The position numbers and the translations under genes are program-made. From assembly GCF_020736365.1 (NCBI RefSeq), contig NZ_CP085988.1:3416001-3480000 (forward strand): 64,000 nt of DNA. The letters are read 5' to 3'. How positions within the stretch are numbered: the stretch's first letter is position 1; each line of letters begins with the position of its first letter. This document shows positions 1-64,000 of the stretch, piece after piece. This DNA comes from Clostridium sp. M62/1. GTDB taxonomy: Bacteria; Bacillota; Clostridia; Lachnospirales; Lachnospiraceae. The notes beneath the pieces are model-generated. The model made no database searches and was not told where the DNA came from. It was given only the letters and a program-made list of their open reading frames with translations.

Positions 1-3
1 TTT

Positions 4-408
4 CTATCCCTGGTTTTCTATATATTTTCGGAGCATTTCTTCTGAAACATTTCCTACACTGCAAGCAAAATATCCGTCCGTCCAAAAAGTATGCTCTTTC
101 CAGAAATGTTTTCGTAAATAACTTGGATATCTTTCCCAAATATGATATGTTGTATAGCTCTTCATCAGATTTACTATTTTACTAATGGACATCGTTGGTT
201 CTGTTTCTATCATGTAATGAATATGGTCTTTATCTGTCTCCATGTATCTAATAACGGCTTTGTGCTTTTGACATATCTCATAAGAAAACTGCTTTATATC
301 ATCTGCTATTTGTTTTGGCATCAGCAATTTCTTTCTATACTTGCATACGAAAATAATATGATACTGTAACAAATACTTGTGTCTGTTTTTTGATTTCCAC
401 GTTCCCAT
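4..408 (-). CDS. tnpA: IS200/IS605-family transposase TnpA (Y1 HUH transposase)
   Basis: A 134-residue protein of the usual length for IS200-type TnpA, a single-strand DNA transposase that cuts hairpin ends with a tyrosine nucleophile. The HUH metal motif is seen as HIHYMIE near residue 63, and the candidate catalytic tyrosine is in the C-terminal LRKYIENQG. No tnpB accessory gene lies on the upstream side; the downstream side runs off the window, so the element could be either IS200-like (tnpA only) or incomplete. A stem-loop upstream of the start (439-483) is the expected end structure. The element cuts off the 3' end of the ATPase gene that follows at 458. Family assignment is firm; catalytic activity is not known. 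Confidence 0.93.
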   Translation of the reverse strand: MGTWKSKNRHKYLLQYHIIFVCKYRKKLLMPKQIADDIKQFSYEICQKHKAVIRYMETDKDHIHYMIETEPTMSISKIVNLMKSYTTYHIWERYPSYLRKHFWKEHTFWTDGYFACSVGNVSEEMLRKYIENQG

Positions 409-438
409 AACACAAGTATAGCACGAGCCACCACTTTT

Positions 439-483
439 GGCTACCTTAACCCACCGTCTAAAGCCAATGGGATTGCGGTAGCC
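439..483. repeat. Stem-loop at the end of the IS200-type element
   Basis: GGCTACC (439-445) pairs perfectly with GGTAGCC (477-483), and an inner CCCA/TGGG pair extends the hairpin. It sits just upstream of the tnpA start, where IS200/IS605 elements carry a hairpin recognised by the transposase. The last codons of the neighbouring ATPase fragment (GLPQSHWL) are encoded by this hairpin, so the element boundary lies inside or next to that coding sequence. Confidence 0.7.
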
Positions 484-977
484 CTATTTCAAAAAGTTCT
501 CTTCCACTGATTTTGGCAATTTCTTTAAATATTGTACTTAATGCAATATCATCTCCCAATTTGATTCTTTGTAACGATTTCTTTTCTATTTTATATTCTT
601 CACAAATCTTTTTACAAAACTCTTGCATTAAATGTGGACTCCCCATAGCCTCTTTTGCCATTTTCATTATTACCGAAAAAGGCACCTCAACATGTAACTC
701 TTTAAAACTCTTATTAGCTATTTCCATCAATTCTTCATCTGACCATGCAGGAATTTCAAACATTTCTATCCGTCCGGTCATTTCTCGCTCAACCTTCAAT
801 ACATCAAATTTTCTACTTGGAATTGCAATGAAAATTACAGGTAATCCATGCATTATTGGAGATTTTAATGCTCTAACGAGTTGAGTCTGTATATCTCTTT
901 TTATATAATGAAAGTCATCGACAATTAAAGGTATATTATTATCCGTAAGATATTTAATGCTCGCCATTTTATTACTC
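458..977 (-). pseudogene. C-terminal part of a P-loop ATPase gene, cut by two insertion elements
   Basis: This fragment encodes the C-terminal half of an AAA-type ATPase: a strand-like Walker B segment IPLIVDDFHYI, then a helical region resembling the lid of AAA_16/MoxR-like proteins. It is the downstream half of the fragment at 2566-2992. When the IS at 978-2565 and one TACTC repeat are removed, the reading frame runs VSTSKMSN into KMASIKYL without a gap, giving about 313 codons. The 3' end is also altered: the last residues are encoded by the IS200-type hairpin, so the original C terminus is lost. The open reading frame reads a few codons into the IS end, which explains an apparent start there. 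The ATPase's role is unknown. Confidence 0.8.
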
Positions 978-2565
978 ACTAAAACTTCCCACACCATATT
1001 GGTGCGTTGATCCTTGAAAATTCAATATTTCAGCCAATAAAAAAAGCATAAATCTGTTCCGTTTGGTATAATGGAATTGACTAGAAACCATCTTTACAAA
1101 GGAGATTTATGCCATGTCCAGTATACCACAAAACTATTTCGTTGAGAACGACTTAATTGACTGTGTTCAGAGATTTTTTTCCAAACATCATGTTGGCAGG
1201 CTCCTTGCCAGATGTAATGGAATGAAGGAAAAAGGTGTTTCATCTGTTTCCCTGCTTCGTTATAAACTCAGCAACATTTTTGTCGGAAGAAGTATGTATA
1301 TGCAGCAGCGGACTGGCTCTTTTAAGGAGGCGTTTTCCAAGAACACTTTCTACCGTTTCCTTAATTCTTCAAAAACAAACTGGCTTCGTTTTACTTCTCT
1401 TCTTGCAGCTGATATTGTCAATCATGACATTCGTGATCTGACAGATCCGGAAAGAAAAAATGTCTTTATCATTGATGACAGCCTTTTCAACCGTACCAGC
1501 TGTAAGAAAACGGAACTGGGATCAAAAGTTTTTGACCACACGGATATGCATTTCAAAAAGGGCTTCAGGATGCTTACTTTAAGCTGGAGTGATGGAAACA
1601 CACTGATCCCTGTAAACAGCTGCCTGTTAGCGTCTGCAAAGAATACAAATATCATCGGCCCGGTAAAGGACTTTGACAACAGAACCCTTGCAGGAAAAAG
1701 ACGTGCGCTAGCCCAAACAAAAGCACCAGAGGCAATGATGACTTTACTGAATACAGCCCTCAGTGCAGGGCTGAAAGCGGATTATGTCCTGTTTGATTCC
1801 TGGTTTTCCAATCCAGCACAGGTCACAGCCATCCATGCAAAAGGCATGGATGTGATTGCCATGATTAAGAAAAGTAGCCGGATCAAATATTCGTACGGTG
1901 GTGAACAGCTGAATATCAAAGAAATCTATTCCCGGAACAAAAAGCGCCGTGGCAGATCAAAGTATCTGCTTTCTGTTGATGTTATGGTAGGAAAGGCGAA
2001 TCCAATTCCGGCGAAAATCGTATGCGTAAGGAACAAGGCAAACCGCAAGGACTGGCTTGCTTTTATCTGTACAGCTACAACACTTTCCGAGGAAGAGATT
2101 ATCCGTATTTATGGAAAGCGCTGGCAGATCGAGGTCTTTTTCAAAACCTGCAAATCCATGCTGAATCTGGTTGGAGAATGCCACAGTTTATCTTATGATG
2201 CACTGACAGCCCATGTGGCGATCGTGTTTACCCGATATATGTTACTTGCAATGGAGCAGCGCCAAAATGAAGATCAGAGAACGCTTGGTGAACTGTTCTT
2301 CTTCCTTGTTGATGAAATGGCAGACATTACTTTCAACAGGTCACTTTGCATCCTGATGGAAGCCTTGATGGCAAGTCTTCAGGGAATCTTTAAACTAAGC
2401 GATGAGCAACTGAATGCTTTTACCGCTGATTTTGAAGCAAGATTGCCGGAATATCTGAGAAAAGCACTCCATTTGGAAGCTGCAGCGGCATAAATCGCTA
2501 TTTTGTTAGCTGAAATATTGAATTTTCAAGGAACGAATCCCATTTTAGGTATGGGAAGTTTTAGT
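978..2565 (+). mobile_element. IS4-superfamily insertion sequence (1588 bp) with 5-bp target duplication
   Basis: The ends are inverted repeats: ACTAAAACTTCCCA at 978-991 matches the reverse complement of the sequence ending at 2565. A second inner pair lies at 1011-1034 and 2509-2532. The element is flanked by direct repeats TACTC at 973-977 and 2566-2570. The boundaries are supported by the host gene: deleting the element plus one TACTC restores a continuous ATPase reading frame. It contains one transposase gene on the opposite strand to the disrupted gene. Confidence 0.88.
1114..2493 (+). CDS. DDE transposase, IS4 superfamily
   Basis: A 459-residue transposase. The N-terminal part is helical; the first catalytic Asp is in FIIDDSLFNR (about residue 126), the second in YVLFDSWFSNP (about residue 229), and the C-terminal YREK signature is clear in IYGKRWQIEVFFKTCK (Y-x2-R-x3-E-x6-K), the hallmark of IS4-type DDE enzymes. 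The start at 1114 follows an AAGGAG site. The frame is intact, so the copy could be active. It is the only gene in the IS at 978-2565. The subgroup within the IS4 superfamily cannot be decided by eye. Confidence 0.93.
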   Translation: MSSIPQNYFVENDLIDCVQRFFSKHHVGRLLARCNGMKEKGVSSVSLLRYKLSNIFVGRSMYMQQRTGSFKEAFSKNTFYRFLNSSKTNWLRFTSLLAADIVNHDIRDLTDPERKNVFIIDDSLFNRTSCKKTELGSKVFDHTDMHFKKGFRMLTLSWSDGNTLIPVNSCLLASAKNTNIIGPVKDFDNRTLAGKRRALAQTKAPEAMMTLLNTALSAGLKADYVLFDSWFSNPAQVTAIHAKGMDVIAMIKKSSRIKYSYGGEQLNIKEIYSRNKKRRGRSKYLLSVDVMVGKANPIPAKIVCVRNKANRKDWLAFICTATTLSEEEIIRIYGKRWQIEVFFKTCKSMLNLVGECHSLSYDALTAHVAIVFTRYMLLAMEQRQNEDQRTLGELFFFLVDEMADITFNRSLCILMEALMASLQGIFKLSDEQLNAFTADFEARLPEYLRKALHLEAAAA

Positions 2566-2992
2566 TACTCATTTTACTTGTAGATACTACACCTTTTAGT
2601 CTACCATGTTCAATTTTTACACTACCTTGGGGCCTCGCCTCTGAAAAACAAAATTTCAATTGCCCTTCCGCTCCTGCTTCAACAGCAAAATTTACACCAG
2701 ACGTATTTTGATCTTCATACTGTGTAGGCAATTCTAATTGTGAAACAATGTTATCCCAAAATGATTCTTCATCAGATATTTCTCCACCATCAACCCATAT
2801 ACTATCATTTCCACGATTATATACTTTTTCGGCTAAAACAGTTTTTCCCATTTTAGTCTGTCCTGTAACAATCATCAATTTACAAAGGTTCCTTTTTGCT
2901 CGCATTATTTTCACTTCTAAATTATAACTGTCTCTCGGATTATACGTATACGTTGGCACTCCGCCTGGCGTAAAAACCTCATAAAAATTCAT
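2566..2992 (-). pseudogene. N-terminal part of the P-loop ATPase gene split by the IS
   Basis: This half encodes MNFYEVFTPGG followed by a Walker A motif GQTKMGKT near residue 46, so it carries the nucleotide-binding start of the ATPase whose second half is at 458-977. The open frame ends at 2561 only because the IS end supplies a stop; the host sequence itself continues in frame after the TACTC repeat. Start and strand agree with a weak upstream GAGGG. The low GC content resembles the zinc island next to it rather than the guaA side. Function unknown; related P-loop proteins are common in accessory regions of Clostridia. Confidence 0.8.
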
Positions 2993-3057
2993 TACTCTAC
3001 CCTCTTTTTAATACTGCTTGACAACAATCCAAAAGTTTAAAGTTAATATATTGAAAA

Positions 3058-3090
3058 TATGACAGGTAATCCTATGGAATACCTGTCATA
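3058..3090. terminator. Perfect 11-bp hairpin near the distal att site
   Basis: TATGACAGGTA (3058-3068) pairs with TACCTGTCATA (3080-3090) around an 11-nt loop. It lies in the 346-bp gap between the ATPase fragment and the lipoprotein gene, about 27 bp from the distal att core. There is no T-run, so it may be a boundary structure rather than a terminator. The rest of the gap (2993-3338) is AT-rich and shows no gene. Confidence 0.45.
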
Positions 3091-3116
3091 TAAAATAACC
3101 CGTGTAAAATATTCAA

Positions 3117-3128
3117 TTATTCAAACTC
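3117..3128. repeat. Distal att core (copy of the guaA 3' end)
   Basis: The 12 bp are identical to the guaA 3' end at 16178-16189, reading GAG TTT GAA TAA on the minus strand. Similarity outside the 12 bp is weak. The repeat was found by eye and could be chance, but its exact match with the guaA stop region and the integrase beside guaA argue for an att site. Confidence 0.65.
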
Positions 3129-3338
3129 GACAACTACTAATCAATTTTGTTTAGGGATTATTTGCTATCATAGTTGTCTTTCTTTTGATTATTTGACCTA
3201 TCCATATTATCCTGCCTGTATAAGGTAATGTTATCATTTTGTTATCGCTGTTGATAACACAACTCAAGCAACTGTGGATAATAGCAATATGTTCCGATAC
3301 AAATTATAAGCAACTTTGCTTAGAAAATCAACATATTT

Positions 3339-3950
3339 TTAATTTTCGTTCTGTAATGTTGCATCAGATAATCTGCAATACAGATTGTCCTCTCCTTCTT
3401 CCCTATATGTTTCAAAGATTCCTTCAACTACAATCTCTGCATTATCTTCCGGATACTCCTCTGGATAAATATGTGTACCATCTCCCCATACAAATTCCAT
3501 TCCCTGAGCACAACAGGCAGTTGCATCCTGAATAACGCAATAAAAGTAATATTTTTTTGTAGCCTCGTAATATGTAGCATAGAAATTTCCATCGATTCGG
3601 AACGTTTTTCCTTCATATTCTTCAGGTGTAACCATCATCTGGTATACTGTTGCATATACCAGATCACTACTCATTTGCGTAAGGTCGTAATCAACAGTTC
3701 CCTTCGTTTTTTGCGTACCTTCTGTATCTTTTATAGTATTTTCCGTTCCCTTACTTGAATCGTTACTGGACAAAAGATTCTTATTGTCCGTTGTTTTGTC
3801 TTTATTTTCATTATTTATCTGCTCGTTTATTATCTTATCAACAGAATTTGCCGTAGTGATATTTTTCCCACCAACACTCTTTTTATTACTACATCCAGTC
3901 ATCAGTAAAATACACAAGAACAGCATCATATATTTAATCAACTTTTTCAT
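3339..3950 (-). CDS. Lipoprotein of the zinc-uptake operon (function unknown)
   Basis: A 203-residue predicted lipoprotein: charged start MKKLIKYMM, hydrophobic core, lipobox LMTGC, then a Ser/Asn/Lys/Thr-rich linker and a folded C-terminal domain of about 120 residues. That domain contains EYEGKTFRIDGNF, CVIQDATACCAQGMEF and AEIVVEGIFE, reminiscent of the OB-like C-terminal domain of DUF1980/YcgQ-type proteins. The paired Cys in ATACC could bind metal. The start at 3950 overlaps the znuB stop (ATGA overlap) and has an AGGAG site, so it is translationally coupled to the transporter. A role in zinc handling at the membrane is inferred from context only. Confidence 0.72.
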   Translation of the reverse strand: MKKLIKYMMLFLCILLMTGCSNKKSVGGKNITTANSVDKIINEQINNENKDKTTDNKNLLSSNDSSKGTENTIKDTEGTQKTKGTVDYDLTQMSSDLVYATVYQMMVTPEEYEGKTFRIDGNFYATYYEATKKYYFYCVIQDATACCAQGMEFVWGDGTHIYPEEYPEDNAEIVVEGIFETYREEGEDNLYCRLSDATLQNEN

Positions 3951-4774
3951 GAGCGTCCTCCTATTTTTCCAATAGCACAACTAACCATAAATGCTACAAT
4001 ATCGATTGCCACTATCGTTGATCCTACCGGAGTTCCTGCCAGAATAGACAGTAAAATCCCAATCACTGCACAGATTACCGATAATATAACAGAGCATATC
4101 GTAACGTTAAAAAATGTCTTGTATACTCGCATTGCAGACAATGCCGGGAATATCACCAGTGCAGAAATCAGCAACGAACCGACTAAATTCATTGCAAGAA
4201 CAATAATCACTGCTGTAATAACAGCAATTAGCAGATTGTAAAAATCGGTTTTCATTCCCGTAGCTTTTGCAAATGTTTCATCAAATGTAACACAGAAAAT
4301 TTTATTGTAAAATATAACAAAAACAGCCACTACAATAACTGACAAGACGCTACATAATAACACCTGTTCTTTTGTCAATGTCAATATGGACGTTGAGCCA
4401 AACAATGTACTACACACATCTCCTGAAAGATTTGGCCCTGTAGCGAACAGATTCATCAGCAGATAACCGATTGCCAACGCTCCTACCGAAATCATAGCAA
4501 TCACTGCATCTCCTTTTATCTTTGTGTTCTGTCCTGTCCGCAATAACAAAACCGCACAAATAACCGTTACAGGCAAAATAAATATCATATTATTTGTAAA
4601 ATTCAAAACGGATGCTACTGCCATAGCTCCAAATGCCACATGAGATAAACCATCTCCTATGAAAGAAAAACGCTTCAATACCAAAGTAACACCAAGCAAA
4701 GAAGAACAGAGTGCAATCAACACACCAACAATCAAAGCATACCTCACAAATGGGTACTGAAAATAAAAAATCAT
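3947..4774 (-). CDS. znuB: Metal (zinc-type) ABC transporter permease, ZnuB/TroC family
   Basis: A 275-residue integral membrane protein of the ABC-3 family, with about eight hydrophobic segments and the family pattern of early VLKRFSFIGDGLSHVAFGAMA. It forms the membrane channel for the ZnuC ATPase and ZnuA binding protein. I place the start at ATG 4774, just after the znuC stop at 4779, where translation can be coupled; a GTG at 4795 is the alternative but overlaps its own ribosome site. It is followed by the lipoprotein gene with a 4-bp overlap. The Fur-family repressor gene upstream supports zinc or another divalent metal; manganese cannot be excluded from sequence alone. Confidence 0.9.
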   Translation of the reverse strand: MIFYFQYPFVRYALIVGVLIALCSSLLGVTLVLKRFSFIGDGLSHVAFGAMAVASVLNFTNNMIFILPVTVICAVLLLRTGQNTKIKGDAVIAMISVGALAIGYLLMNLFATGPNLSGDVCSTLFGSTSILTLTKEQVLLCSVLSVIVVAVFVIFYNKIFCVTFDETFAKATGMKTDFYNLLIAVITAVIIVLAMNLVGSLLISALVIFPALSAMRVYKTFFNVTICSVILSVICAVIGILLSILAGTPVGSTIVAIDIVAFMVSCAIGKIGGRS

Positions 4775-4778
4775 TTTA

Positions 4779-5468
4779 TCAATCAAACAGTACACCTTCT
4801 CTCATTCTCTCATATTCCTGCTTCGTTCCATAAAATACTTTTTCTCCAATGTGTAAAATATGGCTGGCATATTTCATGGCTGCTTTTATATCGTGAGAAA
4901 TCATAATAATCGTAATCTTATCTTCCCTGTTTATTTTTTCAACAATACGATACATCTCATCCGTTACTTTCGGATCAAGACCAGATACCGGTTCATCTAA
5001 TAATAATATTTTTCTGGTTGCACATAATGCCCTTGCAAGCAAAACCCTCTGTTGCTGTCCTCCTGATAATTCCCGATAGCATCGGCTTTTAAGATTTGTA
5101 ATCTGCAACTTTTCCATCATTTCACTTGCACGTTTTTTCTCTGACTTATTATAAAATGGTCGCATGCCCACACGATTTTGGCATCCGGAGAGAATAATCT
5201 CTCTCACGGATGCTGGAAAATCTCTTTGTATTATCGTCTGCTGTGGTAAATATCCGATTTCATCGCTCTTTACTCCAAATTCAAACGTGATCTTTCCATG
5301 AATGGGCTGTTGCAAGTTTAGCAATGTTCTCATCAAGGTTGATTTACCAGAGCCATTTTCTCCGATTATGCAAAGATAATCTCCATCTTTCACAGAAAAG
5401 TTGATATCTTGCAGCAGCACTCTGCCATCATATCCAATCGCCAGATTTTGACAGATAATCTGTTCCAT
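4779..5468 (-). CDS. znuC: Metal (zinc-type) ABC transporter ATP-binding protein
   Basis: A 229-residue ABC ATPase: Walker A GENGSGKST (about residues 37-45), Q-loop in YLPQQT, signature LSGGQQQR, Walker B ILLLDEP and the H-loop SHD. The length is standard for ZnuC/TroB. It energises metal import through the permease encoded immediately downstream. The gene starts 8 bp after the znuA stop with AGGAGG in between, so znuA-znuC-znuB-lipoprotein is one transcription unit. All expected ATPase motifs are intact. Confidence 0.93.
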   Translation of the reverse strand: MEQIICQNLAIGYDGRVLLQDINFSVKDGDYLCIIGENGSGKSTLMRTLLNLQQPIHGKITFEFGVKSDEIGYLPQQTIIQRDFPASVREIILSGCQNRVGMRPFYNKSEKKRASEMMEKLQITNLKSRCYRELSGGQQQRVLLARALCATRKILLLDEPVSGLDPKVTDEMYRIVEKINREDKITIIMISHDIKAAMKYASHILHIGEKVFYGTKQEYERMREGVLFD

Positions 5469-5476
5469 AGCTCCTC

Positions 5477-6478
5477 CTACTGCAATGCCTCCTGCAAAAC
5501 ATTTAAGTTATTTTCCATAATTGAAAAATAAGTCGCTCCTTTTTTCACATCATCAGATGTCGTTGACTGCATAGAATCTAATGTTAAAATACCCTGATTT
5601 TTTTCTTTGGTATTCTCAATAATTGTTTTCGCAATTTTCTGGTCAGACTTTTCGATTGTCATAATATTTTTCAATCCAAGTTCATCTGTCTTTCCTGCTA
5701 AAAATGTAATTGTTTCAAAGCTGGCTTCTGTCTCCGCTGAGCATCCAACAAAAGCTGCATAATAATTTAATCCATAATCATCTACCATATATCGGAACGG
5801 AAATCTGTCCCCAAATAACAGTGTTTTCTGTGAAGCTGAATCTACTGTTTCCTGATACTTCTTATCCAGTTCATCCAGTTTATCTGTATAAGCCTTTTCA
5901 TTTTTCTGATAAGTATCCGCATTTTCAGTATCTATTTCAGCAAGATCATCAGCGATTGCCTTGCAAAGAACTTTTGCATTTCTTAAAGAAAGCCATACAT
6001 GCTCGTCGTATTCTGGTTCTTCCTCGGCTCCATCTTTCTCCTCTTCTTCCTCTGCTTCCATGCCTTCAACAACCTCTTCTTCTTTTACACTGCTTCCAAG
6101 CACATCTAATAAATTTATGACTTTCATGTCTTTATTAACAGCTTCCTTTAATGCATCTTCTACCCATGCATCTGACTCCCCGCCAACATAAATAAAAAGG
6201 TCACAATCAGAAATTTTCATAATATCATCCGCAGTAGGCTGATAACTATGCAAATCTACTCCATTGTCAAGAAGCATCGTAAGATCCATGTTAGATACTT
6301 CATCTCCTGCAATCTCTTTCACCCAGTCATATTCTGGAAATATGGTTGTAACAACTTTAACCTGCTTATCATTATTATCTTTTGCCTGTGTATTGGTATT
6401 GGAATTATTTTGACCGCAAGCAGAAAGACAGCACACTGCCATAACTGCCGCTAAAAGAATAGAAATATATTTTTTCAT
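5477..6478 (-). CDS. znuA: Zinc-type substrate-binding lipoprotein, ZnuA/TroA family
   Basis: A 333-residue cluster-9 binding protein with a lipoprotein signal (lipobox LSAC, Cys21). Likely metal ligands are His77 in DLHSYQPT and His160 in DEHVWLS. In place of the usual third His region there is GDRFPFRYMVDDYG (Asp224), a form seen in clostridial homologues. The loop just before His160 is strongly acidic (EAEEEEEKDGAEEEPEYDE) where classical ZnuA proteins have a His-rich loop. It delivers metal to ZnuBC. The gene begins the transporter part of the operon after a hairpin at about 6514-6545, and the start has a GGAGG site. Zinc specificity is inferred from the Zur-like repressor. Confidence 0.9.
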   Translation of the reverse strand: MKKYISILLAAVMAVCCLSACGQNNSNTNTQAKDNNDKQVKVVTTIFPEYDWVKEIAGDEVSNMDLTMLLDNGVDLHSYQPTADDIMKISDCDLFIYVGGESDAWVEDALKEAVNKDMKVINLLDVLGSSVKEEEVVEGMEAEEEEEKDGAEEEPEYDEHVWLSLRNAKVLCKAIADDLAEIDTENADTYQKNEKAYTDKLDELDKKYQETVDSASQKTLLFGDRFPFRYMVDDYGLNYYAAFVGCSAETEASFETITFLAGKTDELGLKNIMTIEKSDQKIAKTIIENTKEKNQGILTLDSMQSTTSDDVKKGATYFSIMENNLNVLQEALQ

Positions 6479-6513
6479 TGAATAAAACCTCCGTTTTTAT
6501 CTTAACTTTTCTA

Positions 6514-6545
6514 AAAAAGGGTACAAAAACAGAAAGGTACACCCT
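6514..6545 (-). terminator. Hairpin with T-tract between the small membrane protein gene and znuA
   Basis: On the minus strand AAGGGTGTAC pairs with GTACCCTT (two-base bulge) and is followed by a T-run at about 6514. It lies in the 103-bp gap upstream of znuA. It could partly terminate transcription from the zur promoter or stabilise the znuA mRNA. Confidence 0.45.
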
Positions 6546-6581
6546 TAGGACTACCCTTTCCGCCTTATAAAAAAGTTTTAT

Positions 6582-6881
6582 TCAATTGTTTAGTCTTACC
6601 TTTTGACTTACAAGAGATGTATCAGAAACAAGTAAAAACTGACCTACTATCAATAATGCAAACAATATACACACAGGATTTACGGTCACAATCGTAATTG
6701 CACCGTTCCCTATGTTTTTTAATGTCTGCTCTGCCTGATGAATATTGGCACAAATCGGACAGTCTTCGCCTGTACAGTGATGATTTTCTTCTTTTACAAT
6801 ATAGAAAAGAGAAGCAAATGTAACAAATAAGAATAAAATGCATACTGCCATTGAAAATACTCTTTTTTTCTTCGTATTCAT
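6582..6881 (-). CDS. Small membrane protein with Cys/His segment, zinc-operon associated
   Basis: A 99-residue protein starting at MNTKKKR (ATG 6881, AAAGGAG site eight bases upstream). It has an N-terminal transmembrane segment (MAVCILFLFVTFASLFYIV), a short extracytoplasmic segment HHCTGEDCPICANIHQAE with three Cys and several His that could bind metal, and a second hydrophobic segment near the C terminus. It sits between zur and znuA in the same orientation. I do not recognise a named family. Similar short proteins occur beside metal transport operons in Firmicutes, so a metal-related role is plausible but unproven. Confidence 0.7.
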   Translation of the reverse strand: MNTKKKRVFSMAVCILFLFVTFASLFYIVKEENHHCTGEDCPICANIHQAEQTLKNIGNGAITIVTVNPVCILFALLIVGQFLLVSDTSLVSQKVRLNN

Positions 6882-6914
6882 TTGTTTCTCCTTTCCCACA
6901 ATCACACTGTGTTT

Positions 6915-7343
6915 TTAATTTTGTGTTTTCTTGCATTCACTGCATATTCCATAAAATACGGTACGCAGAGAATCCATCTCAAAACCATGATGTTCCATCA
7001 TATGTTGTTTCAGACTTTCCACTTCATTACACTGCAAGTGAATTAGCTTTCCACATTTTTCACATTTACAATGATAGCATATCATCTGATTTTCTTTTTC
7101 ATGGCTGCCTATATATTCAAAACAGGCACTACTGGTTCCGTCTACAACATATTTAGCAACCAGACCTTCTCCGACCATTTTTTCCAGATGGCGATAAACA
7201 GTTGTGGTTCCAATGGATATCCCCTTTGTCTGAAAATATTCACAAATGTCATTTACGGTAACATGGCTGCCTTGAACTGATTTCAAAAAGGTAAGTAATT
7301 CGGTCATTTGCTTTGTCTTATAGGGTGCTTTCGCCAAATCCAT
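6915..7343 (-). CDS. zur: Fur-family transcriptional regulator, probably Zur
   Basis: A 142-residue Fur-family repressor: N-terminal winged helix (TVNDICEYFQTKGISIGTTTVYRHLEKM), then the dimerisation domain with two CxxC structural-zinc pairs (CEKCGK and CSECKK) and metal ligands in HLQCNEVESLKQHMMEHHGF. The start is ATG 7343 after GGCGAGG; a longer reading from 7376 lacks a ribosome site. Gene order zur - small membrane protein - znuABC on the same strand points to zinc-dependent autoregulation of the operon. Two near-identical AT-rich direct repeats just upstream (7362-7381, 7411-7430) are candidate operators. Confidence 0.88.
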   Translation of the reverse strand: MDLAKAPYKTKQMTELLTFLKSVQGSHVTVNDICEYFQTKGISIGTTTVYRHLEKMVGEGLVAKYVVDGTSSACFEYIGSHEKENQMICYHCKCEKCGKLIHLQCNEVESLKQHMMEHHGFEMDSLRTVFYGICSECKKTQN

Positions 7344-7361
7344 CACCTCGCCTTTCAATTT

Positions 7362-7430
7362 GAAAACCATTTTCATTTTATCATATTATTTCCTTTTGTC
7401 AATATAATTTGGAAATCATTTTCATTTTAT
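7362..7430. promoter_or_regulatory. Direct repeats upstream of zur, candidate Zur operator
   Basis: Twenty-base repeats at 7362-7381 and 7411-7430 match at 18 of 20 positions and share CATTTTCATTTTAT. They lie directly upstream of the zur coding region, where the promoter should be. A Fur-type protein would bind such paired AT-rich sites; the exact operator has not been defined here. Confidence 0.5.
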
Positions 7431-7807
7431 TATTGATAAATAAGTTCTCTATCCACAATCTCCCTCGCACACGCCTGTATGTTATTCATTCTACCTACCC
7501 ATTCCCAGGCATTTTCTGCTTTCATCTGCTCTGTGATTCCCTGTGCCTGCTTCATCTGCTCTATGATCCCTTCAAATCGCTCTTGTGCCTGTTCCTCTAT
7601 ATCTGCCAGATAGCTGTTCAGTCTGCCACTCATGAGCAAATCAAGATATACATTCCTACGGTATTCCTTCAAATACTTCAAATGTCTTTGTCCCCATACA
7701 CCAACAAATCTCTGTTCTTCCTCCTTCGGCAAGGTAAGGCAGGGGATAAAATAATCCCCATATCTGATATAAGTGCCGCCCATTTCTTCAAAAATTGTTT
7801 TCTTCAT
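7430..7807 (-). CDS. tnpV: TnpV-type transposon-encoded protein
   Basis: A 125-residue protein starting MKKTIFEEMGGTYIRYGDY, with the conserved segment WGQRHLKYLKEYRR and a helical C terminus. This matches the TnpV family (PF14198), small proteins carried by many clostridial mobilizable transposons and of unknown biochemical role. The start at 7807 follows GAAAGGTGG; the upstream in-frame extension belongs to relaxase-overlapping sequence and is not used. It lies between the relaxase pseudogene and the zinc cargo, marking the end of the mobilization module. Confidence 0.85.
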   Translation of the reverse strand: MKKTIFEEMGGTYIRYGDYFIPCLTLPKEEEQRFVGVWGQRHLKYLKEYRRNVYLDLLMSGRLNSYLADIEEQAQERFEGIIEQMKQAQGITEQMKAENAWEWVGRMNNIQACAREIVDRELIYQ

Positions 7808-7824
7808 AATCTGTTCCACCTTTC

Positions 7825-9253
7825 TTATCGCTCCATATCCTTGAACTTCTTCTTTGTTGACCGCTTCGGCTGCTGTCTGCCTTCCTGCTGATAGCTGTGC
7901 AGTTTTTTCAACACACTTGCCTTTGTCGGCGGTTCTGATGTCTGTTCTTTTTTCTGTGCTGTCTGATTTTTCCACTCCCGCAGCTCCTTGTTATATTCCC
8001 TGACCAGCTCCTCTGATTTGTGATACGCCTTTGTAAAGGACTGAACATCTGGATAACCTGCCTGTTTTACGTTCTGCTCCATATCCGTGTGTATCCGCAT
8101 CTCCTGCTTCTCTGCCTGTTCAATTTTACTTTCTAAAGACTTCCGTTCTTTTCCTTTGAAAAATCCCTTTGTTTCGGAAAGCTGTTTCTTCAGAGAAGAA
8201 ATCTCCTGCTGTGTGTGTTTCATTTCCTGTGACTGCTTCTGGATCGTCTCCATCAATATCCACATATCATTCCATTCCTGCAAATCAATCTTCGGTACTG
8301 GCTTCGGCGGCAGCTTAAATTTGAAAATCATCTCCTGCAAAATGTCTTTCGCCCCACGGATAATCTGTCGGAGCCTATCTGGCAGCCAGCCGTGTGTCCT
8401 TATAGATTGTACCGTTTTGGCTGTGATTTCTTCCTGCTTTACTTTCAGAATATCTTCTTCCGGGACACCTTCCACCAATGCTACATCCACTGTCCGGTTC
8501 CATTCCTGCCTTGCTGCATTGTCGGCTCGTATCTCAGCTTCCTTCGGGTTGTTCTTCCCGATTTCTTCGTTGCCAGATACACACCGCCCTGCTGAAAAAC
8601 AGACAGCTTTTCTGATTCTTCTTTCACATGACAGTTGATGATCTCCGTGAACATTTCTTTGACTTCTCTTGTAAATGCTTTGCTCTTAAACCACTCCTCT
8701 TTCTTCGTGAAGATATGGCTTTCGTAGACTTCTCCTTTTGGGATAATGCTGCACCCTGTCCGGATGTTTCCCTGCTCATCTAAAATTTCTTTTTTCGTCC
8801 GTCTATGCTTGCCCTGTTCATCATAAAACATATTTCTGGTAGCAATTTTCACTTCGGGATGCTCCAGGATTTTCCGCTCACTGAATACCAGATGAATGTG
8901 ATAATTGGTCATTTTCTTATTGTGATGAAGTGCTGCACTGCATTCCACATCATATCTTTTTGAAAGCTGTCTGTAAAAAGTCTGACCACATCATCAGGCT
9001 CGTACTCTACAAAACGCTCTGGAAGTGCAATGATAAATTCACGCCCTTCAATACATGTTCCGGTTGTTCCGCTTGCCTTAAAATCCAACTGATTCTCTCT
9101 GGCAAGATTCTTCCAGAACTCCTGTGTTACTCCATCCGTCTGGTAGGTCGCATATAAATGCTCCTGTCGTTTCGGATTGGAAATATAATCTATTCTCCCT
9201 GCCACATCGGACAGCTTGCTTTGTCTGATAAATGAATGTCTGCCTATAAGCAT
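7825..9253 (-). pseudogene. MobA/MobL-type relaxase inactivated by two single-base deletions
   Basis: Three overlapping frames encode consecutive parts of one MobA/MobL relaxase of about 476 residues: the N terminus (RHSFIRQSKLSDVAGRIDYI, from 9253), the catalytic middle with the HUH motif in NYHIHLVFSER, and the long helical, lysine/glutamine-rich C-terminal part. The first frame break is at the T-run 8957-8961: adding one base restores QKRYDVECSAAL. The second is at 8562-8564: adding one base restores ATKKIGKNNPKEAEIRADNA. Both are losses of one A from an A-run on the coding strand. A GAGGAGA site precedes the start. A relaxase nicks oriT for mobilization, so the element is probably immobile unless these are sequencing errors. 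Confidence 0.88.
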
Positions 9254-9280
9254 TCTCCTCGTATTATATAGTAGTAGTGT

Positions 9281-9500
9281 TTATAGACCCTCTCCAAGGT
9301 CTGTATGCTATACTGTTTGGAGATACTGTGGATTGGTTTCATTTTCCTACCACTTGATGGTTACGGAAAGGCTCCAACCACAGTCTCTTTGTATCGTTGT
9401 TAATCAGTTAGATACCGCATGACGGTTGATTTAGAACGAGGTTACAAGCGCAGAGAGCTCTGTGGTCCTAAACAGTATCTAAATCTATTACTAAGGAGTG
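9281..9500 (+). ncRNA. Structured IS110 leader, candidate bridge RNA
   Basis: The 220 bases before the IS110 transposase can fold into three stem-loops. A short 5' hairpin pairs AGACC with GGTCT (9286-9302). A long one pairs ACTGTGGATTGG (9325-9336) with CCAACCACAGT (9374-9384), leaving a 37-nt loop. A third is closed by GATTTAGA (9428-9435) and TCTAAATC (9478-9485) around 42 nt. IS110-family elements encode a bridge RNA in this leader with separate target-binding and donor-binding loops, and this layout fits. Exact RNA ends are not determined. Confidence 0.6.
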
Positions 9501-9505
9501 TTCTT

Positions 9506-10681
9506 ATGATCTACGTTGGAATTGATGTCGCTAAGGATAAGCATGACTGCTTTATCACCAATTCAGATGGCAAAGTCCTTTTTCCGGTTTTTACCATTCA
9601 GAATAACCGGGATGGATTTGATGTTCTTTTTTCCAGGATTCAATCCTCTTCTTCAGATGTGTCCAATATAAAAGTAGGACTGGAGGCCACTGGACACTAC
9701 TCTTACAACCTGCTCGGTTATCTTATTGACAAAGGTCTCCACACCTTCGTTATCAATCCGCTCCACACAAATCTTTACAGAAAAAGTCTCAGCCTTAGAA
9801 AGACGAAAACAGATAAGGTTGATGCCCGAACCATTGCTTTGATGCTCATGTCTGACGTGAACCTGAAGTCCTACTCAGATACATCATACCATAACGAGGA
9901 GTTAAAGTCACTCACCCGTTATCGTTTTCGTAAGGTTCAGGAACGCGCTCAGCTTAGACAGTCTGTTTCCAGGCTTGTTACCATTCTCTTTCCAGAATTG
10001 GAAAAACTTGTTCCTTCGCTTCATATCGCTTCTATCTACGCCCTTCTTTCCGAGTTTCCTTCTGCCGGAACGATTGCCTCCTGCCATTTGACACACCTGA
10101 CGAAGCGGTTGGAAAACGCTTCAAAAGGCCGTTACAGCCGGGAGAAAGCGATTGAAATACGGAATGCTGCCAGAGCCTCCATCGGTTCCAACATGCCTGC
10201 CAAATCTCTGGAATTAAAGCACACACTCCGGCTAATTGGTGAACTGGATTCCGAAATCTCAGAAATTGAATCCGAAATCAAACGGATCATGGATGAAATC
10301 CATTCTCCCATCCTGACCATTCCAGGAATAGGCTACCGCATGGGCGCCATGATCCTGGCAGAGATTGGAGATTTCTCCCGCTTTGATTCGCCGGATAAGA
10401 TCCTGGCATATGCCGGAGCTTCTCCATCTACCTATCAATCCGGGCAGATGGAATCCTCTTATTCCCACATGGAGAAACGGGGATCGCGCTATTTACGTTT
10501 TGCTCTGATCAATGCCACCAAATACGTCTGCCAATGGGATGAAACTTTCGGTGCATACCTTCAGAAGAAGATTTCTGAAGGGAAACACTACAACGTCGCC
10601 ATCACCCACGCCGCAAAGAAACTTGTACGGTTAATTTACGCAATGGAAAAATCCGGCAAACCTTACATAAAAACGGCATAA
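9506..10681 (+). CDS. IS110-family transposase (DEDD recombinase)
   Basis: A 391-residue IS110-type recombinase. The N-terminal RuvC-like domain begins MIYVGIDVAKDKHD with the first catalytic Asp; KTKTDKVDARTIA carries another. The C-terminal Transposase_20 domain is seen in TIPGIGYRMGAMILAEIGDFSRF and AYAGASPSTYQSG, where a catalytic Ser is expected. The start is ATG 9506 with AAGGAG eight bases upstream; an in-frame ATG at 9419 lies inside the structured leader. It is inserted between the relaxase promoter region and the oriT-like hairpin, on the opposite strand to the mobilization genes. IS110 elements lack clear terminal inverted repeats, so I cannot set the ends (about 9270 to 10840). 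Confidence 0.93.
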   Translation: MIYVGIDVAKDKHDCFITNSDGKVLFPVFTIQNNRDGFDVLFSRIQSSSSDVSNIKVGLEATGHYSYNLLGYLIDKGLHTFVINPLHTNLYRKSLSLRKTKTDKVDARTIALMLMSDVNLKSYSDTSYHNEELKSLTRYRFRKVQERAQLRQSVSRLVTILFPELEKLVPSLHIASIYALLSEFPSAGTIASCHLTHLTKRLENASKGRYSREKAIEIRNAARASIGSNMPAKSLELKHTLRLIGELDSEISEIESEIKRIMDEIHSPILTIPGIGYRMGAMILAEIGDFSRFDSPDKILAYAGASPSTYQSGQMESSYSHMEKRGSRYLRFALINATKYVCQWDETFGAYLQKKISEGKHYNVAITHAAKKLVRLIYAMEKSGKPYIKTA

Positions 10682-10916
10682 CTTTTTCTGCCCTATAACA
10701 CTCTTTTAGAGCACCGATATCCGATGCTCTGTTTGTCGTGCGATTTTCAAGGTACAACGATCTATGAAATGCGTTCCCGCAATTCATTCAAAAGTCTTCA
10801 TTTTAGACTTGACTTTTAATAGTTAGTCTTTCCGGTTCTCGCCTGCTTTGCTGTGAGTAGGTGCATAGGCACCTGTTTACGAACTTATCCGCCTATCGGC
10901 GGCACAGCTCCCGGCA

Positions 10917-10972
10917 GGGCGAAATACGCTGAGCATAAATCGTCAGATTTGTGCGATGGGTGTATTTCGCTC
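10917..10972. other. Large hairpin, candidate oriT of the mobilizable element
   Basis: GCGAAATACGC (10919-10929) pairs with GTGTATTTCGC (10960-10970), and inside it GCATAAATC (10933-10941) pairs with GATTTGTGC (10946-10954), each with one G-U pair. The structure lies in the 411-bp gap between the IS110 gene and the DUF5348 gene, upstream of the relaxase, the usual place for oriT. The rest of the gap (10682-11092) holds the right end of the IS110 element and no gene that I can support. Confidence 0.5.
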
Positions 10973-11092
10973 TCAAACGCCGAGGGCTTTTGTAAGTGCT
11001 TTGGTCAGCCGTAGCTGCCTGGCTTATGCTTTTCATCTTGGGCGTATCCGCCCATTTTATATGCCCGTATCCGGGCTGTTTTTCTTTTTAGA

Positions 11093-11320
11093 TCACTCCG
11101 GTATTCTTGCCCGGACGTACTCCAGATCGCCGCAATACGGTGTTCCCACCAGATACCATTCCATTGCTGGATTCATCTCCATTCTGGTCTTTACCCACTT
11201 ATCATCCACCAGCACTTCCATGCACTCTCCGCAGTGAAAGCCTGTATCTACCCATAAGTCCATGGACAGCAATCCATATCTGCCATTTTCACAGTTGTAA
11301 CCTAATCTTCCTTCTCTCAT
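11093..11320 (-). CDS. DUF5348 small protein of mobilizable elements
   Basis: A 75-residue protein (MREGRLGYNCENGRYGLLSMDLW ... GTPYCGDLEYVRARIPE) matching the DUF5348 family (PF17295). These short beta-rich proteins are commonly encoded beside relaxases and replication proteins of integrative elements in Clostridia. No function is established. It lies between the oriT-like hairpin and the complexin-like gene and shares their direction, so it is probably transcribed with the replication and mobilization genes upstream. Confidence 0.8.
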   Translation of the reverse strand: MREGRLGYNCENGRYGLLSMDLWVDTGFHCGECMEVLVDDKWVKTRMEMNPAMEWYLVGTPYCGDLEYVRARIPE

Positions 11321-11403
11321 TACACGGTTCTCCTTTCCAAATTTTCTCTTGTCTGCTATATACAGGGGCGTGCCACGCTCCTGTCCTTATCATCAAGGAA
11401 AAA

Positions 11404-11637
11404 TTACCATCGAAAACTCTCCGGCACTCCACGCCTGTCCAGATATTCTTTTCTCGCCTGCTCCCGTTCTTCCTCTGTCGGAGCAGTTTTGAACTTTCCA
11501 TACAGGTCACGCATTACCATCTTGTCCAGTTTTTTCTCTAATTCCTGTTTGATTTCGTTCTCGCAATCTACATCCTCCATTAAATGAAACCGAAGTAACT
11601 GCATGAATAATTCCTGTGATATTTGCACATTTTTCAT
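11404..11637 (-). CDS. Conserved small helical protein of mobilizable elements ('complexin-2'-like annotation)
   Basis: A 77-residue, charged, helical protein: KNVQISQELFMQLLRFHLMED near the start and ARKEYLDRRGVPESFRW at the end. Homologues in clostridial mobile elements are often mislabelled complexin-2; they have no relation to eukaryotic complexin in any demonstrated way. I choose ATG 11637 because GGAAAGGA lies at a proper distance; ATG 11646 is the alternative. It follows the iteron-like array. Function unknown; position suggests a replication or mobilization accessory. Confidence 0.75.
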   Translation of the reverse strand: MKNVQISQELFMQLLRFHLMEDVDCENEIKQELEKKLDKMVMRDLYGKFKTAPTEEEREQARKEYLDRRGVPESFRW

Positions 11638-11653
11638 TCCATCCATCCTTTCC

Positions 11654-11737
11654 GTGACGGTATGTGACAGCAGTGACGGTTATTTTGATACCGGCTCCGC
11701 TGTCAAAAATACCGTCACAACCGTCACGAACTGTCAC
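11654..11737. repeat. Iteron-like array of six GTGAC(G/A)G boxes in two inverted sets
   Basis: Three direct boxes lie at 11654-11661, 11664-11670 and 11673-11680 (GTGACGGT, GTGACAG, GTGACGGT). Three inverted boxes follow at 11711-11718, 11720-11727 and 11730-11737 (ACCGTCAC, ACCGTCAC, ACTGTCAC). They fall immediately after the RepA-like ATPase gene. Such arrays serve as iterons of replication origins or as operators; the two half-arrays can also fold into a long hairpin. Confidence 0.55.
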
Positions 11738-12876
11738 GCTTTGTCTGTAACGTCTTTCCAGAACCTCAGTTTTCGTCCCTCATGGGTACGCTCGCTTCTA
11801 AAATAAATCCCATGCTCTGCATACAATCTTCCTGCAAGAACATTCAATTTTCTTGTAATCACATGAGGCTGAACTTCAACCTTGACCAACGATGCCAGCT
11901 CTGTTGCAGAACCTTCCCAATAAGAATTTTCTTTCAGAATCAGTTCCGCTATCTCATCCAACAAAGGCTCCGGCGGTTCTTTCCACAATTCCGTTTCTGC
12001 CCTCTGTAAATCCCACAACAGGGTTTCTGTATTGCGAACCAGATATAACTTCTGGTCTTGCTGATCTCTGCCGGATACCTCCATCGTTGCTGCATTGCCC
12101 GTCCGCTTTTCTTTCTGAAGGAGAAAGGCTCCGTCTGCCGCTCCCAGTAGTCCACTTGTTCCGGAAATCATGTCAAACTTATCATCCGCATTCTGCTTTC
12201 GTGTGTGGTGTACGAGCAGCATACAAAGGCAGTGAGCATCCGCAAAACTTTTGAGTCTCGCCATAATCTGATAATCATTGGCATAACTGTAATTATCTCC
12301 TCCAACCTCACGCACTTTCTGAAGCGTATCAATGATAATCAGCTTCGTGTCCGTATGCTCTGCCACAAATCTTGTAAGCTGTTCATCCAGTCCTTTTCCA
12401 AGCTGTTTGGCAGAAACAGAGAAGTAAAGATTATCCGTACTCTCTGTTCCAAACATCCGGTACAAACGCTCCTGCAAACGGCGGTAATCATCCTCCAGAG
12501 CAAGGTACAGCACCGTTCCTTTCCGGGTTGTATAATTCCAGAGCGGTGTTCCTGTGCTGACATGATAGGCAAGCTGTGCCATCAGAAAGCTCTTTCCCAG
12601 TTTTGGCGAACCTGCAAAGATATAAGTTCCGGGATAAAGCAGACCGTCAATCAACGGCTGCTTGCTCCCATACTGCGTATCAAACAGCTCGTTCATGGAA
12701 ACAGTTTTGAGATAGGATGGGTCTAAGCTCAACTGCATTTCTCGCTGCATTTCCTCAAAACTCTTGATATTTCCCTCATACTCGGATATACTACTGGTAG
12801 TGTTTTTGAAAAGTGGCTGCTCCGTATCTGCGCCAACAGATACATCCGGGGCAGTCTTTTCTTTTTTATTTTCCAT
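11734..12876 (-). CDS. RepA-like AAA/RecA-fold ATPase (AAA_25), replication protein of the element
   Basis: A 380-residue protein with a RecA-type ATPase core in its middle: Walker A AGSPKLGKSF (about residues 87-96), Walker B LIIIDTL, and the downstream VHHTRK segment typical of hexameric RepA/DnaB-like helicases (AAA_25). The C terminus (PHVITRKLNVLAGRLYAEHGI) looks like a winged helix. It probably unwinds or loads replication machinery for the excised element. The start is placed at ATG 12876 because AAAGGAG is correctly spaced; ATG 12882 is too close. It overlaps the mobC end by about ten bases. The array at 11654-11737 next to its 3' end may be its binding site. Confidence 0.82.
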   Translation of the reverse strand: MENKKEKTAPDVSVGADTEQPLFKNTTSSISEYEGNIKSFEEMQREMQLSLDPSYLKTVSMNELFDTQYGSKQPLIDGLLYPGTYIFAGSPKLGKSFLMAQLAYHVSTGTPLWNYTTRKGTVLYLALEDDYRRLQERLYRMFGTESTDNLYFSVSAKQLGKGLDEQLTRFVAEHTDTKLIIIDTLQKVREVGGDNYSYANDYQIMARLKSFADAHCLCMLLVHHTRKQNADDKFDMISGTSGLLGAADGAFLLQKEKRTGNAATMEVSGRDQQDQKLYLVRNTETLLWDLQRAETELWKEPPEPLLDEIAELILKENSYWEGSATELASLVKVEVQPHVITRKLNVLAGRLYAEHGIYFRSERTHEGRKLRFWKDVTDKA

Positions 12877-13201
12877 TCTCATCCTCTCCTTTCAGACCGC
12901 CAAGAATAATGGCAATCAACTCAATCACATTCAGCAGCTCCTCATCCACGCTGTTTCCGGCTTCAATCCGCTTTAATTCTGTAAGAACTTCTGCAAGCTC
13001 CGTTCTGAGTGCCTTATACACTCTCGGGTTGCCCTGTACCACAATCTCCTGATTCAGGCAGCGGCGGTAGCAGTATTCCTGCTTTGGCAGTCCTGATAAA
13101 GCAACTGCCTTATTGATGAGTTCATTTTCTTCGGGTGATACCCGGAATCCCACCGTGATGTTTCTCCAACGGTTTTTGTTATCTCTGTTTTTAGCTGACA
13201 T
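12866..13201 (-). CDS. mobC: MobC-like relaxosome protein
   Basis: A 111-residue protein with a ribbon-helix-helix start (RNITVGFRVSPEENELINKAVALSGLPKQEYCYRR) and a helical C-terminal part, the form of MobC/BfmC-type mobilization proteins that help the relaxase open oriT. The start ATG 13201 lies within the last codons of int and follows GGAGAG, so it is coupled to the integrase gene. The frame is intact although the partner relaxase is broken. A purely regulatory RHH role is a weaker alternative. Confidence 0.78.
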   Translation of the reverse strand: MSAKNRDNKNRWRNITVGFRVSPEENELINKAVALSGLPKQEYCYRRCLNQEIVVQGNPRVYKALRTELAEVLTELKRIEAGNSVDEELLNVIELIAIILGGLKGEDENGK

Positions 13202-14282
13202 TTTCAAACTCTCCTTTCCCTACGTCATCTAATCTATCTGCCATTTCCGTCTGCTTGGACGGGAACAGATGAGCATACTGATAAGTGATGTCAATGCTTT
13301 CGTGTCCTACACGATCTGCAATCGCCACTGCCGAAAATCCCATATCAATCAGCAGACTGATGTGGCTGTGTCTTAAATCATGGATACGGATACGTTTTAC
13401 CCCTGCGGCTTTCGCCCCTCTGTCCATCTCGTGATGAAGATAGCTTTTTGTGATGGTAAAAATGCGGTCTTTCTTCTTCAATCCATAGAGCATCTGCAAA
13501 TATTCCTGCATTTCTTCACAGAGGAACTTCGGCATCTTAATGGTACGATTACTTTTCTTTGTTTTCGGTGTGGTAATCACATCTTCTCCGTGTAACCGCT
13601 GATAAGATTTATTGATTCTGACGGTTTCTTTTTCAAAATCAAAATCAGCTGCGGTCAGTGCCAGCAATTCTCCTTCCCGGATGCCGCACCAGTAAAGCAT
13701 TTCAAACGCATAAAAGGAAATTGGCTTGTCCATTATCTCGAAGGAGAACTTCTTGTATTCCTCTCTCGTCCAGAACAGCATTTCCTTATGTTCCTCACTC
13801 CCCATGTTTCCTGCTTTAGCAGCTGGATTGGAACGCAGCTCGTAATAACGCACAGCATGATTGAAGATAGCTGACAACTGATTATGCAGCGTTTTCAAGT
13901 AGGTCTGGGAATACGGTTTTCTCTTATCGTCCCGATAAGCAAGCATTTCATTCTGCCATGCGATAACCTCTTTTGTGGAAATCTCGCTGATTTTCAGCTT
14001 TCCGAAATATGGCAAAATCTTTGTGCGGATGATATGCTCCTTGGTCATCCATGTGTTTTCTTTCAGTCGGCTTTTCATGTCCCGGATATACAGTTCCGTA
14101 AATGCTTCAAAGCTCATGTCCATGTCTGACGAGTTCTGCAACTGAAATATTCGCTCCCATTCCTGTGCTTCCCTCTTGGTAGCAAATCCACGCTTGCATT
14201 TTTGCTTACGCTCGCCTTTCCAGTTGACATATCTGGACATCACATACCATGTTCCATTGCTTTCGTTCTTAAATACCGGCAT
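13191..14282 (-). CDS. int: Tyrosine integrase of the guaA-inserted element
   Basis: A 363-residue phage/ICE-type tyrosine recombinase. The N terminus is an arm-binding domain (NGTWYVMSRYVNWKGERKQKCKRGFATKREAQEWE), followed by a core-binding domain and a catalytic domain with Arg in CGIREGELLAL, HDLRHSH (H-x-x-R) and GHESIDITYQYAH (His and nucleophile Tyr). It would integrate and excise the element at the guaA att core. The ATG at 14282 overlaps the xis stop (TGATG), so xis and int are coupled. It is transcribed leftward from the promoter at 14670-14698. All catalytic residues are present. Confidence 0.95.
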   Translation of the reverse strand: MPVFKNESNGTWYVMSRYVNWKGERKQKCKRGFATKREAQEWERIFQLQNSSDMDMSFEAFTELYIRDMKSRLKENTWMTKEHIIRTKILPYFGKLKISEISTKEVIAWQNEMLAYRDDKRKPYSQTYLKTLHNQLSAIFNHAVRYYELRSNPAAKAGNMGSEEHKEMLFWTREEYKKFSFEIMDKPISFYAFEMLYWCGIREGELLALTAADFDFEKETVRINKSYQRLHGEDVITTPKTKKSNRTIKMPKFLCEEMQEYLQMLYGLKKKDRIFTITKSYLHHEMDRGAKAAGVKRIRIHDLRHSHISLLIDMGFSAVAIADRVGHESIDITYQYAHLFPSKQTEMADRLDDVGKGEFENVS

Positions 14283-14470
14283 CACTGCTCCCCCTTTCCC
14301 ATTCCGTAGAGTCTTTCGTTGAAATACTGGCGGTTCACTCGTCCGGAAATCGTAATAAATCCTTTTTCTTTCAGCTCATCGTTGAGCCGTTTAATCAGCT
14401 TATAGGCATACGGCTTTGATACGCTCAGTTCCTGTGCCACTTCTTCGGCACAAATAAATTTGTTGTTCAT
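14282..14470 (-). CDS. xis: Excisionase-like helix-turn-helix protein
   Basis: A 62-residue protein with a MerR/Xis-type winged-helix start: FICAEEVAQELSVSKPYAYKLIKRLNDEL. Proteins of this size directly before a tyrosine integrase act as recombination directionality factors that bend DNA at att sites. Its stop overlaps the int start. An AAGGGATG ribosome site precedes the start. Assignment rests on size, helix-turn-helix and context. Confidence 0.8.
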   Translation of the reverse strand: MNNKFICAEEVAQELSVSKPYAYKLIKRLNDELKEKGFITISGRVNRQYFNERLYGMGKGEQ

Positions 14471-14640
14471 CTTATCATCCCTTTCCTTGATTTTTTATTG
14501 CCGTTCTATCCGAAGGAAGTTCCAGCAGGCATCCCCTGTTCGGTGCTGTGCTGTCCCAATCTGCCGCAGCAGATCAGGTGCTCGCTTGCTTTCTGGCAAG
14601 GTCTTGGCGGTTTGTGCTGTTCGGACGGTCATTCAGTTTT

Positions 14641-14660
14641 ATTAAACTTATTTGTTTAAT
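14641..14660. promoter_or_regulatory. Perfect palindrome, candidate XRE repressor operator
   Basis: ATTAAAC and GTTTAAT form a perfect inverted repeat around TTATTT. A near copy with one mismatch is at 14716-14735, and a further half-site ATTAAAC lies between the -35 and -10 boxes of the rightward promoter (from 14751). The sites overlap both divergent promoters, as expected for a repressor encoded at 14806. Confidence 0.62.
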
Positions 14661-14669
14661 TTTAATCTC

Positions 14670-14698
14670 ATTATACTAAGCATATTTGTTTGTGTCAA
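14670..14698 (-). promoter_or_regulatory. Leftward promoter for xis-int-mobC
   Basis: On the minus strand TTGACA (14693-14698) and TATAAT (14670-14675) are separated by 17 bp, a consensus sigma-A promoter. The palindrome at 14641-14660 lies just downstream of the expected start. The leader of about 190 nt before xis contains no gene. Confidence 0.8.
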
Positions 14699-14741
14699 GT
14701 GGCTTTCCGGAAAATATTAAACTTTTTTGTTTTATATTATA

Positions 14742-14771
14742 TTGACTTTCATTAAACATATCTGCTATACT
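14742..14771 (+). promoter_or_regulatory. Rightward promoter for the XRE regulator
   Basis: TTGACT (14742-14747) and TATACT (14766-14771) are spaced by 18 bp, 35 bp upstream of the XRE start codon. An ATTAAAC half-site lies in the spacer, which suggests autorepression. Confidence 0.7.
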
Positions 14772-14805
14772 CCATGTATATCATGTGTAAGGAGTGAATA
14801 CTGTT

Positions 14806-15336
14806 ATGGCGATTGGAGAGAGAATCCATTTTTTCCGCCTTTTGCGTGGAATGACACAAAAATATCTGGGTACGATTGTCGGCTTTCCGGAGCGAAGTGC
14901 CGATGTACGCTTAGCACAATATGAAACCGGAACACGGAAACCCAAAGCAGAACTTACCGCAGCATTGGCACAGGCATTGGATGTTTCCCCTCATGCCCTC
15001 GATGTGCCTGACATTGACAGCTATGTCGGTCTGATGCACACTTTATTTACCCTGGAAGATGTGTACGGTCTGACTGTCAGCGAAGCAGATGAGGAAATCT
15101 GTCTGAAAGTCGATACCTCCAAAGGAAAAGAAGCTCACGAACTGCTGAAAATGCTGTATACATGGAAAGAACAGGCTGACAAGCTGTCTTCCGGTGAAAT
15201 CAGCAAAGACGAATATGATAGCTGGCGTTATCACTATCCGGAGTTCGATACCACACAGATCTGGGCAAAAGTTCCGTCCCAGGAACTCAGCGACGCTCTG
15301 GTCAAAATGCTCAATGAGCAAGATTCCAACAAATAA
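14806..15336 (+). CDS. XRE-family transcriptional regulator of the element
   Basis: A 176-residue regulator with an N-terminal Cro/CI-type helix-turn-helix (IGERIHFFRLLRGMTQKYLG ... RLAQYETGTRKPKAELTAALAQAL), then a C-terminal region of about 100 residues with KEAHELLKMLYTWKEQADKLSSGEISKDEYDSW. ATG 14806 fits the AAGGAG site better than the GTG at 14794, which overlaps it. It is divergent from xis-int and is flanked by palindromes that fit a dimeric repressor. It probably controls excision and its own synthesis. The C-terminal part is seen in many element-borne regulators of Clostridia. Confidence 0.85.
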   Translation: MAIGERIHFFRLLRGMTQKYLGTIVGFPERSADVRLAQYETGTRKPKAELTAALAQALDVSPHALDVPDIDSYVGLMHTLFTLEDVYGLTVSEADEEICLKVDTSKGKEAHELLKMLYTWKEQADKLSSGEISKDEYDSWRYHYPEFDTTQIWAKVPSQELSDALVKMLNEQDSNK

Positions 15337-15351
15337 GGGAGTTAATATAAA

Positions 15352-15957
15352 ATGCCTATTGTTCCTATTTATCTCAATATAGACGATAAAACATATGAAG
15401 GTGTCAAATCAGGTGCCTTAGAGCTATACGGTTTAGCCAAAAACGTTGACAATAAAAGAATAGCTAAACATATTCCTACCATAACTGATGCTGCCAAAGA
15501 AGGTGCATCCAAAGCTATTGACTTTGTTCGATTACACCAAAAGGAAACCTTTATAATAAGCGGTGTCCTTGTCGTAGGCGGTACAGTTGCTGGTACTGTT
15601 GGTTACATCGCACATCGTAAGCAAAGAAAACTTGACATGCAATTTGGATTAGCTTTACAGGAGTACGTAGATTCTGCCCGTAACGGAGCTTTAAATATTG
15701 ACATTTTGGATAATCTTATTAACTCCATCGAAGCAATCGAAAAAAATAATCCAAAGAAGTCTATTAACCTCAATATTTCTGCCGCTCAATTCAGTGACTT
15801 AATAAATTGCATATTTGATTTCACCAGACGTTTGGCAGAAGCTAACAATATTAGTACACGCTCCATAAACCGACCAAAATATTTTCATAAAAAAACCTCT
15901 GCTGATTTAAAATACTATTTGAATATGCAAAAACAAATTTTTGAACAGGCTGCATAA
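15352..15957 (+). CDS. Hypothetical protein with one transmembrane segment
   Basis: A 201-residue protein that I do not recognise. One hydrophobic segment (TFIISGVLVVGGTVAGTVGYIAH, about residues 64-86) is followed by a basic stretch HRKQRK, so the C terminus is probably cytoplasmic. The rest is helical and Asn/Ile rich, with low GC like other accessory genes here. It starts 15 bp after the XRE gene with a GGGAG site and ends at a strong terminator, so the two form one small operon. Position next to the att site suggests a cargo or maintenance gene, but there is no specific evidence. Confidence 0.7.
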   Translation: MPIVPIYLNIDDKTYEGVKSGALELYGLAKNVDNKRIAKHIPTITDAAKEGASKAIDFVRLHQKETFIISGVLVVGGTVAGTVGYIAHRKQRKLDMQFGLALQEYVDSARNGALNIDILDNLINSIEAIEKNNPKKSINLNISAAQFSDLINCIFDFTRRLAEANNISTRSINRPKYFHKKTSADLKYYLNMQKQIFEQAA

Positions 15958-15966
15958 AGACGACAA

Positions 15967-16008
15967 AAAGCCCTTAGCTATGAGTTACTACCCACAGCTA
16001 AGGGCTTT
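15967..16008. terminator. Bidirectional terminator after the hypothetical gene
   Basis: AAAGCCCTTAGCT (15967-15979) pairs perfectly with AGCTAAGGGCTTT (15996-16008), a 13-bp stem with A and T runs at either side. It separates the element's rightward operon from the end of guaA. Confidence 0.85.
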
Positions 16009-16177
16009 CTGAATATGGATTATTCGTTGCACAGCCACCATTCTATCATTCTCCAACTCCAAAACCACTGGATTACAAGAATAATGGCTTTCATGCAACT
16101 GTTATCAAATTGTTATCAAAAGACTTTTTGAAATGCCGGAAACCCGCATAAACGCTGGATTTCCTAAACATTTTTGT

Positions 16178-16189
16178 TTATTCAAACTC
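16178..16189. repeat. guaA-side att core
   Basis: The last three codons and stop of guaA, identical to 3117-3128. The integrase gene lies 3 kb inside from here. Confidence 0.65.
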
Positions 16190-17719
16190 AATCGTAGCCG
16201 GCGGCTTCCCCGTGCAGTCATACAGCACACGGTTCACGCCCTTCACCTCGTTGACAATTCTGCTTGTCACCTTGCTCAGTACTTCCCACGGAAGTTCTGC
16301 TGACTCTGCAGTCATAAAGTCGCTGGTCAGCACGGCGCGCAGCGCTATGGCATAATCATAGGTTCTCTCGTCTCCCATGCATCCAACGGATCTCATGTTT
16401 GTCAGGGCTGCAAAGTACTGTCCCAGGTTTCTGGCGATTCCGGCCTTGTCAATTTCCTCGCGGTAGATCGCATCGGCATCCTGCACGATTCTTACCTTCT
16501 CCGGCGTAATGTCACCGATGATTCTTACGCCAAGACCCGGGCCCGGGAACGGCTGACGGAATACCAGATGCTCCGGAATTCCAAGCTCCAGTCCGGCTTT
16601 TCTCACCTCGTCCTTGAACAGCATTCTGAGAGGCTCGATAATTTCCTTGAAATCTACGTGCTCCGGCAGTCCTCCCACGTTGTGGTGAGACTTGATCACG
16701 GCAGATTTTCCAAGGCCGGACTCAATAACATCCGGATAGATGGTTCCCTGTACCAGGAAGTCAACTGCACCGATTTTCTTTGCCTCTTCCTCAAATACAC
16801 GGATAAACTCCTCACCGATGATTTTTCTCTTCTTCTCCGGATCTGTCTCACCGGCCAGCTTATCATAGAAACGCTGCTGAGCATTGACACGGATAAAGTT
16901 TAAGTCATACGGACCGTTGGGACCGAATACCGCCTCTACCTCGTCGCCCTCGTTTTTGCGCAGAAGGCCATGATCCACAAATACGCAGGTAAGCTGCTTG
17001 CCCACTGCCTTTGCCATCATAACTGCTGCAACAGAAGAGTCAACGCCGCCGGACAGCGCACACAGCACGCGGCCGGAGCCAACCTTTTCCCTGATTTCCT
17101 TAATAGATTTTTCCACAAAGGCATCCATCTTCCAGTCTCCGCTGCAGCCGCAGACGCTGTAAACGAAGTTGGAAAGCATCTTCGTTCCCTCCTGGGTATG
17201 CATTACCTCTGGATGGAACTGAACGGCATACCAGTTTTTCTCCGGCATTTCCATAGCTGCTACCGGGCAGACAGGAGTATGGCCTGTCACAGCAAAGCCC
17301 TCCGGGGCCTTCTCAATATAATCTGTATGGCTCATCCAGCAGATCGTCTTTGGAGATACATCCGCAAACAGCTTGGAGGCCGTGTCAACATCCACCTCTG
17401 TCTTTCCGTACTCGCTGACAGGGGCTGTTGCCACCTTTCCGCCCAGCAGGTATGCCATCAGCTGTGCGCCATAGCAGATTCCCAAAACAGGAATACCCAG
17501 TTCAAAGATTTCTTTTGAACAGCGAGGAGAATCGTCCCCATATACACTGTTAGGTCCGCCGGTAAAAATGATTCCCTTCGGATTCATCTCTTTAATTTTT
17601 TCAATCGGCATACTGTACGGATGAACTTCACAATATACGTTGCATTCTCTTACTCTTCTGGCAATTAACTGATTATACTGACCGCCAAAGTCCAATACAA
17701 TAATCATTTCTTTTTCCAC
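16178..17719 (-). CDS. guaA: GMP synthase (glutamine-hydrolysing)
   Basis: A 513-residue GuaA that converts XMP to GMP using glutamine and ATP in the cytoplasm. The N-terminal class I glutamine amidotransferase domain has the nucleophile Cys in GICYGAQ and the His-Glu pair in QFHPEV. The ATP-pyrophosphatase domain has the P-loop LSGGVDSSV, and the C terminus ends in the usual [10 protein letters not shown]. The start is GTG 17719, seven bases after AGGAGG. It has its own consensus promoter. The 3' end is the insertion site of the mobile element and the C-terminal residues are unchanged by insertion. Confidence 0.98.
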
Positions 17720-17790
17720 GAGTATTCCTCCTATAAATTTTCACTGTTGTATCAACCTGCAAAAGGTAAAACTCCCGCAGTCTACAATCT

Positions 17791-17819
17791 ATTATAAGAT
17801 ACGCCGCACCTCTTGGCAA
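17791..17819 (-). promoter_or_regulatory. guaA promoter
   Basis: On the minus strand TTGCCA (17814-17819) and TATAAT (17791-17796) are spaced by 17 bp, about 70 bp upstream of the GTG start. I see no purine riboswitch in the short leader. Confidence 0.75.
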
Positions 17820-18017
17820 CCTGTTTTTGCATCAAACCATGCCCAAACTGTGCCCGGACTGCGCTGCAACGTGAACGTCAAAGTGAATATCCAAGCCCTG
17901 ATATATAAAATGAGGACAAAATCAGCAGGCACAGATGCAGACTTGACAGTATTTTTTGGTATTCTTCATAGCTTTTTATATGTTTTATCGCTTTTGCAGT
18001 TTCTTCGCAGTTTACCT

Positions 18018-18692
18018 TTATAAGCCGTAATACTCCTCTGCAGTTTTCTTCCTGTCTTTTCTTCCTGGCTTTTCTTTCCATCCTTCTCTTTCGTTCTTTC
18101 CATTACCTGTCTTTTCGTTCTGCCTTTTTATTCCCCCTCCCACTTCCTTCTTCCCATTTTCCTCCGCAAATTCCAGAACCTTTCGGATCCCCACATAATC
18201 TCCAGCTGTAAACGCTTCCCCGACAGATCGGTACCCGCTTTTTTCATAAAAGCGGTTTAAAGCCTGATTTTCTGCCTGGCAGTCTAAGCGGACGCCTCTT
18301 TTGCCCTGTTTTCGGGCATATTCCTCAATCGCCTTTAAAAAGGCCTGTCCCGCTCCTTTTCCCGCCAGGCCGGTTCTCGTGGCAAGGTGGTGGACATAAA
18401 GGTATGCCCTGTCTCCATCCCACCTCTCATCACTCTCCAGAAGCGCTGCCGCTCCTGCTATATCCGCTCCCCTCATCAGGAAAAACAGCCTTCCATTCCT
18501 GGCATGCTCAGCAAAATATTCCTCTGAATAAAAATCCAGATACTCCTCATCATTCCACTGATGCATTCCCATCTGTTCCATCCAGGCAATGCGCTCTTTT
18601 ATAACTGCGATAAAACTGGAAACCTGCCCTTCCCCTGCCGGCTCCAGCCGATAATTCCTGTCCATCTCATCCCTCATCCGCTTCACGTTCAA
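18018..18692 (-). CDS. GNAT-family N-acetyltransferase
   Basis: A 224-residue protein whose first 175 residues form a GNAT domain: LYVHHLATRTGLAGKGAGQAFLKAIEEYARKQGKRGVRLDCQAENQALNRFYEKSGY contains the acetyl-CoA pyrophosphate loop (R/Q-x-x-G-x-A form, here GLAGKGAG) and the terminal NRFYEKSGY. The substrate is unknown. The last 45 residues are a low-complexity, Lys/Glu/Gly-rich tail that is unusual for the family and may be disordered. The gene begins 12 bp after the uvrA stop, so both are probably cotranscribed. Confidence 0.85.
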   Translation of the reverse strand: MNVKRMRDEMDRNYRLEPAGEGQVSSFIAVIKERIAWMEQMGMHQWNDEEYLDFYSEEYFAEHARNGRLFFLMRGADIAGAAALLESDERWDGDRAYLYVHHLATRTGLAGKGAGQAFLKAIEEYARKQGKRGVRLDCQAENQALNRFYEKSGYRSVGEAFTAGDYVGIRKVLEFAEENGKKEVGGGIKRQNEKTGNGKNEREGWKEKPGRKDRKKTAEEYYGL

Positions 18693-18704
18693 ACCTTTCT
18701 GCCT

Positions 18705-21545
18705 CTAATTTCTTCCGGCTGCCTCCAGGTATTTTTTTACATACTCTCCTGTATAGGAAGCCGGATTTTGTGCTACCTCCTCCGGTGTCCCCTTGGCAAT
18801 GACTGTACCTCCCTTATCCCCTCCATTGGGGCCAATGTCGATGAGATAGTCTGCCGTTTTTATCACATCCAGGTTGTGTTCAATGACAACCACCGTATTT
18901 CCTCCGTCTGAAAGCCTGCGCAGTATCTCAATCAGCTTGTGCACATCTGCAAAGTGGAGGCCTGTGGTCGGCTCGTCCAGCACATAGATCGTCTTTCCCG
19001 TCCCCCTCTTGCTGAGCTCCGTGGCCAGCTTGATTCGCTGAGCCTCGCCTCCCGACAGCTCTGTGGAGGGCTGTCCCAGACGGATATAGGAAAGTCCCAC
19101 ATCATTCAGAGTCTCAATCTTTCTGTAAATCGAGGGCACATTTTCAAAGAAATGGAGAGCCTCCTCCACTGTCATATTCAGCACATCATAGATGCTCTTC
19201 CCCTTGTATTTAACCTCCAGAGTTTCTCTGTTATAGCGTTTTCCTCCGCAGACCTCACAGGGCACGTACACATCCGGCAGGAAGTGCATCTCGATCTTGA
19301 TAATTCCATCGCCGCTGCAGGCCTCGCAGCGGCCTCCCTTCTTATTGAAGCTGAAACGCCCCTTATTGTAGCCCTTCGCCTTGGCGTCGGGGGTCGATGC
19401 AAACAGGTCGCGGATCAGATCAAAGGCTCCCGTATAGGTGGCAGGGTTGGAACGGGGAGTGCGGCCGATGGGAGACTGATCAATTGCAATAATCTTGTCA
19501 AGCTGCTCGGTTCCCTCAATGGTCTTGTGCTTTCCCGGTATGGTTCTGGCCCGGTTCAGCTTTTTGGCAAGGGCTTTGTAGAGAATCTCATTGACCAGAG
19601 AGCTCTTTCCGGAGCCTGACACACCGGTTACGCAGGTCATCACTCCCAACGGGAAGGAGACGTCAATATTTTTCAGATTATTTTCCGCTGCACCGCGCAC
19701 GGTAATCCATCCAGTAGGTTTCCTGCGCTCTGCGGGAACCGGAATTTTAATCCTGCCGCTCAGATATGCCCCTGTGATGGAATCCTTACATTTCATGATC
19801 TGTTTGGCTGTACCCACTGCCACCACATTTCCGCCGTGCTCTCCTGCTCCCGGACCGATATCCACAATACAGTCTGCGGCAAGCATGGTATCCTCATCGT
19901 GTTCCACCACAAGCACCGTATTTCCCAGATCCCGAAGGTGCAGAAGTGTCTTCAGCAGCTTGTCATTGTCCTTCTGGTGAAGACCGATGCTGGGCTCGTC
20001 CAGGATATAGGCAACTCCTACCAGACCGGAGCCGATCTGGGTGGCAAGGCGGATTCTCTGAGCTTCTCCTCCTGACAGGGTTCCCGTAGCGCGGGAGAGC
20101 GTCAGATAATCCAGTCCCACATCAATGAGGAAGCTGACTCTGGCGCGGATCTCCTTCAGAATCGGCGCTCCGATGGCCTCCTGCATGGGAGTCAGGCTCA
20201 GTCCGTCAATAAATTCCCTGTATTTGACAATGGACATATTGGTAGCTTCATAGATATTTTTTTCTCCCACTGTAACGGCAAGGGCTTCCTTCTTCAGTCT
20301 CTGTCCGCGGCAGGCAGGGCAGGGAGTAATCCGCATAAAGGTCTCATACTCTGCCTTCATAGCGTCAGAAAAGGTTTCCCTGTACTTTCTGTTCATGCTC
20401 TGGATCAGTCCTTCAAAGGCAACGTCGTAGACGCCCTCTCCCCGCTGCCCCTTATAACGGACCTTCAGTACCTTTCCTCCTGTTCCGTGGATCAGGACAT
20501 CGTGAATCTCCTTGGGATAATCCTGGAAGGGGGTGTCGAGGCTGAAATGATACTCCTCTGTCAGCGCGTCGAGAATGGCTCTGGTAAAGCTGCCCTTGTC
20601 CGTACAGGACTGCCAGCCCATTCCCACAATCGCCCCCTGGCTGATGCTCAGGGATTTATCCGGAATCAGCAGATCCTCATCAAATTCCATCTTGTATCCC
20701 AGTCCAAAGCATTCCGGGCAGGCGCCGAATGGATTATTGAAGGAAAAGCTCCTCGGCTCCACCTCGTCCACACTGATGCCGCAGTCCGGGCAGGCAAAAT
20801 TCTGGCTGAAATTCATAGTCCCCTGCTCCGGTATCTCCACCGTCATCAGCCCGCCTGTAAGCTCCATGACGGTTTCAATGGAATCTGTCAGACGCTTCTC
20901 GATTCCCGGCTTCACAACAAGGCGGTCCACCACAATTTCGATATTGTGCTTGATATTCTTATCCAGCTTGATCTCCTCAGAAAGCTCATAGAGGCTTCCG
21001 TCAATTCTGACACGGACATAGCCGCTCTTTCGCGCCTGCTCAAGCACCTTCACATGCTCTCCCTTTCTTCCCCTGACCACCGGGGCCAGAAGCTGAATTT
21101 TCGTCCGCTCCGGCATCTCCATAATCTGATCCACCATCTGGTCCACGGTCTGGCGGTGAATCTCTCTGCCGCACTTCGGACAGTGAGGGATTCCGATTCT
21201 GGCATAGAGAAGCCTCATATAGTCATAGATTTCCGTCACAGTTCCCACTGTAGAGCGTGGATTCCTGTTCGTGGACTTCTGATCAATAGAAATAGCCGGC
21301 GATAAGCCTTCTATACTCTCCACATCCGGTTTCTCCATCTGTCCCAGGAACTGCCTTGCATAGGACGACAGAGACTCCATATAGCGCCTCTGCCCCTCCG
21401 CATAGATCGTGTCAAAGGCCAGAGAGGACTTACCGGAACCGGAAAGCCCCGTCAGAACAACCAGCTCATTTCTGGGAATATCCACTGATATATTTTTCAG
21501 GTTGTGCTCATTGGCACCTCGTATTTTAATGTACTGTTTTGCCAT
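18705..21545 (-). CDS. uvrA: Excinuclease ABC subunit A
   Basis: A 946-residue UvrA, the damage-recognition ATPase of nucleotide excision repair. It has two ABC modules: Walker [13 protein letters not shown] (about residue 30) and [11 protein letters not shown] (about residue 640), signatures [10 protein letters not shown] and [10 protein letters not shown], and Walker B segments AYILDEPS and IYVLDEPT. Zinc-binding Cys pairs are seen in CPKCGRE, CPDCG with CPECFGLG, and CEACSGDG with [12 protein letters not shown] 21545 follows GGGAG; a longer frame from 21572 lacks a ribosome site. uvrB and uvrC are not nearby. Chromosomal housekeeping gene with higher GC than the element. Confidence 0.98.
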
Positions 21546-22294
21546 ATTTTTAAACTCCCTCACTGTTTTCACATTTTCACAAAATTTCGGCCAGACCCTT
21601 ACATCTGCCGCCGCAAACTGACTGCCTCGTCTGCAGCTTCATCTGTTTTTATCTATTCTTCCTCTCAGACATCCGGCTTTCGGCCAGAACTCCCCGGCAA
21701 AATTTGACATTCGCCTCCTGTCTCTGAATCTGATGATGCCCGGTACCGCCGCCTGCAGGCATACGGCCAGTCTGAGCTCATTATACTATAACCCCACGTG
21801 CGGCGGTATGGAAATTGCAATATTTTTAGACAAAATTCACCACTGTATGTTTCCTCACGCCGCGCCGTATCCAACTGCGCCGCGGTTCTAAAAAGCAGCC
21901 GGAACCGCTTTTTCTTTCGGTTTTTGTTTTAGCTTCATTATATCACATGCAATCTCCCTTTGCAAACATTTGTTCGATTGTCTGGCTGTTAAATTTTCAT
22001 GCAGAGATAAAAAGCCTGAGAACTCACGCTTCATCCGCTGATCCCCAGCCCAGTTCATTGCCTCAGCGTCTTTTCCTTTCCCGCTTTCGCAACTTACTTA
22101 TGGACTGCCCTTCTCACGGACAAACTGCTGTTCTCAGGCTCTTTTCATCTGTCAGATTATGACATGAAACGCTCTTGTCTGTTTCCTGTTTTCCTTTCTG
22201 TTTTTCCTTCCTGTCTTTCTGTTTTCTCTTCCTGTTTCGTTATTTTTTCGTACTGATCTGCTGTTTTTCCTTCCTCTGCTCCATTGCCGAATTC
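21546..22294. other. 749-bp gap between ftsH and uvrA
   Basis: No convincing protein gene. A short hairpin with AAAAAGC/GCTTTTT around 21891-21912 could terminate transcription coming from ftsH. The interval 22007-22145 has the properties of a structured RNA and is listed separately. Confidence 0.6.
22007..22145 (-). ncRNA. Possible structured RNA downstream of ftsH
   Basis: On the minus strand the ends pair over about 15 bp (GAGCCTGAGAAC with GTTCTCAGGC, ending in T5), enclosing 107 nt. Inside, TGTCC/GGGCA, a GNRA-capped TTGCGAAAGCGG, and CGCTGA/TCAGCG can form. A terminal stem followed by T-run fits a discrete small RNA or a cis-regulatory RNA upstream of uvrA. It does not match any RNA class that I recognise (not SRP, 6S, T-box or a common riboswitch core). 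Strand is inferred from the T-run. Confidence 0.45.
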
Positions 22295-24157
22295 TTAATT
22301 CTGCTGACTCTCCTGCTGCTTTCCTGCAGAATCTGCCTTCAGGATCTCCATAAACTCCTCTCCTGTTATGGTTTCCTTCTCAAGCAGGTAGGCAGCCAGC
22401 TCATGGAGCTTCTCCTCGTTTTCTTTCAGGATCTGGACCGCTCTGTCATGGGCCCTGCGCACAGTATCGATTACCTCCTCGTCAATCCGCATGGCCGTGT
22501 GCTCCGAGCAGGCCAGAGAGGCGTCCCCGCCCAGATACTGGTTGGTCACTGTTTCCAGTGCAACCATGCCGAACTGCTCACTCATACCATACCGTGTCAC
22601 CATGGCGCGGGCAATCTTTGTGGCCTGCTCAATATCGTTGGAGGCGCCTGTGGTAATGGAATGGAAGACAAGCTCCTCTGCCGCACGGCCTCCTGTGAAG
22701 GTCACAATCTTGTTGAACGCCTCCTCACGGCTCATGAGGAAGCGCTGATCCTCCTCCACCTGCATGGTATATCCCAGCGCCCCGCTGGTCCTTGGAATAA
22801 TAGTGATTTTGTGGACGGGAGCAGAATGGCTCTGCATGGCAGCCACCAGGGCATGGCCGATCTCATGGTAAGAGACAATCTTCTTCTCATCCATGGAAAC
22901 TCCGGCATCCTTCCTCTGATAACCGGCAATGACAACCTCCACGCTCTCCTCTAAATCCTGCTGAGAAACGGTTTTTCTTCCCATCCGCACAGCCCGAAGG
23001 GCAGCTTCATTGACAATATTTGCTAAATCCGCTCCGCTTGCGCCGCTGGTGGCACGGGCAATCTCATTGTAATCCACTGTTTCATCCACTTTCACATTTT
23101 TAGCGGAAACTCTGAGAATGGCCTCACGCCCCCTCATATCGGGAAGCTCCACAGGAATCCTTCGGTCAAACCGTCCCGGTCTCAAAAGTGCCTTGTCAAG
23201 AGACTCCGGCCGGTTGGTCGCCGCCAGAATCACAACACCCTTGCGGCCGTCAAAGCCGTCCATCTCTGTCAGAAGCTGGTTCAGCGTCTGTTCTCTCTCA
23301 TCGTTGCCTCCCATGTTTCCGTCGCGTTTCTTTCCAATGGTATCGATCTCGTCGATAAAGACAATACATGGAGCCTTCTCATTTGCCTGCTTAAACAGAT
23401 CCCTCACCTTGGCAGCTCCCATTCCCACAAACATTTCCACAAACTCTGAACCGGAAATGGAGAAAAACGGAACATGGGCTTCTCCGGCCACCGCCTTTGC
23501 CAGAAGTGTCTTTCCTGTTCCAGGAGGGCCTACAAGCAATGCGCCCTTGGGAAGGGTCGCTCCGATTTCCGCATATTTTCCCGGATTGTGCAGGAAATCC
23601 ACAATCTCCTTCAGGGCATCCTTCGCTTCCTCCTGCCCGGCCACATCGGCAAATGTCTTTCCCGTCTCAGATTCTGCATAAATTTTGGCATTAGACTTTC
23701 CAAACGTCATCGCATTTGGCCCGCCCATCCGCTTCATCATAGCCCGGCCCATAATCTGGCCAATCAGAACAAAAAATACAAGGGGCATAATCCAGGTAAT
23801 CAGCACATCCAGAAGGGGGGATGCCTGTGTCGGAATCTCCTTGCTGAACTTCACATCCGTACCCTCCAGACGCTCCGCCAGATTTTCTCCGGTCGGCAGT
23901 CCTGTCTTGCGCACAAGCCTGTGTTCATCGTCCTTCAGTGTATACATAACCTCTTCATTGGTAGTTTCATAGACCTCCTCTATATTCCCCTCGTTCAGAG
24001 AGGTGAGAAACTGGTCGTACCGCACTTCCACCGTCCGATCCATCAGAGACGGAAATACAAAAATATTTAACAGCAGCAAAACCAACATGACGATTCCATA
24101 GTAATACAGGAACGAACGTCTTGGCGGTTTCTTCTGTTCTGTATCCTTATTCTCCAT
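22295..24157 (-). CDS. ftsH: ATP-dependent zinc metalloprotease FtsH
   Basis: A 620-residue membrane-anchored AAA protease that degrades misfolded and regulatory membrane proteins. Transmembrane segments lie at about residues 14-35 and 107-130, with an extracytoplasmic domain between. The AAA module has Walker A GPPGTGKT, Walker [10 protein letters not shown] and the second region of homology ending in RPGRFDRR. The zinc protease site is HEIGHA. The C terminus is short and Gln/Ser-rich. The start has AGGAG. Complete and of normal length; a housekeeping protein. Confidence 0.98.
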
Positions 24158-24879
24158 AGATTTACTCTCCTTTTGATCTTTTTTCTTCTTTCCTTACGGG
24201 TTCACTCTATTATATTTTCTGCTTCAGTTCAGGGTCTCTGATCTTTATCGAAGTCCTGCCGTTCCTTCCTCTTACAGTAATATTTGCTTCTGCTTAAGCG
24301 GAGATTTTATTCCTCCTTTTCGCTTCCCTTAATCTCAGCAGTTTCTTGCAGTTTCTCTTCAGTCAGTTTTCCTGACTGACTTTTCACTCTGTATAAATCA
24401 TTGACATTCCTGAAAATATTATACTTTGCAGACAGGCAATCCGCTGTCAGTAGCAAAGGCACAGATGAGCTGACACTGCTTGTGAGCAGAAAATACAATT
24501 TGATCTTACGCAAATAACAATAACTCTGTTGTTTACTTTTGTCAATGGTTTATAGTAAATATTTATTTACTTTTAATAATTATTGATTTATCATCGCTTA
24601 TATGATATGATTCGATTAGAAACATTAAATCCCGCTTCCCTAAAACATCGCAGGAGCGTTTGGTTCCTGTATATCAGACACCGGGCATCTAACTTCTGCA
24701 ATACCGATATATAAATCTTTCCGCAGAGGTTTCACCTGATATGGCCTTATTCATAATATAGCTTCATTCATAATATGGCCTCATCCATTTTAAGAACTTC
24801 ATCTGAGGAAATTCACAATACACTTGATTGATGCCCGGTTCTGAGAAAACATTAAAATATATAAAAAAGGAGCAATTAC
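24158..24879. other. 722-bp gap between ftsH and the marR-type gene
   Basis: No gene that I can support. It contains an AT-rich stretch (24530-24610) with the palindrome listed at 24554-24571 and a minus-strand promoter-like pair TTGACA/TATTGT just upstream of a doubtful 68-codon frame starting with TTG. Confidence 0.5.
24554..24571. promoter_or_regulatory. AGTAAATA-N2-TATTTACT palindrome
   Basis: A perfect 8-2-8 inverted repeat about 310 bp upstream of the MarR-type regulator. MarR dimers bind palindromes of this size, so this may be its operator, but distance and lack of a mapped promoter leave this open. Confidence 0.4.
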
Positions 24880-25341
24880 ATGATGAGTACTGATATAAAC
24901 ACGGCCGGCAAACACTTTCTGCAGTTTGCCATCGCCTTTCTAAGCCTGACCAAGTGCCAGTACCAGCAGGCGAATGATGTGAAAGTAAATTCATTAGGCT
25001 TTTTCACTTTAGTTGCACTGGAAAACTGGGCAGATGAAAATTATACGATGTCCGATCTCGCAGACAAGCTGCAGATCGCCAAACAGCAGCTGTCCAGGCT
25101 CATTAATGATTTGGAGGCCAAGGAGCTGGTGGAACGAATCCACGACACCGCAAACAGGCGAAGAGTATATATACGGATCTCCAGGCATGGCCTTGAAATG
25201 ATGGATGAGCTGAAGCAGTCCATGCTTAAAAGCACCACAGCGGCACTGTCAGCATACAGTGAAGACGAGCTGGAAGAGCTGGATCACTGCCTGTGCCGCC
25301 TGACGAAATTAATGGAAAAATTTAATGCGGACGGCTGCTAG
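24880..25341 (+). CDS. MarR-family transcriptional regulator
   Basis: A 153-residue MarR-type winged-helix regulator: YTMSDLADKLQIAKQQLSRLINDLEAKELVERIHDTANRRRVYIRISRHGLEMMDEL shows the recognition helix and the wing with the conserved D-x-R-R segment. It starts with ATGATG after AAAGGAG. Target genes are unknown; it is monocistronic, followed by the surface-protein locus. A 14-nt-scale inverted repeat after the stop (GCAGGCACTTTC region) may end its transcript. Confidence 0.88.
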   Translation: MMSTDINTAGKHFLQFAIAFLSLTKCQYQQANDVKVNSLGFFTLVALENWADENYTMSDLADKLQIAKQQLSRLINDLEAKELVERIHDTANRRRVYIRISRHGLEMMDELKQSMLKSTTAALSAYSEDELEELDHCLCRLTKLMEKFNADGC

Positions 25342-25509
25342 TCCGCTGATTTCTTTTTATTCCCAGAGTGTCTGCTGATTGTTCCTAAAACAGCAGGCAC
25401 TTTCATTTTTTAAAATTTTCTGTACTCTAAAAGCGACCCCCGGTATACATTTGAAACTTCTCATTTTTCTCTTACAGCCCTTCCTGTGGGCTCTCTATGC
25501 CAACCTTCT

Positions 25510-25943
25510 ATAATTTCCCTTATCCGAAGTATAATAGCCACGTAATGCAGTTAGGAATTTCGAAAAAAATGATTTCAAGAAGAAAAAAAGGAGAGTGCAT
25601 TCATTATGAGAAAGCAGACTAAATTAGTTGCAGTTCTTTCTGCAGCAGCTTTACTCGCTGTAGGCGCTTCCATGACATCTTTCGCAGGTTGGGAGAAGGA
25701 TGAGGATGGTATCTGGCACTACTATGACAGCGATGATGAGATGGTAACAGACGAGTGGAGAAAAGACGGCTCCAAGTGGTTCTATCTCGATGAGGATGGA
25801 AACATGCTGACAGATTCCTGGGTAGACGATGAGTACTACGTAGGTTCTGACGGCGCTATGTTAAAGAATCAGTGGGTTAAGACAACAGCTGATGAGGATG
25901 TAGATGATCCAGAGGATGACGGTGATCACTGGTACTACTTCTC
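25510..25943 (+). repeat. Left copy of a ~434-bp inverted repeat (promoter region plus 5' coding part of the surface-protein gene)
   Basis: From ATAATTTCCC at 25510 to codon 113 of the surface-protein gene the sequence is repeated in inverted orientation at 30414-30846. I count only three synonymous substitutions and one A-run length change in the stretch. Identity starts abruptly at 25510 and declines after 25943. Confidence 0.9.
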
Positions 25944-27237
25944 CTCCAATGGTAAGAAAGTAGAGGATGACACTAAGAAGATCAATGGCAAGACCTACTA
26001 CTTCAACGAAGACGGCGAGATGAGATATGGTTGGTACCAGGATGCCAACGGCGATGTATTTTATCTTGGCAGCGAGGACGAAGGTTGGAGAGCCGAGAGC
26101 CAGTGGTTATGGCTTGCATTACCGGATGAGGATGAGGTTGACAGAAACAGCGTTAGCTTCTGTGATGACGACAGAGAATGCGAAGTACACTGTGATGAAG
26201 AGGGCTGGTACTACTTCGGAAGCAACGGCAAAATGTACAGAGATTCTAAGAAGAAGAAAGTAAATGGAAAGTACTACTTCTTTAACGAGCACGGCCAGAT
26301 GCTGTATGAGTGGATCAACAACCAGAAGTACAATGTAAGCAGTAGCTCTGATCTTGTAAGCGGTACAGATGAAAAAGGCACTACATACCAGAAACCAGGT
26401 GCTGCTTCTTCCAGCAACGGCGTCTTAGATGACAATGCTGATTATAAGGGAGGAAGCCAGATCTGGAATATGCAGTACTCCAATGTAGTGGAAGATGGTT
26501 CCAGAGCAAACGGCTGGTACGAGATCGACGGTTCTGCTGATACAGGCGAAGATGGTGATACAGATTGGTACTACTTCGATGACGGCGAGCCAGAGAGGGC
26601 AGATGCCGGAAAAGACTTTGTTACTGTAGACGGCGATGGAGCAAAGGTATTCAGAGCAAAGATTAAGATCAATGGAAAGTACTTCTGCTTCAACGAGATG
26701 GGTCAGATGCAGACAGGTCTTCAGTACGTCGGAGCTGACAAGGCATTCTACTACTTTGATGAGAACGGCTATATGCAGACAGGCAAGGAAACAAATGTAG
26801 AGGATGATGATGATTCCTACAACTTCTACTTCATTACCAAGAACGGCAAGAACGGCCAGGGACAGATGGGAGAGAAGGACAACTACCTTTACTTTGGTGG
26901 AAAACGCCTTGAGGCTGATGATGACTACAAGATCTACTTCCTTGATGGGGAGTATTATCTGGTAAATAACAAGGGTAAAATCCAGGATTCCAAGTCCAAG
27001 AAGTACGATGTGGAGAATGGAAACGGCATGACAGACGCTAAGTTTACTTTCAAGAACAACGGCGGTATTTCTAAGGTATATGTCGATGATGTCGAAGTTC
27101 CGGCAACTGAGTGGAAGAAAGATGCGGAAATCCCAGAGATTGCTCTGTATGATGGATACTTTACATATGATGACGGAGATGTTTTAGGATGGTATACAGA
27201 AGATCAGTACAATGGTTTCGCAAGAAATAATAATTGA
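25606..27237 (+). CDS. Secreted acidic protein with cell-wall-binding (choline-binding-type) repeats, copy 1
   Basis: A 543-residue secreted protein. A signal peptide (MRKQTKLVAVLSAAALLAVGASMTSFA) is followed by many CW_binding_1-like repeats rich in aromatic residues and Gly, such as WHYYDSDDEMVTDEW, WFYLDEDGNML, KYYFFNEHGQMLYEW and AFYYFDENGYMQTG. The protein is very acidic, with Asp/Glu-rich spacers, and has no recognisable catalytic domain. Repeats of this type bind wall teichoic or lipoteichoic acids, so a surface or envelope role is likely. A paralogue at 29111-30751 is inverted and shares the first ~115 residues exactly, then diverges. Ribosome site AAAGGAGAG. TATAAT at 25530-25535 lies inside the repeated region. 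Confidence 0.88.
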   Translation: MRKQTKLVAVLSAAALLAVGASMTSFAGWEKDEDGIWHYYDSDDEMVTDEWRKDGSKWFYLDEDGNMLTDSWVDDEYYVGSDGAMLKNQWVKTTADEDVDDPEDDGDHWYYFSSNGKKVEDDTKKINGKTYYFNEDGEMRYGWYQDANGDVFYLGSEDEGWRAESQWLWLALPDEDEVDRNSVSFCDDDRECEVHCDEEGWYYFGSNGKMYRDSKKKKVNGKYYFFNEHGQMLYEWINNQKYNVSSSSDLVSGTDEKGTTYQKPGAASSSNGVLDDNADYKGGSQIWNMQYSNVVEDGSRANGWYEIDGSADTGEDGDTDWYYFDDGEPERADAGKDFVTVDGDGAKVFRAKIKINGKYFCFNEMGQMQTGLQYVGADKAFYYFDENGYMQTGKETNVEDDDDSYNFYFITKNGKNGQGQMGEKDNYLYFGGKRLEADDDYKIYFLDGEYYLVNNKGKIQDSKSKKYDVENGNGMTDAKFTFKNNGGISKVYVDDVEVPATEWKKDAEIPEIALYDGYFTYDDGDVLGWYTEDQYNGFARNNN

Positions 27238-27262
27238 TAACCTGTAAATCATGAATTTAAAA

Positions 27263-27316
27263 GGGGATGCTATCTTAATTGCGGGAAACCGCAGGAGGAT
27301 AGTATCCTCTTTTTTA
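27263..27316 (+). terminator. Terminator of surface-protein gene 1
   Basis: GGGGATGCTATC (27263-27274) pairs with GATAGTATCCTC (27298-27309), with an inner GCGG-GAAA-CCGC hairpin, followed by a T-run. Confidence 0.85.
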
Positions 27317-27527
27317 CATTCTAAAATTTAAAAATCCATCGATAATTACACTTAATATTTAGAAAATATGAAACTATAAGTATAAACTTATTCTTTTCCA
27401 CGCTTTTATCGATATATCCCCTCTATTATTTTTCAATTCAATATTTAACATTGACATATATTATAAAATTACTTTTAATAAAATTACTAATTTTAAAATT
27501 AGTAAAAATAATTAAAGGGGGCTAATT

Positions 27528-28913
27528 ATGTTTGTAGGAAGAGAACGGGAACTGCAGAAGCTGGAATCGATGTATGAAAGTGATCAATTTGAGTTTGCCG
27601 TTTTTTACGGCAGACGGCGGGTAGGTAAGACAACCCTCATCAATGAATTCTGCAAGAATAAAAAGACAATTTTTTTCGTTGCATCTGAGGCAGCCAGCCA
27701 GGAAAATCTGGAACTTTTCTCGAAAGCTGTCTTTCAGGCCACAATGCCGGGGTTGACATTTCCTTCTTTCAGAAGTTATGACGAATTATTTTCCTATATA
27801 GACAATATATGCAGTCAGGAGCGGATTATCCTGGCAATTGACGAGTTTCCCTATCTGGCGGCCAGCTACAAGGCAGTTTCTTCCCTGCTGCAGGCTCATA
27901 TTGACCAGAAATGGAAAAACAGCAGGCTGTTTCTGATTTTATGCGGTTCTTCCATGATCTTCATGGAACATCAGGTTCTGGGGTATAAAAGCCCTCTCTA
28001 TGGGGGAAGAACTGCGCAATTTAAAATTCATCCATTTACATTTTTCGAGTCCAGACGTCTTCTGGAGGATTTTTCCAAGGAAGAGCAGGCCATCATTTAT
28101 GGCATAACAGGAGGAATTCCAGAGTATTTAAGCCGTATTCGCCCCTCTGTTTCTCTGGATGAAAATATTATTGATCTGTTTTTTACGGAAAGCGGAAGAC
28201 TCTATGAAGAACCCTCCAATCTTCTGAAGCAGGAACTGAGGGATCCGTCTACGTACAATTCCGTTATTGGGGCAATCGCTTCTGGTGCAAGCCGCCTCAA
28301 TGATATAGCGGTTAAGACAGGAATCGAGACAGGAGCAGCAAGCAACCTGCTGGTTTCCCTCATAGAGCTGGGGAACGTCCGAAAGGAAATTCCCGTTACA
28401 GAAAAAGCTGGAAGCCGGAAGACTATTTATCTGCTGCAGGATCAGATGTTTCGGTTCTGGTACCGCTTTGTGGCTCCAAATATCAGCGGAATTGTCCGGG
28501 GAATAGGGGCTGAAATCTATGAAAAGCAAATCCGGCCTCAGCTCAGCCATTTCATGAGATTTGTATTTGAAGAAATTTGCCAGCAGTATCTGTATCTTCC
28601 GCAGAACCTGTCTTCTGCCCCGTTTCTGTACAGCAAATGCGGAAGATGGTGGGGAAATAATCCTGTCGAAAAGCGCCAGGAAGAAATTGATATAGTGGTG
28701 CTCGATGAGAGCCATATCCTGTTGGGGGAATGCAAATGGCAGAATGCTCCGGTAGGAGTTGATGTACTAAGGGATTTGATTCTTCAGGGGAATTTATTTT
28801 ACATTCAGGAAAAATGGTTTTATGTTTTTGCAAAAACGGCCTTCACAAAAGATTGCATAGACTATGCAGAAAAGAGTAAAAATATACATCTGATTACGTT
28901 TGATGAAATGTAA
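27528..28913 (+). CDS. P-loop ATPase with DUF234-type nuclease-like C terminus
   Basis: A 461-residue protein of the archaeal-type ATPase family. Residues 1-240 form an ATPase domain: MFVGRERELQKLE, Walker A YGRRRVGKTTL, Walker B ILAIDEFPYL and sensor LILCGSS. A winged-helix region follows, then a DUF234 domain whose EIDIVVLDESHILLGECKW has the E/D-x-D ... E-x-K layout of the PD-(D/E)xK nuclease fold. Function is not established for these proteins; roles in stress or mobile-element biology have been proposed. It lies alone between the two convergent surface-protein genes, after an AT-rich 210-bp stretch, and has a GGGGG ribosome site. Its location inside an inverted-repeat-bounded segment suggests later acquisition. 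Confidence 0.85.
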   Translation: MFVGRERELQKLESMYESDQFEFAVFYGRRRVGKTTLINEFCKNKKTIFFVASEAASQENLELFSKAVFQATMPGLTFPSFRSYDELFSYIDNICSQERIILAIDEFPYLAASYKAVSSLLQAHIDQKWKNSRLFLILCGSSMIFMEHQVLGYKSPLYGGRTAQFKIHPFTFFESRRLLEDFSKEEQAIIYGITGGIPEYLSRIRPSVSLDENIIDLFFTESGRLYEEPSNLLKQELRDPSTYNSVIGAIASGASRLNDIAVKTGIETGAASNLLVSLIELGNVRKEIPVTEKAGSRKTIYLLQDQMFRFWYRFVAPNISGIVRGIGAEIYEKQIRPQLSHFMRFVFEEICQQYLYLPQNLSSAPFLYSKCGRWWGNNPVEKRQEEIDIVVLDESHILLGECKWQNAPVGVDVLRDLILQGNLFYIQEKWFYVFAKTAFTKDCIDYAEKSKNIHLITFDEM

Positions 28914-28961
28914 TAATGAGCGAGAATCAAGGCTGAAATCATATGGCAGCAGGTCTGGGCT

Positions 28962-29017
28962 CTATGTCAATAGCTGGGACGGGACTCGTTTGAATCCCGC
29001 CCCAGCTATTGACATAG
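28962..29017. terminator. Very long near-perfect hairpin after the ATPase gene
   Basis: CTATGTCAATAGCTGGG (28962-28978) pairs with its complement at 29001-29017, and CGGGA pairs with TCCCG inside, with one A/C mismatch and a 10-nt loop. It is about 50 bp downstream of the ATPase stop and has no long T-run. It may terminate, stabilise RNA, or be a remnant of a small mobile repeat. Confidence 0.6.
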
Positions 29018-29022
29018 GCTCT

Positions 29023-29072
29023 AAAAGCGCCGACAGAAGAATAATCAAATCTGTCTGCCAGCGCCTTTTTTA
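29023..29072. terminator. Bidirectional terminator between ATPase and surface-protein gene 2
   Basis: AAAAGCGCCGACAG (29023-29036) pairs with CTGTCTGCCAGCGCCTTTTT (29051-29070) with a small bulge; A and T runs flank both sides. Confidence 0.75.
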
Positions 29073-29110
29073 ATTAATCAATCGTTTACCTGAAATAGGC
29101 TACCCAGATA

Positions 29111-30751
29111 TTAATCTACCCAGCTTGGAGCCTTGTCTGCTGTAAACCACTTAAGACCAGTTCCTGGAATGTCTGCGCTATTTCCGCTTCCCTCCGTCTC
29201 AATCTCGTATGTAAAGTATCCATCATATAAGGAAACGTAAGGGATAGTTGCTGCTTCTCTTAAGTCAGCCCAATCCTCATCTGTAGCCTTTTCTCCATCA
29301 ATTTCTACAATGCCGGTAATCTTATTTCCACTGAAGGTGAACTGTACATCTGTAAGACCATTTCCATTCTCCACATCATATTTCTTAGACTTGGAGTCCT
29401 GGATTTTGCCCTTATTATTTACAAGATAGTAAGCACCTTCGTAGTAAACAACTCTGTAGTCATCATCTGCCTCGATGCGTTTTCCTTCGAAGTATAAGTA
29501 ACCATCCTTCTCGCCCTTCTGTCCCTGGCCGTTCTTGCCATTCTTGGTGATAAAGTAGTAATTGAAGGAGTCATCGTCATCCTCTACATTGCTCTCTTTA
29601 CCTGTCTGCATATAGCCGTTGTCGTCAAAGTAGTAGAATGCCTTGTCCTTTGGAATGTACTGAAGCCCTGTCTGCATCTGACCCATCTCGTTGAAGCAGA
29701 AGTATTTTCCGTCAATTTTGATTTTTGCTCTGTAAACAGGAGCTCCATCTCCATCTGCAATATCTAAAAGATCTCTGCTAGAATCTGCTCTCTCTGGCTC
29801 TCCATCATCGAAGTAGTACCAATCTGTATCTCCATCTGTACCTGTGTCAGAGGAACCGTCGATTTCATACCAACCGTTTGCTCTGGAACCATCTTCTACA
29901 ACATTAGAATACTGCATGTTGTAGATATATCCAGCGCCTTCCTCACCGTCAGCTACAGCATTTCCATCTAATGCATTGCTTGCAGATGCATTAGTCTCTA
30001 ACTCTGCACCAGATGGTGTTGTGTTCTTATTTACAACATACTTCTGGTTATTGATCCATTCGTATACCATCTGACCATGCTCATTGAAGAAATAATATTT
30101 TCCGTTTACTTTCTTCTTGTCTGCCTTCTGGTACATTTTACCATTGGATCCGAAGTAGTACCAACCTTCTTCATCACAGTCTTCACACTCGTCAGAGTCG
30201 AAGTCAACACCGTTTCTGTCAACCTCATCCTCATCTGGTAATGCAAGCCATAACCACTGGCTCTCTGCTCTCCAGCCTTCGTCCTCGCCGCCAAGGTAGA
30301 ATACGTCTTCACCATCCTGATGCCAGCCGTATCTCATCTCACCGTCTTCGTTGAAGTAGTAGGTCTTGCCGTTGATCTTCTTGGAATCTTCCTCTACCTT
30401 CTTACCATTGGAAGAGAAGTAGTACCAGTGATCACCGTCATCCTCTGGATCATCTACATCCTCATCAGCTGTTGTCTTAACCCACTGATTCTTTAACATA
30501 GCACCGTCAGAACCTACATAGTACTCATCGTCTACCCAGGAATCTGTCAGCATGTTTCCATCCTCATCGAGGTAGAACCACTTGGAGCCGTCTTTTCTCC
30601 ACTCGTCTGTTACCATCTCATCATCGCTGTCATAGTAGTGCCAGATACCATCCTCATCCTTCTCCCAACCTGCGAAAGATGTCATGGAAGCGCCTACAGC
30701 GAGTAAAGCTGCTGCAGAAAGAACTGCAACTAATTTAGTCTGCTTTCTCAT
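29111..30751 (-). CDS. Secreted acidic protein with cell-wall-binding repeats, copy 2
   Basis: A 546-residue paralogue of the protein at 25606-27237, in inverted orientation. The signal peptide and first ~115 residues are identical; beyond that the repeats are similar but diverged (for example HQDGEDVFYLGGEDEGW), and the middle (around residues 235-275) and the C terminus (IETEGSGNSADIPGTGLKWFTADKAPSWVD) are specific to this copy. Aromatic/Gly repeat units again suggest wall binding. The start ATG 30751 follows AAAGGAGAG, identical to copy 1. Upstream, outside the repeat, the promoter context differs: TTGCGA precedes the shared TATAAT by 19 bp here and not in copy 1. Confidence 0.88.
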   Translation of the reverse strand: MRKQTKLVAVLSAAALLAVGASMTSFAGWEKDEDGIWHYYDSDDEMVTDEWRKDGSKWFYLDEDGNMLTDSWVDDEYYVGSDGAMLKNQWVKTTADEDVDDPEDDGDHWYYFSSNGKKVEEDSKKINGKTYYFNEDGEMRYGWHQDGEDVFYLGGEDEGWRAESQWLWLALPDEDEVDRNGVDFDSDECEDCDEEGWYYFGSNGKMYQKADKKKVNGKYYFFNEHGQMVYEWINNQKYVVNKNTTPSGAELETNASASNALDGNAVADGEEGAGYIYNMQYSNVVEDGSRANGWYEIDGSSDTGTDGDTDWYYFDDGEPERADSSRDLLDIADGDGAPVYRAKIKIDGKYFCFNEMGQMQTGLQYIPKDKAFYYFDDNGYMQTGKESNVEDDDDSFNYYFITKNGKNGQGQKGEKDGYLYFEGKRIEADDDYRVVYYEGAYYLVNNKGKIQDSKSKKYDVENGNGLTDVQFTFSGNKITGIVEIDGEKATDEDWADLREAATIPYVSLYDGYFTYEIETEGSGNSADIPGTGLKWFTADKAPSWVD

Positions 30752-30846
30752 AATGAATGCACTCTCCTTTTTTCTTCTTGAAATCATTTTTTTCGAAATT
30801 CCTAACTGCATTACGTGGCTATTATACTTCGGATAAGGGAAATTAT
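30414..30846 (-). repeat. Right copy of the inverted repeat
   Basis: Reverse-complement partner of 25510-25943. It ends at 30846, about 105 bp from the promoter of the recombinase gene that follows. Confidence 0.9.
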
Positions 30847-30951
30847 CGCAAGTTGTCCCCGGTTCACGGCTGTATTTATCTGGTTTTCCCCAATTTCTTG
30901 TCTATTTTTCCTGTTTTTCCACCATTTTTTTATTTTTCTCTCAATATTATC

Positions 30952-30980
30952 TTGCTTTTCAGTCTGTCGAATGTTATAGT
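30952..30980 (+). promoter_or_regulatory. Promoter of the tandem recombinase genes
   Basis: TTGCTT (30952-30957) and TATAGT (30975-30980) are spaced by 17 bp, 95 bp before the first recombinase start. The 323-bp gap 30752-31074 otherwise holds the end of the inverted repeat. Confidence 0.65.
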
Positions 30981-31074
30981 TAAACGGTGATTCTTAGAAT
31001 TGGATAATATTTCCATTTTTAGACATTTTTGCAACTATTTATATTTATGCATTCATAATCAAGGAGAGTTTCTC

Positions 31075-31998
31075 ATGGCTTTGTCTGTCAATCAGTTTCA
31101 GGCTCCTGAACCACATTCTGTATATTCCGAGAACCGCCGTCTGGAGGCTTCCGACAAAGAGGAAATCGCCGAACGAATGAAAGAGATTGACTCTGCAATC
31201 CAGGGTTTTTGCCAATATCTGCATACAAAAAATATGGCGTCTAACACGATCCATGTCTATTCCTATGCTCTTCGGCAGTTTTTATGTCGTTATCGCCAGG
31301 TTGACTTTTCCAACCTTCACCTTTATAAAGTTTTTCTTCTGGAACACTATAAGCCGCAGACAGTCAACCTGCGTATTCGGGCACTGAATTCTTATCTGGA
31401 GTTTACAAGGGCCAAATCCCAGAAGCTCTCCATGGTAAAAATACAGCAGAGGAACTACCTTGAAAACGTAATCAGCGAGGCAGACTACGAGTACCTGAAA
31501 AACTGTCTTCTGAGAGATGAGAAATACCTCTATTACTTTATTATCCGTTTCATGGCCGCTACCGGAGCCCGGGTCAGTGAAGTCATTCAGTTTCAGGCTG
31601 AGGATATCAGAAACGGCTACAAGGATCTCTACTCCAAGGGAAACAAGGTCAGACGTATTTATATTCCTAAAGCCCTTCATCAGGATGCCCTTCGCTGGCT
31701 GGAGGCTTCTAAGATCCAGTCAGGCGATATTTTTTTGAACCGTTTCGGCAAACGCATTACCCCAGCCGGGATACGCGGGCAGTTGAAGGTTCTGGCTCTC
31801 AACTACGGCATCAACCCTGATGTAGTCTATCCCCATTCCTTCCGTCACCGCTTTGCCAAAAGCTTTATCGAAAAATGTGGGGACATTTCCTTATTATCTG
31901 ATCTCCTCGGACACCGCAACATTGAGACAACGAGGATCTATCTGCGCCGTTCCAGCAGCGAACAGTACGATATCATCAATAAAGTAGTGGACTGGTAA
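31075..31998 (+). CDS. Tyrosine recombinase, XerC/D-like, first of a tandem pair
   Basis: A 307-residue tyrosine recombinase without an arm-binding domain. The N-terminal SAM-like core-binding domain includes FCQYLHTKNMASNTIHVYSYALRQFL. The catalytic domain has Arg in AATGARVSEVIQF, HSFRHRFA (H-x-x-R), GHRNIETTRIYL with His and nucleophile Tyr. The start ATG 31075 follows AAGGAGAG; the longer frame from 31000 lacks one. The stop overlaps the start of a second recombinase gene (TAATG). This size and architecture are common to DNA invertases that switch surface genes in gut Firmicutes, and the locus beside it contains long inverted repeats. Substrate sites are not known. Confidence 0.9.
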   Translation: MALSVNQFQAPEPHSVYSENRRLEASDKEEIAERMKEIDSAIQGFCQYLHTKNMASNTIHVYSYALRQFLCRYRQVDFSNLHLYKVFLLEHYKPQTVNLRIRALNSYLEFTRAKSQKLSMVKIQQRNYLENVISEADYEYLKNCLLRDEKYLYYFIIRFMAATGARVSEVIQFQAEDIRNGYKDLYSKGNKVRRIYIPKALHQDALRWLEASKIQSGDIFLNRFGKRITPAGIRGQLKVLALNYGINPDVVYPHSFRHRFAKSFIEKCGDISLLSDLLGHRNIETTRIYLRRSSSEQYDIINKVVDW

Positions 31999-32149
31999 TG
32001 AACATGAATTTTGAAGAACAGTTGGAATATTTTAAACTTTATCTCAGAAAGCAGGGAAAGAGCTCTAACACAATCCTCTCCTACCTGTGTTCCCTGCGCC
32101 TTTTTTACTCTCTCTACAGCGAACTGAATGTGGATAATCTTCATGCCTA

Positions 32150-33514
32150 GATTGTGTCAATAGTTTTTCGCAAAATTAAAATCTTGCCGTTTGGCAGCCG
32201 GTAGTCAGCCGGCTATGATATCAGACAGCTGATCCTCTTCTGGATTGAAAAGATGATCCATATTCATGTAACGTCTGGCTCCCCAGCTTGTTGCTGCTAC
32301 ATGACGCAGTCTGGCACATACGAGCATCAAGGCGCTCTGCCCGTCAGGAAAAGCGCCGATCGCTTTTGTACGGCGTTTAATCTCACGGTTGAGACGCTCA
32401 ATCGCGTTATTGGTCCGGAGCCGGGTCCAATGCTGCGTAGGAAAATCCATATAGGTCAAGGTTTCCTCGATTCCGTCCTCCACCTTTTTGGCAGCTTTGG
32501 CAAGCTTCATAGACCGGAGTTTTTCCGATACCTGGAGCGCTTTTTCACGAGCAGCATCCTTGCTCTCCTGTGCATGGATCGCCTTGAGCATAAGCGCTAC
32601 CGTTTTCATCTTGTTACGGGGCGTAACAGAAAATATATTTCTGTAAAAATGAACTGTACAACGCTGATATCTGGCATCCGGAAAGACTTCTGGAATCGTT
32701 TCAAGCATGCCGAGGTTCTTGTCGCCAATGATCAATCGAACACCAGTAAGCCCGCGTTCCTTCAGCCATACGAAGAAAGAACGCCAGCTTTCACGATCTT
32801 CCTTCATCCCTTCAGCGGCACCAAGGATCTCCCGGCAGCCATCCTGGCTGACGCCAATGGCAACAAGAACAGAAACATTCTGGATTTCGCCGCCCCAGCT
32901 GCGTTTCAGGTAAACGCCATCTACGTAAACATAAGGATAGCTTCCAGAAAGCGGACGGGTACGCCAGGTTTCGATATGTTCATAAGCCTTTTTGTTCAGG
33001 TTACTGATGGTTCCAGGAGATACTTTTGTTCCCCATAAAGCCTCGGTGATATCCTCAACGCGGCGTACAGAAACACCGGCCAGATACATCTCAATCAGAG
33101 CTTCTTCCACGGAAGATTCTCTGCGGCGATATCTTTCAATAATGGCCGTCTCGAAAGGAATGCCCTTGAGTTTTGGAACTTTCAGCTCCACTTCGCCTGC
33201 AGCTGTATGGAGATTCCGTTTATAATGGCCGGAACGATATCCCTGGCGATCAGAAGAACGCTCATACTTTTCAGCGTTAACTAATTCGTCGGCTTCCTTA
33301 TCAAGCAGGGCATTTAAAGTCTCCTCAACACTGCTGCGGACAAGATCCTTTAAATCGTGCTTTATTAAATCCTCATTTAGCTGTATAATCTTATCAGACA
33401 TGGTTTTATAGCCTCCTTTGATAGATTTGGTTGTGGTGACTTAATTTTACCAAACGGCTATAGACCATGTCTATTTTTATGAAATTAATTTTGCGAAATT
33501 AATTATACGTCATC
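32150..33514 (-). mobile_element. IS256-family insertion sequence (1365 bp) with 8-bp target duplication
   Basis: Flanked by direct repeats CATGCCTA at 32142-32149 and 33515-33522. The ends are imperfect inverted repeats starting GAT and sharing TTTCGCAAAATTAA. Removal plus one repeat restores the host recombinase frame, which fixes both ends. Confidence 0.93.
32205..33401 (-). CDS. IS256-family (Mutator-type) transposase
   Basis: A 398-residue transposase of the IS256 family. Recognisable segments are DKEADELVNAEKYERSSDRQGYRSGHY, the DDE-type core with YPYVYVDGVYLKRSW (first Asp) and VRLIIGDKNLGM (second Asp), CTVHFYRNIFS, and the C-terminal TRLRTNNAIERLNREIKRRTKAIGAFP with the catalytic Glu. 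Length and motifs are complete, so it may be active. It is the only gene of the IS that disrupts the second recombinase. Confidence 0.96.
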   Translation of the reverse strand: MSDKIIQLNEDLIKHDLKDLVRSSVEETLNALLDKEADELVNAEKYERSSDRQGYRSGHYKRNLHTAAGEVELKVPKLKGIPFETAIIERYRRRESSVEEALIEMYLAGVSVRRVEDITEALWGTKVSPGTISNLNKKAYEHIETWRTRPLSGSYPYVYVDGVYLKRSWGGEIQNVSVLVAIGVSQDGCREILGAAEGMKEDRESWRSFFVWLKERGLTGVRLIIGDKNLGMLETIPEVFPDARYQRCTVHFYRNIFSVTPRNKMKTVALMLKAIHAQESKDAAREKALQVSEKLRSMKLAKAAKKVEDGIEETLTYMDFPTQHWTRLRTNNAIERLNREIKRRTKAIGAFPDGQSALMLVCARLRHVAATSWGARRYMNMDHLFNPEEDQLSDIIAG

Positions 33515-34493
33515 CATGCCTACCGGGAATATCTTCTGTCACATTACAGGATCAATACAGTCAACACCCGCATCCACGGTATCAACCGCTTTCTTGAATG
33601 TCTCTCTGCCGCCGACGGCGAAAGCCCCCACGGCAGCAGTGAAAGCTATATAAATAAGGAAGCTTTTCATTCCGAATCTGCAGTTTCTTCCCTCACCGCC
33701 TTCCGCCTGGAACCGCTGAAGGCCTCCCCTTCCCCTGAAAAAATATATTCAAACTCCCAGATATTCCAGTGTGAATATCCCCCTGCCGAATCTGCCCCCT
33801 CTGCCTTAACCTCTTCTTTGGGATATTCACCTTCTACTGAGTCTGTATATCCCTGCTCACTCCCCGCCCCCTCTGACGGAAACAGCTTCAAGCTGAACCC
33901 CGTAAAAAAGCAGCAGAAAACGTATCTTGACACCGTCATTTCTGAACGGGACTATGAGAAATTAAAAAGGCGCCTGAAAAAGGACAATAACTATTACTGG
34001 TATTTTGTAGTCCGCTTTCTCGGGGCGACAGGCGCCAGAATCAGCGAGCTGCTGCAGATCAAGGTGGAGAACCTGAAAAGCGGCCATCTGGATCTCTATT
34101 CCAAGGGCGGAAAAATCCGCCGGCTCTACCTGCCCCGTCGGCTCTGCGACGAGGCCCTGCCGTGGTTTGAATCCAGGGGAATGAAAAGCGGTTTTATTTT
34201 TCTCAATCATCATGGCCAGGTTATATCAGCCCGTGGAATTGCAGTCCAGCTCAAACAGCTTGCCGTGCGGTACCGGATCGATCCCGGCACCGTCTATCCC
34301 CATTCCTTCCGCCACCGCTTTGCCAAAAATTTTCTGAAGAAATTCAATGATATTTCTCTTCTGGCAGACCTGATGGGCCATGACAGCATTGAAACCACCA
34401 GAATCTACCTGACCCGCTCAAGCGTGGAGCAAAAGGAGCTTCTGGACAGAATCATTACCTGGTAGCAGCAAAAAATCTGACGGAATTTCCATG

Positions 34494-34557
34494 AAAAAGC
34501 AGGCAGGCCCGCCTCAGCTCTCCACTCCCTCAATCATGAGGGGCTTGCCTGCTTTTT
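34494..34557 (+). terminator. Terminator of the recombinase operon
   Basis: AAAAAGCAGGCAGGCCC (34494-34510) pairs with GGGCTTGCCTGCTTTTT (34541-34557), ending in a T-run. Confidence 0.85.
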
Positions 34558-34627
34558 CGCGCCGCCGCGCGGCTGCTTTAAACAGCCTTTTTCCTCTGCG
34601 CGGCGTGCGCATCCCGCCCGGCAGGGC

Positions 34628-34698
34628 TTTTCGTATTATAGGAAATTCGGAAGAATTTCCTACAATACGAAAAAAGGGCAGCCAAGCTGCCCCTTTTT
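34628..34698 (-). terminator. Two consecutive hairpins after the glnQ-type gene
   Basis: GGGCAGC/GCTGCCC (34676-34692) with A and T runs is the terminator of the ABC transporter operon on the minus strand. Next to it a 21-bp stem pairs 34628-34648 with 34653-34673 (TTTTCGTATT...), one mismatch, tetraloop GGAA-like. Confidence 0.8.
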
Positions 34699-34724
34699 AT
34701 ATGTCCTCCCCTGCTCTCCCTCTG

Positions 34725-35459
34725 TCAGAGAACCTTGCTCAGGAAGGCTTTCAGTCTTTCATTCTTTGGATTTGAGAAAAATTCTTTCGGCTCATTCTCC
34801 TCCACAAAATTTCCTCCGTCCATGAACATTACGCGGGTGGCCACCTCTCTGGCAAAGCCCATCTCATGGGTAACTACCACCATGGTCATTTTCGCCTCTG
34901 CCAGATCCCGCATAACATTCAGCACCTCTCCTACCATCTCGGGGTCGAGAGCTGAGGTGGGCTCATCGAACAGCATCACATCCGGCTTCATGCACAGAGC
35001 GCGGACAATGGCGATTCGCTGTTTCTGGCCTCCCGAGAGCTGGCTCGGATACGCGTTTGCCCTGTCGGCAAGTCCTACCCTCTCCAGAAGCTTCATGGCC
35101 TCCGGCTCAATCTCTTCCTTTTTCTTGCCCTGGAGCTTAATGGGCGCCAGTGTCAGATTCTCCAGAATCGTCATATGCGGAAACAGGTTAAACTGCTGAA
35201 ACACCATTCCCATTTTCTGCCGGTGCTTATTAATGTCTGTCCTCTTGTCCGTGATATCCGTTCCCTCAAACAGAATCTGTCCTTCTGTCGGCTCCTCCAG
35301 AAGGTTCAGACACCTCAGAAAGGTACTTTTTCCTGAACCGGAGGCTCCAATGACACAGACAACATCTCCTTTATAAATATCAACTGTCACATCCTTCAGA
35401 ACCTGAAGGGATCCAAAGCTCTTTCCCAGATGCTTCACCTGGATTAAAGGCTCTTCCAT
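34725..35459 (-). CDS. Polar amino acid ABC transporter, ATP-binding protein
   Basis: A 244-residue GlnQ/HisP-type ATPase: Walker [11 protein letters not shown]-loop MVFQQFNLF, signature LSGGQKQR, Walker [15 protein letters not shown] and H-loop THEM. It powers uptake through the permease encoded just upstream. The start ATG 35459 lies five bases after the permease stop; the ribosome site is weak (AGAGTGAG), so coupling is probable. Substrate specificity among polar amino acids cannot be told. Last gene of a three-gene operon. Confidence 0.93.
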
Positions 35460-35463
35460 TCTG

Positions 35464-36156
35464 TTAGTGCTCACTCTGTCTAAGCCTCCTTTCCAGAATC
35501 TTGATAAGCTGCGTAAAGATAAGCACAATCGCAAGATAAATCAATGCCACTGCAATCAACGGCATAAATGCACTGTAGGTACGGCTTCTGATAATGTCTC
35601 CGCCCTTGGTCAGATCCTGAAGCCCGATGTATCCGGCAATGGAGGTCTCCTTCAGAAGGGCGATAAACTCATTGCAGAGAGCCGGAAGCACATTTTTAAA
35701 CGCCTGCGGCATGATAATATACCACATAGTCTGCGGGTAGTTAAAGCCAAGGCTTCTTCCCGCCTCAAACTGTCCATTGTCAATGGACATGATTCCGCTT
35801 CGGAAGATCTCCGCCACATAGGCGCCTGAGTTAATTCCGAAGGCCAGAACTGCCACCAGCACCTTGTCGATTCTGACGCTGGCAAAAATTACATAGTAAA
35901 TAATCAAAAGCTGCACCAGCACTGGTGTTCCTCTTATAACAGTCAGATAGACATTGCAGATGAAATTCAGAATTTTCAAGCGGTGCGTCTTATCGTAGGT
36001 CGACCGGATGATTCCCACAATAAAGCCGATTACAATACCCACCAGCACTGCAAAAAATGTAATCTGAATGGTTGTCACAAGGCCGTCTGCAATGTAATGC
36101 CAGTTATCCCCATTAATAAAATTTCTGGTAAACGTATCCACAAACTGATTCCACAT
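35464..36156 (-). CDS. Polar amino acid ABC transporter permease
   Basis: A 230-residue HisM/GlnP-type permease with about five hydrophobic segments and the EAA loop [30 protein letters not shown] that contacts the ATPase. The N terminus contains [16 protein letters not shown], typical of the His/Glu/Gln/Arg permease family. Probably works as a homodimer since only one permease gene is present. Lies between the ATPase and binding-protein genes on the same strand. Confidence 0.94.
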
Positions 36157-36266
36157 ATTCCCTGTTCTCTCTCACTTTTTTGATCCGCATTCCTGTCCTT
36201 TTACCACAGGAAAGCTGCACCTATTCAGTCACAGGTGCAGCCGTCGATTTTCTGTTTCCATTAAGT

Positions 36267-37115
36267 TTACTCTGCCGGGATATATTTGTCAACAATGGCG
36301 TCAAGAGTTCCCTCTTCTTTCAGCTCTGCAATGGCTCCGTTGATCTGCTCTAAAAGCTCTGTGTTATCCTTGTTCACTGCCATAGCATAGTCCTCAGAAG
36401 ATAATGCCTCTTCGAGAATTACCAGCCCCTCATCCTGCGCAACAAAGTTCTTGGCAGGAGCGTTGTCGATTACCACTGCGTCAATCTTACCCTGAGTCAC
36501 AGACTGAACTGCCTCAAATCCCTTATTGTAACGCTCAACTGTTGTGCCCTCAATCTCGCTCACGAGAAGATCTCCTGTCGTTCCCAGCTGAACGCCCACT
36601 ACCTTGCCGGCCAGGTCATCAACGGAGGCAATGTCGCTTCCCTCTTTGACAATAATCACCTGAGCCGCTGTCGCGTATGTGTCTGTAAAGTTTACAGATG
36701 CCTCTCTGTCCGGTGTCACAGTCATTCCTGCTGCAACAAAGTCTACCTTATCGCTGACCAGGGCAGGAATCAGAGCGTCAAACTCCATATCCTCAACCTG
36801 TACATCCATTCCCAGCTTTTCTCCGATTGCCTCTGCAATCTCAACATCAATTCCCACAATCGCATCGCCGTCATAGTACTCATATGGTGGGAAGGTTGCA
36901 TTTGTTCCCATAATTAATGTGCCGCCTGCAGTCTCCTCCGCTGCCTCAGCATCCTCGGCCGCCGTCGATCCTTCTGCAACTGCCTCAGAACCTGCTGCTG
37001 TCGTCTCCTCAGCTGCCGCAGCTGTGGTGTCTGCTGTGCTGCCTCCTGATGAGCAGCCTGCCAGAGCTGCTGCCATAACTGCTGCCATAGATAATGCTAA
37101 AAATTTCTTTTTCAT
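36267..37115 (-). CDS. Polar amino acid ABC transporter, substrate-binding lipoprotein
   Basis: A 282-residue family 3 solute-binding protein. The lipobox is LAGCSS, followed by an Ala/Thr/Glu-rich linker of about 45 residues. The ligand domain begins GTLIMGTNATFPPYEYYDGDAIVGIDVEIAEAIGEKLG, with Asp of GIDVE near the substrate and later DFVAAGMTVTPDREASVNFT, which holds the conserved Arg for the alpha-carboxylate. The start ATG 37115 follows GGAGG; the frame from 37130 is longer but unlikely. First gene of the operon, with a promoter at 37303-37330 and a leader of about 190 nt. Confidence 0.93.
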   Translation of the reverse strand: MKKKFLALSMAAVMAAALAGCSSGGSTADTTAAAAEETTAAGSEAVAEGSTAAEDAEAAEETAGGTLIMGTNATFPPYEYYDGDAIVGIDVEIAEAIGEKLGMDVQVEDMEFDALIPALVSDKVDFVAAGMTVTPDREASVNFTDTYATAAQVIIVKEGSDIASVDDLAGKVVGVQLGTTGDLLVSEIEGTTVERYNKGFEAVQSVTQGKIDAVVIDNAPAKNFVAQDEGLVILEEALSSEDYAMAVNKDNTELLEQINGAIAELKEEGTLDAIVDKYIPAE

Positions 37116-37302
37116 AATAGACTCCTCCATTTACCTTCTTTTCATTTTCGTTTACAGTTTCCATTTATATGCCCATGGATCTCTTTGACCCTGGGCTGAA
37201 AGTCAAAACCTTGCTGTCCTTTTCCGTTGGCAGTACAGAGAATCCATTTCTCTTATTCTTTTGAATATTTATGTATTCCCTGTATTTCTCTGATATATCA
37301 TT

Positions 37303-37330
37303 ATTATACGCATTTTCTGTAAATAGTCAA
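37303..37330 (-). promoter_or_regulatory. Promoter of the amino acid ABC operon
   Basis: On the minus strand TTGACT (37325-37330) and TATAAT (37303-37308) are spaced by 16 bp. The 412-bp gap 37116-37527 otherwise contains AT-rich sequence and no gene. Confidence 0.7.
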
Positions 37331-37527
37331 CTGTTTTTTTGTATAAATAAAACTTGTAGTTGTTTATTTATTCATTCAAAACATCTAAAATACTGGTTTA
37401 TACACGTTTCATGAATATTTTATCATTTACAGAAGCCGCACCCTCACAGCTGCTTGTCTTTTTCCCTGGAAAGGACTATACTGAATCTGCCGAAACGAAC
37501 GATTACCATACGAAAAGAGGTTATTTT

Positions 37528-38349
37528 ATGAAATACCTGCTCTTAAACTATATTTTAGAGCCGACCGCCTGGCCGATGGAGCCTCCTGCTCCCGGCTCTG
37601 TCTTTCACCTGTCTCTCAGTTTTATTCTGATTTCCCTGGCCCTCCTCCTGGCCTGGAAACTGCGCCATCTGGGTGAACCGCAGGCCATACGGCTTCTGAC
37701 CGGACTGGGAATACTTCTCTTCTGCTGCGAACTGTATAAACAGCTCTTTATCTACTATATTGAAAATAACGGCCACTACAACTGGTGGTACTTCCCCTTT
37801 CAGCTGTGCAGCCTTCCCATGTACCTCTGCCTGTTCCTCCCCTTTCTCACAGCCAGAAAGAGGGCTCTGCTCTTCACCTTCATGTACCAGTACAACCTTT
37901 TAGGCGCCCTGCTGGTTTTTGCAGAGCCCAGCGGGCTGATGCATCCCTACTGGACGCTGACCCTGCACGGCTTTTTCTGGCATGGAATTCTCGTATTCAT
38001 CGGCTTTTTCATCCTGTTTTCCGGCCGTACCTCGTCTGGAAATGATGTATTCCTGAAAACCACCGCCCTCTTTCTCTCCTGCTGTGCCATTGCTGCGGGA
38101 ATCAACGTCCTGTCACGGCAGGTTGCCCTGCCGCCCTGGCAGGATGCGGACATGTTTTACATATCCCCATTTTATCCAAATACACAGATTGTTTTCCACC
38201 AGATTGCCGAGCGCTTTGGTATTTCTGCAGGAAATATTGCTTACCTGGCCGCAATTATAGCGGGAGCCTTTCTGATGAAGGAGATTTCAGGTGCAGTGTC
38301 AAAGCATCGCAAAAAAAGCGTCAAAATGACACGGCATGAGCTTCTGTAA
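37528..38349 (+). CDS. TIGR02206/YwaF-family integral membrane protein
   Basis: A 273-residue membrane protein with about seven hydrophobic segments. The conserved core NGHYNWWYFPFQLCSLPMYLCLFLPF and GLMHPYWTLTLHGFFWHGILVFIGF match the YwaF/TIGR02206 family, whose function is unknown. ATG 37528 follows AGAGG; a longer frame from 37360 would add an uncharacteristic leader. Monocistronic, ended by the hairpin at 38404-38431. Divergent from the ABC operon. Confidence 0.83.
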   Translation: MKYLLLNYILEPTAWPMEPPAPGSVFHLSLSFILISLALLLAWKLRHLGEPQAIRLLTGLGILLFCCELYKQLFIYYIENNGHYNWWYFPFQLCSLPMYLCLFLPFLTARKRALLFTFMYQYNLLGALLVFAEPSGLMHPYWTLTLHGFFWHGILVFIGFFILFSGRTSSGNDVFLKTTALFLSCCAIAAGINVLSRQVALPPWQDADMFYISPFYPNTQIVFHQIAERFGISAGNIAYLAAIIAGAFLMKEISGAVSKHRKKSVKMTRHELL

Positions 38350-38403
38350 CACAGAACAGCACGAGTAAAAATCTCCATAATCCCCCGGTGTCTGTAAGAT
38401 AAA

Positions 38404-38431
38404 AGGACGGCTGCCCGCAGCAGCCATCCTT
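38404..38431. terminator. Hairpin between convergent genes
   Basis: AAGGA-GGCTGC pairs with GCAGCC-TCCTT around CCCGC, with one mismatch, between the YwaF-type gene and the convergent kinase-like gene. Confidence 0.65.
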
Positions 38432-38559
38432 CACCTCAAAGTTATTTTGTTTTTATGAAATATTTCTCATTGCAAAATATTTCTTCATTATTAAATATTC
38501 CTTCATTATGAAACATTCCTTCATTAATTAAAGCCGGCACTCTGCCGCAATGGCAGTCT

Positions 38560-39690
38560 CTAATTTTCACTTACTCTGCACATAGTGAATTCACCATATG
38601 CCGTCACCACGCGGTAATAGCCGCACAGCTCCTGGTTCAGCTTCTGATCCGGTGTGTCTACCAGGAACGGCTGATGATGAAATTCCGCGATCTTCGCCTT
38701 GGTAGCGATAATTATAATATTCTCCCTGCCAATCTCCCGGATCACCTCCGGCGTAATCTGCTGGTTTCCACGACCAAAGAGGAAGCCCTGCCCTCCCGTC
38801 ACTGTCACAACCAGCTTTGTCTTCTTGCCTCTGATATAGTCAAGGATTTTATCCCCGTAGAGATCATTTGCCACCAGTTCCCGGTTCTTTATCAGATCAA
38901 CGCCGATCAGCGTATTTTTCAGCCCCAGCATCTGCATGATTCCCCTGGTGGTGGTTCCTGCTCCGATCAGGTAGTAGGTGTCTGGGTCCATATGCTCCAC
39001 AATCTCATGGGCGATGGACTCGATGGCAGCTGTCTCCGAGAGAGGAGTCGGCGCCTTTCTGTTCTGGGTAAATACGTGCTCCAAGGGGACGGAAAGGTAG
39101 CCGTACAGCCTTGTGTTGATAATTTCCTGGCGGTAGAGATCCTCGTCAATATCCAGTACCTCCTGCTCCGCCGTCTTTGTCACCTTTCCTGACAGCCACA
39201 GCTTTGCAAGACTTCCGGCGCTCTGAGGATTTTTGGCATAAACAGGAGAGTGAATTTTTACTCCTGCCGGGATCCCCAGAGCAGGAAGCTCCGTTCCCAC
39301 TCCCTCGTAGATATCGCGGGCCGTTCCGTCTCCGCCTGCAAACAGCAGGAGATCCACTCCCTCCTCTTTCAGACGCCTTGCCAGGGAGAGAGTATCAGCC
39401 CGTGAGCTGTCGAGAAGGGCATTCAGATCCTTTCCCCCCTCAGGCATCAGAACAGCGGTCTTAAATCCCAGCTCCTCTGCTGCCTCCGCCCCCATATCGC
39501 CGGGGTAGGTGAGAATTTCTATTTCATCCTTCAGTTCCAGAAGCTCCGCGAGGGCAATGCGCACCCTCTCATTGGCCCTGGGCTTGGCACCGCGCCTGAG
39601 CGCTTCTTCCACCATATGATCGGTGCCCTTGAGGCCCACACTGCCTCCCATTCCGGCCACCGGGTTAATAATTAGGCCTAATTTTTTCAT
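38560..39690 (-). CDS. ATP-NAD kinase-family protein (AcoX-like)
   Basis: A 376-residue protein with the NAD/diacylglycerol kinase fold. The glycine-rich nucleotide site is LLLFAGGDGTARDIYEG, and LGIPAGVKIHSPVYA follows as in ATP-NAD kinase-like proteins of the AcoX type. The N terminus MKKLGLIINPVAGMGG is also characteristic. True NAD kinases are shorter and have the ligand motif NE-S; homologues of this longer type sit near acetoin or amino acid catabolic genes and have uncertain substrates. It lies downstream of gcvPB on the same strand, separated by two hairpins, so readthrough from the glycine operon is possible but not shown. Confidence 0.8.
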   Translation of the reverse strand: MKKLGLIINPVAGMGGSVGLKGTDHMVEEALRRGAKPRANERVRIALAELLELKDEIEILTYPGDMGAEAAEELGFKTAVLMPEGGKDLNALLDSSRADTLSLARRLKEEGVDLLLFAGGDGTARDIYEGVGTELPALGIPAGVKIHSPVYAKNPQSAGSLAKLWLSGKVTKTAEQEVLDIDEDLYRQEIINTRLYGYLSVPLEHVFTQNRKAPTPLSETAAIESIAHEIVEHMDPDTYYLIGAGTTTRGIMQMLGLKNTLIGVDLIKNRELVANDLYGDKILDYIRGKKTKLVVTVTGGQGFLFGRGNQQITPEVIREIGRENIIIIATKAKIAEFHHQPFLVDTPDQKLNQELCGYYRVVTAYGEFTMCRVSEN

Positions 39691-39734
39691 GGTTGTATTT
39701 ACTCCTTTTTCTATAACTGTGCAGGGGTGACGGA

Positions 39735-39792
39735 GGAATTATGATATAATTTTTTATTCCGGTAAAGTCACAAAAAATTATATCATAATTCC
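39735..39792. repeat. Conserved-loop hairpin element, copy 1
   Basis: A perfect 21-bp stem (39735-39755 with 39772-39792) encloses the loop ATTCCGGTAAAGTCAC. The loop core is shared with the copies at 48285-48342, 55132-55197 and 55292-55352, although the stem sequence is different. T and A runs flank the loop on the inside of the stem, unlike an ordinary terminator. It lies in the 352-bp gap between gcvPB and the kinase-like gene. Confidence 0.82.
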
Positions 39793-39894
39793 CCCTGTTC
39801 TGCTAATGCGGAAAAGTAAATTTTTCCCCACAGATTGATTTCTAATTTCAGAGATATTGATCCTCAAACTTCCAGTTCCTGAAACAGACAGAGA

Positions 39895-39959
39895 AAAAGA
39901 AGGCTGCTGTGACTTCTCCTGCATACGCTTCGGAGAGGTGCGGCAGCAGCTCTTCTTTT
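39895..39959 (-). terminator. Terminator after gcvPB
   Basis: AAAAGAAGGCTGCTG (39895-39909) pairs with CAGCAGCTCTTCTTTT (39944-39959), one-base bulge, giving a T-run on the minus strand. The loop contains GAAGTCA on the minus strand right before the 3' arm, so it may be a diverged relative of the conserved-loop hairpins. Confidence 0.75.
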
Positions 39960-40042
39960 AGAAAAAACACTTATCTTTACTTAGGGAAACCCAAACTTCG
40001 CTCCGTTCGGGCAGCGGCTAACCTTCTGCGTTCCGCACAAAA

Positions 40043-41608
40043 TTAGTCTTCGTTGTATTTTCTCTGGTATACTTTCCAGGTGGTTGCCCATCTTGCCGGA
40101 TCATCCATGCCGGACTCGTCTACCTGATGTGTTACGCTTCTGTGAGGAGCGGTCTTGATGATCTCCGGATTCTCGTGAGCCTCCTTGAATACGTATTTCA
40201 GAGTCTCGATGTACTCGTCGATATCCTTCTTGGATGGTGTCTCTGTCGGCTCTAAGGTCATCGGCTCAGGCAGATAGAATGGATGGTGGGAAGTCCAGTA
40301 ATGCATACCGAAATCCATCATTCTTCTCTGAACATCCAGTGTTCCGATTCCTGTTTCCTTCTCCAGATTCTCTAAGGAGTATCTTGCCTGCTCTACTCTC
40401 TGGTTGTTGCCGTCCTGGTAGTATGCGGAAACTTCCGGAAGCTCCATCAGTTTCTTGAACAGGTAGTTGTTGTTTAATACAGAGGTCTTTGCAACCTGGT
40501 ATAATCCGTCCGGACCCATGCTTCTGATCCAGCAGTATGCCTTTAATACAACCTCAGCAACGCCGTACCACTCTCTGACCTTTCCAACTGCATTTGGATT
40601 TGCGCAGATGTCATAGTTTAAGAAGTACTTCTCTCCGTCGTAGTCGATGATCGGAGCCGGAAGGAATTTAACCAGATCCTTCTGAACACCTGTAGCGCCG
40701 CAGGCTGGGCCGCCGCATCCGTGAGGTGTGGAGAATGTCTTGTGCAGGTTGAAGAAGCACATATCGAATCCGGCATCTCTTGCTCTTGTAACTCCTAAGA
40801 GGCCGTTTGCATTTGCCTGATCGTAAGCGCAGAGACCGCCGATGGAGTGAACGTAGTCAACGAACTCTTTTACATGGCCGTTGTAAACGCCTGTATCCTC
40901 TGGGTTTGCTACAATGTAGCCTGCTGTCTTCTCAGAGCATGCTGCCTTTAACTGCTCTAAGGTCGGAAGTCCTGTCACTGGGTCTGGCTGTAAGTAGATA
41001 ATCTTAAATCCAGCTACTGCAGGAGCTGCCGCATCAGACGGATGGGAGTAAATGGTTGTGATGATCTCGTTTCTGTCCTCTCCCTTGTCCTTGAAGTAAG
41101 CGCGGATAACAGAAGCCATGGTCATGATACCCTGGGAACCGCCGCTTGGCTGGAAGGAGAAGTGATCCATTCCGGAAATCTCGCACATATACTTATCTGT
41201 ATTGTAGAAAATCTCCAGCATACCCTGTACAGTGGACGGATCCTGTAATGGATGGTAGTCGCGGATCAGGGCAGATAACTGCTCGTTTACCTTCGGGCTG
41301 TACTTAACTGTACAGGTTCCCTGGCCGATCTCGATGTTCACATCAGCGCCTAATGTCTGCTGTGCCAGTCTTGCATAGTGGCGAAGAACACGGCTCTGGG
41401 ACATTTCCGGCAGGTTTAACTTTGTGCTTCTCTTCATGCCCTCCGGAATAGCTGCTGTACCTTTTACTTCCTTGGCAACCTCTTCCTCAGGAGCACCTAC
41501 TAAAATACCTCTCTCACCTGGGGTGCTTAACTCGTAAATGATCGGCTCATCCCATTTTGCCTGGTGAAATTTTGTTCTGACCTTTGATGATCTATCTATT
41601 CTTTTCAC
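40043..41608 (-). CDS. gcvPB: Glycine dehydrogenase (decarboxylating) subunit 2
   Basis: A 521-residue PLP-dependent subunit of the glycine cleavage P-protein, which decarboxylates glycine and transfers the aminomethyl group to the lipoyl H-protein. The PLP lysine is in CFFNLHKTFSTPHGCGGPACGA; HFSFQPSGGSQGIMTM and the C-terminal RSVTHQVDESGMDDPARWATTW region fit the beta subunit. It follows gcvPA by 23 bp. gcvT, gcvH and lpd are absent from the window, so the complete system must lie elsewhere. The operon reads SDR-gcvPA-gcvPB from a candidate sigma-54 promoter. Confidence 0.95.
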   Translation of the reverse strand: MKRIDRSSKVRTKFHQAKWDEPIIYELSTPGERGILVGAPEEEVAKEVKGTAAIPEGMKRSTKLNLPEMSQSRVLRHYARLAQQTLGADVNIEIGQGTCTVKYSPKVNEQLSALIRDYHPLQDPSTVQGMLEIFYNTDKYMCEISGMDHFSFQPSGGSQGIMTMASVIRAYFKDKGEDRNEIITTIYSHPSDAAAPAVAGFKIIYLQPDPVTGLPTLEQLKAACSEKTAGYIVANPEDTGVYNGHVKEFVDYVHSIGGLCAYDQANANGLLGVTRARDAGFDMCFFNLHKTFSTPHGCGGPACGATGVQKDLVKFLPAPIIDYDGEKYFLNYDICANPNAVGKVREWYGVAEVVLKAYCWIRSMGPDGLYQVAKTSVLNNNYLFKKLMELPEVSAYYQDGNNQRVEQARYSLENLEKETGIGTLDVQRRMMDFGMHYWTSHHPFYLPEPMTLEPTETPSKKDIDEYIETLKYVFKEAHENPEIIKTAPHRSVTHQVDESGMDDPARWATTWKVYQRKYNED

Positions 41609-41631
41609 AATATCATTCCTTTCCGCGCAGC

Positions 41632-43023
41632 CTATTTGATAACCTCAGCGATTGCTGCTGCCAGTGTATCCAGATCTTCCTTCATATGAACCTCTGTCAC
41701 GCAGTACAGAGCAGACTGTCCCAGATTCGGGAACTCCTTGGATAAGTCTTTTCCTCCGAAGATGCCCTTTACAAGGAGAGCCTTGTTGATCTCCTCAACA
41801 GTCTTTCCTGTCTCTGTAAAGTCAATGACAAACTCTTTGAAGAATACGCTTCCGAATGGATTTACCTTGATTCCAGGAATCTCGGAGAGCTTCTTTGCAG
41901 CGTACTGTGCATTTGCCATGATTAACTCGTCAACCTCTGCCATACCCTGAGGTCCCATAGTAGCCAGGTAAACGCCTGCTGTGATTCCCCAAAGTGCAGA
42001 CTGTGTACCAACGTACTCTTTACCATGCTCTCTGTGGTGTCCGAAAGAAGTTCTGTCGTAGGCAACATCACCGAAGCCGTACTCGCCTGGCTCGGAAGTC
42101 GGAGCGATACCAAACAGTCTGGACGGGAACTCCATAACGAACTTCTCATCATCTGTTGTAGCCATAAATCCGGACTGGCCGCCGCCGTAGAACATATGAA
42201 TGCCCAGTGGCTGTAAGTCACCGCAGACAATATCTGCACCGTATGTCGGAGGTGTAGCCAGAACGCCTAAGGAAATCGGATCAATACCTACAAGGCTTAA
42301 TCCGCCTGCTGCATGTACTGCATCGGAGATAGCCTGTCCGTTTGGTTCAATCACGCCTAAGTAGTTCGGGTTCTCGAAATACATACCGATTACATCGTCG
42401 TTTAATTTTGCCTTTAAGTCATCTAAATCAATGGTTCCCTGAGCGGTTGCCTTTACCTTCTCGAACTTGATTACGCTCTCTGCGTAGTTCTTCATAACGG
42501 CCAGCTTCTGAGGATCGATAATCTCAGGAACCAGAACAACAGAGCGGTTTGTGATTCTCTGTGCCATTCTTACTGTTGTAGCGGCAGCCTGTGCCCAGTC
42601 CATAGTAGGTACGTTTACAACGTCCATATCTACTAACTCAGCAACCATGCTGGCATACTCGAACAGAGACTGGAAACGTCCCTCATCGTTGTATGGCTCG
42701 CCGCCGTATGCTGTTAAGAACTCGCCCTTTCCGTTGATCTCGTCGCAGATAGCCGGAACGTAATGCTGCCAGCAGCCTGCGCCTAAGAAGTTTAAGTTCT
42801 TGTGGCAGTCTGTATCCTTGGAGAGAACTTTCTCCACGTGTCTTCTCAGCTCATACTCAGAACCAAATGCCTTCGGCAGGTTCATATTCTCTTTTAATTT
42901 TAAAATCTCTGGAACGTTCTTGTGAAGCTCCTCCAGAGAGTTCATTCCGATCTCGTGGAGCATCTCCTCCTGAATCTCAGGAACTGAGTTCGGTATGTAA
43001 GGATGGCTTGCATATCCTTTCAT
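41632..43023 (-). CDS. gcvPA: Glycine dehydrogenase (decarboxylating) subunit 1
   Basis: A 463-residue first subunit of the split P-protein. HPYIPNSVPEIQEEMLHEIGMNSLEELHKNVPE at the start and FLGAGCWQHYVPAICDEINGKGEFLTAYGGEPYNDEGRFQSLFEYASMVAELVDMDVVN are typical of GcvPA. It has the PLP-enzyme fold but no catalytic lysine; it forms the heterotetramer with GcvPB. ATG 43023 follows AAAGGAGG; the frame starting at 43086 is longer only by chance. It is the middle gene of the operon. Confidence 0.95.
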   Translation of the reverse strand: MKGYASHPYIPNSVPEIQEEMLHEIGMNSLEELHKNVPEILKLKENMNLPKAFGSEYELRRHVEKVLSKDTDCHKNLNFLGAGCWQHYVPAICDEINGKGEFLTAYGGEPYNDEGRFQSLFEYASMVAELVDMDVVNVPTMDWAQAAATTVRMAQRITNRSVVLVPEIIDPQKLAVMKNYAESVIKFEKVKATAQGTIDLDDLKAKLNDDVIGMYFENPNYLGVIEPNGQAISDAVHAAGGLSLVGIDPISLGVLATPPTYGADIVCGDLQPLGIHMFYGGGQSGFMATTDDEKFVMEFPSRLFGIAPTSEPGEYGFGDVAYDRTSFGHHREHGKEYVGTQSALWGITAGVYLATMGPQGMAEVDELIMANAQYAAKKLSEIPGIKVNPFGSVFFKEFVIDFTETGKTVEEINKALLVKGIFGGKDLSKEFPNLGQSALYCVTEVHMKEDLDTLAAAIAEVIK

Positions 43024-43148
43024 TTTTATAATTCCTCCTTTAATTTCGGGTTTTATATTCCGGGGAAATGAGGCGTTCTGCCCCATTTCCCTTCATTTCT
43101 TCCTTCATGCAGTCTGTGCTGCCTGAGAGCAGCTTCCAGAACGGCTGA

Positions 43149-43946
43149 TTATGCGATTCCGCCGCCGTCTACTACCAGTGCTGCACCTGTGATCCAGCTT
43201 GATAAGTCGCTTGCCAGGAAGAGAACTGCATTTGCGATATCCTCCGGCATACCGATTCTTGCAAGAGGTCTGCCAGTTCCGCAGTCTGCCAGATAAGAAT
43301 CCATCTGCTCGCCGCCCTCTTTGACAACGCCTGTCTGCTTTCCTTCATCGCGGAGCATTGCTGTATCTGTGTCGCCTGGGTTTACGCTGTTGACACGGAT
43401 GTTCTGATGACCGTGGTCAATAGCCATAGCTCTTGTTACGTTTACAATACCGCCCTTAACTGCGCAGTAAGCAGCTGCCAGGTCGCCTCCCTTTAAGCCC
43501 CAGCCGGAACCTGTGTTGATGATGCTTCCGCCGCCGTTTGCTGCCATTACCGGGATTGTGTACTTGGAGAACAGGAACAGTCCCTTTAAGCCTACATCCA
43601 GAACGAAATCCCACTCCTTCTCTGTCAGGTCTGCGATAGTCTTTCTTACTGTAACGCCTGCATTGTTGTGAAGGATATCAATTCTTCCATATTTTGCTAC
43701 AACGCCGTCAATCGTTGCCTTTACCTGCTCCTCGTTTGTAACATCACATTTGAAGAATGTCACATCTCTGCCTGCCTGGCGAAGCTCCTCAGCTTTCTCC
43801 TCACCCTTCGGGCTGATATCTACCATAGCTACCTTTGCGCCGTAAGCGGAGAGAATCTCAACAACTCCCAGTCCGATTCCTGAGCTTCCGCCCGTAACAA
43901 CTGCTACCTTGCCAGTCAGGTTTAATGGATCTTTCTTTGTGATCAT
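43149..43946 (-). CDS. Short-chain dehydrogenase/reductase
   Basis: A 265-residue classical SDR: NAD(P)-binding VVTGGSSGIGLG near residue 15, the NNAG motif in LHNNAGVT, catalytic Ser in INTGSGWG and Tyr-x-x-x-Lys as YCAVKGG, where the spacing Y-C-A-V-K is preserved. The Asp in MVDIS favours NAD(H). The substrate is unknown; position as first gene of the gcvP operon suggests a step in glycine, serine or threonine-related metabolism. ATG 43946 is preferred to 43955, which overlaps the AAGGAGG site. Confidence 0.85.
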   Translation of the reverse strand: MITKKDPLNLTGKVAVVTGGSSGIGLGVVEILSAYGAKVAMVDISPKGEEKAEELRQAGRDVTFFKCDVTNEEQVKATIDGVVAKYGRIDILHNNAGVTVRKTIADLTEKEWDFVLDVGLKGLFLFSKYTIPVMAANGGGSIINTGSGWGLKGGDLAAAYCAVKGGIVNVTRAMAIDHGHQNIRVNSVNPGDTDTAMLRDEGKQTGVVKEGGEQMDSYLADCGTGRPLARIGMPEDIANAVLFLASDLSSWITGAALVVDGGGIA

Positions 43947-44090
43947 AAATGTCATCCTCCTTTATATATGTTCATTATTAATGCGTACAGGTTACCGGTT
44001 AAAACAGAAGCCGCTTTTGCTCTTTCAGCCTTTTCTTTCTCTTCTGTTTTGCTTTTAAAAGCCGTATCCTTTTTTCACCCATTTATTAAA

Positions 44091-44106
44091 GCAAGGCTCA
44101 TGCCAA
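44091..44106 (-). promoter_or_regulatory. Candidate sigma-54 promoter of SDR-gcvPA-gcvPB
   Basis: On the minus strand TTGGCATGAGCCTTGC has GG and GC exactly 10 bases apart, the -24/-12 layout, 145 bp upstream of the SDR start. Confidence 0.72.
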
Positions 44107-44247
44107 AAAAAGCAGAACTTTTTCATTTATCTGTATTTTATTCCCTCTTTATTAGTAAAAACGGCCTTTTTCCTGAATAAAATGCCGCTTTTTGTTTTTT
44201 TATTTTCTTTTGTGATGGCTGTCTGCAAAGGCTTTTTGCCATTTTAA

Positions 44248-44325
44248 TGTCACCTGATTTGTCATATTTTCCAGGTTTTGATGGCAAATGTCAATAGTTT
44301 GTCATCTTTTTTCAAGATATTGTCA
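44248..44325 (+). promoter_or_regulatory. Five TGTCA boxes between the SDR operon and the activator gene
   Basis: TGTCA occurs in direct orientation at 44248, 44260, 44289, 44300 and 44321, about 140-220 bp upstream of the SDR-operon -24/-12 promoter. The spacing (12, 29, 11, 21) is close to whole helical turns. This is where an enhancer for a sigma-54 activator is expected; the same box occurs before the NhaC and grdE genes. Confidence 0.55.
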
Positions 44326-44411
44326 TCATTTTTCCTGTGTGTTATAATCTAGCTGTCAAACTGTACATCCTATTATATTATAAAATACGATCAATCATAG
44401 GGGGAACAATT

Positions 44412-46133
44412 ATGACTCAGTTAGAAGATATGCGCTCTGCTGTCGAGCACTTTGTTTCAGCAGCCGCTGAGGCCTTCCGCGTGGAAGCCGCCGTTTTTGA
44501 CAATGAGAGCAACCTGTTTTTCTGCACTCCCACCTATCTGAAGAAAAAGGGCAATGCAGTCCACTACGCGTTCATCCAGGATGTCATTGTCAATGGCAAT
44601 GTCCTTGTCACAGAGCCTGGCAAAATGCCTGCCTGCATCGGATGCCGTTTTAACGAGCACTGCCCCGCTACCATGGAAATCCTCTGCTGCATCCACAGCG
44701 GAACAGAGGTGGCCGGGGTTATCTCCTTTACCGCCTTTACAAAAGAAGGACAAAAGCGCGTTTCCGCGCATACGGATATCTACCTGAATGCCATTACAAA
44801 GCTCTCGAGCCTGATCGGCGAATACCTTCAGCAGCTCTCAGACGACGGATCCGCTGCAGACACGATAAACCTCATTGAGAATCTGATGGCGCTGTACGAA
44901 CAGCCGCTGCTCTTAACAGATCCCAACGGCGTCGTCCTGCGCTACAACAGCCTGGCGGCAAAAATTCTCAAGTTCTGCAATGTGTCAGCCACCAGCCTGC
45001 GCCAGATCTTTTCCGAGGACACTGCCAGAAAAATCACCTCCGGCAATGATCTGTACGAAAAGAAAGTATCTATCGGCGAGAATACCGCCAAGGTGACGAC
45101 CCGCTCCATCTACTCCGGAGATCACATCCACTCGATCCTTGTGAGAATTTCAAACGAGTTTTATGAAAGCCAGGCAGAATCCGGCTCTTTTCAGAAGCTC
45201 ATCGGTTCCAGCAAGGAATTCTCTCATATACAAAAGATGATCAAGCGTGTGGCTGACAGCCCCACCCCCATCCTGATTACCGGGGAGACTGGAACGGGAA
45301 AAGAGCTGGTAGCCCGGTCCATCCATGAGCAGAGCCGCCGGGCAAAATATCCCTTTGTAGCTATCAACTGTTCCAGTATCCCTGAAAACCTCTTCGAAAG
45401 CGAACTGTTCGGCTACGAGGAAGGCTCCTTTACGGGAGCAAAAAAGGGCGGAAAAATGGGAAAAATTGAGCTGGCTCAGGGCGGAACCCTGTTTCTCGAT
45501 GAGCTGGGGGAAATGCCCCTCTCTGTCCAGCCAAAGCTGCTGCGCGTCCTGCAGGAATATGAGCTGGAGAGGGTAGGCTCCACCAAAAAAATCCATTTGG
45601 ACATTAGAATTGTGGCAGCTACCAACCGTGATCTTGCTGATATGATCAAAGAGGGTAAATTTCGTGAGGATCTCTTCTACCGTATCAGCGTAATTAATAT
45701 TAAGCTGCCCCCTCTCCGGGAGCGGAAAGATGACATTATACCCATCAGCAAAAATTATCTGGAGCTGCTGCACAGCCGCATGAGCACTCCCCTCAGAAAA
45801 ATCTCGTCTGAGGCAGAGAAGCTGTTCCTCAATTATCCCTGGCCCGGAAATATCCGAGAGCTTCAGAACGTTATTGAGTATGCGGCCAACCTCTGCGACG
45901 GGGACACACTGAATCCTTCCGATCTGCCGGAACATCTGATTTCAAGGCTGAATCTGGAATTCAGTGAAAAGCAGGAACCCCGCTCCGCTCATCTTCCCGA
46001 TTCCCAGGAAAAGCAGATTCAGGAGCTTCTGGCAACCTACGGCCATACACTTGAGGGCAAGAAACGAATTGCAGCTGCCCTCGGAATCAGCCTGAGAACT
46101 CTTTACCGCAAGCTGAATCAGATGCAGCTTTAA
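44412..46133 (+). CDS. Sigma-54-dependent transcriptional activator
   Basis: A 573-residue enhancer-binding protein. Residues 1-160 form an N-terminal sensory region with Cys residues (MPACIGCRFNEHCPATMEILCCIH) that could hold a metal or respond to redox; a PAS-like segment follows. The AAA+ domain has Walker A GETGTGKE, the sigma-54 contact loop GSFTGA (usual form GAFTGA), Walker B GGTLFLDELGEM and R-fingers. The C terminus is a Fis-type helix-turn-helix (LEGKKRIAAALGISLRTLYRKLNQM). ATG 44412 follows AGGGGGA. It is divergent from SDR-gcvPA-gcvPB and upstream of the NhaC gene, each with a -24/-12 promoter, so it probably activates glycine metabolism. Confidence 0.92.
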   Translation: MTQLEDMRSAVEHFVSAAAEAFRVEAAVFDNESNLFFCTPTYLKKKGNAVHYAFIQDVIVNGNVLVTEPGKMPACIGCRFNEHCPATMEILCCIHSGTEVAGVISFTAFTKEGQKRVSAHTDIYLNAITKLSSLIGEYLQQLSDDGSAADTINLIENLMALYEQPLLLTDPNGVVLRYNSLAAKILKFCNVSATSLRQIFSEDTARKITSGNDLYEKKVSIGENTAKVTTRSIYSGDHIHSILVRISNEFYESQAESGSFQKLIGSSKEFSHIQKMIKRVADSPTPILITGETGTGKELVARSIHEQSRRAKYPFVAINCSSIPENLFESELFGYEEGSFTGAKKGGKMGKIELAQGGTLFLDELGEMPLSVQPKLLRVLQEYELERVGSTKKIHLDIRIVAATNRDLADMIKEGKFREDLFYRISVINIKLPPLRERKDDIIPISKNYLELLHSRMSTPLRKISSEAEKLFLNYPWPGNIRELQNVIEYAANLCDGDTLNPSDLPEHLISRLNLEFSEKQEPRSAHLPDSQEKQIQELLATYGHTLEGKKRIAAALGISLRTLYRKLNQMQL

Positions 46134-46235
46134 CTTAATTATCGATTTGCTATATGTTTAGGAAAGACTGGCTGGAAGCCGGGCAGAAAATCTCTGCCTT
46201 TCCAGCCAGAAATTTTAATTGTTTTTTAAGATATT

Positions 46236-46249
46236 TGTCAAATTTGACA
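46236..46249. promoter_or_regulatory. TGTCA-N4-TGACA palindrome, candidate enhancer site of the NhaC gene
   Basis: TGTCAAATTTGACA is a perfect palindrome about 200 bp upstream of the -24/-12 promoter at 46449. Further TGACA/TGTCA boxes follow up to about 46290. The same TGTCA-N4-TGACA layout occurs upstream of grdE (TGTCATCTTTGACA). Confidence 0.6.
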
Positions 46250-46448
46250 TTCCATTGACACCTTTTATGACAGATTCAGCTGTCAATTTATCTTCATACT
46301 TTCTGTTTTTTTGCATCTTCCGGCCTTATCAAAAAACCTATTTCACTCCTTTTACAAAATTTTAACTGACGACAAAAAGCCCTTTTTTCAGCGTTTTTTT
46401 ATCAAACTATAATGTATTTTTTATATCTTTTTCGCACATTTTATTTTC

Positions 46449-46464
46449 TTGGCATCTTTCTTGC
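46449..46464 (+). promoter_or_regulatory. Candidate sigma-54 promoter of the NhaC-type gene
   Basis: TTGGCATCTTTCTTGC has GG and GC 10 bases apart and matches the -24/-12 consensus closely, 43 bp upstream of the start codon. The 373-bp gap 46134-46506 contains only these control elements. Confidence 0.78.
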
Positions 46465-46506
46465 TTTTTAGTTAGACAACAATTTCATAAAAGAGGAGGA
46501 AACTAT

Positions 46507-48108
46507 ATGGAAACTGGTTATGGCATTTTAGCCCTCGTACCGCCTGTGATTGCGATTGCGCTTTGCTTCGCGACGAAACAGGTACTTATCTCTATGTTTG
46601 CAGGTTTGTTTGCCGGATGTCTGATTATTTCTAATTGGAACCCGTTTGCAGCCTGTGCTTACGCTCTGGATCAGATTGCAGTGAATATGTCCGGGAATAT
46701 TGTCCTGCTCCTGTTCACCCTGTTCATGGGCGTCGGCATCTCTTTCATCTGGAAGCTGGGCGGAAGCTTCGCTCTGGCAGCTGCTGCCAAGAAGCGTTTC
46801 AAAAAGCGCCGCTCTGTCTGCCTGGGAACCTGGGGACTCGGTATGTGCTGCTCCGTTAACGACTGTCTGGCAGCTGCTATCGACGGAAACGTATTCCGCG
46901 ATATCTGTAAAGAGTACCGTATCTCATCTGAGAAATTCTCCTACGTTCTCGACGCTACAGCCGCTCCGGCAGCTGCATTCTTCATTTCCGACTGGATCGC
47001 TTACCAGATCGGTATGATTGGCCAGGGACTTGACGCAGCAGGAATCACAGGTCTTACTCCTGTAGGCGCTTATTTCCAGACTCTTCCGTTCAATATGTAC
47101 TCTATCTTCACCCTGCTTTTCGTGGGAATGCTGATGTACACAGGACGCGACTACGGTCCAATGTTAAAGGCTGAGGCCCGTTGTCTGGAGACTGGACAGT
47201 TTACACGTCCAGGTGCAAAGCCAATGCTTGATGTAGGAAGCGAACTTGGAGAGGCAAAGCAGACAAAACCGATGATCCGCTCCTTCGTTCTTCCGATTGT
47301 TATTACATTCGCTATCATCATTTTCGGTATCATCTACACAGGATGGACCAGCCCGGATCGTACCGGTTCCGGACTTATGGACATCTTAAATGTCTGCGAT
47401 GTTCAGCTGGCTCTCTACTGGGGCTCCTTCGGAATGGCAGTTACAGGTATCGTAATCGCCCTTGTTTCCAAGATCATGACCTTCGACGAGACCATGTCTA
47501 CTATCGTAGACGGCTTCAAGCTGATGGCCCTTACAGGAGCTATTCTGGTTATGGCCTGGTCACTGGCTGAGGTTACAAAGAGTATGGGACTTGGAGAGTT
47601 CGTTGCTCACTATGTAGGCGGCAACATCCCGACAGGACTTCTTCCTGTTCTGGTACTGCTCTGCTCCATGTTAGTTGCATTCGCAACCGGTACTTCCTGG
47701 GGAACCATGGCTATCATGACTCCTCTGGCTATCCAGTTGGCCTACATGATCACAAACGATGTGCACTTCTCCGTTGGTATGTGCGGCGCCGTATTATCAG
47801 GAGCTATCTTCGGCGACCACTGCTCACCGGTATCTGATACCACCGTTATGGCCTCCCTGTTCTCAGGCGCAGACCACATCGACCACGTTGGTACGCAGAT
47901 TCCTTACACCTGTACCGTTGGCGCAGTTATCGCAGTTCTGTATGTACTGTACGGCTTCTTCCGCCTCTCCCCGGTTATTCTGATTCCGGTCGGACTTGTG
48001 GCGCTGTACTTCTTACAGATTATCTTACATAACATCTTCATGAAGAAGTATGGAATTGATCCAAACTACTCAAAGACCATGACAGAAGATCATGTGGTAG
48101 CAAAATAA
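46507..48108 (+). CDS. NhaC-family transporter
   Basis: A 533-residue membrane protein with about 12 hydrophobic segments. TSWGTMAIMTPLAIQLAY and FGDHCSPVSDTTVMASLFSGADHIDH are characteristic of the NhaC family, annotated as Na+/H+ antiporters but also including exchangers of organic ions. Being under a sigma-54 promoter between a sigma-54 activator and the selenium/glycine reductase genes, it might take up glycine or exchange a product; this is inference. The start has AGAGGAGG. Terminated by a strong hairpin at 48167-48213. Confidence 0.88.
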   Translation: METGYGILALVPPVIAIALCFATKQVLISMFAGLFAGCLIISNWNPFAACAYALDQIAVNMSGNIVLLLFTLFMGVGISFIWKLGGSFALAAAAKKRFKKRRSVCLGTWGLGMCCSVNDCLAAAIDGNVFRDICKEYRISSEKFSYVLDATAAPAAAFFISDWIAYQIGMIGQGLDAAGITGLTPVGAYFQTLPFNMYSIFTLLFVGMLMYTGRDYGPMLKAEARCLETGQFTRPGAKPMLDVGSELGEAKQTKPMIRSFVLPIVITFAIIIFGIIYTGWTSPDRTGSGLMDILNVCDVQLALYWGSFGMAVTGIVIALVSKIMTFDETMSTIVDGFKLMALTGAILVMAWSLAEVTKSMGLGEFVAHYVGGNIPTGLLPVLVLLCSMLVAFATGTSWGTMAIMTPLAIQLAYMITNDVHFSVGMCGAVLSGAIFGDHCSPVSDTTVMASLFSGADHIDHVGTQIPYTCTVGAVIAVLYVLYGFFRLSPVILIPVGLVALYFLQIILHNIFMKKYGIDPNYSKTMTEDHVVAK

Positions 48109-48166
48109 AATTGTACGAGGGGCTGTGCAAAAAGCACAGAGTGAAAAAAAAGAAAATTGAATAAAA

Positions 48167-48213
48167 AAGAAGCTTTACGGCAGCATCGCAAAAGCCGTAA
48201 AGCTTCTTTTTTT
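48167..48213 (+). terminator. Terminator of the NhaC-type gene
   Basis: AAGAAGCTTTACGGC (48167-48181) pairs perfectly with GCCGTAAAGCTTCTT (48194-48208) followed by T's. Confidence 0.9.
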
Positions 48214-48284
48214 ATTGAACTTCTGCTCTCTTCCCGCTCCATTTTCTTTTCATGACTCTCTCCTGTAAGAAAACAGACATAAAA

Positions 48285-48342
48285 CGGGAGGAATGTGAGG
48301 ATTTTGTTCCGGTAAAGTCACAAAACTCTCACATTCCTCCCG
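48285..48342. repeat. Conserved-loop hairpin element, copy 2
   Basis: CGGGAGGAATGTGAG at 48285-48299 pairs with its complement ending at 48342, with a two-base swap mismatch below TTTTG/CAAAA. The loop is TTCCGGTAAAGTCA, identical to copy 1. It lies between convergent genes, about 70 bp beyond the terminator of the NhaC gene. Confidence 0.82.
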
Positions 48343-48364
48343 CATCTCTTTGCAGTTTTCTTTT

Positions 48365-49513
48365 TTACTCTTTGGCCATCTCTCTCACAGCTCTGATTCC
48401 TGCTTCAATTTCCTCCTCTGTGTTAAACCAGGAGAAGGAGAATCTCACGATTCCCTGCTCCACAGTTCCCAGAGACTGGTGCATCAGAGGAGCACAGTGG
48501 GCTCCCGGCCGCGTGGCGATTCCATAGACCGTTTCCAGCTCATCGCTGACTCTCGAGGAATCGTACTCCCCAATGTTAATGGCCGCCACAGCCGTCCTCC
48601 TGAAACGGCTCAGACTGTCCTCAAAATCGCCGTAGACTTTGACACCGGGTATGCCTCTTACACCCTCATAAAACTGCATCAGAAGAGCGTTTTCCCGGCT
48701 GTGGATATTCTCCACGCCTGTCTTATCGATAAAGTCCAGGGCTGCATTAAGGCCGGCAATTCCGTGGCCGTTGAGAGTTCCCGCTTCAAGCCTCACCGGC
48801 ATCTCGGAAGGGTGTTCTTTCAGAAAGCTGTGGACTCCGCTGCCTCCCCGCTTGAGAGGTGCAATATCCACTCCCTCCCGGACACAGAGGCCTCCCGTTC
48901 CCTGAGGTCCCATCAGACCCTTATGCCCGGTAAAGCACAGGACATCCGCCTGAAATACCTCCATATCCACCGGATAGGCTCCTGCTGTCTGGGAAATGTC
49001 GGCGATAAAAAGAAGGCCGTGTTTTTTACAGAACTCCCCCACTCTCTTCAGATCCACCACATTTCCTGTCACATTGGAAGCATGGGTACAGATCACCGCC
49101 TTGGTGTTTTTCTTGAGATTTGCCTCAAATTCTTCATATTTCAGCCTTCCCAGGCTGTCGCAGGTGACAAAGGACACATCGGTGCCCTGCTCTGCCAGAT
49201 GAAACAAAGGCCTTAAAACGGAGTTGTGCTCCAGGACTGTCGTGATCACATGATCCTGAGGCCCGATCAGCCCGCAGATGGCTGTATTGAGGCTCTCTGT
49301 CGCATTGCAGGTAAACGCCGTCTGCCTAGGCTCTCCCGCATGAAACAGGCGGGCGATTTTTTCCCTTGTGCTGAAAATAATTCTCGAGGCGTCCATGGAC
49401 GCCTCGCTGGCTCCCCTTCCTGAATTTCCAAAATTCATGAGAGCCCTGGACACGGCGTCTGCTACCTGGGCGGGCTTCTTCATAGTTGTAGCCGCATTGT
49501 CAAAATATATCAT
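48365..49513 (-). CDS. Cysteine desulfurase/selenocysteine lyase-like aminotransferase class V
   Basis: A 382-residue PLP enzyme of the TIGR01977 type (EF2568 group), found with selenium genes. The PLP lysine is in CFTGHKGLMGPQGTGG and the catalytic Cys in RPGAHCAPLMHQSLGT. N terminus MIYFDNAATTMKKP is typical. It could mobilise sulfur or selenium for downstream Se metabolism. Same strand as DUF3343, TusA-like, yedE, selB and selA genes, and last in that series. Confidence 0.88.
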   Translation of the reverse strand: MIYFDNAATTMKKPAQVADAVSRALMNFGNSGRGASEASMDASRIIFSTREKIARLFHAGEPRQTAFTCNATESLNTAICGLIGPQDHVITTVLEHNSVLRPLFHLAEQGTDVSFVTCDSLGRLKYEEFEANLKKNTKAVICTHASNVTGNVVDLKRVGEFCKKHGLLFIADISQTAGAYPVDMEVFQADVLCFTGHKGLMGPQGTGGLCVREGVDIAPLKRGGSGVHSFLKEHPSEMPVRLEAGTLNGHGIAGLNAALDFIDKTGVENIHSRENALLMQFYEGVRGIPGVKVYGDFEDSLSRFRRTAVAAINIGEYDSSRVSDELETVYGIATRPGAHCAPLMHQSLGTVEQGIVRFSFSWFNTEEEIEAGIRAVREMAKE

Positions 49514-49611
49514 ACTGTATCCGCCTTTCCAATCTGCTGCAAAACCGTTTTATGGTTTGACAGCTGCAAATGGCAAATTTGACAAATATGCCATCATACT
49601 TCTTACCAGTT

Positions 49612-49848
49612 CTAATACAGAATTTCCGCAAAATCTTCCCACTCAAGCCCTTTTTTCCGGAGAAAATCTTTAAATACCTCTGCATGTTCCGGGCTTGTAC
49701 ACCAGGCCAGACCGCAGCCGGCCGACAGCTCCCGCGGCACAGGGATCATGCGCCCCGGCCTTCCGGCCTCCTTGCATGCCTTTTCCAGAGCAATGGCATC
49801 GGCTGTTGTGTGGAATGTAATAATCAGTGTCGGTTCTTTTTTTCTCAT
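49612..49848 (-). CDS. DUF3343 protein, putative Se/S carrier
   Basis: A 78-residue protein starting MRKKEPTLIITFHTTADAIALEKACKE, with VPRELSAGCGLAWC, the Cys-containing signature of DUF3343 (PF11823). These small proteins accompany selenium genes and may carry Se or S as persulfide; not proven. The start ATG 49848 has AGAGAGA upstream; a frame from 49917 has no support. The Cys pair and the neighbouring desulfurase suggest a transfer chain to TusA-like protein or SelD. Confidence 0.82.
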   Translation of the reverse strand: MRKKEPTLIITFHTTADAIALEKACKEAGRPGRMIPVPRELSAGCGLAWCTSPEHAEVFKDFLRKKGLEWEDFAEILY

Positions 49849-49946
49849 ATTCTCTCTTTCATTTATGCTGCAACGGTCCAGTCTTCCGCTCTGGGGCGGC
49901 ATCCGGACCGCTGACACGTTTTGCGATACGTATAAACTTCTGTTTT

Positions 49947-50028
49947 CAGCAGTTTGGCACGGGATCCCCCGGCGCTTTCATGCATTCTGCGCGAAAGCAC
50001 CGGGGGATCCCGAAAGCCGAACTGCTGC
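49947..50028 (-). terminator. Very long hairpin between DUF3343 and TusA-like genes
   Basis: CAGCAGTTTGGC, CGGGATCCCCCGG and GCTTTC pair in order with GAAAGC, CCGGGGGATCCCG and GCCGAACTGCTG: about 31 bp of nearly perfect stem with small internal loops and a 13-nt loop, starting right after the TusA-like stop. A T-run follows on the plus strand side and TGAAAA on the other. Confidence 0.75.
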
Positions 50029-50031
50029 TTT

Positions 50032-50238
50032 TTATTCAATAATCAGTTCAAAGTCTTCGCCATTTTCTCTGACAGAAACATTTTTTCCCTGGCTCTTTGC
50101 GTATTTCTCCACATTCTGTCTTGTATGGACTTCGCTGACGAGCACCCGAATGGTTTCACTTCCATGTTTTTTAATGGCATCGGCTGTCATCATTACCGGC
50201 TCCGGGCAGGAAAGCCCTCTTGCATCTACCTCGTACAT
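50032..50238 (-). CDS. TusA/SirA-like sulfur (selenium) carrier protein
   Basis: A 68-residue TusA-fold protein with the active Cys in LSCPEPVMMTADAI and the C-terminal ENGEDFELIIE strand. In selenium clusters such domains (as in YedF) are thought to bind Se as perselenide. Here the domain stands alone, without the second YedF domain. It follows yedE on the same strand by about 45 bp, supporting a transporter-carrier pair. GAGGTGAC is the ribosome site. Confidence 0.88.
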   Translation of the reverse strand: MYEVDARGLSCPEPVMMTADAIKKHGSETIRVLVSEVHTRQNVEKYAKSQGKNVSVRENGEDFELIIE

Positions 50239-50284
50239 TCTCTGTCACCTCTCATTCATGATCTTTCACTTTTCTGCTGCACTT

Positions 50285-51373
50285 TTATTTTTTCCCTTTG
50301 GAAGGCAAAAAACCAATCATAAACAGCACCACGATGGCAATCACCAGCGCCACCTTTCCAGCCATGGCCGGACCGCCTGCTACAGCTTCCGCTGTCTCAG
50401 TAGCCGCTGCCGCCGCCGAAGCCGCCAGACCAAAGTTATGGCAGAAAGCCGCTCCTACAAACAGTCCCAGAAAGGTCACTGCTGCATCGGAGGAGCCCTG
50501 TCCTGTCAGGACGAGCTGCCTTAACGGACATCCGCCCGCAAGCACAGCAGCAAATCCCACTGCATACATTCCCAGGAAATTCCAGATATGCTGGGAGTGA
50601 GCTACCGGCTGTCCTGCAAAGGAGAGCTTAAATCCGCCTGTGGCCAGGTTGAATACCAGCATTACAACAAACAGTCCGCCGAGCACGCTGAGAAGGTCAA
50701 AATTTCTCATAAGGATTACATCGCGAAAACCTCCTGCAAAGCAGGTGCGGCTTTTCTGCGCCACGGCTCCGAATACAAGTCCTGCGATCAGGGATGCCGC
50801 CACCGGAGCATGCATGCTTCCCGGGCCGGACTCACTGGACACAAACAGAGTCGTTGTAAGCGACAGCACAAACAGAAATACCAGAAGTGCCGGGATCACA
50901 AATCCGCTGGATTCCTTGGTCGGATAAGCTCTGCCCAGCGAAAATCCTCTCTTAAGGGCAAGAGTACCGGTAAAAATTCCCAGCACAAAGCCTGGAAGTG
51001 CTACCACGGCATTCAGATCTCCGGCTGAAAGTCTGAGAAGCAGACGCAGCGGGCAGCCCAGAAATACCAGGGAGCCAATCATCATAATCACGCCCAGCAG
51101 GAAACGGATCATCGGTGAGGAGCCAGATGTGGAACGGTACTCCTTCGTGGCAATGGAAATCAGAAACGCTCCGCACACAATCCCCACGATCTCCGGTCTG
51201 AAATACTGGACAATCGCTGCAGAGTGCAGTTTCATAGAGCCTGCTGTATCCCGGATAAAGCAGGCAATACAGAGCGCCATGTTGGCCGGGTTCCCCAGAA
51301 GCGCCAGCGCCGCTGCCGCAATTCCCAGGATCGCTCCCAGGCCGAGCCTTGTTGTCAAGTTACTGTTATTCAT
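50285..51373 (-). CDS. yedE: YedE-family selenium/sulfur transporter
   Basis: A 362-residue membrane protein of the YeeE/YedE family with about nine to ten hydrophobic segments and the conserved Cys motifs SLVFLGCPLRLLLRL and VLAGGCPLRQLVLTGQG, plus SRTCFAGGFRDVILMR. Homologues beside selenium genes (TIGR04112 type) are regarded as Se-compound importers; thiosulfate import is known for relatives. The C-terminal hydrophobic segment after an Ala-rich stretch is normal. Lies between selB and the TusA-like gene. Confidence 0.9.
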   Translation of the reverse strand: MNNSNLTTRLGLGAILGIAAAALALLGNPANMALCIACFIRDTAGSMKLHSAAIVQYFRPEIVGIVCGAFLISIATKEYRSTSGSSPMIRFLLGVIMMIGSLVFLGCPLRLLLRLSAGDLNAVVALPGFVLGIFTGTLALKRGFSLGRAYPTKESSGFVIPALLVFLFVLSLTTTLFVSSESGPGSMHAPVAASLIAGLVFGAVAQKSRTCFAGGFRDVILMRNFDLLSVLGGLFVVMLVFNLATGGFKLSFAGQPVAHSQHIWNFLGMYAVGFAAVLAGGCPLRQLVLTGQGSSDAAVTFLGLFVGAAFCHNFGLAASAAAAATETAEAVAGGPAMAGKVALVIAIVVLFMIGFLPSKGKK

Positions 51374-51526
51374 TTCTTATCTCCCCCTTATAGGATGTAT
51401 ATTCTATGAACCAGGTGAAAAGGAAGGGCAGACAGGTTACCTCCCCTGTCCCCTTCTTTTTCACCTGGAATGCATAGCTTTTTGCGGCCTCCCTGCTGGC
51501 TGCTCCAGGCAAAAAACCAAGGGTTC

Positions 51527-53440
51527 CTATTTTCCTCCCGGAATCCTCGCGTCCCCCACCTTCTTCGTGATCTTCATCTGATCGTAGGTCTCCAGCAGCA
51601 TCACTGCGTATTTTCTTGAGGTGCCTAAAAGATCCCTGAATTCTCCCAGAGTAATTTCAGGATGGGAGCTCAGGTAGTCTCTCAGCACGCTCAGAGCCCG
51701 ATCCCAGTGTTCCTTATGCATCAGAACCCCTGTTCCGGCCTTTACGAGAACCCCCTGCTTGGTAAGCTCTGCCAGCACCTGCTTGGCCTGCTTTTTATCC
51801 TTATAGGCGCTCACCAGCTCCTCTGTGGATGGGACCTCGATTCCCGCCTTTTTATATATATTTTCCAGATCGGTAACCAGTCTCGACGCCTCGTCTGAAT
51901 AGCTGACCGTAAATCCTGCCACGGAGACAATGCTTCCCTGGATGGAAATCACCTTCCGCTTCTCCAGCTCTGCCATCAGAGTCTCCGCTTTCTTCATGCT
52001 CTGAAGATGCAGTCTCTCCGCCAGACGGCTCTTAAGCTCTTCCCGATCCATGCCTCCTACAATGGGATTTTCCCGGTGGAACTGGGCCAGAATCTCCTTT
52101 GCAGTCTCCGCGACGCGCTCCCAGTAGGCCTTTCCCACAAAGCTTCCGTCGTTCAGGTGAAGGATCTTCTTTTTATTCCTGAGTGTATCCAGCAGCTTTT
52201 CCGCCTCAGATACCGTCAGATCCATCCACGCAGCCAGCTCCTTCGGCTCCGGGAATCGGCGGCTCTCCTCGTCCACCATCTGTTCCAGTACCTCGATGTC
52301 TGTGCCCGTCTTTTTCAGGCGCAGAGACTCGATCACCGCCTCCTGGCCCCTCTTGTGCTTATCAGCTGCCGGATTCAGCACGGTTCCTCCTCCGAAGGTT
52401 TCCACCGGAGAATAGAAGCGGACAATAAATTTGTCATTTCTCTTGACACAGATTGGCTCGTCGAAGCGAAGCTGAACAAAGGCCTCCTGCCCCGCCTCGA
52501 TTACGTCGGCGTCCAACAGGATCACCTTTCCTATCACCTGGGCGGAGCCGTAGCTTAAATGTACCCGGTCGCCGTTTTTGAGTTTCCTCTGTGTGGAGCC
52601 AAACAGTCTCAGCGTCGCATCCACCATGGTACTGTTTACCAGGGAACCAGGATAGGCCAGCACCTCCCCGCGGCTCAGCTCCTCCTTCTTGATGCCTGCC
52701 AGATTGATGGCTGTCCTCTGCCCTGCAAAAGCCTTTTCCTCCTTCTGGCCATGGCTCTGAACTCCCCTGATCTTTAAGAGCCTTTCCTGAGGATAGACCA
52801 TCACCTCCTGTCCCGTTTCACACATTCCCTCGATCAGAGTACCTGTGACAACGGTTCCAAAGCCCTCCATGGTAAACACCCGGTCAATGGGAAGGCGGAA
52901 CAGCTCGGCCTCCTCCCTGCGCTTTCCGGTTTTCTTTGCCATGTCAATGATCATCTGCTTTAACGTTTCAATGTTCTCCCCGGTGTAGGATGACACTCGG
53001 ATGCGGGGGGCCTGCTCCAGGAAGCTGCCCTCCACCAGCTCATTCACATCCTCCTCAACCATATCCGCCCAGTCGCTGTCCACCGTATCAGATTTTGTGA
53101 GAACAATGATTCCCTGGCGGATCTGAAGCATTTTCAGGATCTCAAAGTGCTCCACCGTCTGGGGCATGACCCCTTCATCCAGGGCGATTACGAGAAGTAC
53201 AAGATCAATGCCTCCGATTCCTGCAAGCATGTTTTTGACAAACTTCTCATGGCCCGGAACGTCGATAATTCCGATGTGGACACCGTCCGTATCCAGAAGG
53301 TTTGCAAAGCCCAGCTCAATGGTGATTCCTCGCTTCTTCTCCTCCTTCAGCCTGTCTGTGTCAATTCCGCTGAGAGCCTTGATCAGACAGGTTTTGCCGT
53401 GATCCACATGTCCCGCAGTTCCAACAATCACATTCTGCAT
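51527..53440 (-). CDS. selB: Selenocysteine-specific elongation factor
   Basis: A 637-residue SelB, the GTPase that delivers Sec-tRNA to UGA when it binds the SECIS hairpin. The G1 motif [11 protein letters not shown] is near the start, then DVPGHEKF (G3) and LTKSD (G4); beta-barrel domains follow, and the C-terminal half contains winged-helix repeats that bind SECIS. ATG 53440 lies four bases after the selA stop, with GGGAGG upstream. Needed for grdA and grdB in this window. Confidence 0.97.
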
Positions 53441-53444
53441 CCTG

Positions 53445-54917
53445 CTATTCCTCCCTGTCCGCCTCTGTCTCTGCCGGGCGGGCTGCTGTCCTTCCCGTTT
53501 CCTCTTTTTCCATCTCAGCGCTGCTGTGCTCTGCTCTGCAGAGAGCCTCTGCAATCCGCTGGAACTCATCATCCTCGATTGTGCGGACATTCAGATACAC
53601 TGCATCGTGGAATACATGGGTAATCACAGGCAACTCTGCCTTCCTGAGAAGACGCTCCAGCCTTGCCTCTGAGATCGTATCACTTTTGATGGAAACTGCA
53701 TAGCCAGGAAGCATCACACCCGGCGCTGAACCGCCGCCCACCTGATCCTCGCAGGCCTCCACAGCATAGACAAAGCTCTCTGTCTGCTCCTCCAGAAGCG
53801 CCTTCAGGCGGCCGGCTCTCTCAAGAAGCTCCTCCCTTCCCATGGTAAGCATCCGGAGAATCGGCACGTTTCTCCTGCACGTACTCCTGTCCAGATACTC
53901 GAAGAAAGTAGCCTCCATGGCAGAAAGCGTCATCTTGTCCACCCGGAATGCTCTGGCAAGGGGATGGGCCTTCATTCTGTCAATCAGTTCCTTCTTTCCG
54001 ATGATCACGCCGCCCTGCGGTCCGCCTAAAAGCTTGTCTCCGCTGAACAGCACCACATCTGCTCCGTCCTTCAGAGCGCCCTGGACCGTCGGCTCGTCAA
54101 TGCCGAACTCCCCAAGGTCATTCATGAGTCCGCTGCCGAGGTCGTAGATAACAGGAATGTTCCACTCCCTTCCAAGCTCCGCCAGCTCGGGAACTGTGGT
54201 TTCCTGGGTAAATCCGATAATCCTGTAATTGCTCGTGTGGACCTTTAAGAGTGCTCCTGTGACGCCCTCCGTGTAAGCATTCCGGTAGTCAGAAACCTTC
54301 GTCTTATTTGTCGTCCCGATGTCCCTTAAAATTGCGCCGCTCTCCTCCATAATCTCCGGAATGCGGAAGGAGCCGCCGATCTCCACCAGCTCTCCTCTGG
54401 ACACAATTACTTCCTTTCCTCTTGCGAGGGCTGACAGGCAGAGCATGGTGGCAGCTGCATTGTTGTTCACCACCATGGCAGCCTCCGCGCCTGTCACCTT
54501 CCTGATAATCTCCTCCACATGGCTGTGTCGGGAACCTCTGGCCCCCTTCTTCAAATCGTATTCCAGAGTGGAATAATGAGCCGCGGCCTCGCAGACTCCC
54601 TCAATGGCTCTCTCAGACAGATTCGCCCTCCCCAGGTTCGTGTGAAGCACAATCCCTGTGGCATTGATTACCCGTCTTAAATTCCTCTTCTGGCGCAGCC
54701 GGATCAGCTTCAGCGCCTCGTCAGCCACCTGCTCCCGGCTCATCACTCTGTCTGTTTTTCCTTCTAAAATTCCGGCTCTCAGCGCGTCAATCTGTTCGCG
54801 CACAGCCTCCACAATCACACTGCGCGGCATTTTCTCCATAAAAAAAATAAGGCGCTCATCTCGCAGCACCTCATCAATCTTAGGGATTTTACGCAGTAAA
54901 ACCTGTTTTTCTCCCAT
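53445..54917 (-). CDS. selA: L-seryl-tRNA(Sec) selenium transferase
   Basis: A 490-residue PLP enzyme that converts Ser-tRNA(Sec) to Sec-tRNA(Sec) with selenophosphate. VNNNAAATMLCLSALA and the PLP lysine in LFSGDKLLGGPQGG are diagnostic. The C terminus has a Glu/Ala-rich tail. It begins 43 bp from the tRNA-Sec gene and ends next to selB, so selC-selA-selB form one unit. selD is not in the window. Confidence 0.97.
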   Translation of the reverse strand: MGEKQVLLRKIPKIDEVLRDERLIFFMEKMPRSVIVEAVREQIDALRAGILEGKTDRVMSREQVADEALKLIRLRQKRNLRRVINATGIVLHTNLGRANLSERAIEGVCEAAAHYSTLEYDLKKGARGSRHSHVEEIIRKVTGAEAAMVVNNNAAATMLCLSALARGKEVIVSRGELVEIGGSFRIPEIMEESGAILRDIGTTNKTKVSDYRNAYTEGVTGALLKVHTSNYRIIGFTQETTVPELAELGREWNIPVIYDLGSGLMNDLGEFGIDEPTVQGALKDGADVVLFSGDKLLGGPQGGVIIGKKELIDRMKAHPLARAFRVDKMTLSAMEATFFEYLDRSTCRRNVPILRMLTMGREELLERAGRLKALLEEQTESFVYAVEACEDQVGGGSAPGVMLPGYAVSIKSDTISEARLERLLRKAELPVITHVFHDAVYLNVRTIEDDEFQRIAEALCRAEHSSAEMEKEETGRTAARPAETEADREE

Positions 54918-54959
54918 AGCAATATTATCCTTCCTTATGACTACCAGATGAAAAAGAAA

Positions 54960-55055
54960 CGGAGGAGGTGGGAATCGAACCCACCCGGGGAGCTCTTAAC
55001 TCCCCACAACGGTTTTGAAGACCGCGAGGCACACCAGCAACCTATCTGCCTCCTC
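54960..55055 (-). tRNA. selC: tRNA-Sec (anticodon TCA)
   Basis: On the minus strand the anticodon arm is CGGT-CTTCAAA-ACCG with anticodon TCA, which reads UGA. A long variable arm (GGGGAG/CTCCCC) and T-arm GTGGG-TTCGATT-CCCAC are clear. The gene is about 96 nt, the size of bacterial tRNA-Sec. The 5' and 3' acceptor ends pair as GAGGAGG/CCTCCTC, so the exact first base and discriminator are uncertain by one or two. It lies directly upstream of selA. Confidence 0.93.
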
Positions 55056-55131
55056 ATTCTGCATAGCATGTAAAATACTATCATATATTCAGTTTTCTGT
55101 CAAGAATTTTAGGGAATTTTGTAAATGGGGC

Positions 55132-55197
55132 GGTCGGGAAAGGATGCAGTTTTTTTGTTCCAGAAAAGTCACAAAAAAACTGCATCCTTTCCCGACC
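55132..55197. repeat. Conserved-loop hairpin element, copy 3
   Basis: A perfect 25-bp stem (55132-55156 with 55173-55197) around GTTCCAGAAAAGTCAC. The stem begins GGTCGGGAAAGG and ends in T7/A7 at the loop. It lies in the 314-bp gap between tRNA-Sec and grdD, 94 bp from copy 4. Confidence 0.85.
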
Positions 55198-55291
55198 TTT
55201 ATCCACTTTACACTCTTCCCGGGTGAGAGGGGAGAAGCTGCCCATCATGCCCTTCTTCCCTCTGTTTTTTCTCCCCCGTAAGCAGTGGTAA

Positions 55292-55352
55292 GGGAAGAGA
55301 ACGAGAGTTTTATGTGACTTCGCTGGAACAGAAAACTCTCGTTCTCTTTCCC
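55292..55352. repeat. Conserved-loop hairpin element, copy 4 (opposite orientation)
   Basis: GGGAAGAGAACGAGAG (from 55292) pairs with CTCTCGTTCTCTTTCCC (to 55352) with one bulged base. On the minus strand the loop reads TGTTCCAGCGAAGTCACA. It is 17 bp after the grdD stop. Confidence 0.83.
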
Positions 55353-55369
55353 GCCCCCCCCCTTACGCC

Positions 55370-56488
55370 TTACCCGATGTATCCGGCTGCGGTGAGAAGC
55401 TCTACCGCCTTCTCTTTCTTGTCTGCAGCCATTCTCACGATTGGGCCTGTGCAGCCCATGCCGCTCTCAGCGTAGATTCCATTCTTCCAGAGAACCTTAA
55501 CTGCATCCTCCAGATCCATAACCTCGATTCCAGGAATCTGCTCAGTACAGATCTCCTTTGGAGGCATGGCCACTTCCTCGTCTGCGTCTGCCTTCTTTGT
55601 GTTTGCCTTCTTGATCTCGTCAAGGATCGCTCTGAGTCCGGCCTTCTCAGCCTTCTTCCACTCATCCTTCACGATCTTCTTCCAGTCGTGGTTGATCAGG
55701 TTTGTGGCAAACTCCATGGCTCCTGCAATCACCGGAGCTCCCGATGCTCTGGACACGATCATGATGAGCTTGTCAAAGTCCGGACCGATACCTGGGCCGT
55801 AGCCAAAGCCTAATGACTCATAGCTTCCTCCTGTCGTGTAGGCGGAGAAGATCTTTGTCATCAGGTTTCCTGTCAGGGAGTCCATAACCATAACGTCTGC
55901 AGATGCAGACAAAAGGTCATTTCCTCTCATAACGATTCCGCCGTCTGCGCGGGCAGAGTCAGCGAAATGAATATCGTAGCCGTTCTCCTTTAACTGGATC
56001 AGGTACTTCTCTGTCTGCCTTGCGCCGTCGATATTGGCGATGCCGACGGTCGGATTTTCAATTCCGTCTGCCTTAGCTGCAATAATGCCGTAGATGGCAT
56101 TCTTCACCATGGCGCAGACACGGTCTGTATCAGAAGTTCCTGTGGTTGTGGCCAGATACATGGCCTTTCCCATTCCTGGGGTAATAATTTTTCCAACAGT
56201 AGAAACGCCTACCGGGAATGGATAGTGCATGGTAACAGCGGCGTCAATCTCGCCGGATTCCAGCAGCTCCTCCATCTTTTTATGAGTATCCTCTCCCTCG
56301 ATCATATAGGGAGTGAGTCCCTTCCTCACTGCCAGCTCAAAGGCTCTGTCAATGTTCTCCTGGCCGTGCTCGCTTCCCTCGCACGCGAAGCCGATAACTG
56401 CCTTCTTACCATAACGGCCTGTTTCAAGAGCGTCCGCAACTTCCAGAAAGGTCTCTGCAATCATTTTCTTAATCTTTGCTTCAGACAT
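55370..56488 (-). CDS. grdD: Glycine reductase complex component C, subunit alpha
   Basis: A 372-residue subunit of protein C, which with GrdC releases acetyl phosphate from the carboxymethyl-selenoether on GrdA. It has similarity to phosphate acetyltransferase/PlsX-like folds (GFGYGPGIGPDFDKLIMIVSRASGAPVIAGA) and a Cys near the end (ESGMGCTGPIVRM), which fits the acyl-thioester-forming Cys. It follows grdC by 28 bp and is the last gene of the operon. Confidence 0.94.
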   Translation of the reverse strand: MSEAKIKKMIAETFLEVADALETGRYGKKAVIGFACEGSEHGQENIDRAFELAVRKGLTPYMIEGEDTHKKMEELLESGEIDAAVTMHYPFPVGVSTVGKIITPGMGKAMYLATTTGTSDTDRVCAMVKNAIYGIIAAKADGIENPTVGIANIDGARQTEKYLIQLKENGYDIHFADSARADGGIVMRGNDLLSASADVMVMDSLTGNLMTKIFSAYTTGGSYESLGFGYGPGIGPDFDKLIMIVSRASGAPVIAGAMEFATNLINHDWKKIVKDEWKKAEKAGLRAILDEIKKANTKKADADEEVAMPPKEICTEQIPGIEVMDLEDAVKVLWKNGIYAESGMGCTGPIVRMAADKKEKAVELLTAAGYIG

Positions 56489-56516
56489 AGCTCTTCGTCC
56501 TTTCCAAGATATTTTC

Positions 56517-58064
56517 CTACTCTTCCAGAAGTCCCTTTGCGAATTCTCTCATGGCCTGGCCGATCATGGATTTAATCTGCTTCTCGTCGACAGCCTGTCC
56601 CTCGTCAGCGCCGGAACCGTCATTGGTCTCTACTACGAAGGAAATACCGTCGAACAGGTTTGTCATTCTTCCAAGGAAGAGGCTTCCCTTTCCGATAATC
56701 ATGGCACGCTTTGTCTCGCCTGCCAGGATCTCGTCTCTTAACGGACCCATGTACGGAACGCCGGACGGAATATGTCCCTGTGTCGGAGCCCAGCCTACCA
56801 TACCGTGATCCTTAACGAAGGATGCGATCTCTGTTCTCTGAAGCTCGCCCTTCTTTACGCCTAAAGCAGCGATCATCTTGTAGTTTGCCTCCGGAACATC
56901 GCCTGCACCTGCCGGCTTTGTAATATCCGGATTCTGCATCTCAGGTGAGTACTTGTCAATATCCAGGATCTTCAGCCCGGCAGCCTCAAGAGGAGCTGTT
57001 ACCAGGGAAGAAATTACATTCTGAGGAGCAGCGCCTGTTCCGATTGTGTGGCGTCCGACAATATCAGTACGGATAACCGGGTTCACACCGTCGTTTGCGC
57101 TGATTAATACGGAGAAGCCTGCAACACAGTCCTCCAGTACCGGAACACCCTTCTTCACATGATCCTTAGCGTTCATACCCAGCTTAGCTGTACATCCTCC
57201 GGCTGTTACGACTACATTCTTGAATGCGCCGCACTGTACCAGAGCTGCTGCATGGACAATGGCATGGGCCGGTCCTGCACAGAAGCCTCTCACGTCGGAA
57301 CCTGTTGCGTTTGTAAAGCCTGCTACCTCAGCAGCTGCCTTTGCGAAGTTTCCGCCGCCTCTCTGGTTCATATCGCCGCAGGCCTCCTCGCAGCAGTCGA
57401 TGACATAGTCTACATCCTCTGGATTCACGCCGGCCTTCTTCACTAACTCGATCAGAGCCAGAACGCTGGATGCCTTTGCAACAATGTTCTCGAGCATCGT
57501 ATGAGCAGACAGGTTTACGTCCACATCGTGAGCCCTCTTTACAGCTCCTACCAGCTTGCCGCCGTCGTAAAGTCCCTCGGAGTGCTCGTTCTCTACTAAA
57601 GCCTTGATGTCTTCCTCTGTGCTCTCGTTTCTGTCTAATAAAGCAAGCTGCTCCTCTGTCAGGAGATCCTGAGCAGCTAATTTCTCCTTAACGGAAGCGG
57701 CAAAGTTCTTCTCAAGATATACAAGCTCAAATACATCGCAGATCTGCATCAGTCCGTAGAACTCGTCCTGCGGCATAATCTGGCCGTACTTGCCGTCTCT
57801 CTTTGCATTCTCCCACTTTGTGTTGAAAAATGGGAACTCGATTCCTCTGAGTGCCTCCGGCTTCTCATTTCCAATATAAATCTGGTTTGGAAGGTAGGAA
57901 ACTGCATCCTCATAGCTTCTTAAATGCTTAGGAAGCTCTTTTAAGTATTCGGAATCAGGATTCACAATCTTCTCTGTAGTCTGTGTTGTTCCATTCTCAA
58001 GAACCATATCCGGAACGACTGCAAGCACATAGCTTGCACCTTTTAAAACAGGATATCCGCCCAT
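56517..58064 (-). CDS. grdC: Glycine reductase complex component C, subunit beta
   Basis: A 515-residue FabH/thiolase-like subunit. DYVIDCCEEACGDMNQRGGGNFAKAAAEVAG and GFCAGPAHAIVHAAALVQCGAF belong to the GrdC family; it partners with GrdD to form acetyl phosphate. ATG 58064 follows GAGGTGA at good spacing; a GTG at 58073 overlaps the site. A hairpin at 58183-58216 separates it from grdA. Confidence 0.95.
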   Translation of the reverse strand: MGGYPVLKGASYVLAVVPDMVLENGTTQTTEKIVNPDSEYLKELPKHLRSYEDAVSYLPNQIYIGNEKPEALRGIEFPFFNTKWENAKRDGKYGQIMPQDEFYGLMQICDVFELVYLEKNFAASVKEKLAAQDLLTEEQLALLDRNESTEEDIKALVENEHSEGLYDGGKLVGAVKRAHDVDVNLSAHTMLENIVAKASSVLALIELVKKAGVNPEDVDYVIDCCEEACGDMNQRGGGNFAKAAAEVAGFTNATGSDVRGFCAGPAHAIVHAAALVQCGAFKNVVVTAGGCTAKLGMNAKDHVKKGVPVLEDCVAGFSVLISANDGVNPVIRTDIVGRHTIGTGAAPQNVISSLVTAPLEAAGLKILDIDKYSPEMQNPDITKPAGAGDVPEANYKMIAALGVKKGELQRTEIASFVKDHGMVGWAPTQGHIPSGVPYMGPLRDEILAGETKRAMIIGKGSLFLGRMTNLFDGISFVVETNDGSGADEGQAVDEKQIKSMIGQAMREFAKGLLEE

Positions 58065-58182
58065 GTCATTCACCTCATATATGATAGTTTATAATCATTT
58101 TATACTAGCTAATACTTTTTCTCTTCTGTTTCTGCGCCCATAAGAACCTGCAGAACGCAAGGGAAATTTTCCCGTATTTAAG

Positions 58183-58216
58183 AATTTCCCGGCAGAACAA
58201 AGCCCGCCGGGAAATT
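58183..58216 (-). terminator. Hairpin between grdA and grdC
   Basis: AATTTCCCGGC (58183-58193) pairs with GCCGGGAAATT (58206-58216). Without a long T-run, it may be a processing or attenuation site that raises grdA mRNA over the downstream genes. Confidence 0.55.
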
Positions 58217-58241
58217 TATGAGAGCGCCTGCGCGCACTCAA

Positions 58242-58715
58242 TTAGAGGTATTTACAATACTGATCACGGATAGAAGACATCTCGTTGTGGATATCATCGA
58301 CATCCATAACCATCTCCATCATGCTGATCTGGTCGTCGTAAACACCAGGATCTACTTCTGCCTTGATTTCATCCTCACAGATGTGGTATACGGTAAGTCC
58401 CAACTGGACTCCTGCCAAAGGACCTGCGAAAGTCGGATCTCCTGCTGTTACAGTTTCAGCGGCAAGGCCTGCTGCCTCACCCTCTGCTGCTCCGAGAATT
58501 ACTACTACATTCTCCGGACCATACTGCTCTGCGAAATCTTTTACTCTCTTCTGGTTTTCCAGATCCATGGCACCTGCGGACGTTCAGACGAAGCACTCCG
58601 TAGAGGAATAAATAACCTCAGCTCCGGCTGTCTTGACACACTCTTCAATAGCCGGGCCCGGAATTCCGTCACGGTCGCCGATGATAATGGCTTTTTTACC
58701 GTTTAAAATTGCCAT
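58242..58715 (-). CDS. grdA: Glycine reductase selenoprotein A (Sec at in-frame UGA)
   Basis: A 157-codon gene with UGA at codon 44 (58584-58586). Read through, the context is [16 protein letters not shown], the CxxU redox motif of GrdA that accepts the carboxymethyl group as a selenoether and is reduced by thioredoxin. ATG 58715 (MAILNGKKA) has AGGAGG 8 bases upstream. The UGA is not a frameshift: both sides are the same frame and match the family. A possible weak SECIS (CAGGT/ATCTG) follows the UGA. tRNA-Sec, SelA and SelB are encoded nearby. Confidence 0.96.
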
Positions 58716-58865
58716 TTCCGATTCCTCCTTTTCTCTAAATTTTTTATAGACACCGCCTGTGCGGTTTCTAGCGGACTAATTATATCACAACCCAGGCAGT
58801 TTGCCCAGATCGTCCTGCTCTGAAAAAGCAGTTTTTTCAATGTATTTGCAAGCAGGCTTCTGAAC

Positions 58866-59183
58866 TTACAGGTTAGCCTTGATCATTGCCTCCACATTCT
58901 CTGGTGTTGCGTCATCCTTTACGCACTCAGCAACCTTCTCGCCGCCCTTGTAGATAGCGATAACCGGAAGACCTAATACCTTCTGGCCGATAGCCAGACG
59001 GCGTGCCTTTGTTGTGTTCAGGGAAGTGAACTTAATGTCCTTTCCGTAAACATCCTCCATAGCGTGGATATGTGGCATTAAAGCCTGGCATGGAACACAG
59101 CCGTCGCCGTAGAAATCAACTAAAACAGTTCCCTCTGCCTTTAAAACTTCTTCTTCAAAGTTTTCCTTAGTTAAATCAACCAT
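58866..59183 (-). CDS. trxA: Thioredoxin of the glycine reductase system
   Basis: A 105-residue thioredoxin with active site GCVPCQ (Cys29, Cys32), where the usual WCGPC is replaced by GCVPC, a form found in glycine reductase operons. It transfers electrons from TrxB to GrdA. The rest fits a standard thioredoxin fold, including VLGLPVIAIYKGGE with the cis-Pro. It follows trxB by 32 bp. Confidence 0.94.
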   Translation of the reverse strand: MVDLTKENFEEEVLKAEGTVLVDFYGDGCVPCQALMPHIHAMEDVYGKDIKFTSLNTTKARRLAIGQKVLGLPVIAIYKGGEKVAECVKDDATPENVEAMIKANL

Positions 59184-59215
59184 TTTCTTTCACCCTCTCT
59201 GAGATATTCCAGTGA

Positions 59216-60157
59216 TCATTCCATCTCGGAAATATATTTTTCAGCCTGCTGGGCAGCGATGGCACCGTCAGCAGCTGCTGTTACTACCTGTCTTAATGAC
59301 TTAACCCGGACATCTCCTGCCGCAAAAACGCCCGGAATATTGGTATGCATGTTGTCATCGGTCTTAATATAGCCGTTTTCCATGTCAAGCATACCCTCAA
59401 ACAGATCAGTTCTCGGTATGTATCCGATAAATCCGAATACACCGAACATTCCGTCATCCGGATCTGCCTCAATTCTTGTGATCTCACCTGTCTTCACGTT
59501 CTTTACAGTCATGGCAGACAGAAGTCCGTCACCCTCAAGACCGTCAACAACTGTATCCCACATGAAGTGCAGTTTCGGATTCTTGAATGCCTTCTCCTGG
59601 ATGGACTTGGCAGCGCGCAGCTCGTCTCTTCTGTGGATGATGGTTACCTTTCTGGCAAACTTTGTCAGGTACATAGCCTCCTCAACGGCAGAATCTCCGC
59701 CGCCTACTACGAATACCTCAAAGTCCTCGAAGAAGTTGGCGTCACAAGTAGCGCAGAAGGAAACTCCCTTGCCCACGAACTCGCCCTCTCTCTTGCAGCC
59801 GATTGGACGCGGATATGCGCCGGTTGCAATGATCAGGCACTTGCACTCGTATTCGCCGTTGGTTCCATAAAGCTTCTTAATCGGGCCTTCCAGCTCAACT
59901 TTGTTGATAGTGTCTGTCACGCGCTCTGCGCCGAACTTCTCAACCTGCTTTGTCATACGCTCGATTAAGGATGGGCCGCTCTCTCCATCTACCATCTGTC
60001 CAGGATAGTTTTCAATTTCGTCTGTAATGGCGATCTGTCCGCCGTCCTTTGCCTTCTCAATCACGAGAGTGTCCAGGCGGTATCTTCCAGAGTACAGACC
60101 GGCAGCCAGTCCTCCCGGACCAGCACCTAAAATGATTACGTCATAAATCTTGCCCAT
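59216..60157 (-). CDS. trxB: Thioredoxin reductase
   Basis: A 313-residue flavoprotein: FAD site ILGAGPGGLAAGLYSGRY, redox-active CATC in VSFCATCDANFFED, NAD(P)-binding VVGGGDSAVEEAMYL and the C-terminal FAD motif GVFAAGDVRVKSLRQVVTAAADGAIAA. It reduces the operon's TrxA with NADPH or NADH. Complete and of normal length, with GGAGAAAT upstream. Between grdB and trxA. Confidence 0.96.
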   Translation of the reverse strand: MGKIYDVIILGAGPGGLAAGLYSGRYRLDTLVIEKAKDGGQIAITDEIENYPGQMVDGESGPSLIERMTKQVEKFGAERVTDTINKVELEGPIKKLYGTNGEYECKCLIIATGAYPRPIGCKREGEFVGKGVSFCATCDANFFEDFEVFVVGGGDSAVEEAMYLTKFARKVTIIHRRDELRAAKSIQEKAFKNPKLHFMWDTVVDGLEGDGLLSAMTVKNVKTGEITRIEADPDDGMFGVFGFIGYIPRTDLFEGMLDMENGYIKTDDNMHTNIPGVFAAGDVRVKSLRQVVTAAADGAIAAQQAEKYISEME

Positions 60158-60344
60158 GTCAATTTCTCCCTTCGCAGCTTAAAGCTGCCGCAAATTTGCG
60201 GTAATTTATTTCGCCCCGCCGGGATGCCGCAGAGCCGAAGCCCCTTGACATCTCGGGCGGGATGAATTCTCAAACAACCTTTGCAGCACCTTTTACTAAG
60301 CTGCAAATTATCTTCATCAGAAAGCGTACCGTTCCGCTCTCAGA

Positions 60345-61658
60345 TTACTTCCATTCAAAAACCGTCTGGCCGTCAACCGGAGTCTGTAACGCTTCCAGAG
60401 CCTTTCCAACGATCTTTCTTCTAATCTCTTTCTCTTCCTCGTGGGAAAGAGCAGGGTTTCCAAGTGGATGAGGAATAGCAATGGCCGGAACAATTCTGTT
60501 TGCTCCAACTGTTAAAGAAATCGGAACTACTGTCGCAATATGAACTACAGGAATTCCATAGGACTCAATGCCTTTTACCATCGTTGCACCGCAACGTGTA
60601 CAGGTACCTCAGGTAGAGGTAAGGATAACCGCGTCAACATGGTCATCAACCAGTTTCTGTCCGATCTCCTTAGCGAACTTGCTTGCATTTGCTACTGCTG
60701 TTCCATTACCAACTGTGGTATAGAAATATTTGTGAAGGCTTCCGATCTTGCCCTCCTTGATGAACTCCTCAACGATGTCCACCGGAAGAACACGGTCTGC
60801 ATCCTGGTTAGCGTATACCGGATCGTATCCGCCGTGTGCTGTCTCGTATGTCTCCTCTGTCAGATCCATAACGCCCTCGATGTCGTACTGTCCGTACTTG
60901 GAAGCACTGGAGGACTCGATGTGATCCGGGTTGCCCTTCGGAACGATACCGCCGGAGGTTACTAAAGCGATCTTTGCGTGAGCCATATCCTTAACTGCCG
61001 GTCCTGGAGCCACACGGTCGAAGCTCGGCATCGGATACTCTGTCTCATACTCCTTGCCGTTTAACTTCTTTACAAGCATCTCAACGGCACGCTGTGCGCC
61101 TGGCTTGTCCTCGAAGAAGTTTACGCGGATGCCGTTCGGCATATATCCGTCTTCCTTGGAAGAACCAATCTTCTCGCCCTTAACCAGCTTAAGAGCCAGA
61201 GGAGCCATCTTCTTAACAGCATCTCTCATGCCTGCTGCGCTGTTCTTTGTCGGGCAGATATATACTTTTGTCTTGTACATATCAGCACCTGGGTTCTCCT
61301 TGTACATACCTGTAACAACAGGAAGTCCAAGTTTCTCCTTAACGGCTGCTGCAACTGTACCGCAGGCAACACCGTAACGTCCGGCGTTGAATGCAGGACC
61401 GCAGATAACACCGTCCGGTGCTTTCTCCTTGATCATATTGAGAACAGTCTCTGTTGCTGCGTCTACGTTCTCATTGAAGTAAGAGTCTCCGCAGATAACT
61501 GTAGCGATGATCTCAGCTTCCTCACCAAATGCCTGATTGAATGCAAGACCAGGGCCTACAGCTCCGTCTCTTACCTCTGGCTGGTAGTCAGCTTTCTCCT
61601 CGCCGCCGATATTTGCGAAAAACTGATTAATATAATGAACAAATTTCAGTTTTCCCAT
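60345..61658 (-). CDS. grdB: Glycine reductase selenoprotein B (gamma subunit; Sec at in-frame UGA)
   Basis: A 437-codon gene with UGA at codon 350 (60609-60611). The reading frame continues as ILTSTUGTCTRCGATMVKGIE, the U-x2-C-x2-C motif of GrdB, and ends DGQTVFEWK at 60345. GrdB binds glycine with the pyruvoyl subunit GrdE and starts C-N cleavage. A perfect CGTTGC-GGT-GCAACG hairpin 12 nt after the UGA is a good SECIS candidate. Starts nine bases after the grdE stop with AGGAGG. Confidence 0.96.
60582..60596 (-). promoter_or_regulatory. Candidate bacterial SECIS hairpin of grdB
   Basis: Six perfect base pairs around GGT, with the apical loop about 20 nt downstream of the UGA, the position that SelB recognises in bacterial selenoprotein mRNAs. 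Confidence 0.7.
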
Positions 61659-61667
61659 GATTTCCTC

Positions 61668-62948
61668 CTATCTAGCGCTTAACTTGTTGAAGCCCATCTC
61701 GTTGGTTGCTCCGGTGATAACCTGAAGCTCTGCTACGATAGAGCCGTCAGCCTGAAGGCTTCCGTCGAATCCGCCTGCAATAATATCTGCAACCTCAGGA
61801 TATCCGATAACTCTGTCCTTCGGCTCCAGTGTGATAACCATGTTTGCGTTTCCGCCTGTAACAACTGCATCAGCTGCTGCGTCTGCATCTGCTAAGGACT
61901 GGGAAGCGCCGTCGCGTCCTGCATACTCATCTGTGATGATAACAGTCTTAACGCCCTGAGCCTCGATCTTCTTGCAGTTCATGATAAGGTCTGTATCCGG
62001 GTTTCCGAATCCCTCCTGGGAAACGATAGCGCCGTCAACGCCTAACCACTTGCACAGCTTGGATGTCCAGTCAGAGGAACGCATCTTGTCAGCCAGGTAT
62101 ACGTTCTCGTTTGTGATGATAACACCTACGAAGTTTAAAGTCTTTCCGTGCTGCTCAAATAAGGATTTGATAACCGGATTGTTTAAGTGATGGTAGGATG
62201 TATTCTTATCGCATGCAGATACACAGTTACCGCTTAAGATAGCGCCGTCCATGGTCTCTGTCGGATTGATGATAGTCGGCAGGGACTGCTTCATGTCAAC
62301 ACCGTATACATAGGTGTCGTGCATAAGTCCCTGGCTCTGAAGCATTAATACATATGCGACTCTCGGCAGGTTCGGATACTTCTCGATTCCTTCCTTAACG
62401 TCCTCTGTCTCATATGTCTCAATCTCCTCAGCCTCGATGTCCTTAGCCAGCTTTCCAACATAGTCAGCAGCCTTTAATCCTGCCATGCGGACAGCCTTCT
62501 CGTGAGCGTGTTTCTCGATTCCGTCAGCCGGCTCACAGATAACAACCAGGTTGTTTAACTTGGAGAATGGCGTATACTCTGCGCCAGTTCCGCACATATC
62601 GATGATTCCCTCCTGGAAACCAACGATCTTTCCTGTTGTGACAACAGCGGACCCGCGAAGAACGTTTGTCCTTCCGCTTCCAACAGTGGCAACCTTGGAA
62701 ATCATACCCGGGAACATAGCTCCCTCTCCGCTTACTTTAACTCTTGGCTCAATAACATCCTTTACAGGCATAATGCGGACACTCTCACCTGGTCTCGCAA
62801 TGTCAAGCTCTACAGATTTCAGGTTCTCATCCTCAAGAAGAAGAGCCTTTAACTCATCTGCATTCACATAGATAACTCCATTCTCCACTTTGGACTCCGG
62901 ACCAAACTGGATGTCTTTTACGGGAATAATCCCTAATTCAAGTTTCAT
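61668..62948 (-). CDS. grdE: Glycine reductase complex component B, alpha/beta proprotein
   Basis: A 426-residue proprotein that is cleaved at an internal Cys to make two subunits, one with a pyruvoyl group that forms the Schiff base with glycine. The likely processing site is SGNCVSACDKN near residue 243. N-terminal MKLELGIIPVKDIQFG and C-terminal ITGATNEMGFNKLSAR are typical. AGGGAGG precedes the start. First gene of the grdE-grdB-trxB-trxA-grdA-grdC-grdD run, 74 bp from a candidate sigma-54 promoter. Confidence 0.95.
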   Translation of the reverse strand: MKLELGIIPVKDIQFGPESKVENGVIYVNADELKALLLEDENLKSVELDIARPGESVRIMPVKDVIEPRVKVSGEGAMFPGMISKVATVGSGRTNVLRGSAVVTTGKIVGFQEGIIDMCGTGAEYTPFSKLNNLVVICEPADGIEKHAHEKAVRMAGLKAADYVGKLAKDIEAEEIETYETEDVKEGIEKYPNLPRVAYVLMLQSQGLMHDTYVYGVDMKQSLPTIINPTETMDGAILSGNCVSACDKNTSYHHLNNPVIKSLFEQHGKTLNFVGVIITNENVYLADKMRSSDWTSKLCKWLGVDGAIVSQEGFGNPDTDLIMNCKKIEAQGVKTVIITDEYAGRDGASQSLADADAAADAVVTGGNANMVITLEPKDRVIGYPEVADIIAGGFDGSLQADGSIVAELQVITGATNEMGFNKLSAR

Positions 62949-63021
62949 GAATGCCTGACCTCCCTTTCTTTAAAATTTGTATTTTTGCGGCAGAAGAATT
63001 TCTCTTCGCTTTATAAATATA

Positions 63022-63037
63022 GCAAGTAACATGCCAT
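63022..63037 (-). promoter_or_regulatory. Candidate sigma-54 promoter of the grd operon
   Basis: On the minus strand ATGGCATGTTACTTGC has GG and GC 10 bases apart and is followed by TA, close to the -24/-12 consensus. It lies 74 bp upstream of grdE. Confidence 0.72.
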
Positions 63038-63198
63038 ACTTTCAAAAATCCATAAATGCTAGTAAAAACATTTTTTTATTACAGTAAAACCCTGTGTTTT
63101 TACCTGCATTTTTCGGCTGTTTTCGAGGATTTCCCATTCCAAAATTTTTGCTGCAAAACTTTTTTCTGAGCTCTCCCGCAGTCTTTTCAGTGGGTTCT

Positions 63199-63295
63199 TT
63201 GTCATCTTTGACAGTTTTGGCGTTCCTGTTTGTCAATTTCCCTCTGGCAAATGGCAAATCCCCTGGCAATTATCGTGTCAACCAGTGACAAATCC
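63199..63295. promoter_or_regulatory. TGTCA boxes upstream of grdE, candidate enhancer
   Basis: TGTCATCTTTGACA (TGTCA-N4-TGACA) at about 63200-63213, TTTGTCAATTT at about 63229-63239 and GTGACAAATC at about 63286-63295 lie 160-270 bp upstream of the -24/-12 promoter. The 413-bp gap 62949-63361 has no other feature than these. Confidence 0.55.
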
Positions 63296-63361
63296 TCTGT
63301 CAGCCTGCTTTCAGCCATTTTCATTTTTTCAGCACAGGCCCGTGGAACCCGGCCTGCCCGA

Positions 63362-63751
63362 TCAGACAACCCGGTCAATGGCCCCGCTGATCAGTTCCAA
63401 ATCGACCTGTCTGAAATCGTTTACAATCGACTCATCCCATTTTCTCACCGGACGATCACTGAGGAATTTTTTTGTCATAAGCACCGCATCCTCAATCATC
63501 AGTTCATTTTCAATGACTTCATCGCCATCCATTTTTCTGTCAGACAAAAGTACAGAGCGGAACGGCGTCTGATTCGGCTTGATGCTTCCAGCCATCGGAT
63601 GCGTCTCTATCCTGCTGCCTTTCTGGACATAGTCTCTGGCTCTCACGAGCACATCCAGATAGGATCCATCCTCCAGATAGTCTACCCTGACTCTATCCCT
63701 GTATTTTTCAAAACACAGACGGTTATTTGTAACTAGCAAATACATCTCCAT
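63362..63751 (-). CDS. grdX: GrdX protein
   Basis: A 129-residue GrdX, a small conserved protein coded at the start of glycine reductase loci, without known function. MEMYLLVTNNRLCFEKYRD, HPMAGSIKPNQTPFRSVLL and the late MTKKFLSDRPVRKW segment fit the family. It is separated from grdE by 413 bp containing the sigma-54 promoter, so it is probably transcribed apart. The start is preceded by AGGAGTATGG. Confidence 0.88.
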   Translation of the reverse strand: MEMYLLVTNNRLCFEKYRDRVRVDYLEDGSYLDVLVRARDYVQKGSRIETHPMAGSIKPNQTPFRSVLLSDRKMDGDEVIENELMIEDAVLMTKKFLSDRPVRKWDESIVNDFRQVDLELISGAIDRVV

Positions 63752-63931
63752 ACTCCTGTTGTCCTTTTGTTTTCAGCCTTCGGACAGCCTGTCCTTTCGC
63801 TGTTTAGCAAGCTCTATTATACGTCAAATCAGCTGAATAATAAAGCACTTTTTTTATGTTTTTTTAACTTTCACACAACTGTTTCCGGCGCTTTTGGCTC
63901 AAGATTCATGCATTTTCACACAAACACGTCA

Positions 63932-63988
63932 AAAAAGACTGCCAAAATTGTCAAACCATGGCTGATTTGAAATTCCGACAGTCTTTTT
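63932..63988. terminator. Bidirectional terminator at the right edge
   Basis: AAAAAGACTG (63932-63941) pairs with CAGTCTTTTT (63979-63988). It separates grdX from what lies beyond the window. No gene is seen in 63752-64000. Confidence 0.7.
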
Positions 63989-64000
63989 ATTCCAAAGGAA

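Follow-up and report, generated by a model that had tools for sequence, protein, structure and literature searches.

The stretch of Clostridium sp. M62/1 DNA analysed here (64,000 nt, hereafter the window) carries four intergenic hairpins at the places reported by a first-pass annotation, with the loop on the plus strand in three of them and on the minus strand in the one at 55292-55351. The first, L025 (39735-39792, plus strand; loop TCCGGTAAAGTC at 39758-39769), has 21 uninterrupted AT-rich pairs and an A.C mismatch nearer the loop, lies antisense to both flanking minus-strand genes and overlaps a promoter-like site. L011 (48285-48342, plus strand; loop TCCGGTAAAGTC at 48308-48319) has a 23-bp stem with one G.U pair and one mismatch and is flanked by convergent genes, with the stop codon of the minus-strand gene (on the strand opposite to the loop) 22 nt away and that of the plus-strand gene 176 nt away. 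An ordinary terminator-like hairpin with a 19-bp stem, an A-tract and T-tract and an unrelated loop (48163-48212) is already present upstream of it. L012 (55132-55197, plus strand; loop TCCAGAAAAGTC at 55159-55170) has a perfect 27-bp stem and stands 28 nt upstream of a promoter-like consensus match (TTGACA-17-TAGTAT, 55075-55103, minus strand), from which it points away and which precedes the tRNA-Sec gene (54961-55053, minus strand, RF01852) downstream of the hairpin. It converges with L013 (55292-55351, minus strand; loop TCCAGCGAAGTC at 55316-55327), which has 24-nt arms with a near-loop mismatch and an outer-stem G.U pair and begins 19 nt past the stop codon of the gene for glycine/sarcosine/betaine reductase component C alpha (55370-56488, minus strand; NF040747, above cut-off). 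A comparison of 1951 bases around this pair with plasmids gave no match.

The near-constant loop described by the first-pass annotation was borne out, as the core TTCCRGNRAAGTCACA is present with no mismatch at all four window hairpins. At up to three mismatches the same core gave 13 hits, versus 6.2 expected from shuffles, so that only exact hits are informative. The arms are 23-27 nt long with 0-2 non-Watson-Crick pairs, rather than the 16-25 bp first given, and the T-run/A-run said always to hold the loop is not constant, TTTACAGT and TTTTCAGT forms being common. A possible fifth copy at 39895-39959 (minus strand) contains the loop-like sequence AGGAGAAGTCACA, which shares 10 of the 12 loop letters; it scored 8.5 bits with filters off in the covariance model search described below, less than many ordinary window hairpins (up to 32.5 bits), and by this test is not a member. 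Clustering of the hairpins in the glycine/selenium half holds within the window but not genome-wide, most copies being located elsewhere.

Searches of the whole genome (G000; 3.92 Mb, 2 contigs) gathered a family of 31 well-supported full-stem hairpins, with three provisional members and five partial or decayed copies beyond these. Exact matches to the pattern TTCCRGNRAAGTCAC number 31, versus none for the reversed-pattern control, and all 31 belong to the family: 27 are full-stem hairpins and four are units of a five-copy tandem array (C1:3799735-3800046). Four units of this array are fully paired near the loop only, and units L015 and L027-L029 were excluded from the alignment, arm and flank statistics. 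When two mismatches were allowed anywhere in the pattern, 46 hits were obtained, a gain of two family copies over the 31 with zero or one mismatch, and the remaining 13 two-mismatch hits were absent among the model hits. A covariance model built from 29 sequences gave the four window hairpins 63-79 bits and added a copy at 1170141 (two mismatches to the longer pattern) as well as variant-loop copies at 431244, 555872 and 1644299 (57-69 bits); L094, L098 and L103, which score in this range, are considered solid members. Since 150 of 2377 first-look candidates were scored in this own-genome search, further copies may exist in the genome. The E-values of the model overstate significance, and with filters off scores of up to 32.5 bits were reached by ordinary window hairpins (the value of the terminator-like hairpin near L011) and of up to 50 bits by family hairpins scored on the strand opposite to the loop; for this reason L104, L105 and L108 (36.8-41.6 bits; sites 1928666, 2056679 and 3810668), which were admitted by the likeness of their loops, are treated as provisional. 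Four further model hits (L106, L107, L109 and L110, 30-38 bits) were excluded because their loops are unlike those of the family, and two at 3863291 and 2384530 were left out (E >0.01). A decayed copy, L033, at 1386863 is in set A1 but outside the counts given below for 34 hairpins, which comprise the 31 well-supported and the three provisional members; counts for 30 members exclude L103, L104, L105 and L108.

The stems of this family are long and almost perfectly paired, although their sequences differ widely. Stem length averages 24.1 bp (sd 2.6) over 30 members and is 21-28 bp in 28 of them, and the provisional L105 has a stem of about 16 bp. In the inner 21 pairs of the 30 members, 619 of 630 are Watson-Crick, two are G-U and nine are mismatches, figures for which ordinary hairpins offer no fair G-U baseline, as they were picked by a score that penalises G-U. 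Both sides have changed in 22 of 23 stem columns of the 29 aligned sequences, and double changes occupy 218 cells, compared with 55.4 (sd 8.5) after shuffling, a control that ignores relatedness, and with at most 52 in slid registers. The covariation proposed in the first-pass annotation is thus well supported and, by the test it set, the many copies with covarying stems in this genome support a new structured repeat family. Identity between outer arms is 0.48 among the 30 members, against 0.50 predicted from column composition, and in bulk the outer arms carry no visible signal of descent beyond a purine-rich 5' side, while the inner stem is also partly conserved. Two pairs of members do have identical outer arms, namely L017 and L094, which are 1.2 kb apart, and L024 and L030 (14 of 14 positions), which are far apart in the genome.

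The 12-nt loop is nearly invariant and can be written UCC-R-GNRA-A-GUC with closing GU/AC. In exact members it varies at the R, N and R positions only, which are the three positions left degenerate in the search pattern, and such variation is what a GNRA turn would allow. Among the loop variants that the model recovered are 13-nt loops, and in two members the tetrad is not GNRA (AUGA in L098 and CUAA in the provisional L108). Half-copies downstream of dnaB, which lack the 5' arm, have degenerate loops. At the 3' foot, at least five T in some 8-nt window were found on the loop strand in 22 of 34 hairpins and on the other strand in 21 of 34, which suggests that any termination would be bidirectional and not obviously strong, and the longest T-run is only 2 in 12 of the 34. 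With such short T-runs and equal T-richness of the two feet, many family hairpins would be poor canonical terminators. Our terminator scan accepts loops of 3-8 nt only and cannot judge family hairpins with their 12-nt loops.

Family hairpins lie in intergenic regions bordered by the end of a gene, and the loop is usually on the same strand as the gene terminating just before it. Genes were called by ORF length, with an NCBIfam check of 20 proteins and a Pfam check of 10, and stop codons were counted in a zone from 20 nt inside to 30 nt before each hairpin (-20 to +30). For ORFs of at least 240 aa, 16 of 34 hairpins have a stop codon on the same strand, with the hairpin starting within 28 nt, versus 2 on the opposite strand; for ORFs of at least 100 aa, the counts are 17/34 (within -14 to +28 nt) and 3/34, and for ORFs of at least 60 aa, 18/34 and 6, with L006 and L013 counted on both sides. 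The orientation bias is therefore present at each ORF threshold. The same-strand genes upstream encode SecA (partial in the locus), DnaB, YchF, RibF, CysK, PPi-dependent phosphofructokinase, RsmI, a TtcA-like protein, TreR, YmfI, ABC transporters and the reductase component C alpha of the window, and the genes before L001, L009, L018 and L023 had no family match above cut-off. As these genes are unrelated and mostly housekeeping, the role of the hairpin is probably generic. Eight hairpins (L002, L004, L005, L007, L008, L030, L094 and L104) lie farther from a same-strand gene, 36 to about 360 nt past it, and L011 and L103 adjoin the end of a gene on the opposite strand. Seven others (L003, L012, L019, L020, L025 and the provisional L105 and L108) point away from the next gene and either overlap a promoter-like site or precede it by 1-174 nt, promoters being consensus matches only (23 in 18 kb versus 15.5 in shuffles); at L108 the distance from this site to the next gene is about 500 nt. 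Four of these away-facing hairpins stand before S10, S13, rpoB and tRNA-Sec. Among the 34, no hairpin was seen between divergent genes as judged from ORF-based calls, and six converging pairs were observed at distances of 93-394 bp (L001/L019, L002/L003, L005/1170141, L009/L010, L012/L013 and L021/L022).

The family appears to be confined to this lineage. Among 61 relatives, including this genome and seven congeners, no family copy was detected outside this genome; a 15-base core was found elsewhere at 12 loci in eight of the genomes, none of which is a hairpin, and the model's four hits among congeners, in G004 and G007, proved to be ordinary hairpins. A model search of 397 genomes of the Lachnospiraceae (this genome included), in which 14 candidates per genome were scored under strict filters, found the family in G000 only. 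In G016 the model matched 12 loci, and the 10 inspected (all but L128 and L129) carry an unrelated GGGGACGG-type palindrome. A pattern search of 392 genomes of the order recovered copies in G000 only (29 copies) and one stray in G069, which has 5 of 20 pairs and is not a hairpin. These three genome sets overlap and include this genome, and no copies were found in the other Lachnospiraceae genomes or the other genomes of the order that were searched. An exact 17-mer scan of GTDB r220, which was limited to one loop variant (present in 11 of the 31 exact own copies) and from which this species may be missing, gave 12 loci with 2-10 of 20 pairs. A phage origin was also rejected, as 35 viral stretches with a loop match have at most 11 of the inner 20 pairs, compared with 18-20 in 26 family members. 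At the fourfold sites of dnaB and ychF, identity to congeners is only 36-53%, so that comparison of orthologous sites with these species is uninformative on insertion; such a distance may have given the stems time to saturate while the loop remained fixed.

Taken as a whole, these hairpins look like gene-end elements of a new, lineage-specific kind. The reading that we tentatively prefer, at somewhat short of an even chance, is that these are lineage-specific extragenic palindromes acting as transcript-end hairpins, the tip being recognised by a factor or by the transcription complex. In its favour are the covariation, the conservation of the loop but not of the outer arms, the confinement of the exact loop to the family, the orientation bias, the unrelated upstream genes, the away-facing copies at promoter-like sites, the degenerate loops of the half-copies, the T-rich 3' foot of 22 hairpins and the other terminator-like hairpins after dnaB and ychF in congeners. 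Against it count the equal T-richness of the two strands, the short T-runs, the scarcity of G-U pairs, the ordinary terminator-like hairpin already present at L011, the degenerate loop positions of the search pattern and the frequency of promoter-like sites by chance. Once transcribed, the hairpin would form at the 3' end of the RNA, where it might help to stop transcription, protect the 3' end, or both. The pyrimidine-rich 3' arm would give a weak RNA:DNA hybrid, and the palindrome could act from both sides. The constant tip may consist of the closing GU, a U.C/C.U mismatch pair, a C-G pair, an R.A pair and a GNRA-like turn; recognition of this tip by a trans-acting factor or the transcription complex would account for a conserved loop on an unconserved stem. 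The copies on the promoter side may serve to stop transcripts that run backwards out of the promoter. As the stem is symmetric, the preference of the loop for one strand relative to the gene implicates the transcribed strand and hence RNA. However, G-U in only 2 of 630 inner pairs is not predicted by purely RNA-level selection, and the near absence of such pairs suggests a constraint on both strands, whether from bidirectional RNA, from a DNA palindrome or from fold-back correction of the arms. The selection on structure proposed in the first-pass annotation is thus partly supported, with strand-specific placement favouring RNA and scarce G-U favouring constraint on both DNA strands, and the arms may stay perfect through selection on both strands or through fold-back template switching. 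A broader version, which is possible but doubtful, is that one lineage factor reads the conserved tip at about thirty ends of transcription units, forming a bidirectional boundary code whose stems drift in concert and which brackets S10-infA, S13-L17, rpoB, secA and dnaB.

The main rival, which we regard as unlikely, is a non-autonomous mobile palindrome of the REP/BIME kind, in which an endonuclease-type transposase would recognise the loop in single-stranded DNA while copies disperse and arms diverge. REP/BIME elements lie outside genes at dispersed sites, frequently as inverted pairs and at times in clusters, and some families are restricted to one species (PMC3733652). The present copies are likewise extragenic and dispersed and were found in one lineage only, and the converging pairs and the five-copy tandem array resemble the dimers and clusters of REPs. 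The identical outer arms of the distant L024 and L030 and the near-zero G-U content, which suggests constraint at the DNA level, would also fit. REPs in the same source carry a GTAG or CGTC tag, have stems of 5-13 bp and frequently occur as head-to-head dimers, whereas the stems here are about 24 bp and variable and the loop alone is constant. Moreover, a tag (GTAG, GTGG or CGTC on either strand) was found at 15 of 34 feet versus 0.40 of 2000 random windows, i.e., not above background, and AAGTCAC is absent from both strands of the two loci of about 3.3 kb around the two Y1_Tnp genes found in the genome. The sequences flanking the hairpins are scarcely more similar to one another than those of controls, except for a local duplication and repeat-bearing flanks, and the orientation bias toward the upstream gene is also at odds with a mobile palindrome. 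The transposase-recognised repeat suggested in the first-pass annotation is therefore unsupported so far.

It is improbable that the hairpins are ordinary intrinsic terminators into which a short loop module, without function of its own, was inserted or on which it converged. Their placement after stop codons and the lack of a bulk descent signal in the outer arms would agree with this, as would the frequent presence of other terminator-like hairpins at these positions in congeners (after dnaB in 4 of 7, within 230 nt, and after ychF in 7 of 7, within 150 nt, both judged by eye). On the other hand, the outer 5' arms are 0.89 purine, compared with 0.50-0.57 in the sequence following 158 stop codons sampled over 400 kb, and neither the predominance of 21-28 bp stems nor the partial conservation of the inner stem would be expected of ordinary terminators; the invariant loop requires a cause. 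A boundary element acting at the DNA level, in which cruciforms bracket strongly expressed units as, for example, topoisomerase or nucleoid-protein sites, appears quite improbable: it would account for the outward-pointing hairpins upstream of S10 and S13 and downstream of infA and L17 and for the one before rpoB, as well as for the near-perfect palindromes with AT-rich centres and the 2 G-U pairs in 630, but by itself it does not explain why the loop prefers one strand relative to the gene. A coding repeat was rejected: one frame of the loop reads V-P-x-K-S, yet it is no more open than the others.

By the features tested, then, the family falls outside the REPs, the uptake-sequence terminators and the families of Rfam. 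Uptake-sequence rho-independent terminators, such as those with the Haemophilus USS, are formed by two inverted copies of a motif that is abundant genome-wide (PMC5217627). They are similar to the present family in placing a repeated sequence in terminator-position hairpins at gene ends, whereas here one asymmetric copy occupies each loop and the exact motif is found only inside the family. The spaced palindromic motif GAATCCAT(N)23ATGGATTC of Bradyrhizobium japonicum likewise involves dozens of intergenic palindromes near gene 3' ends, but with a conserved stem and a variable interior, the reverse of the arrangement here (PMC5217627). Bacterial families of stem-loop-containing sequences have been gathered by sequence clustering (PMC1590033, PMC2267715), and a family with unrelated stems would largely escape such clustering because only the loop is common. 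The extragenic repeats compared share stem sequence, whereas this family shares its loop only. No family with a conserved loop and variable stems was found in a literature search covering titles and the start of abstracts, with most subscription journals outside its scope. About thirty unlike stems around one tip make it testable what reads the loop of a hairpin in the terminator position, and with the same set of stems it can be tested how the arms of a palindrome stay perfect while drifting.

The hairpin tip bound by PyrR has the consensus UCCNGNGAGGYU. This consensus resembles the UCCRGNRAAGUC of the family, although the genes adjoining the family are unrelated to pyrimidine synthesis. The PyrR element RF00515 reached at best 26.8 bits in this genome (cut-off 54), and none of its four matches is at a family hairpin. 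With Rfam 15, nothing exceeded the gathering threshold at the four window hairpins or at the hairpins of 15 loci; the below-threshold matches at hairpins were mostly to microRNA models and once to CsrC.

Downstream of dnaB (locus L031, about 3863240-3863360 of contig C1), a full family hairpin, that is, a palindrome with a near-constant loop of 12 nt and a variable stem, is followed by three more degenerate half-copies with a period of ~35 nt, which consist of a decayed loop plus the 3' arm and are devoid of the 5' arm. The loop is also repeated in a tandem array 3' of a TtcA-like gene (L038, C1:3799735-3800046), where five loop units recur with a period of ~63.5 nt and only the first of them has a full stem. 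Two family hairpins with the same arms (L017 and L094, C1:554640 and 555872) bracket a 1.2-kb stretch containing DUF2200 and PadR genes; one of the two has a 13-nt loop, and their likeness continues for ~15 nt downstream.

Long dispersed palindromes built on GTGAAACGGGGGACGGTTCTTCGTTCC in G016, another genome of the same bacterial family (L111-L114, L127, and L130-L134), differ from these hairpins in that the stem is conserved and the loop variable, and represent a different repeat. In the congener G007, two hairpins ~9 kb apart (L232, 6910-6952 and 15872-15914) have a common stem, AAAGAACAGCCCGGACGG, and different loops.

Y1 (IS200-like) transposase matches were detected at window 10-378 (- strand) and at C1:3634544-3634831 of the same genome (G000). 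The former is adjoined, just beyond the window start, by a tnpB-like frame split in two pieces. In addition, there is a SECIS_4 (RF01990) match at window 60571-60608 (- strand), in keeping with the glycine/selenium region carrying a gene for a selenoprotein.
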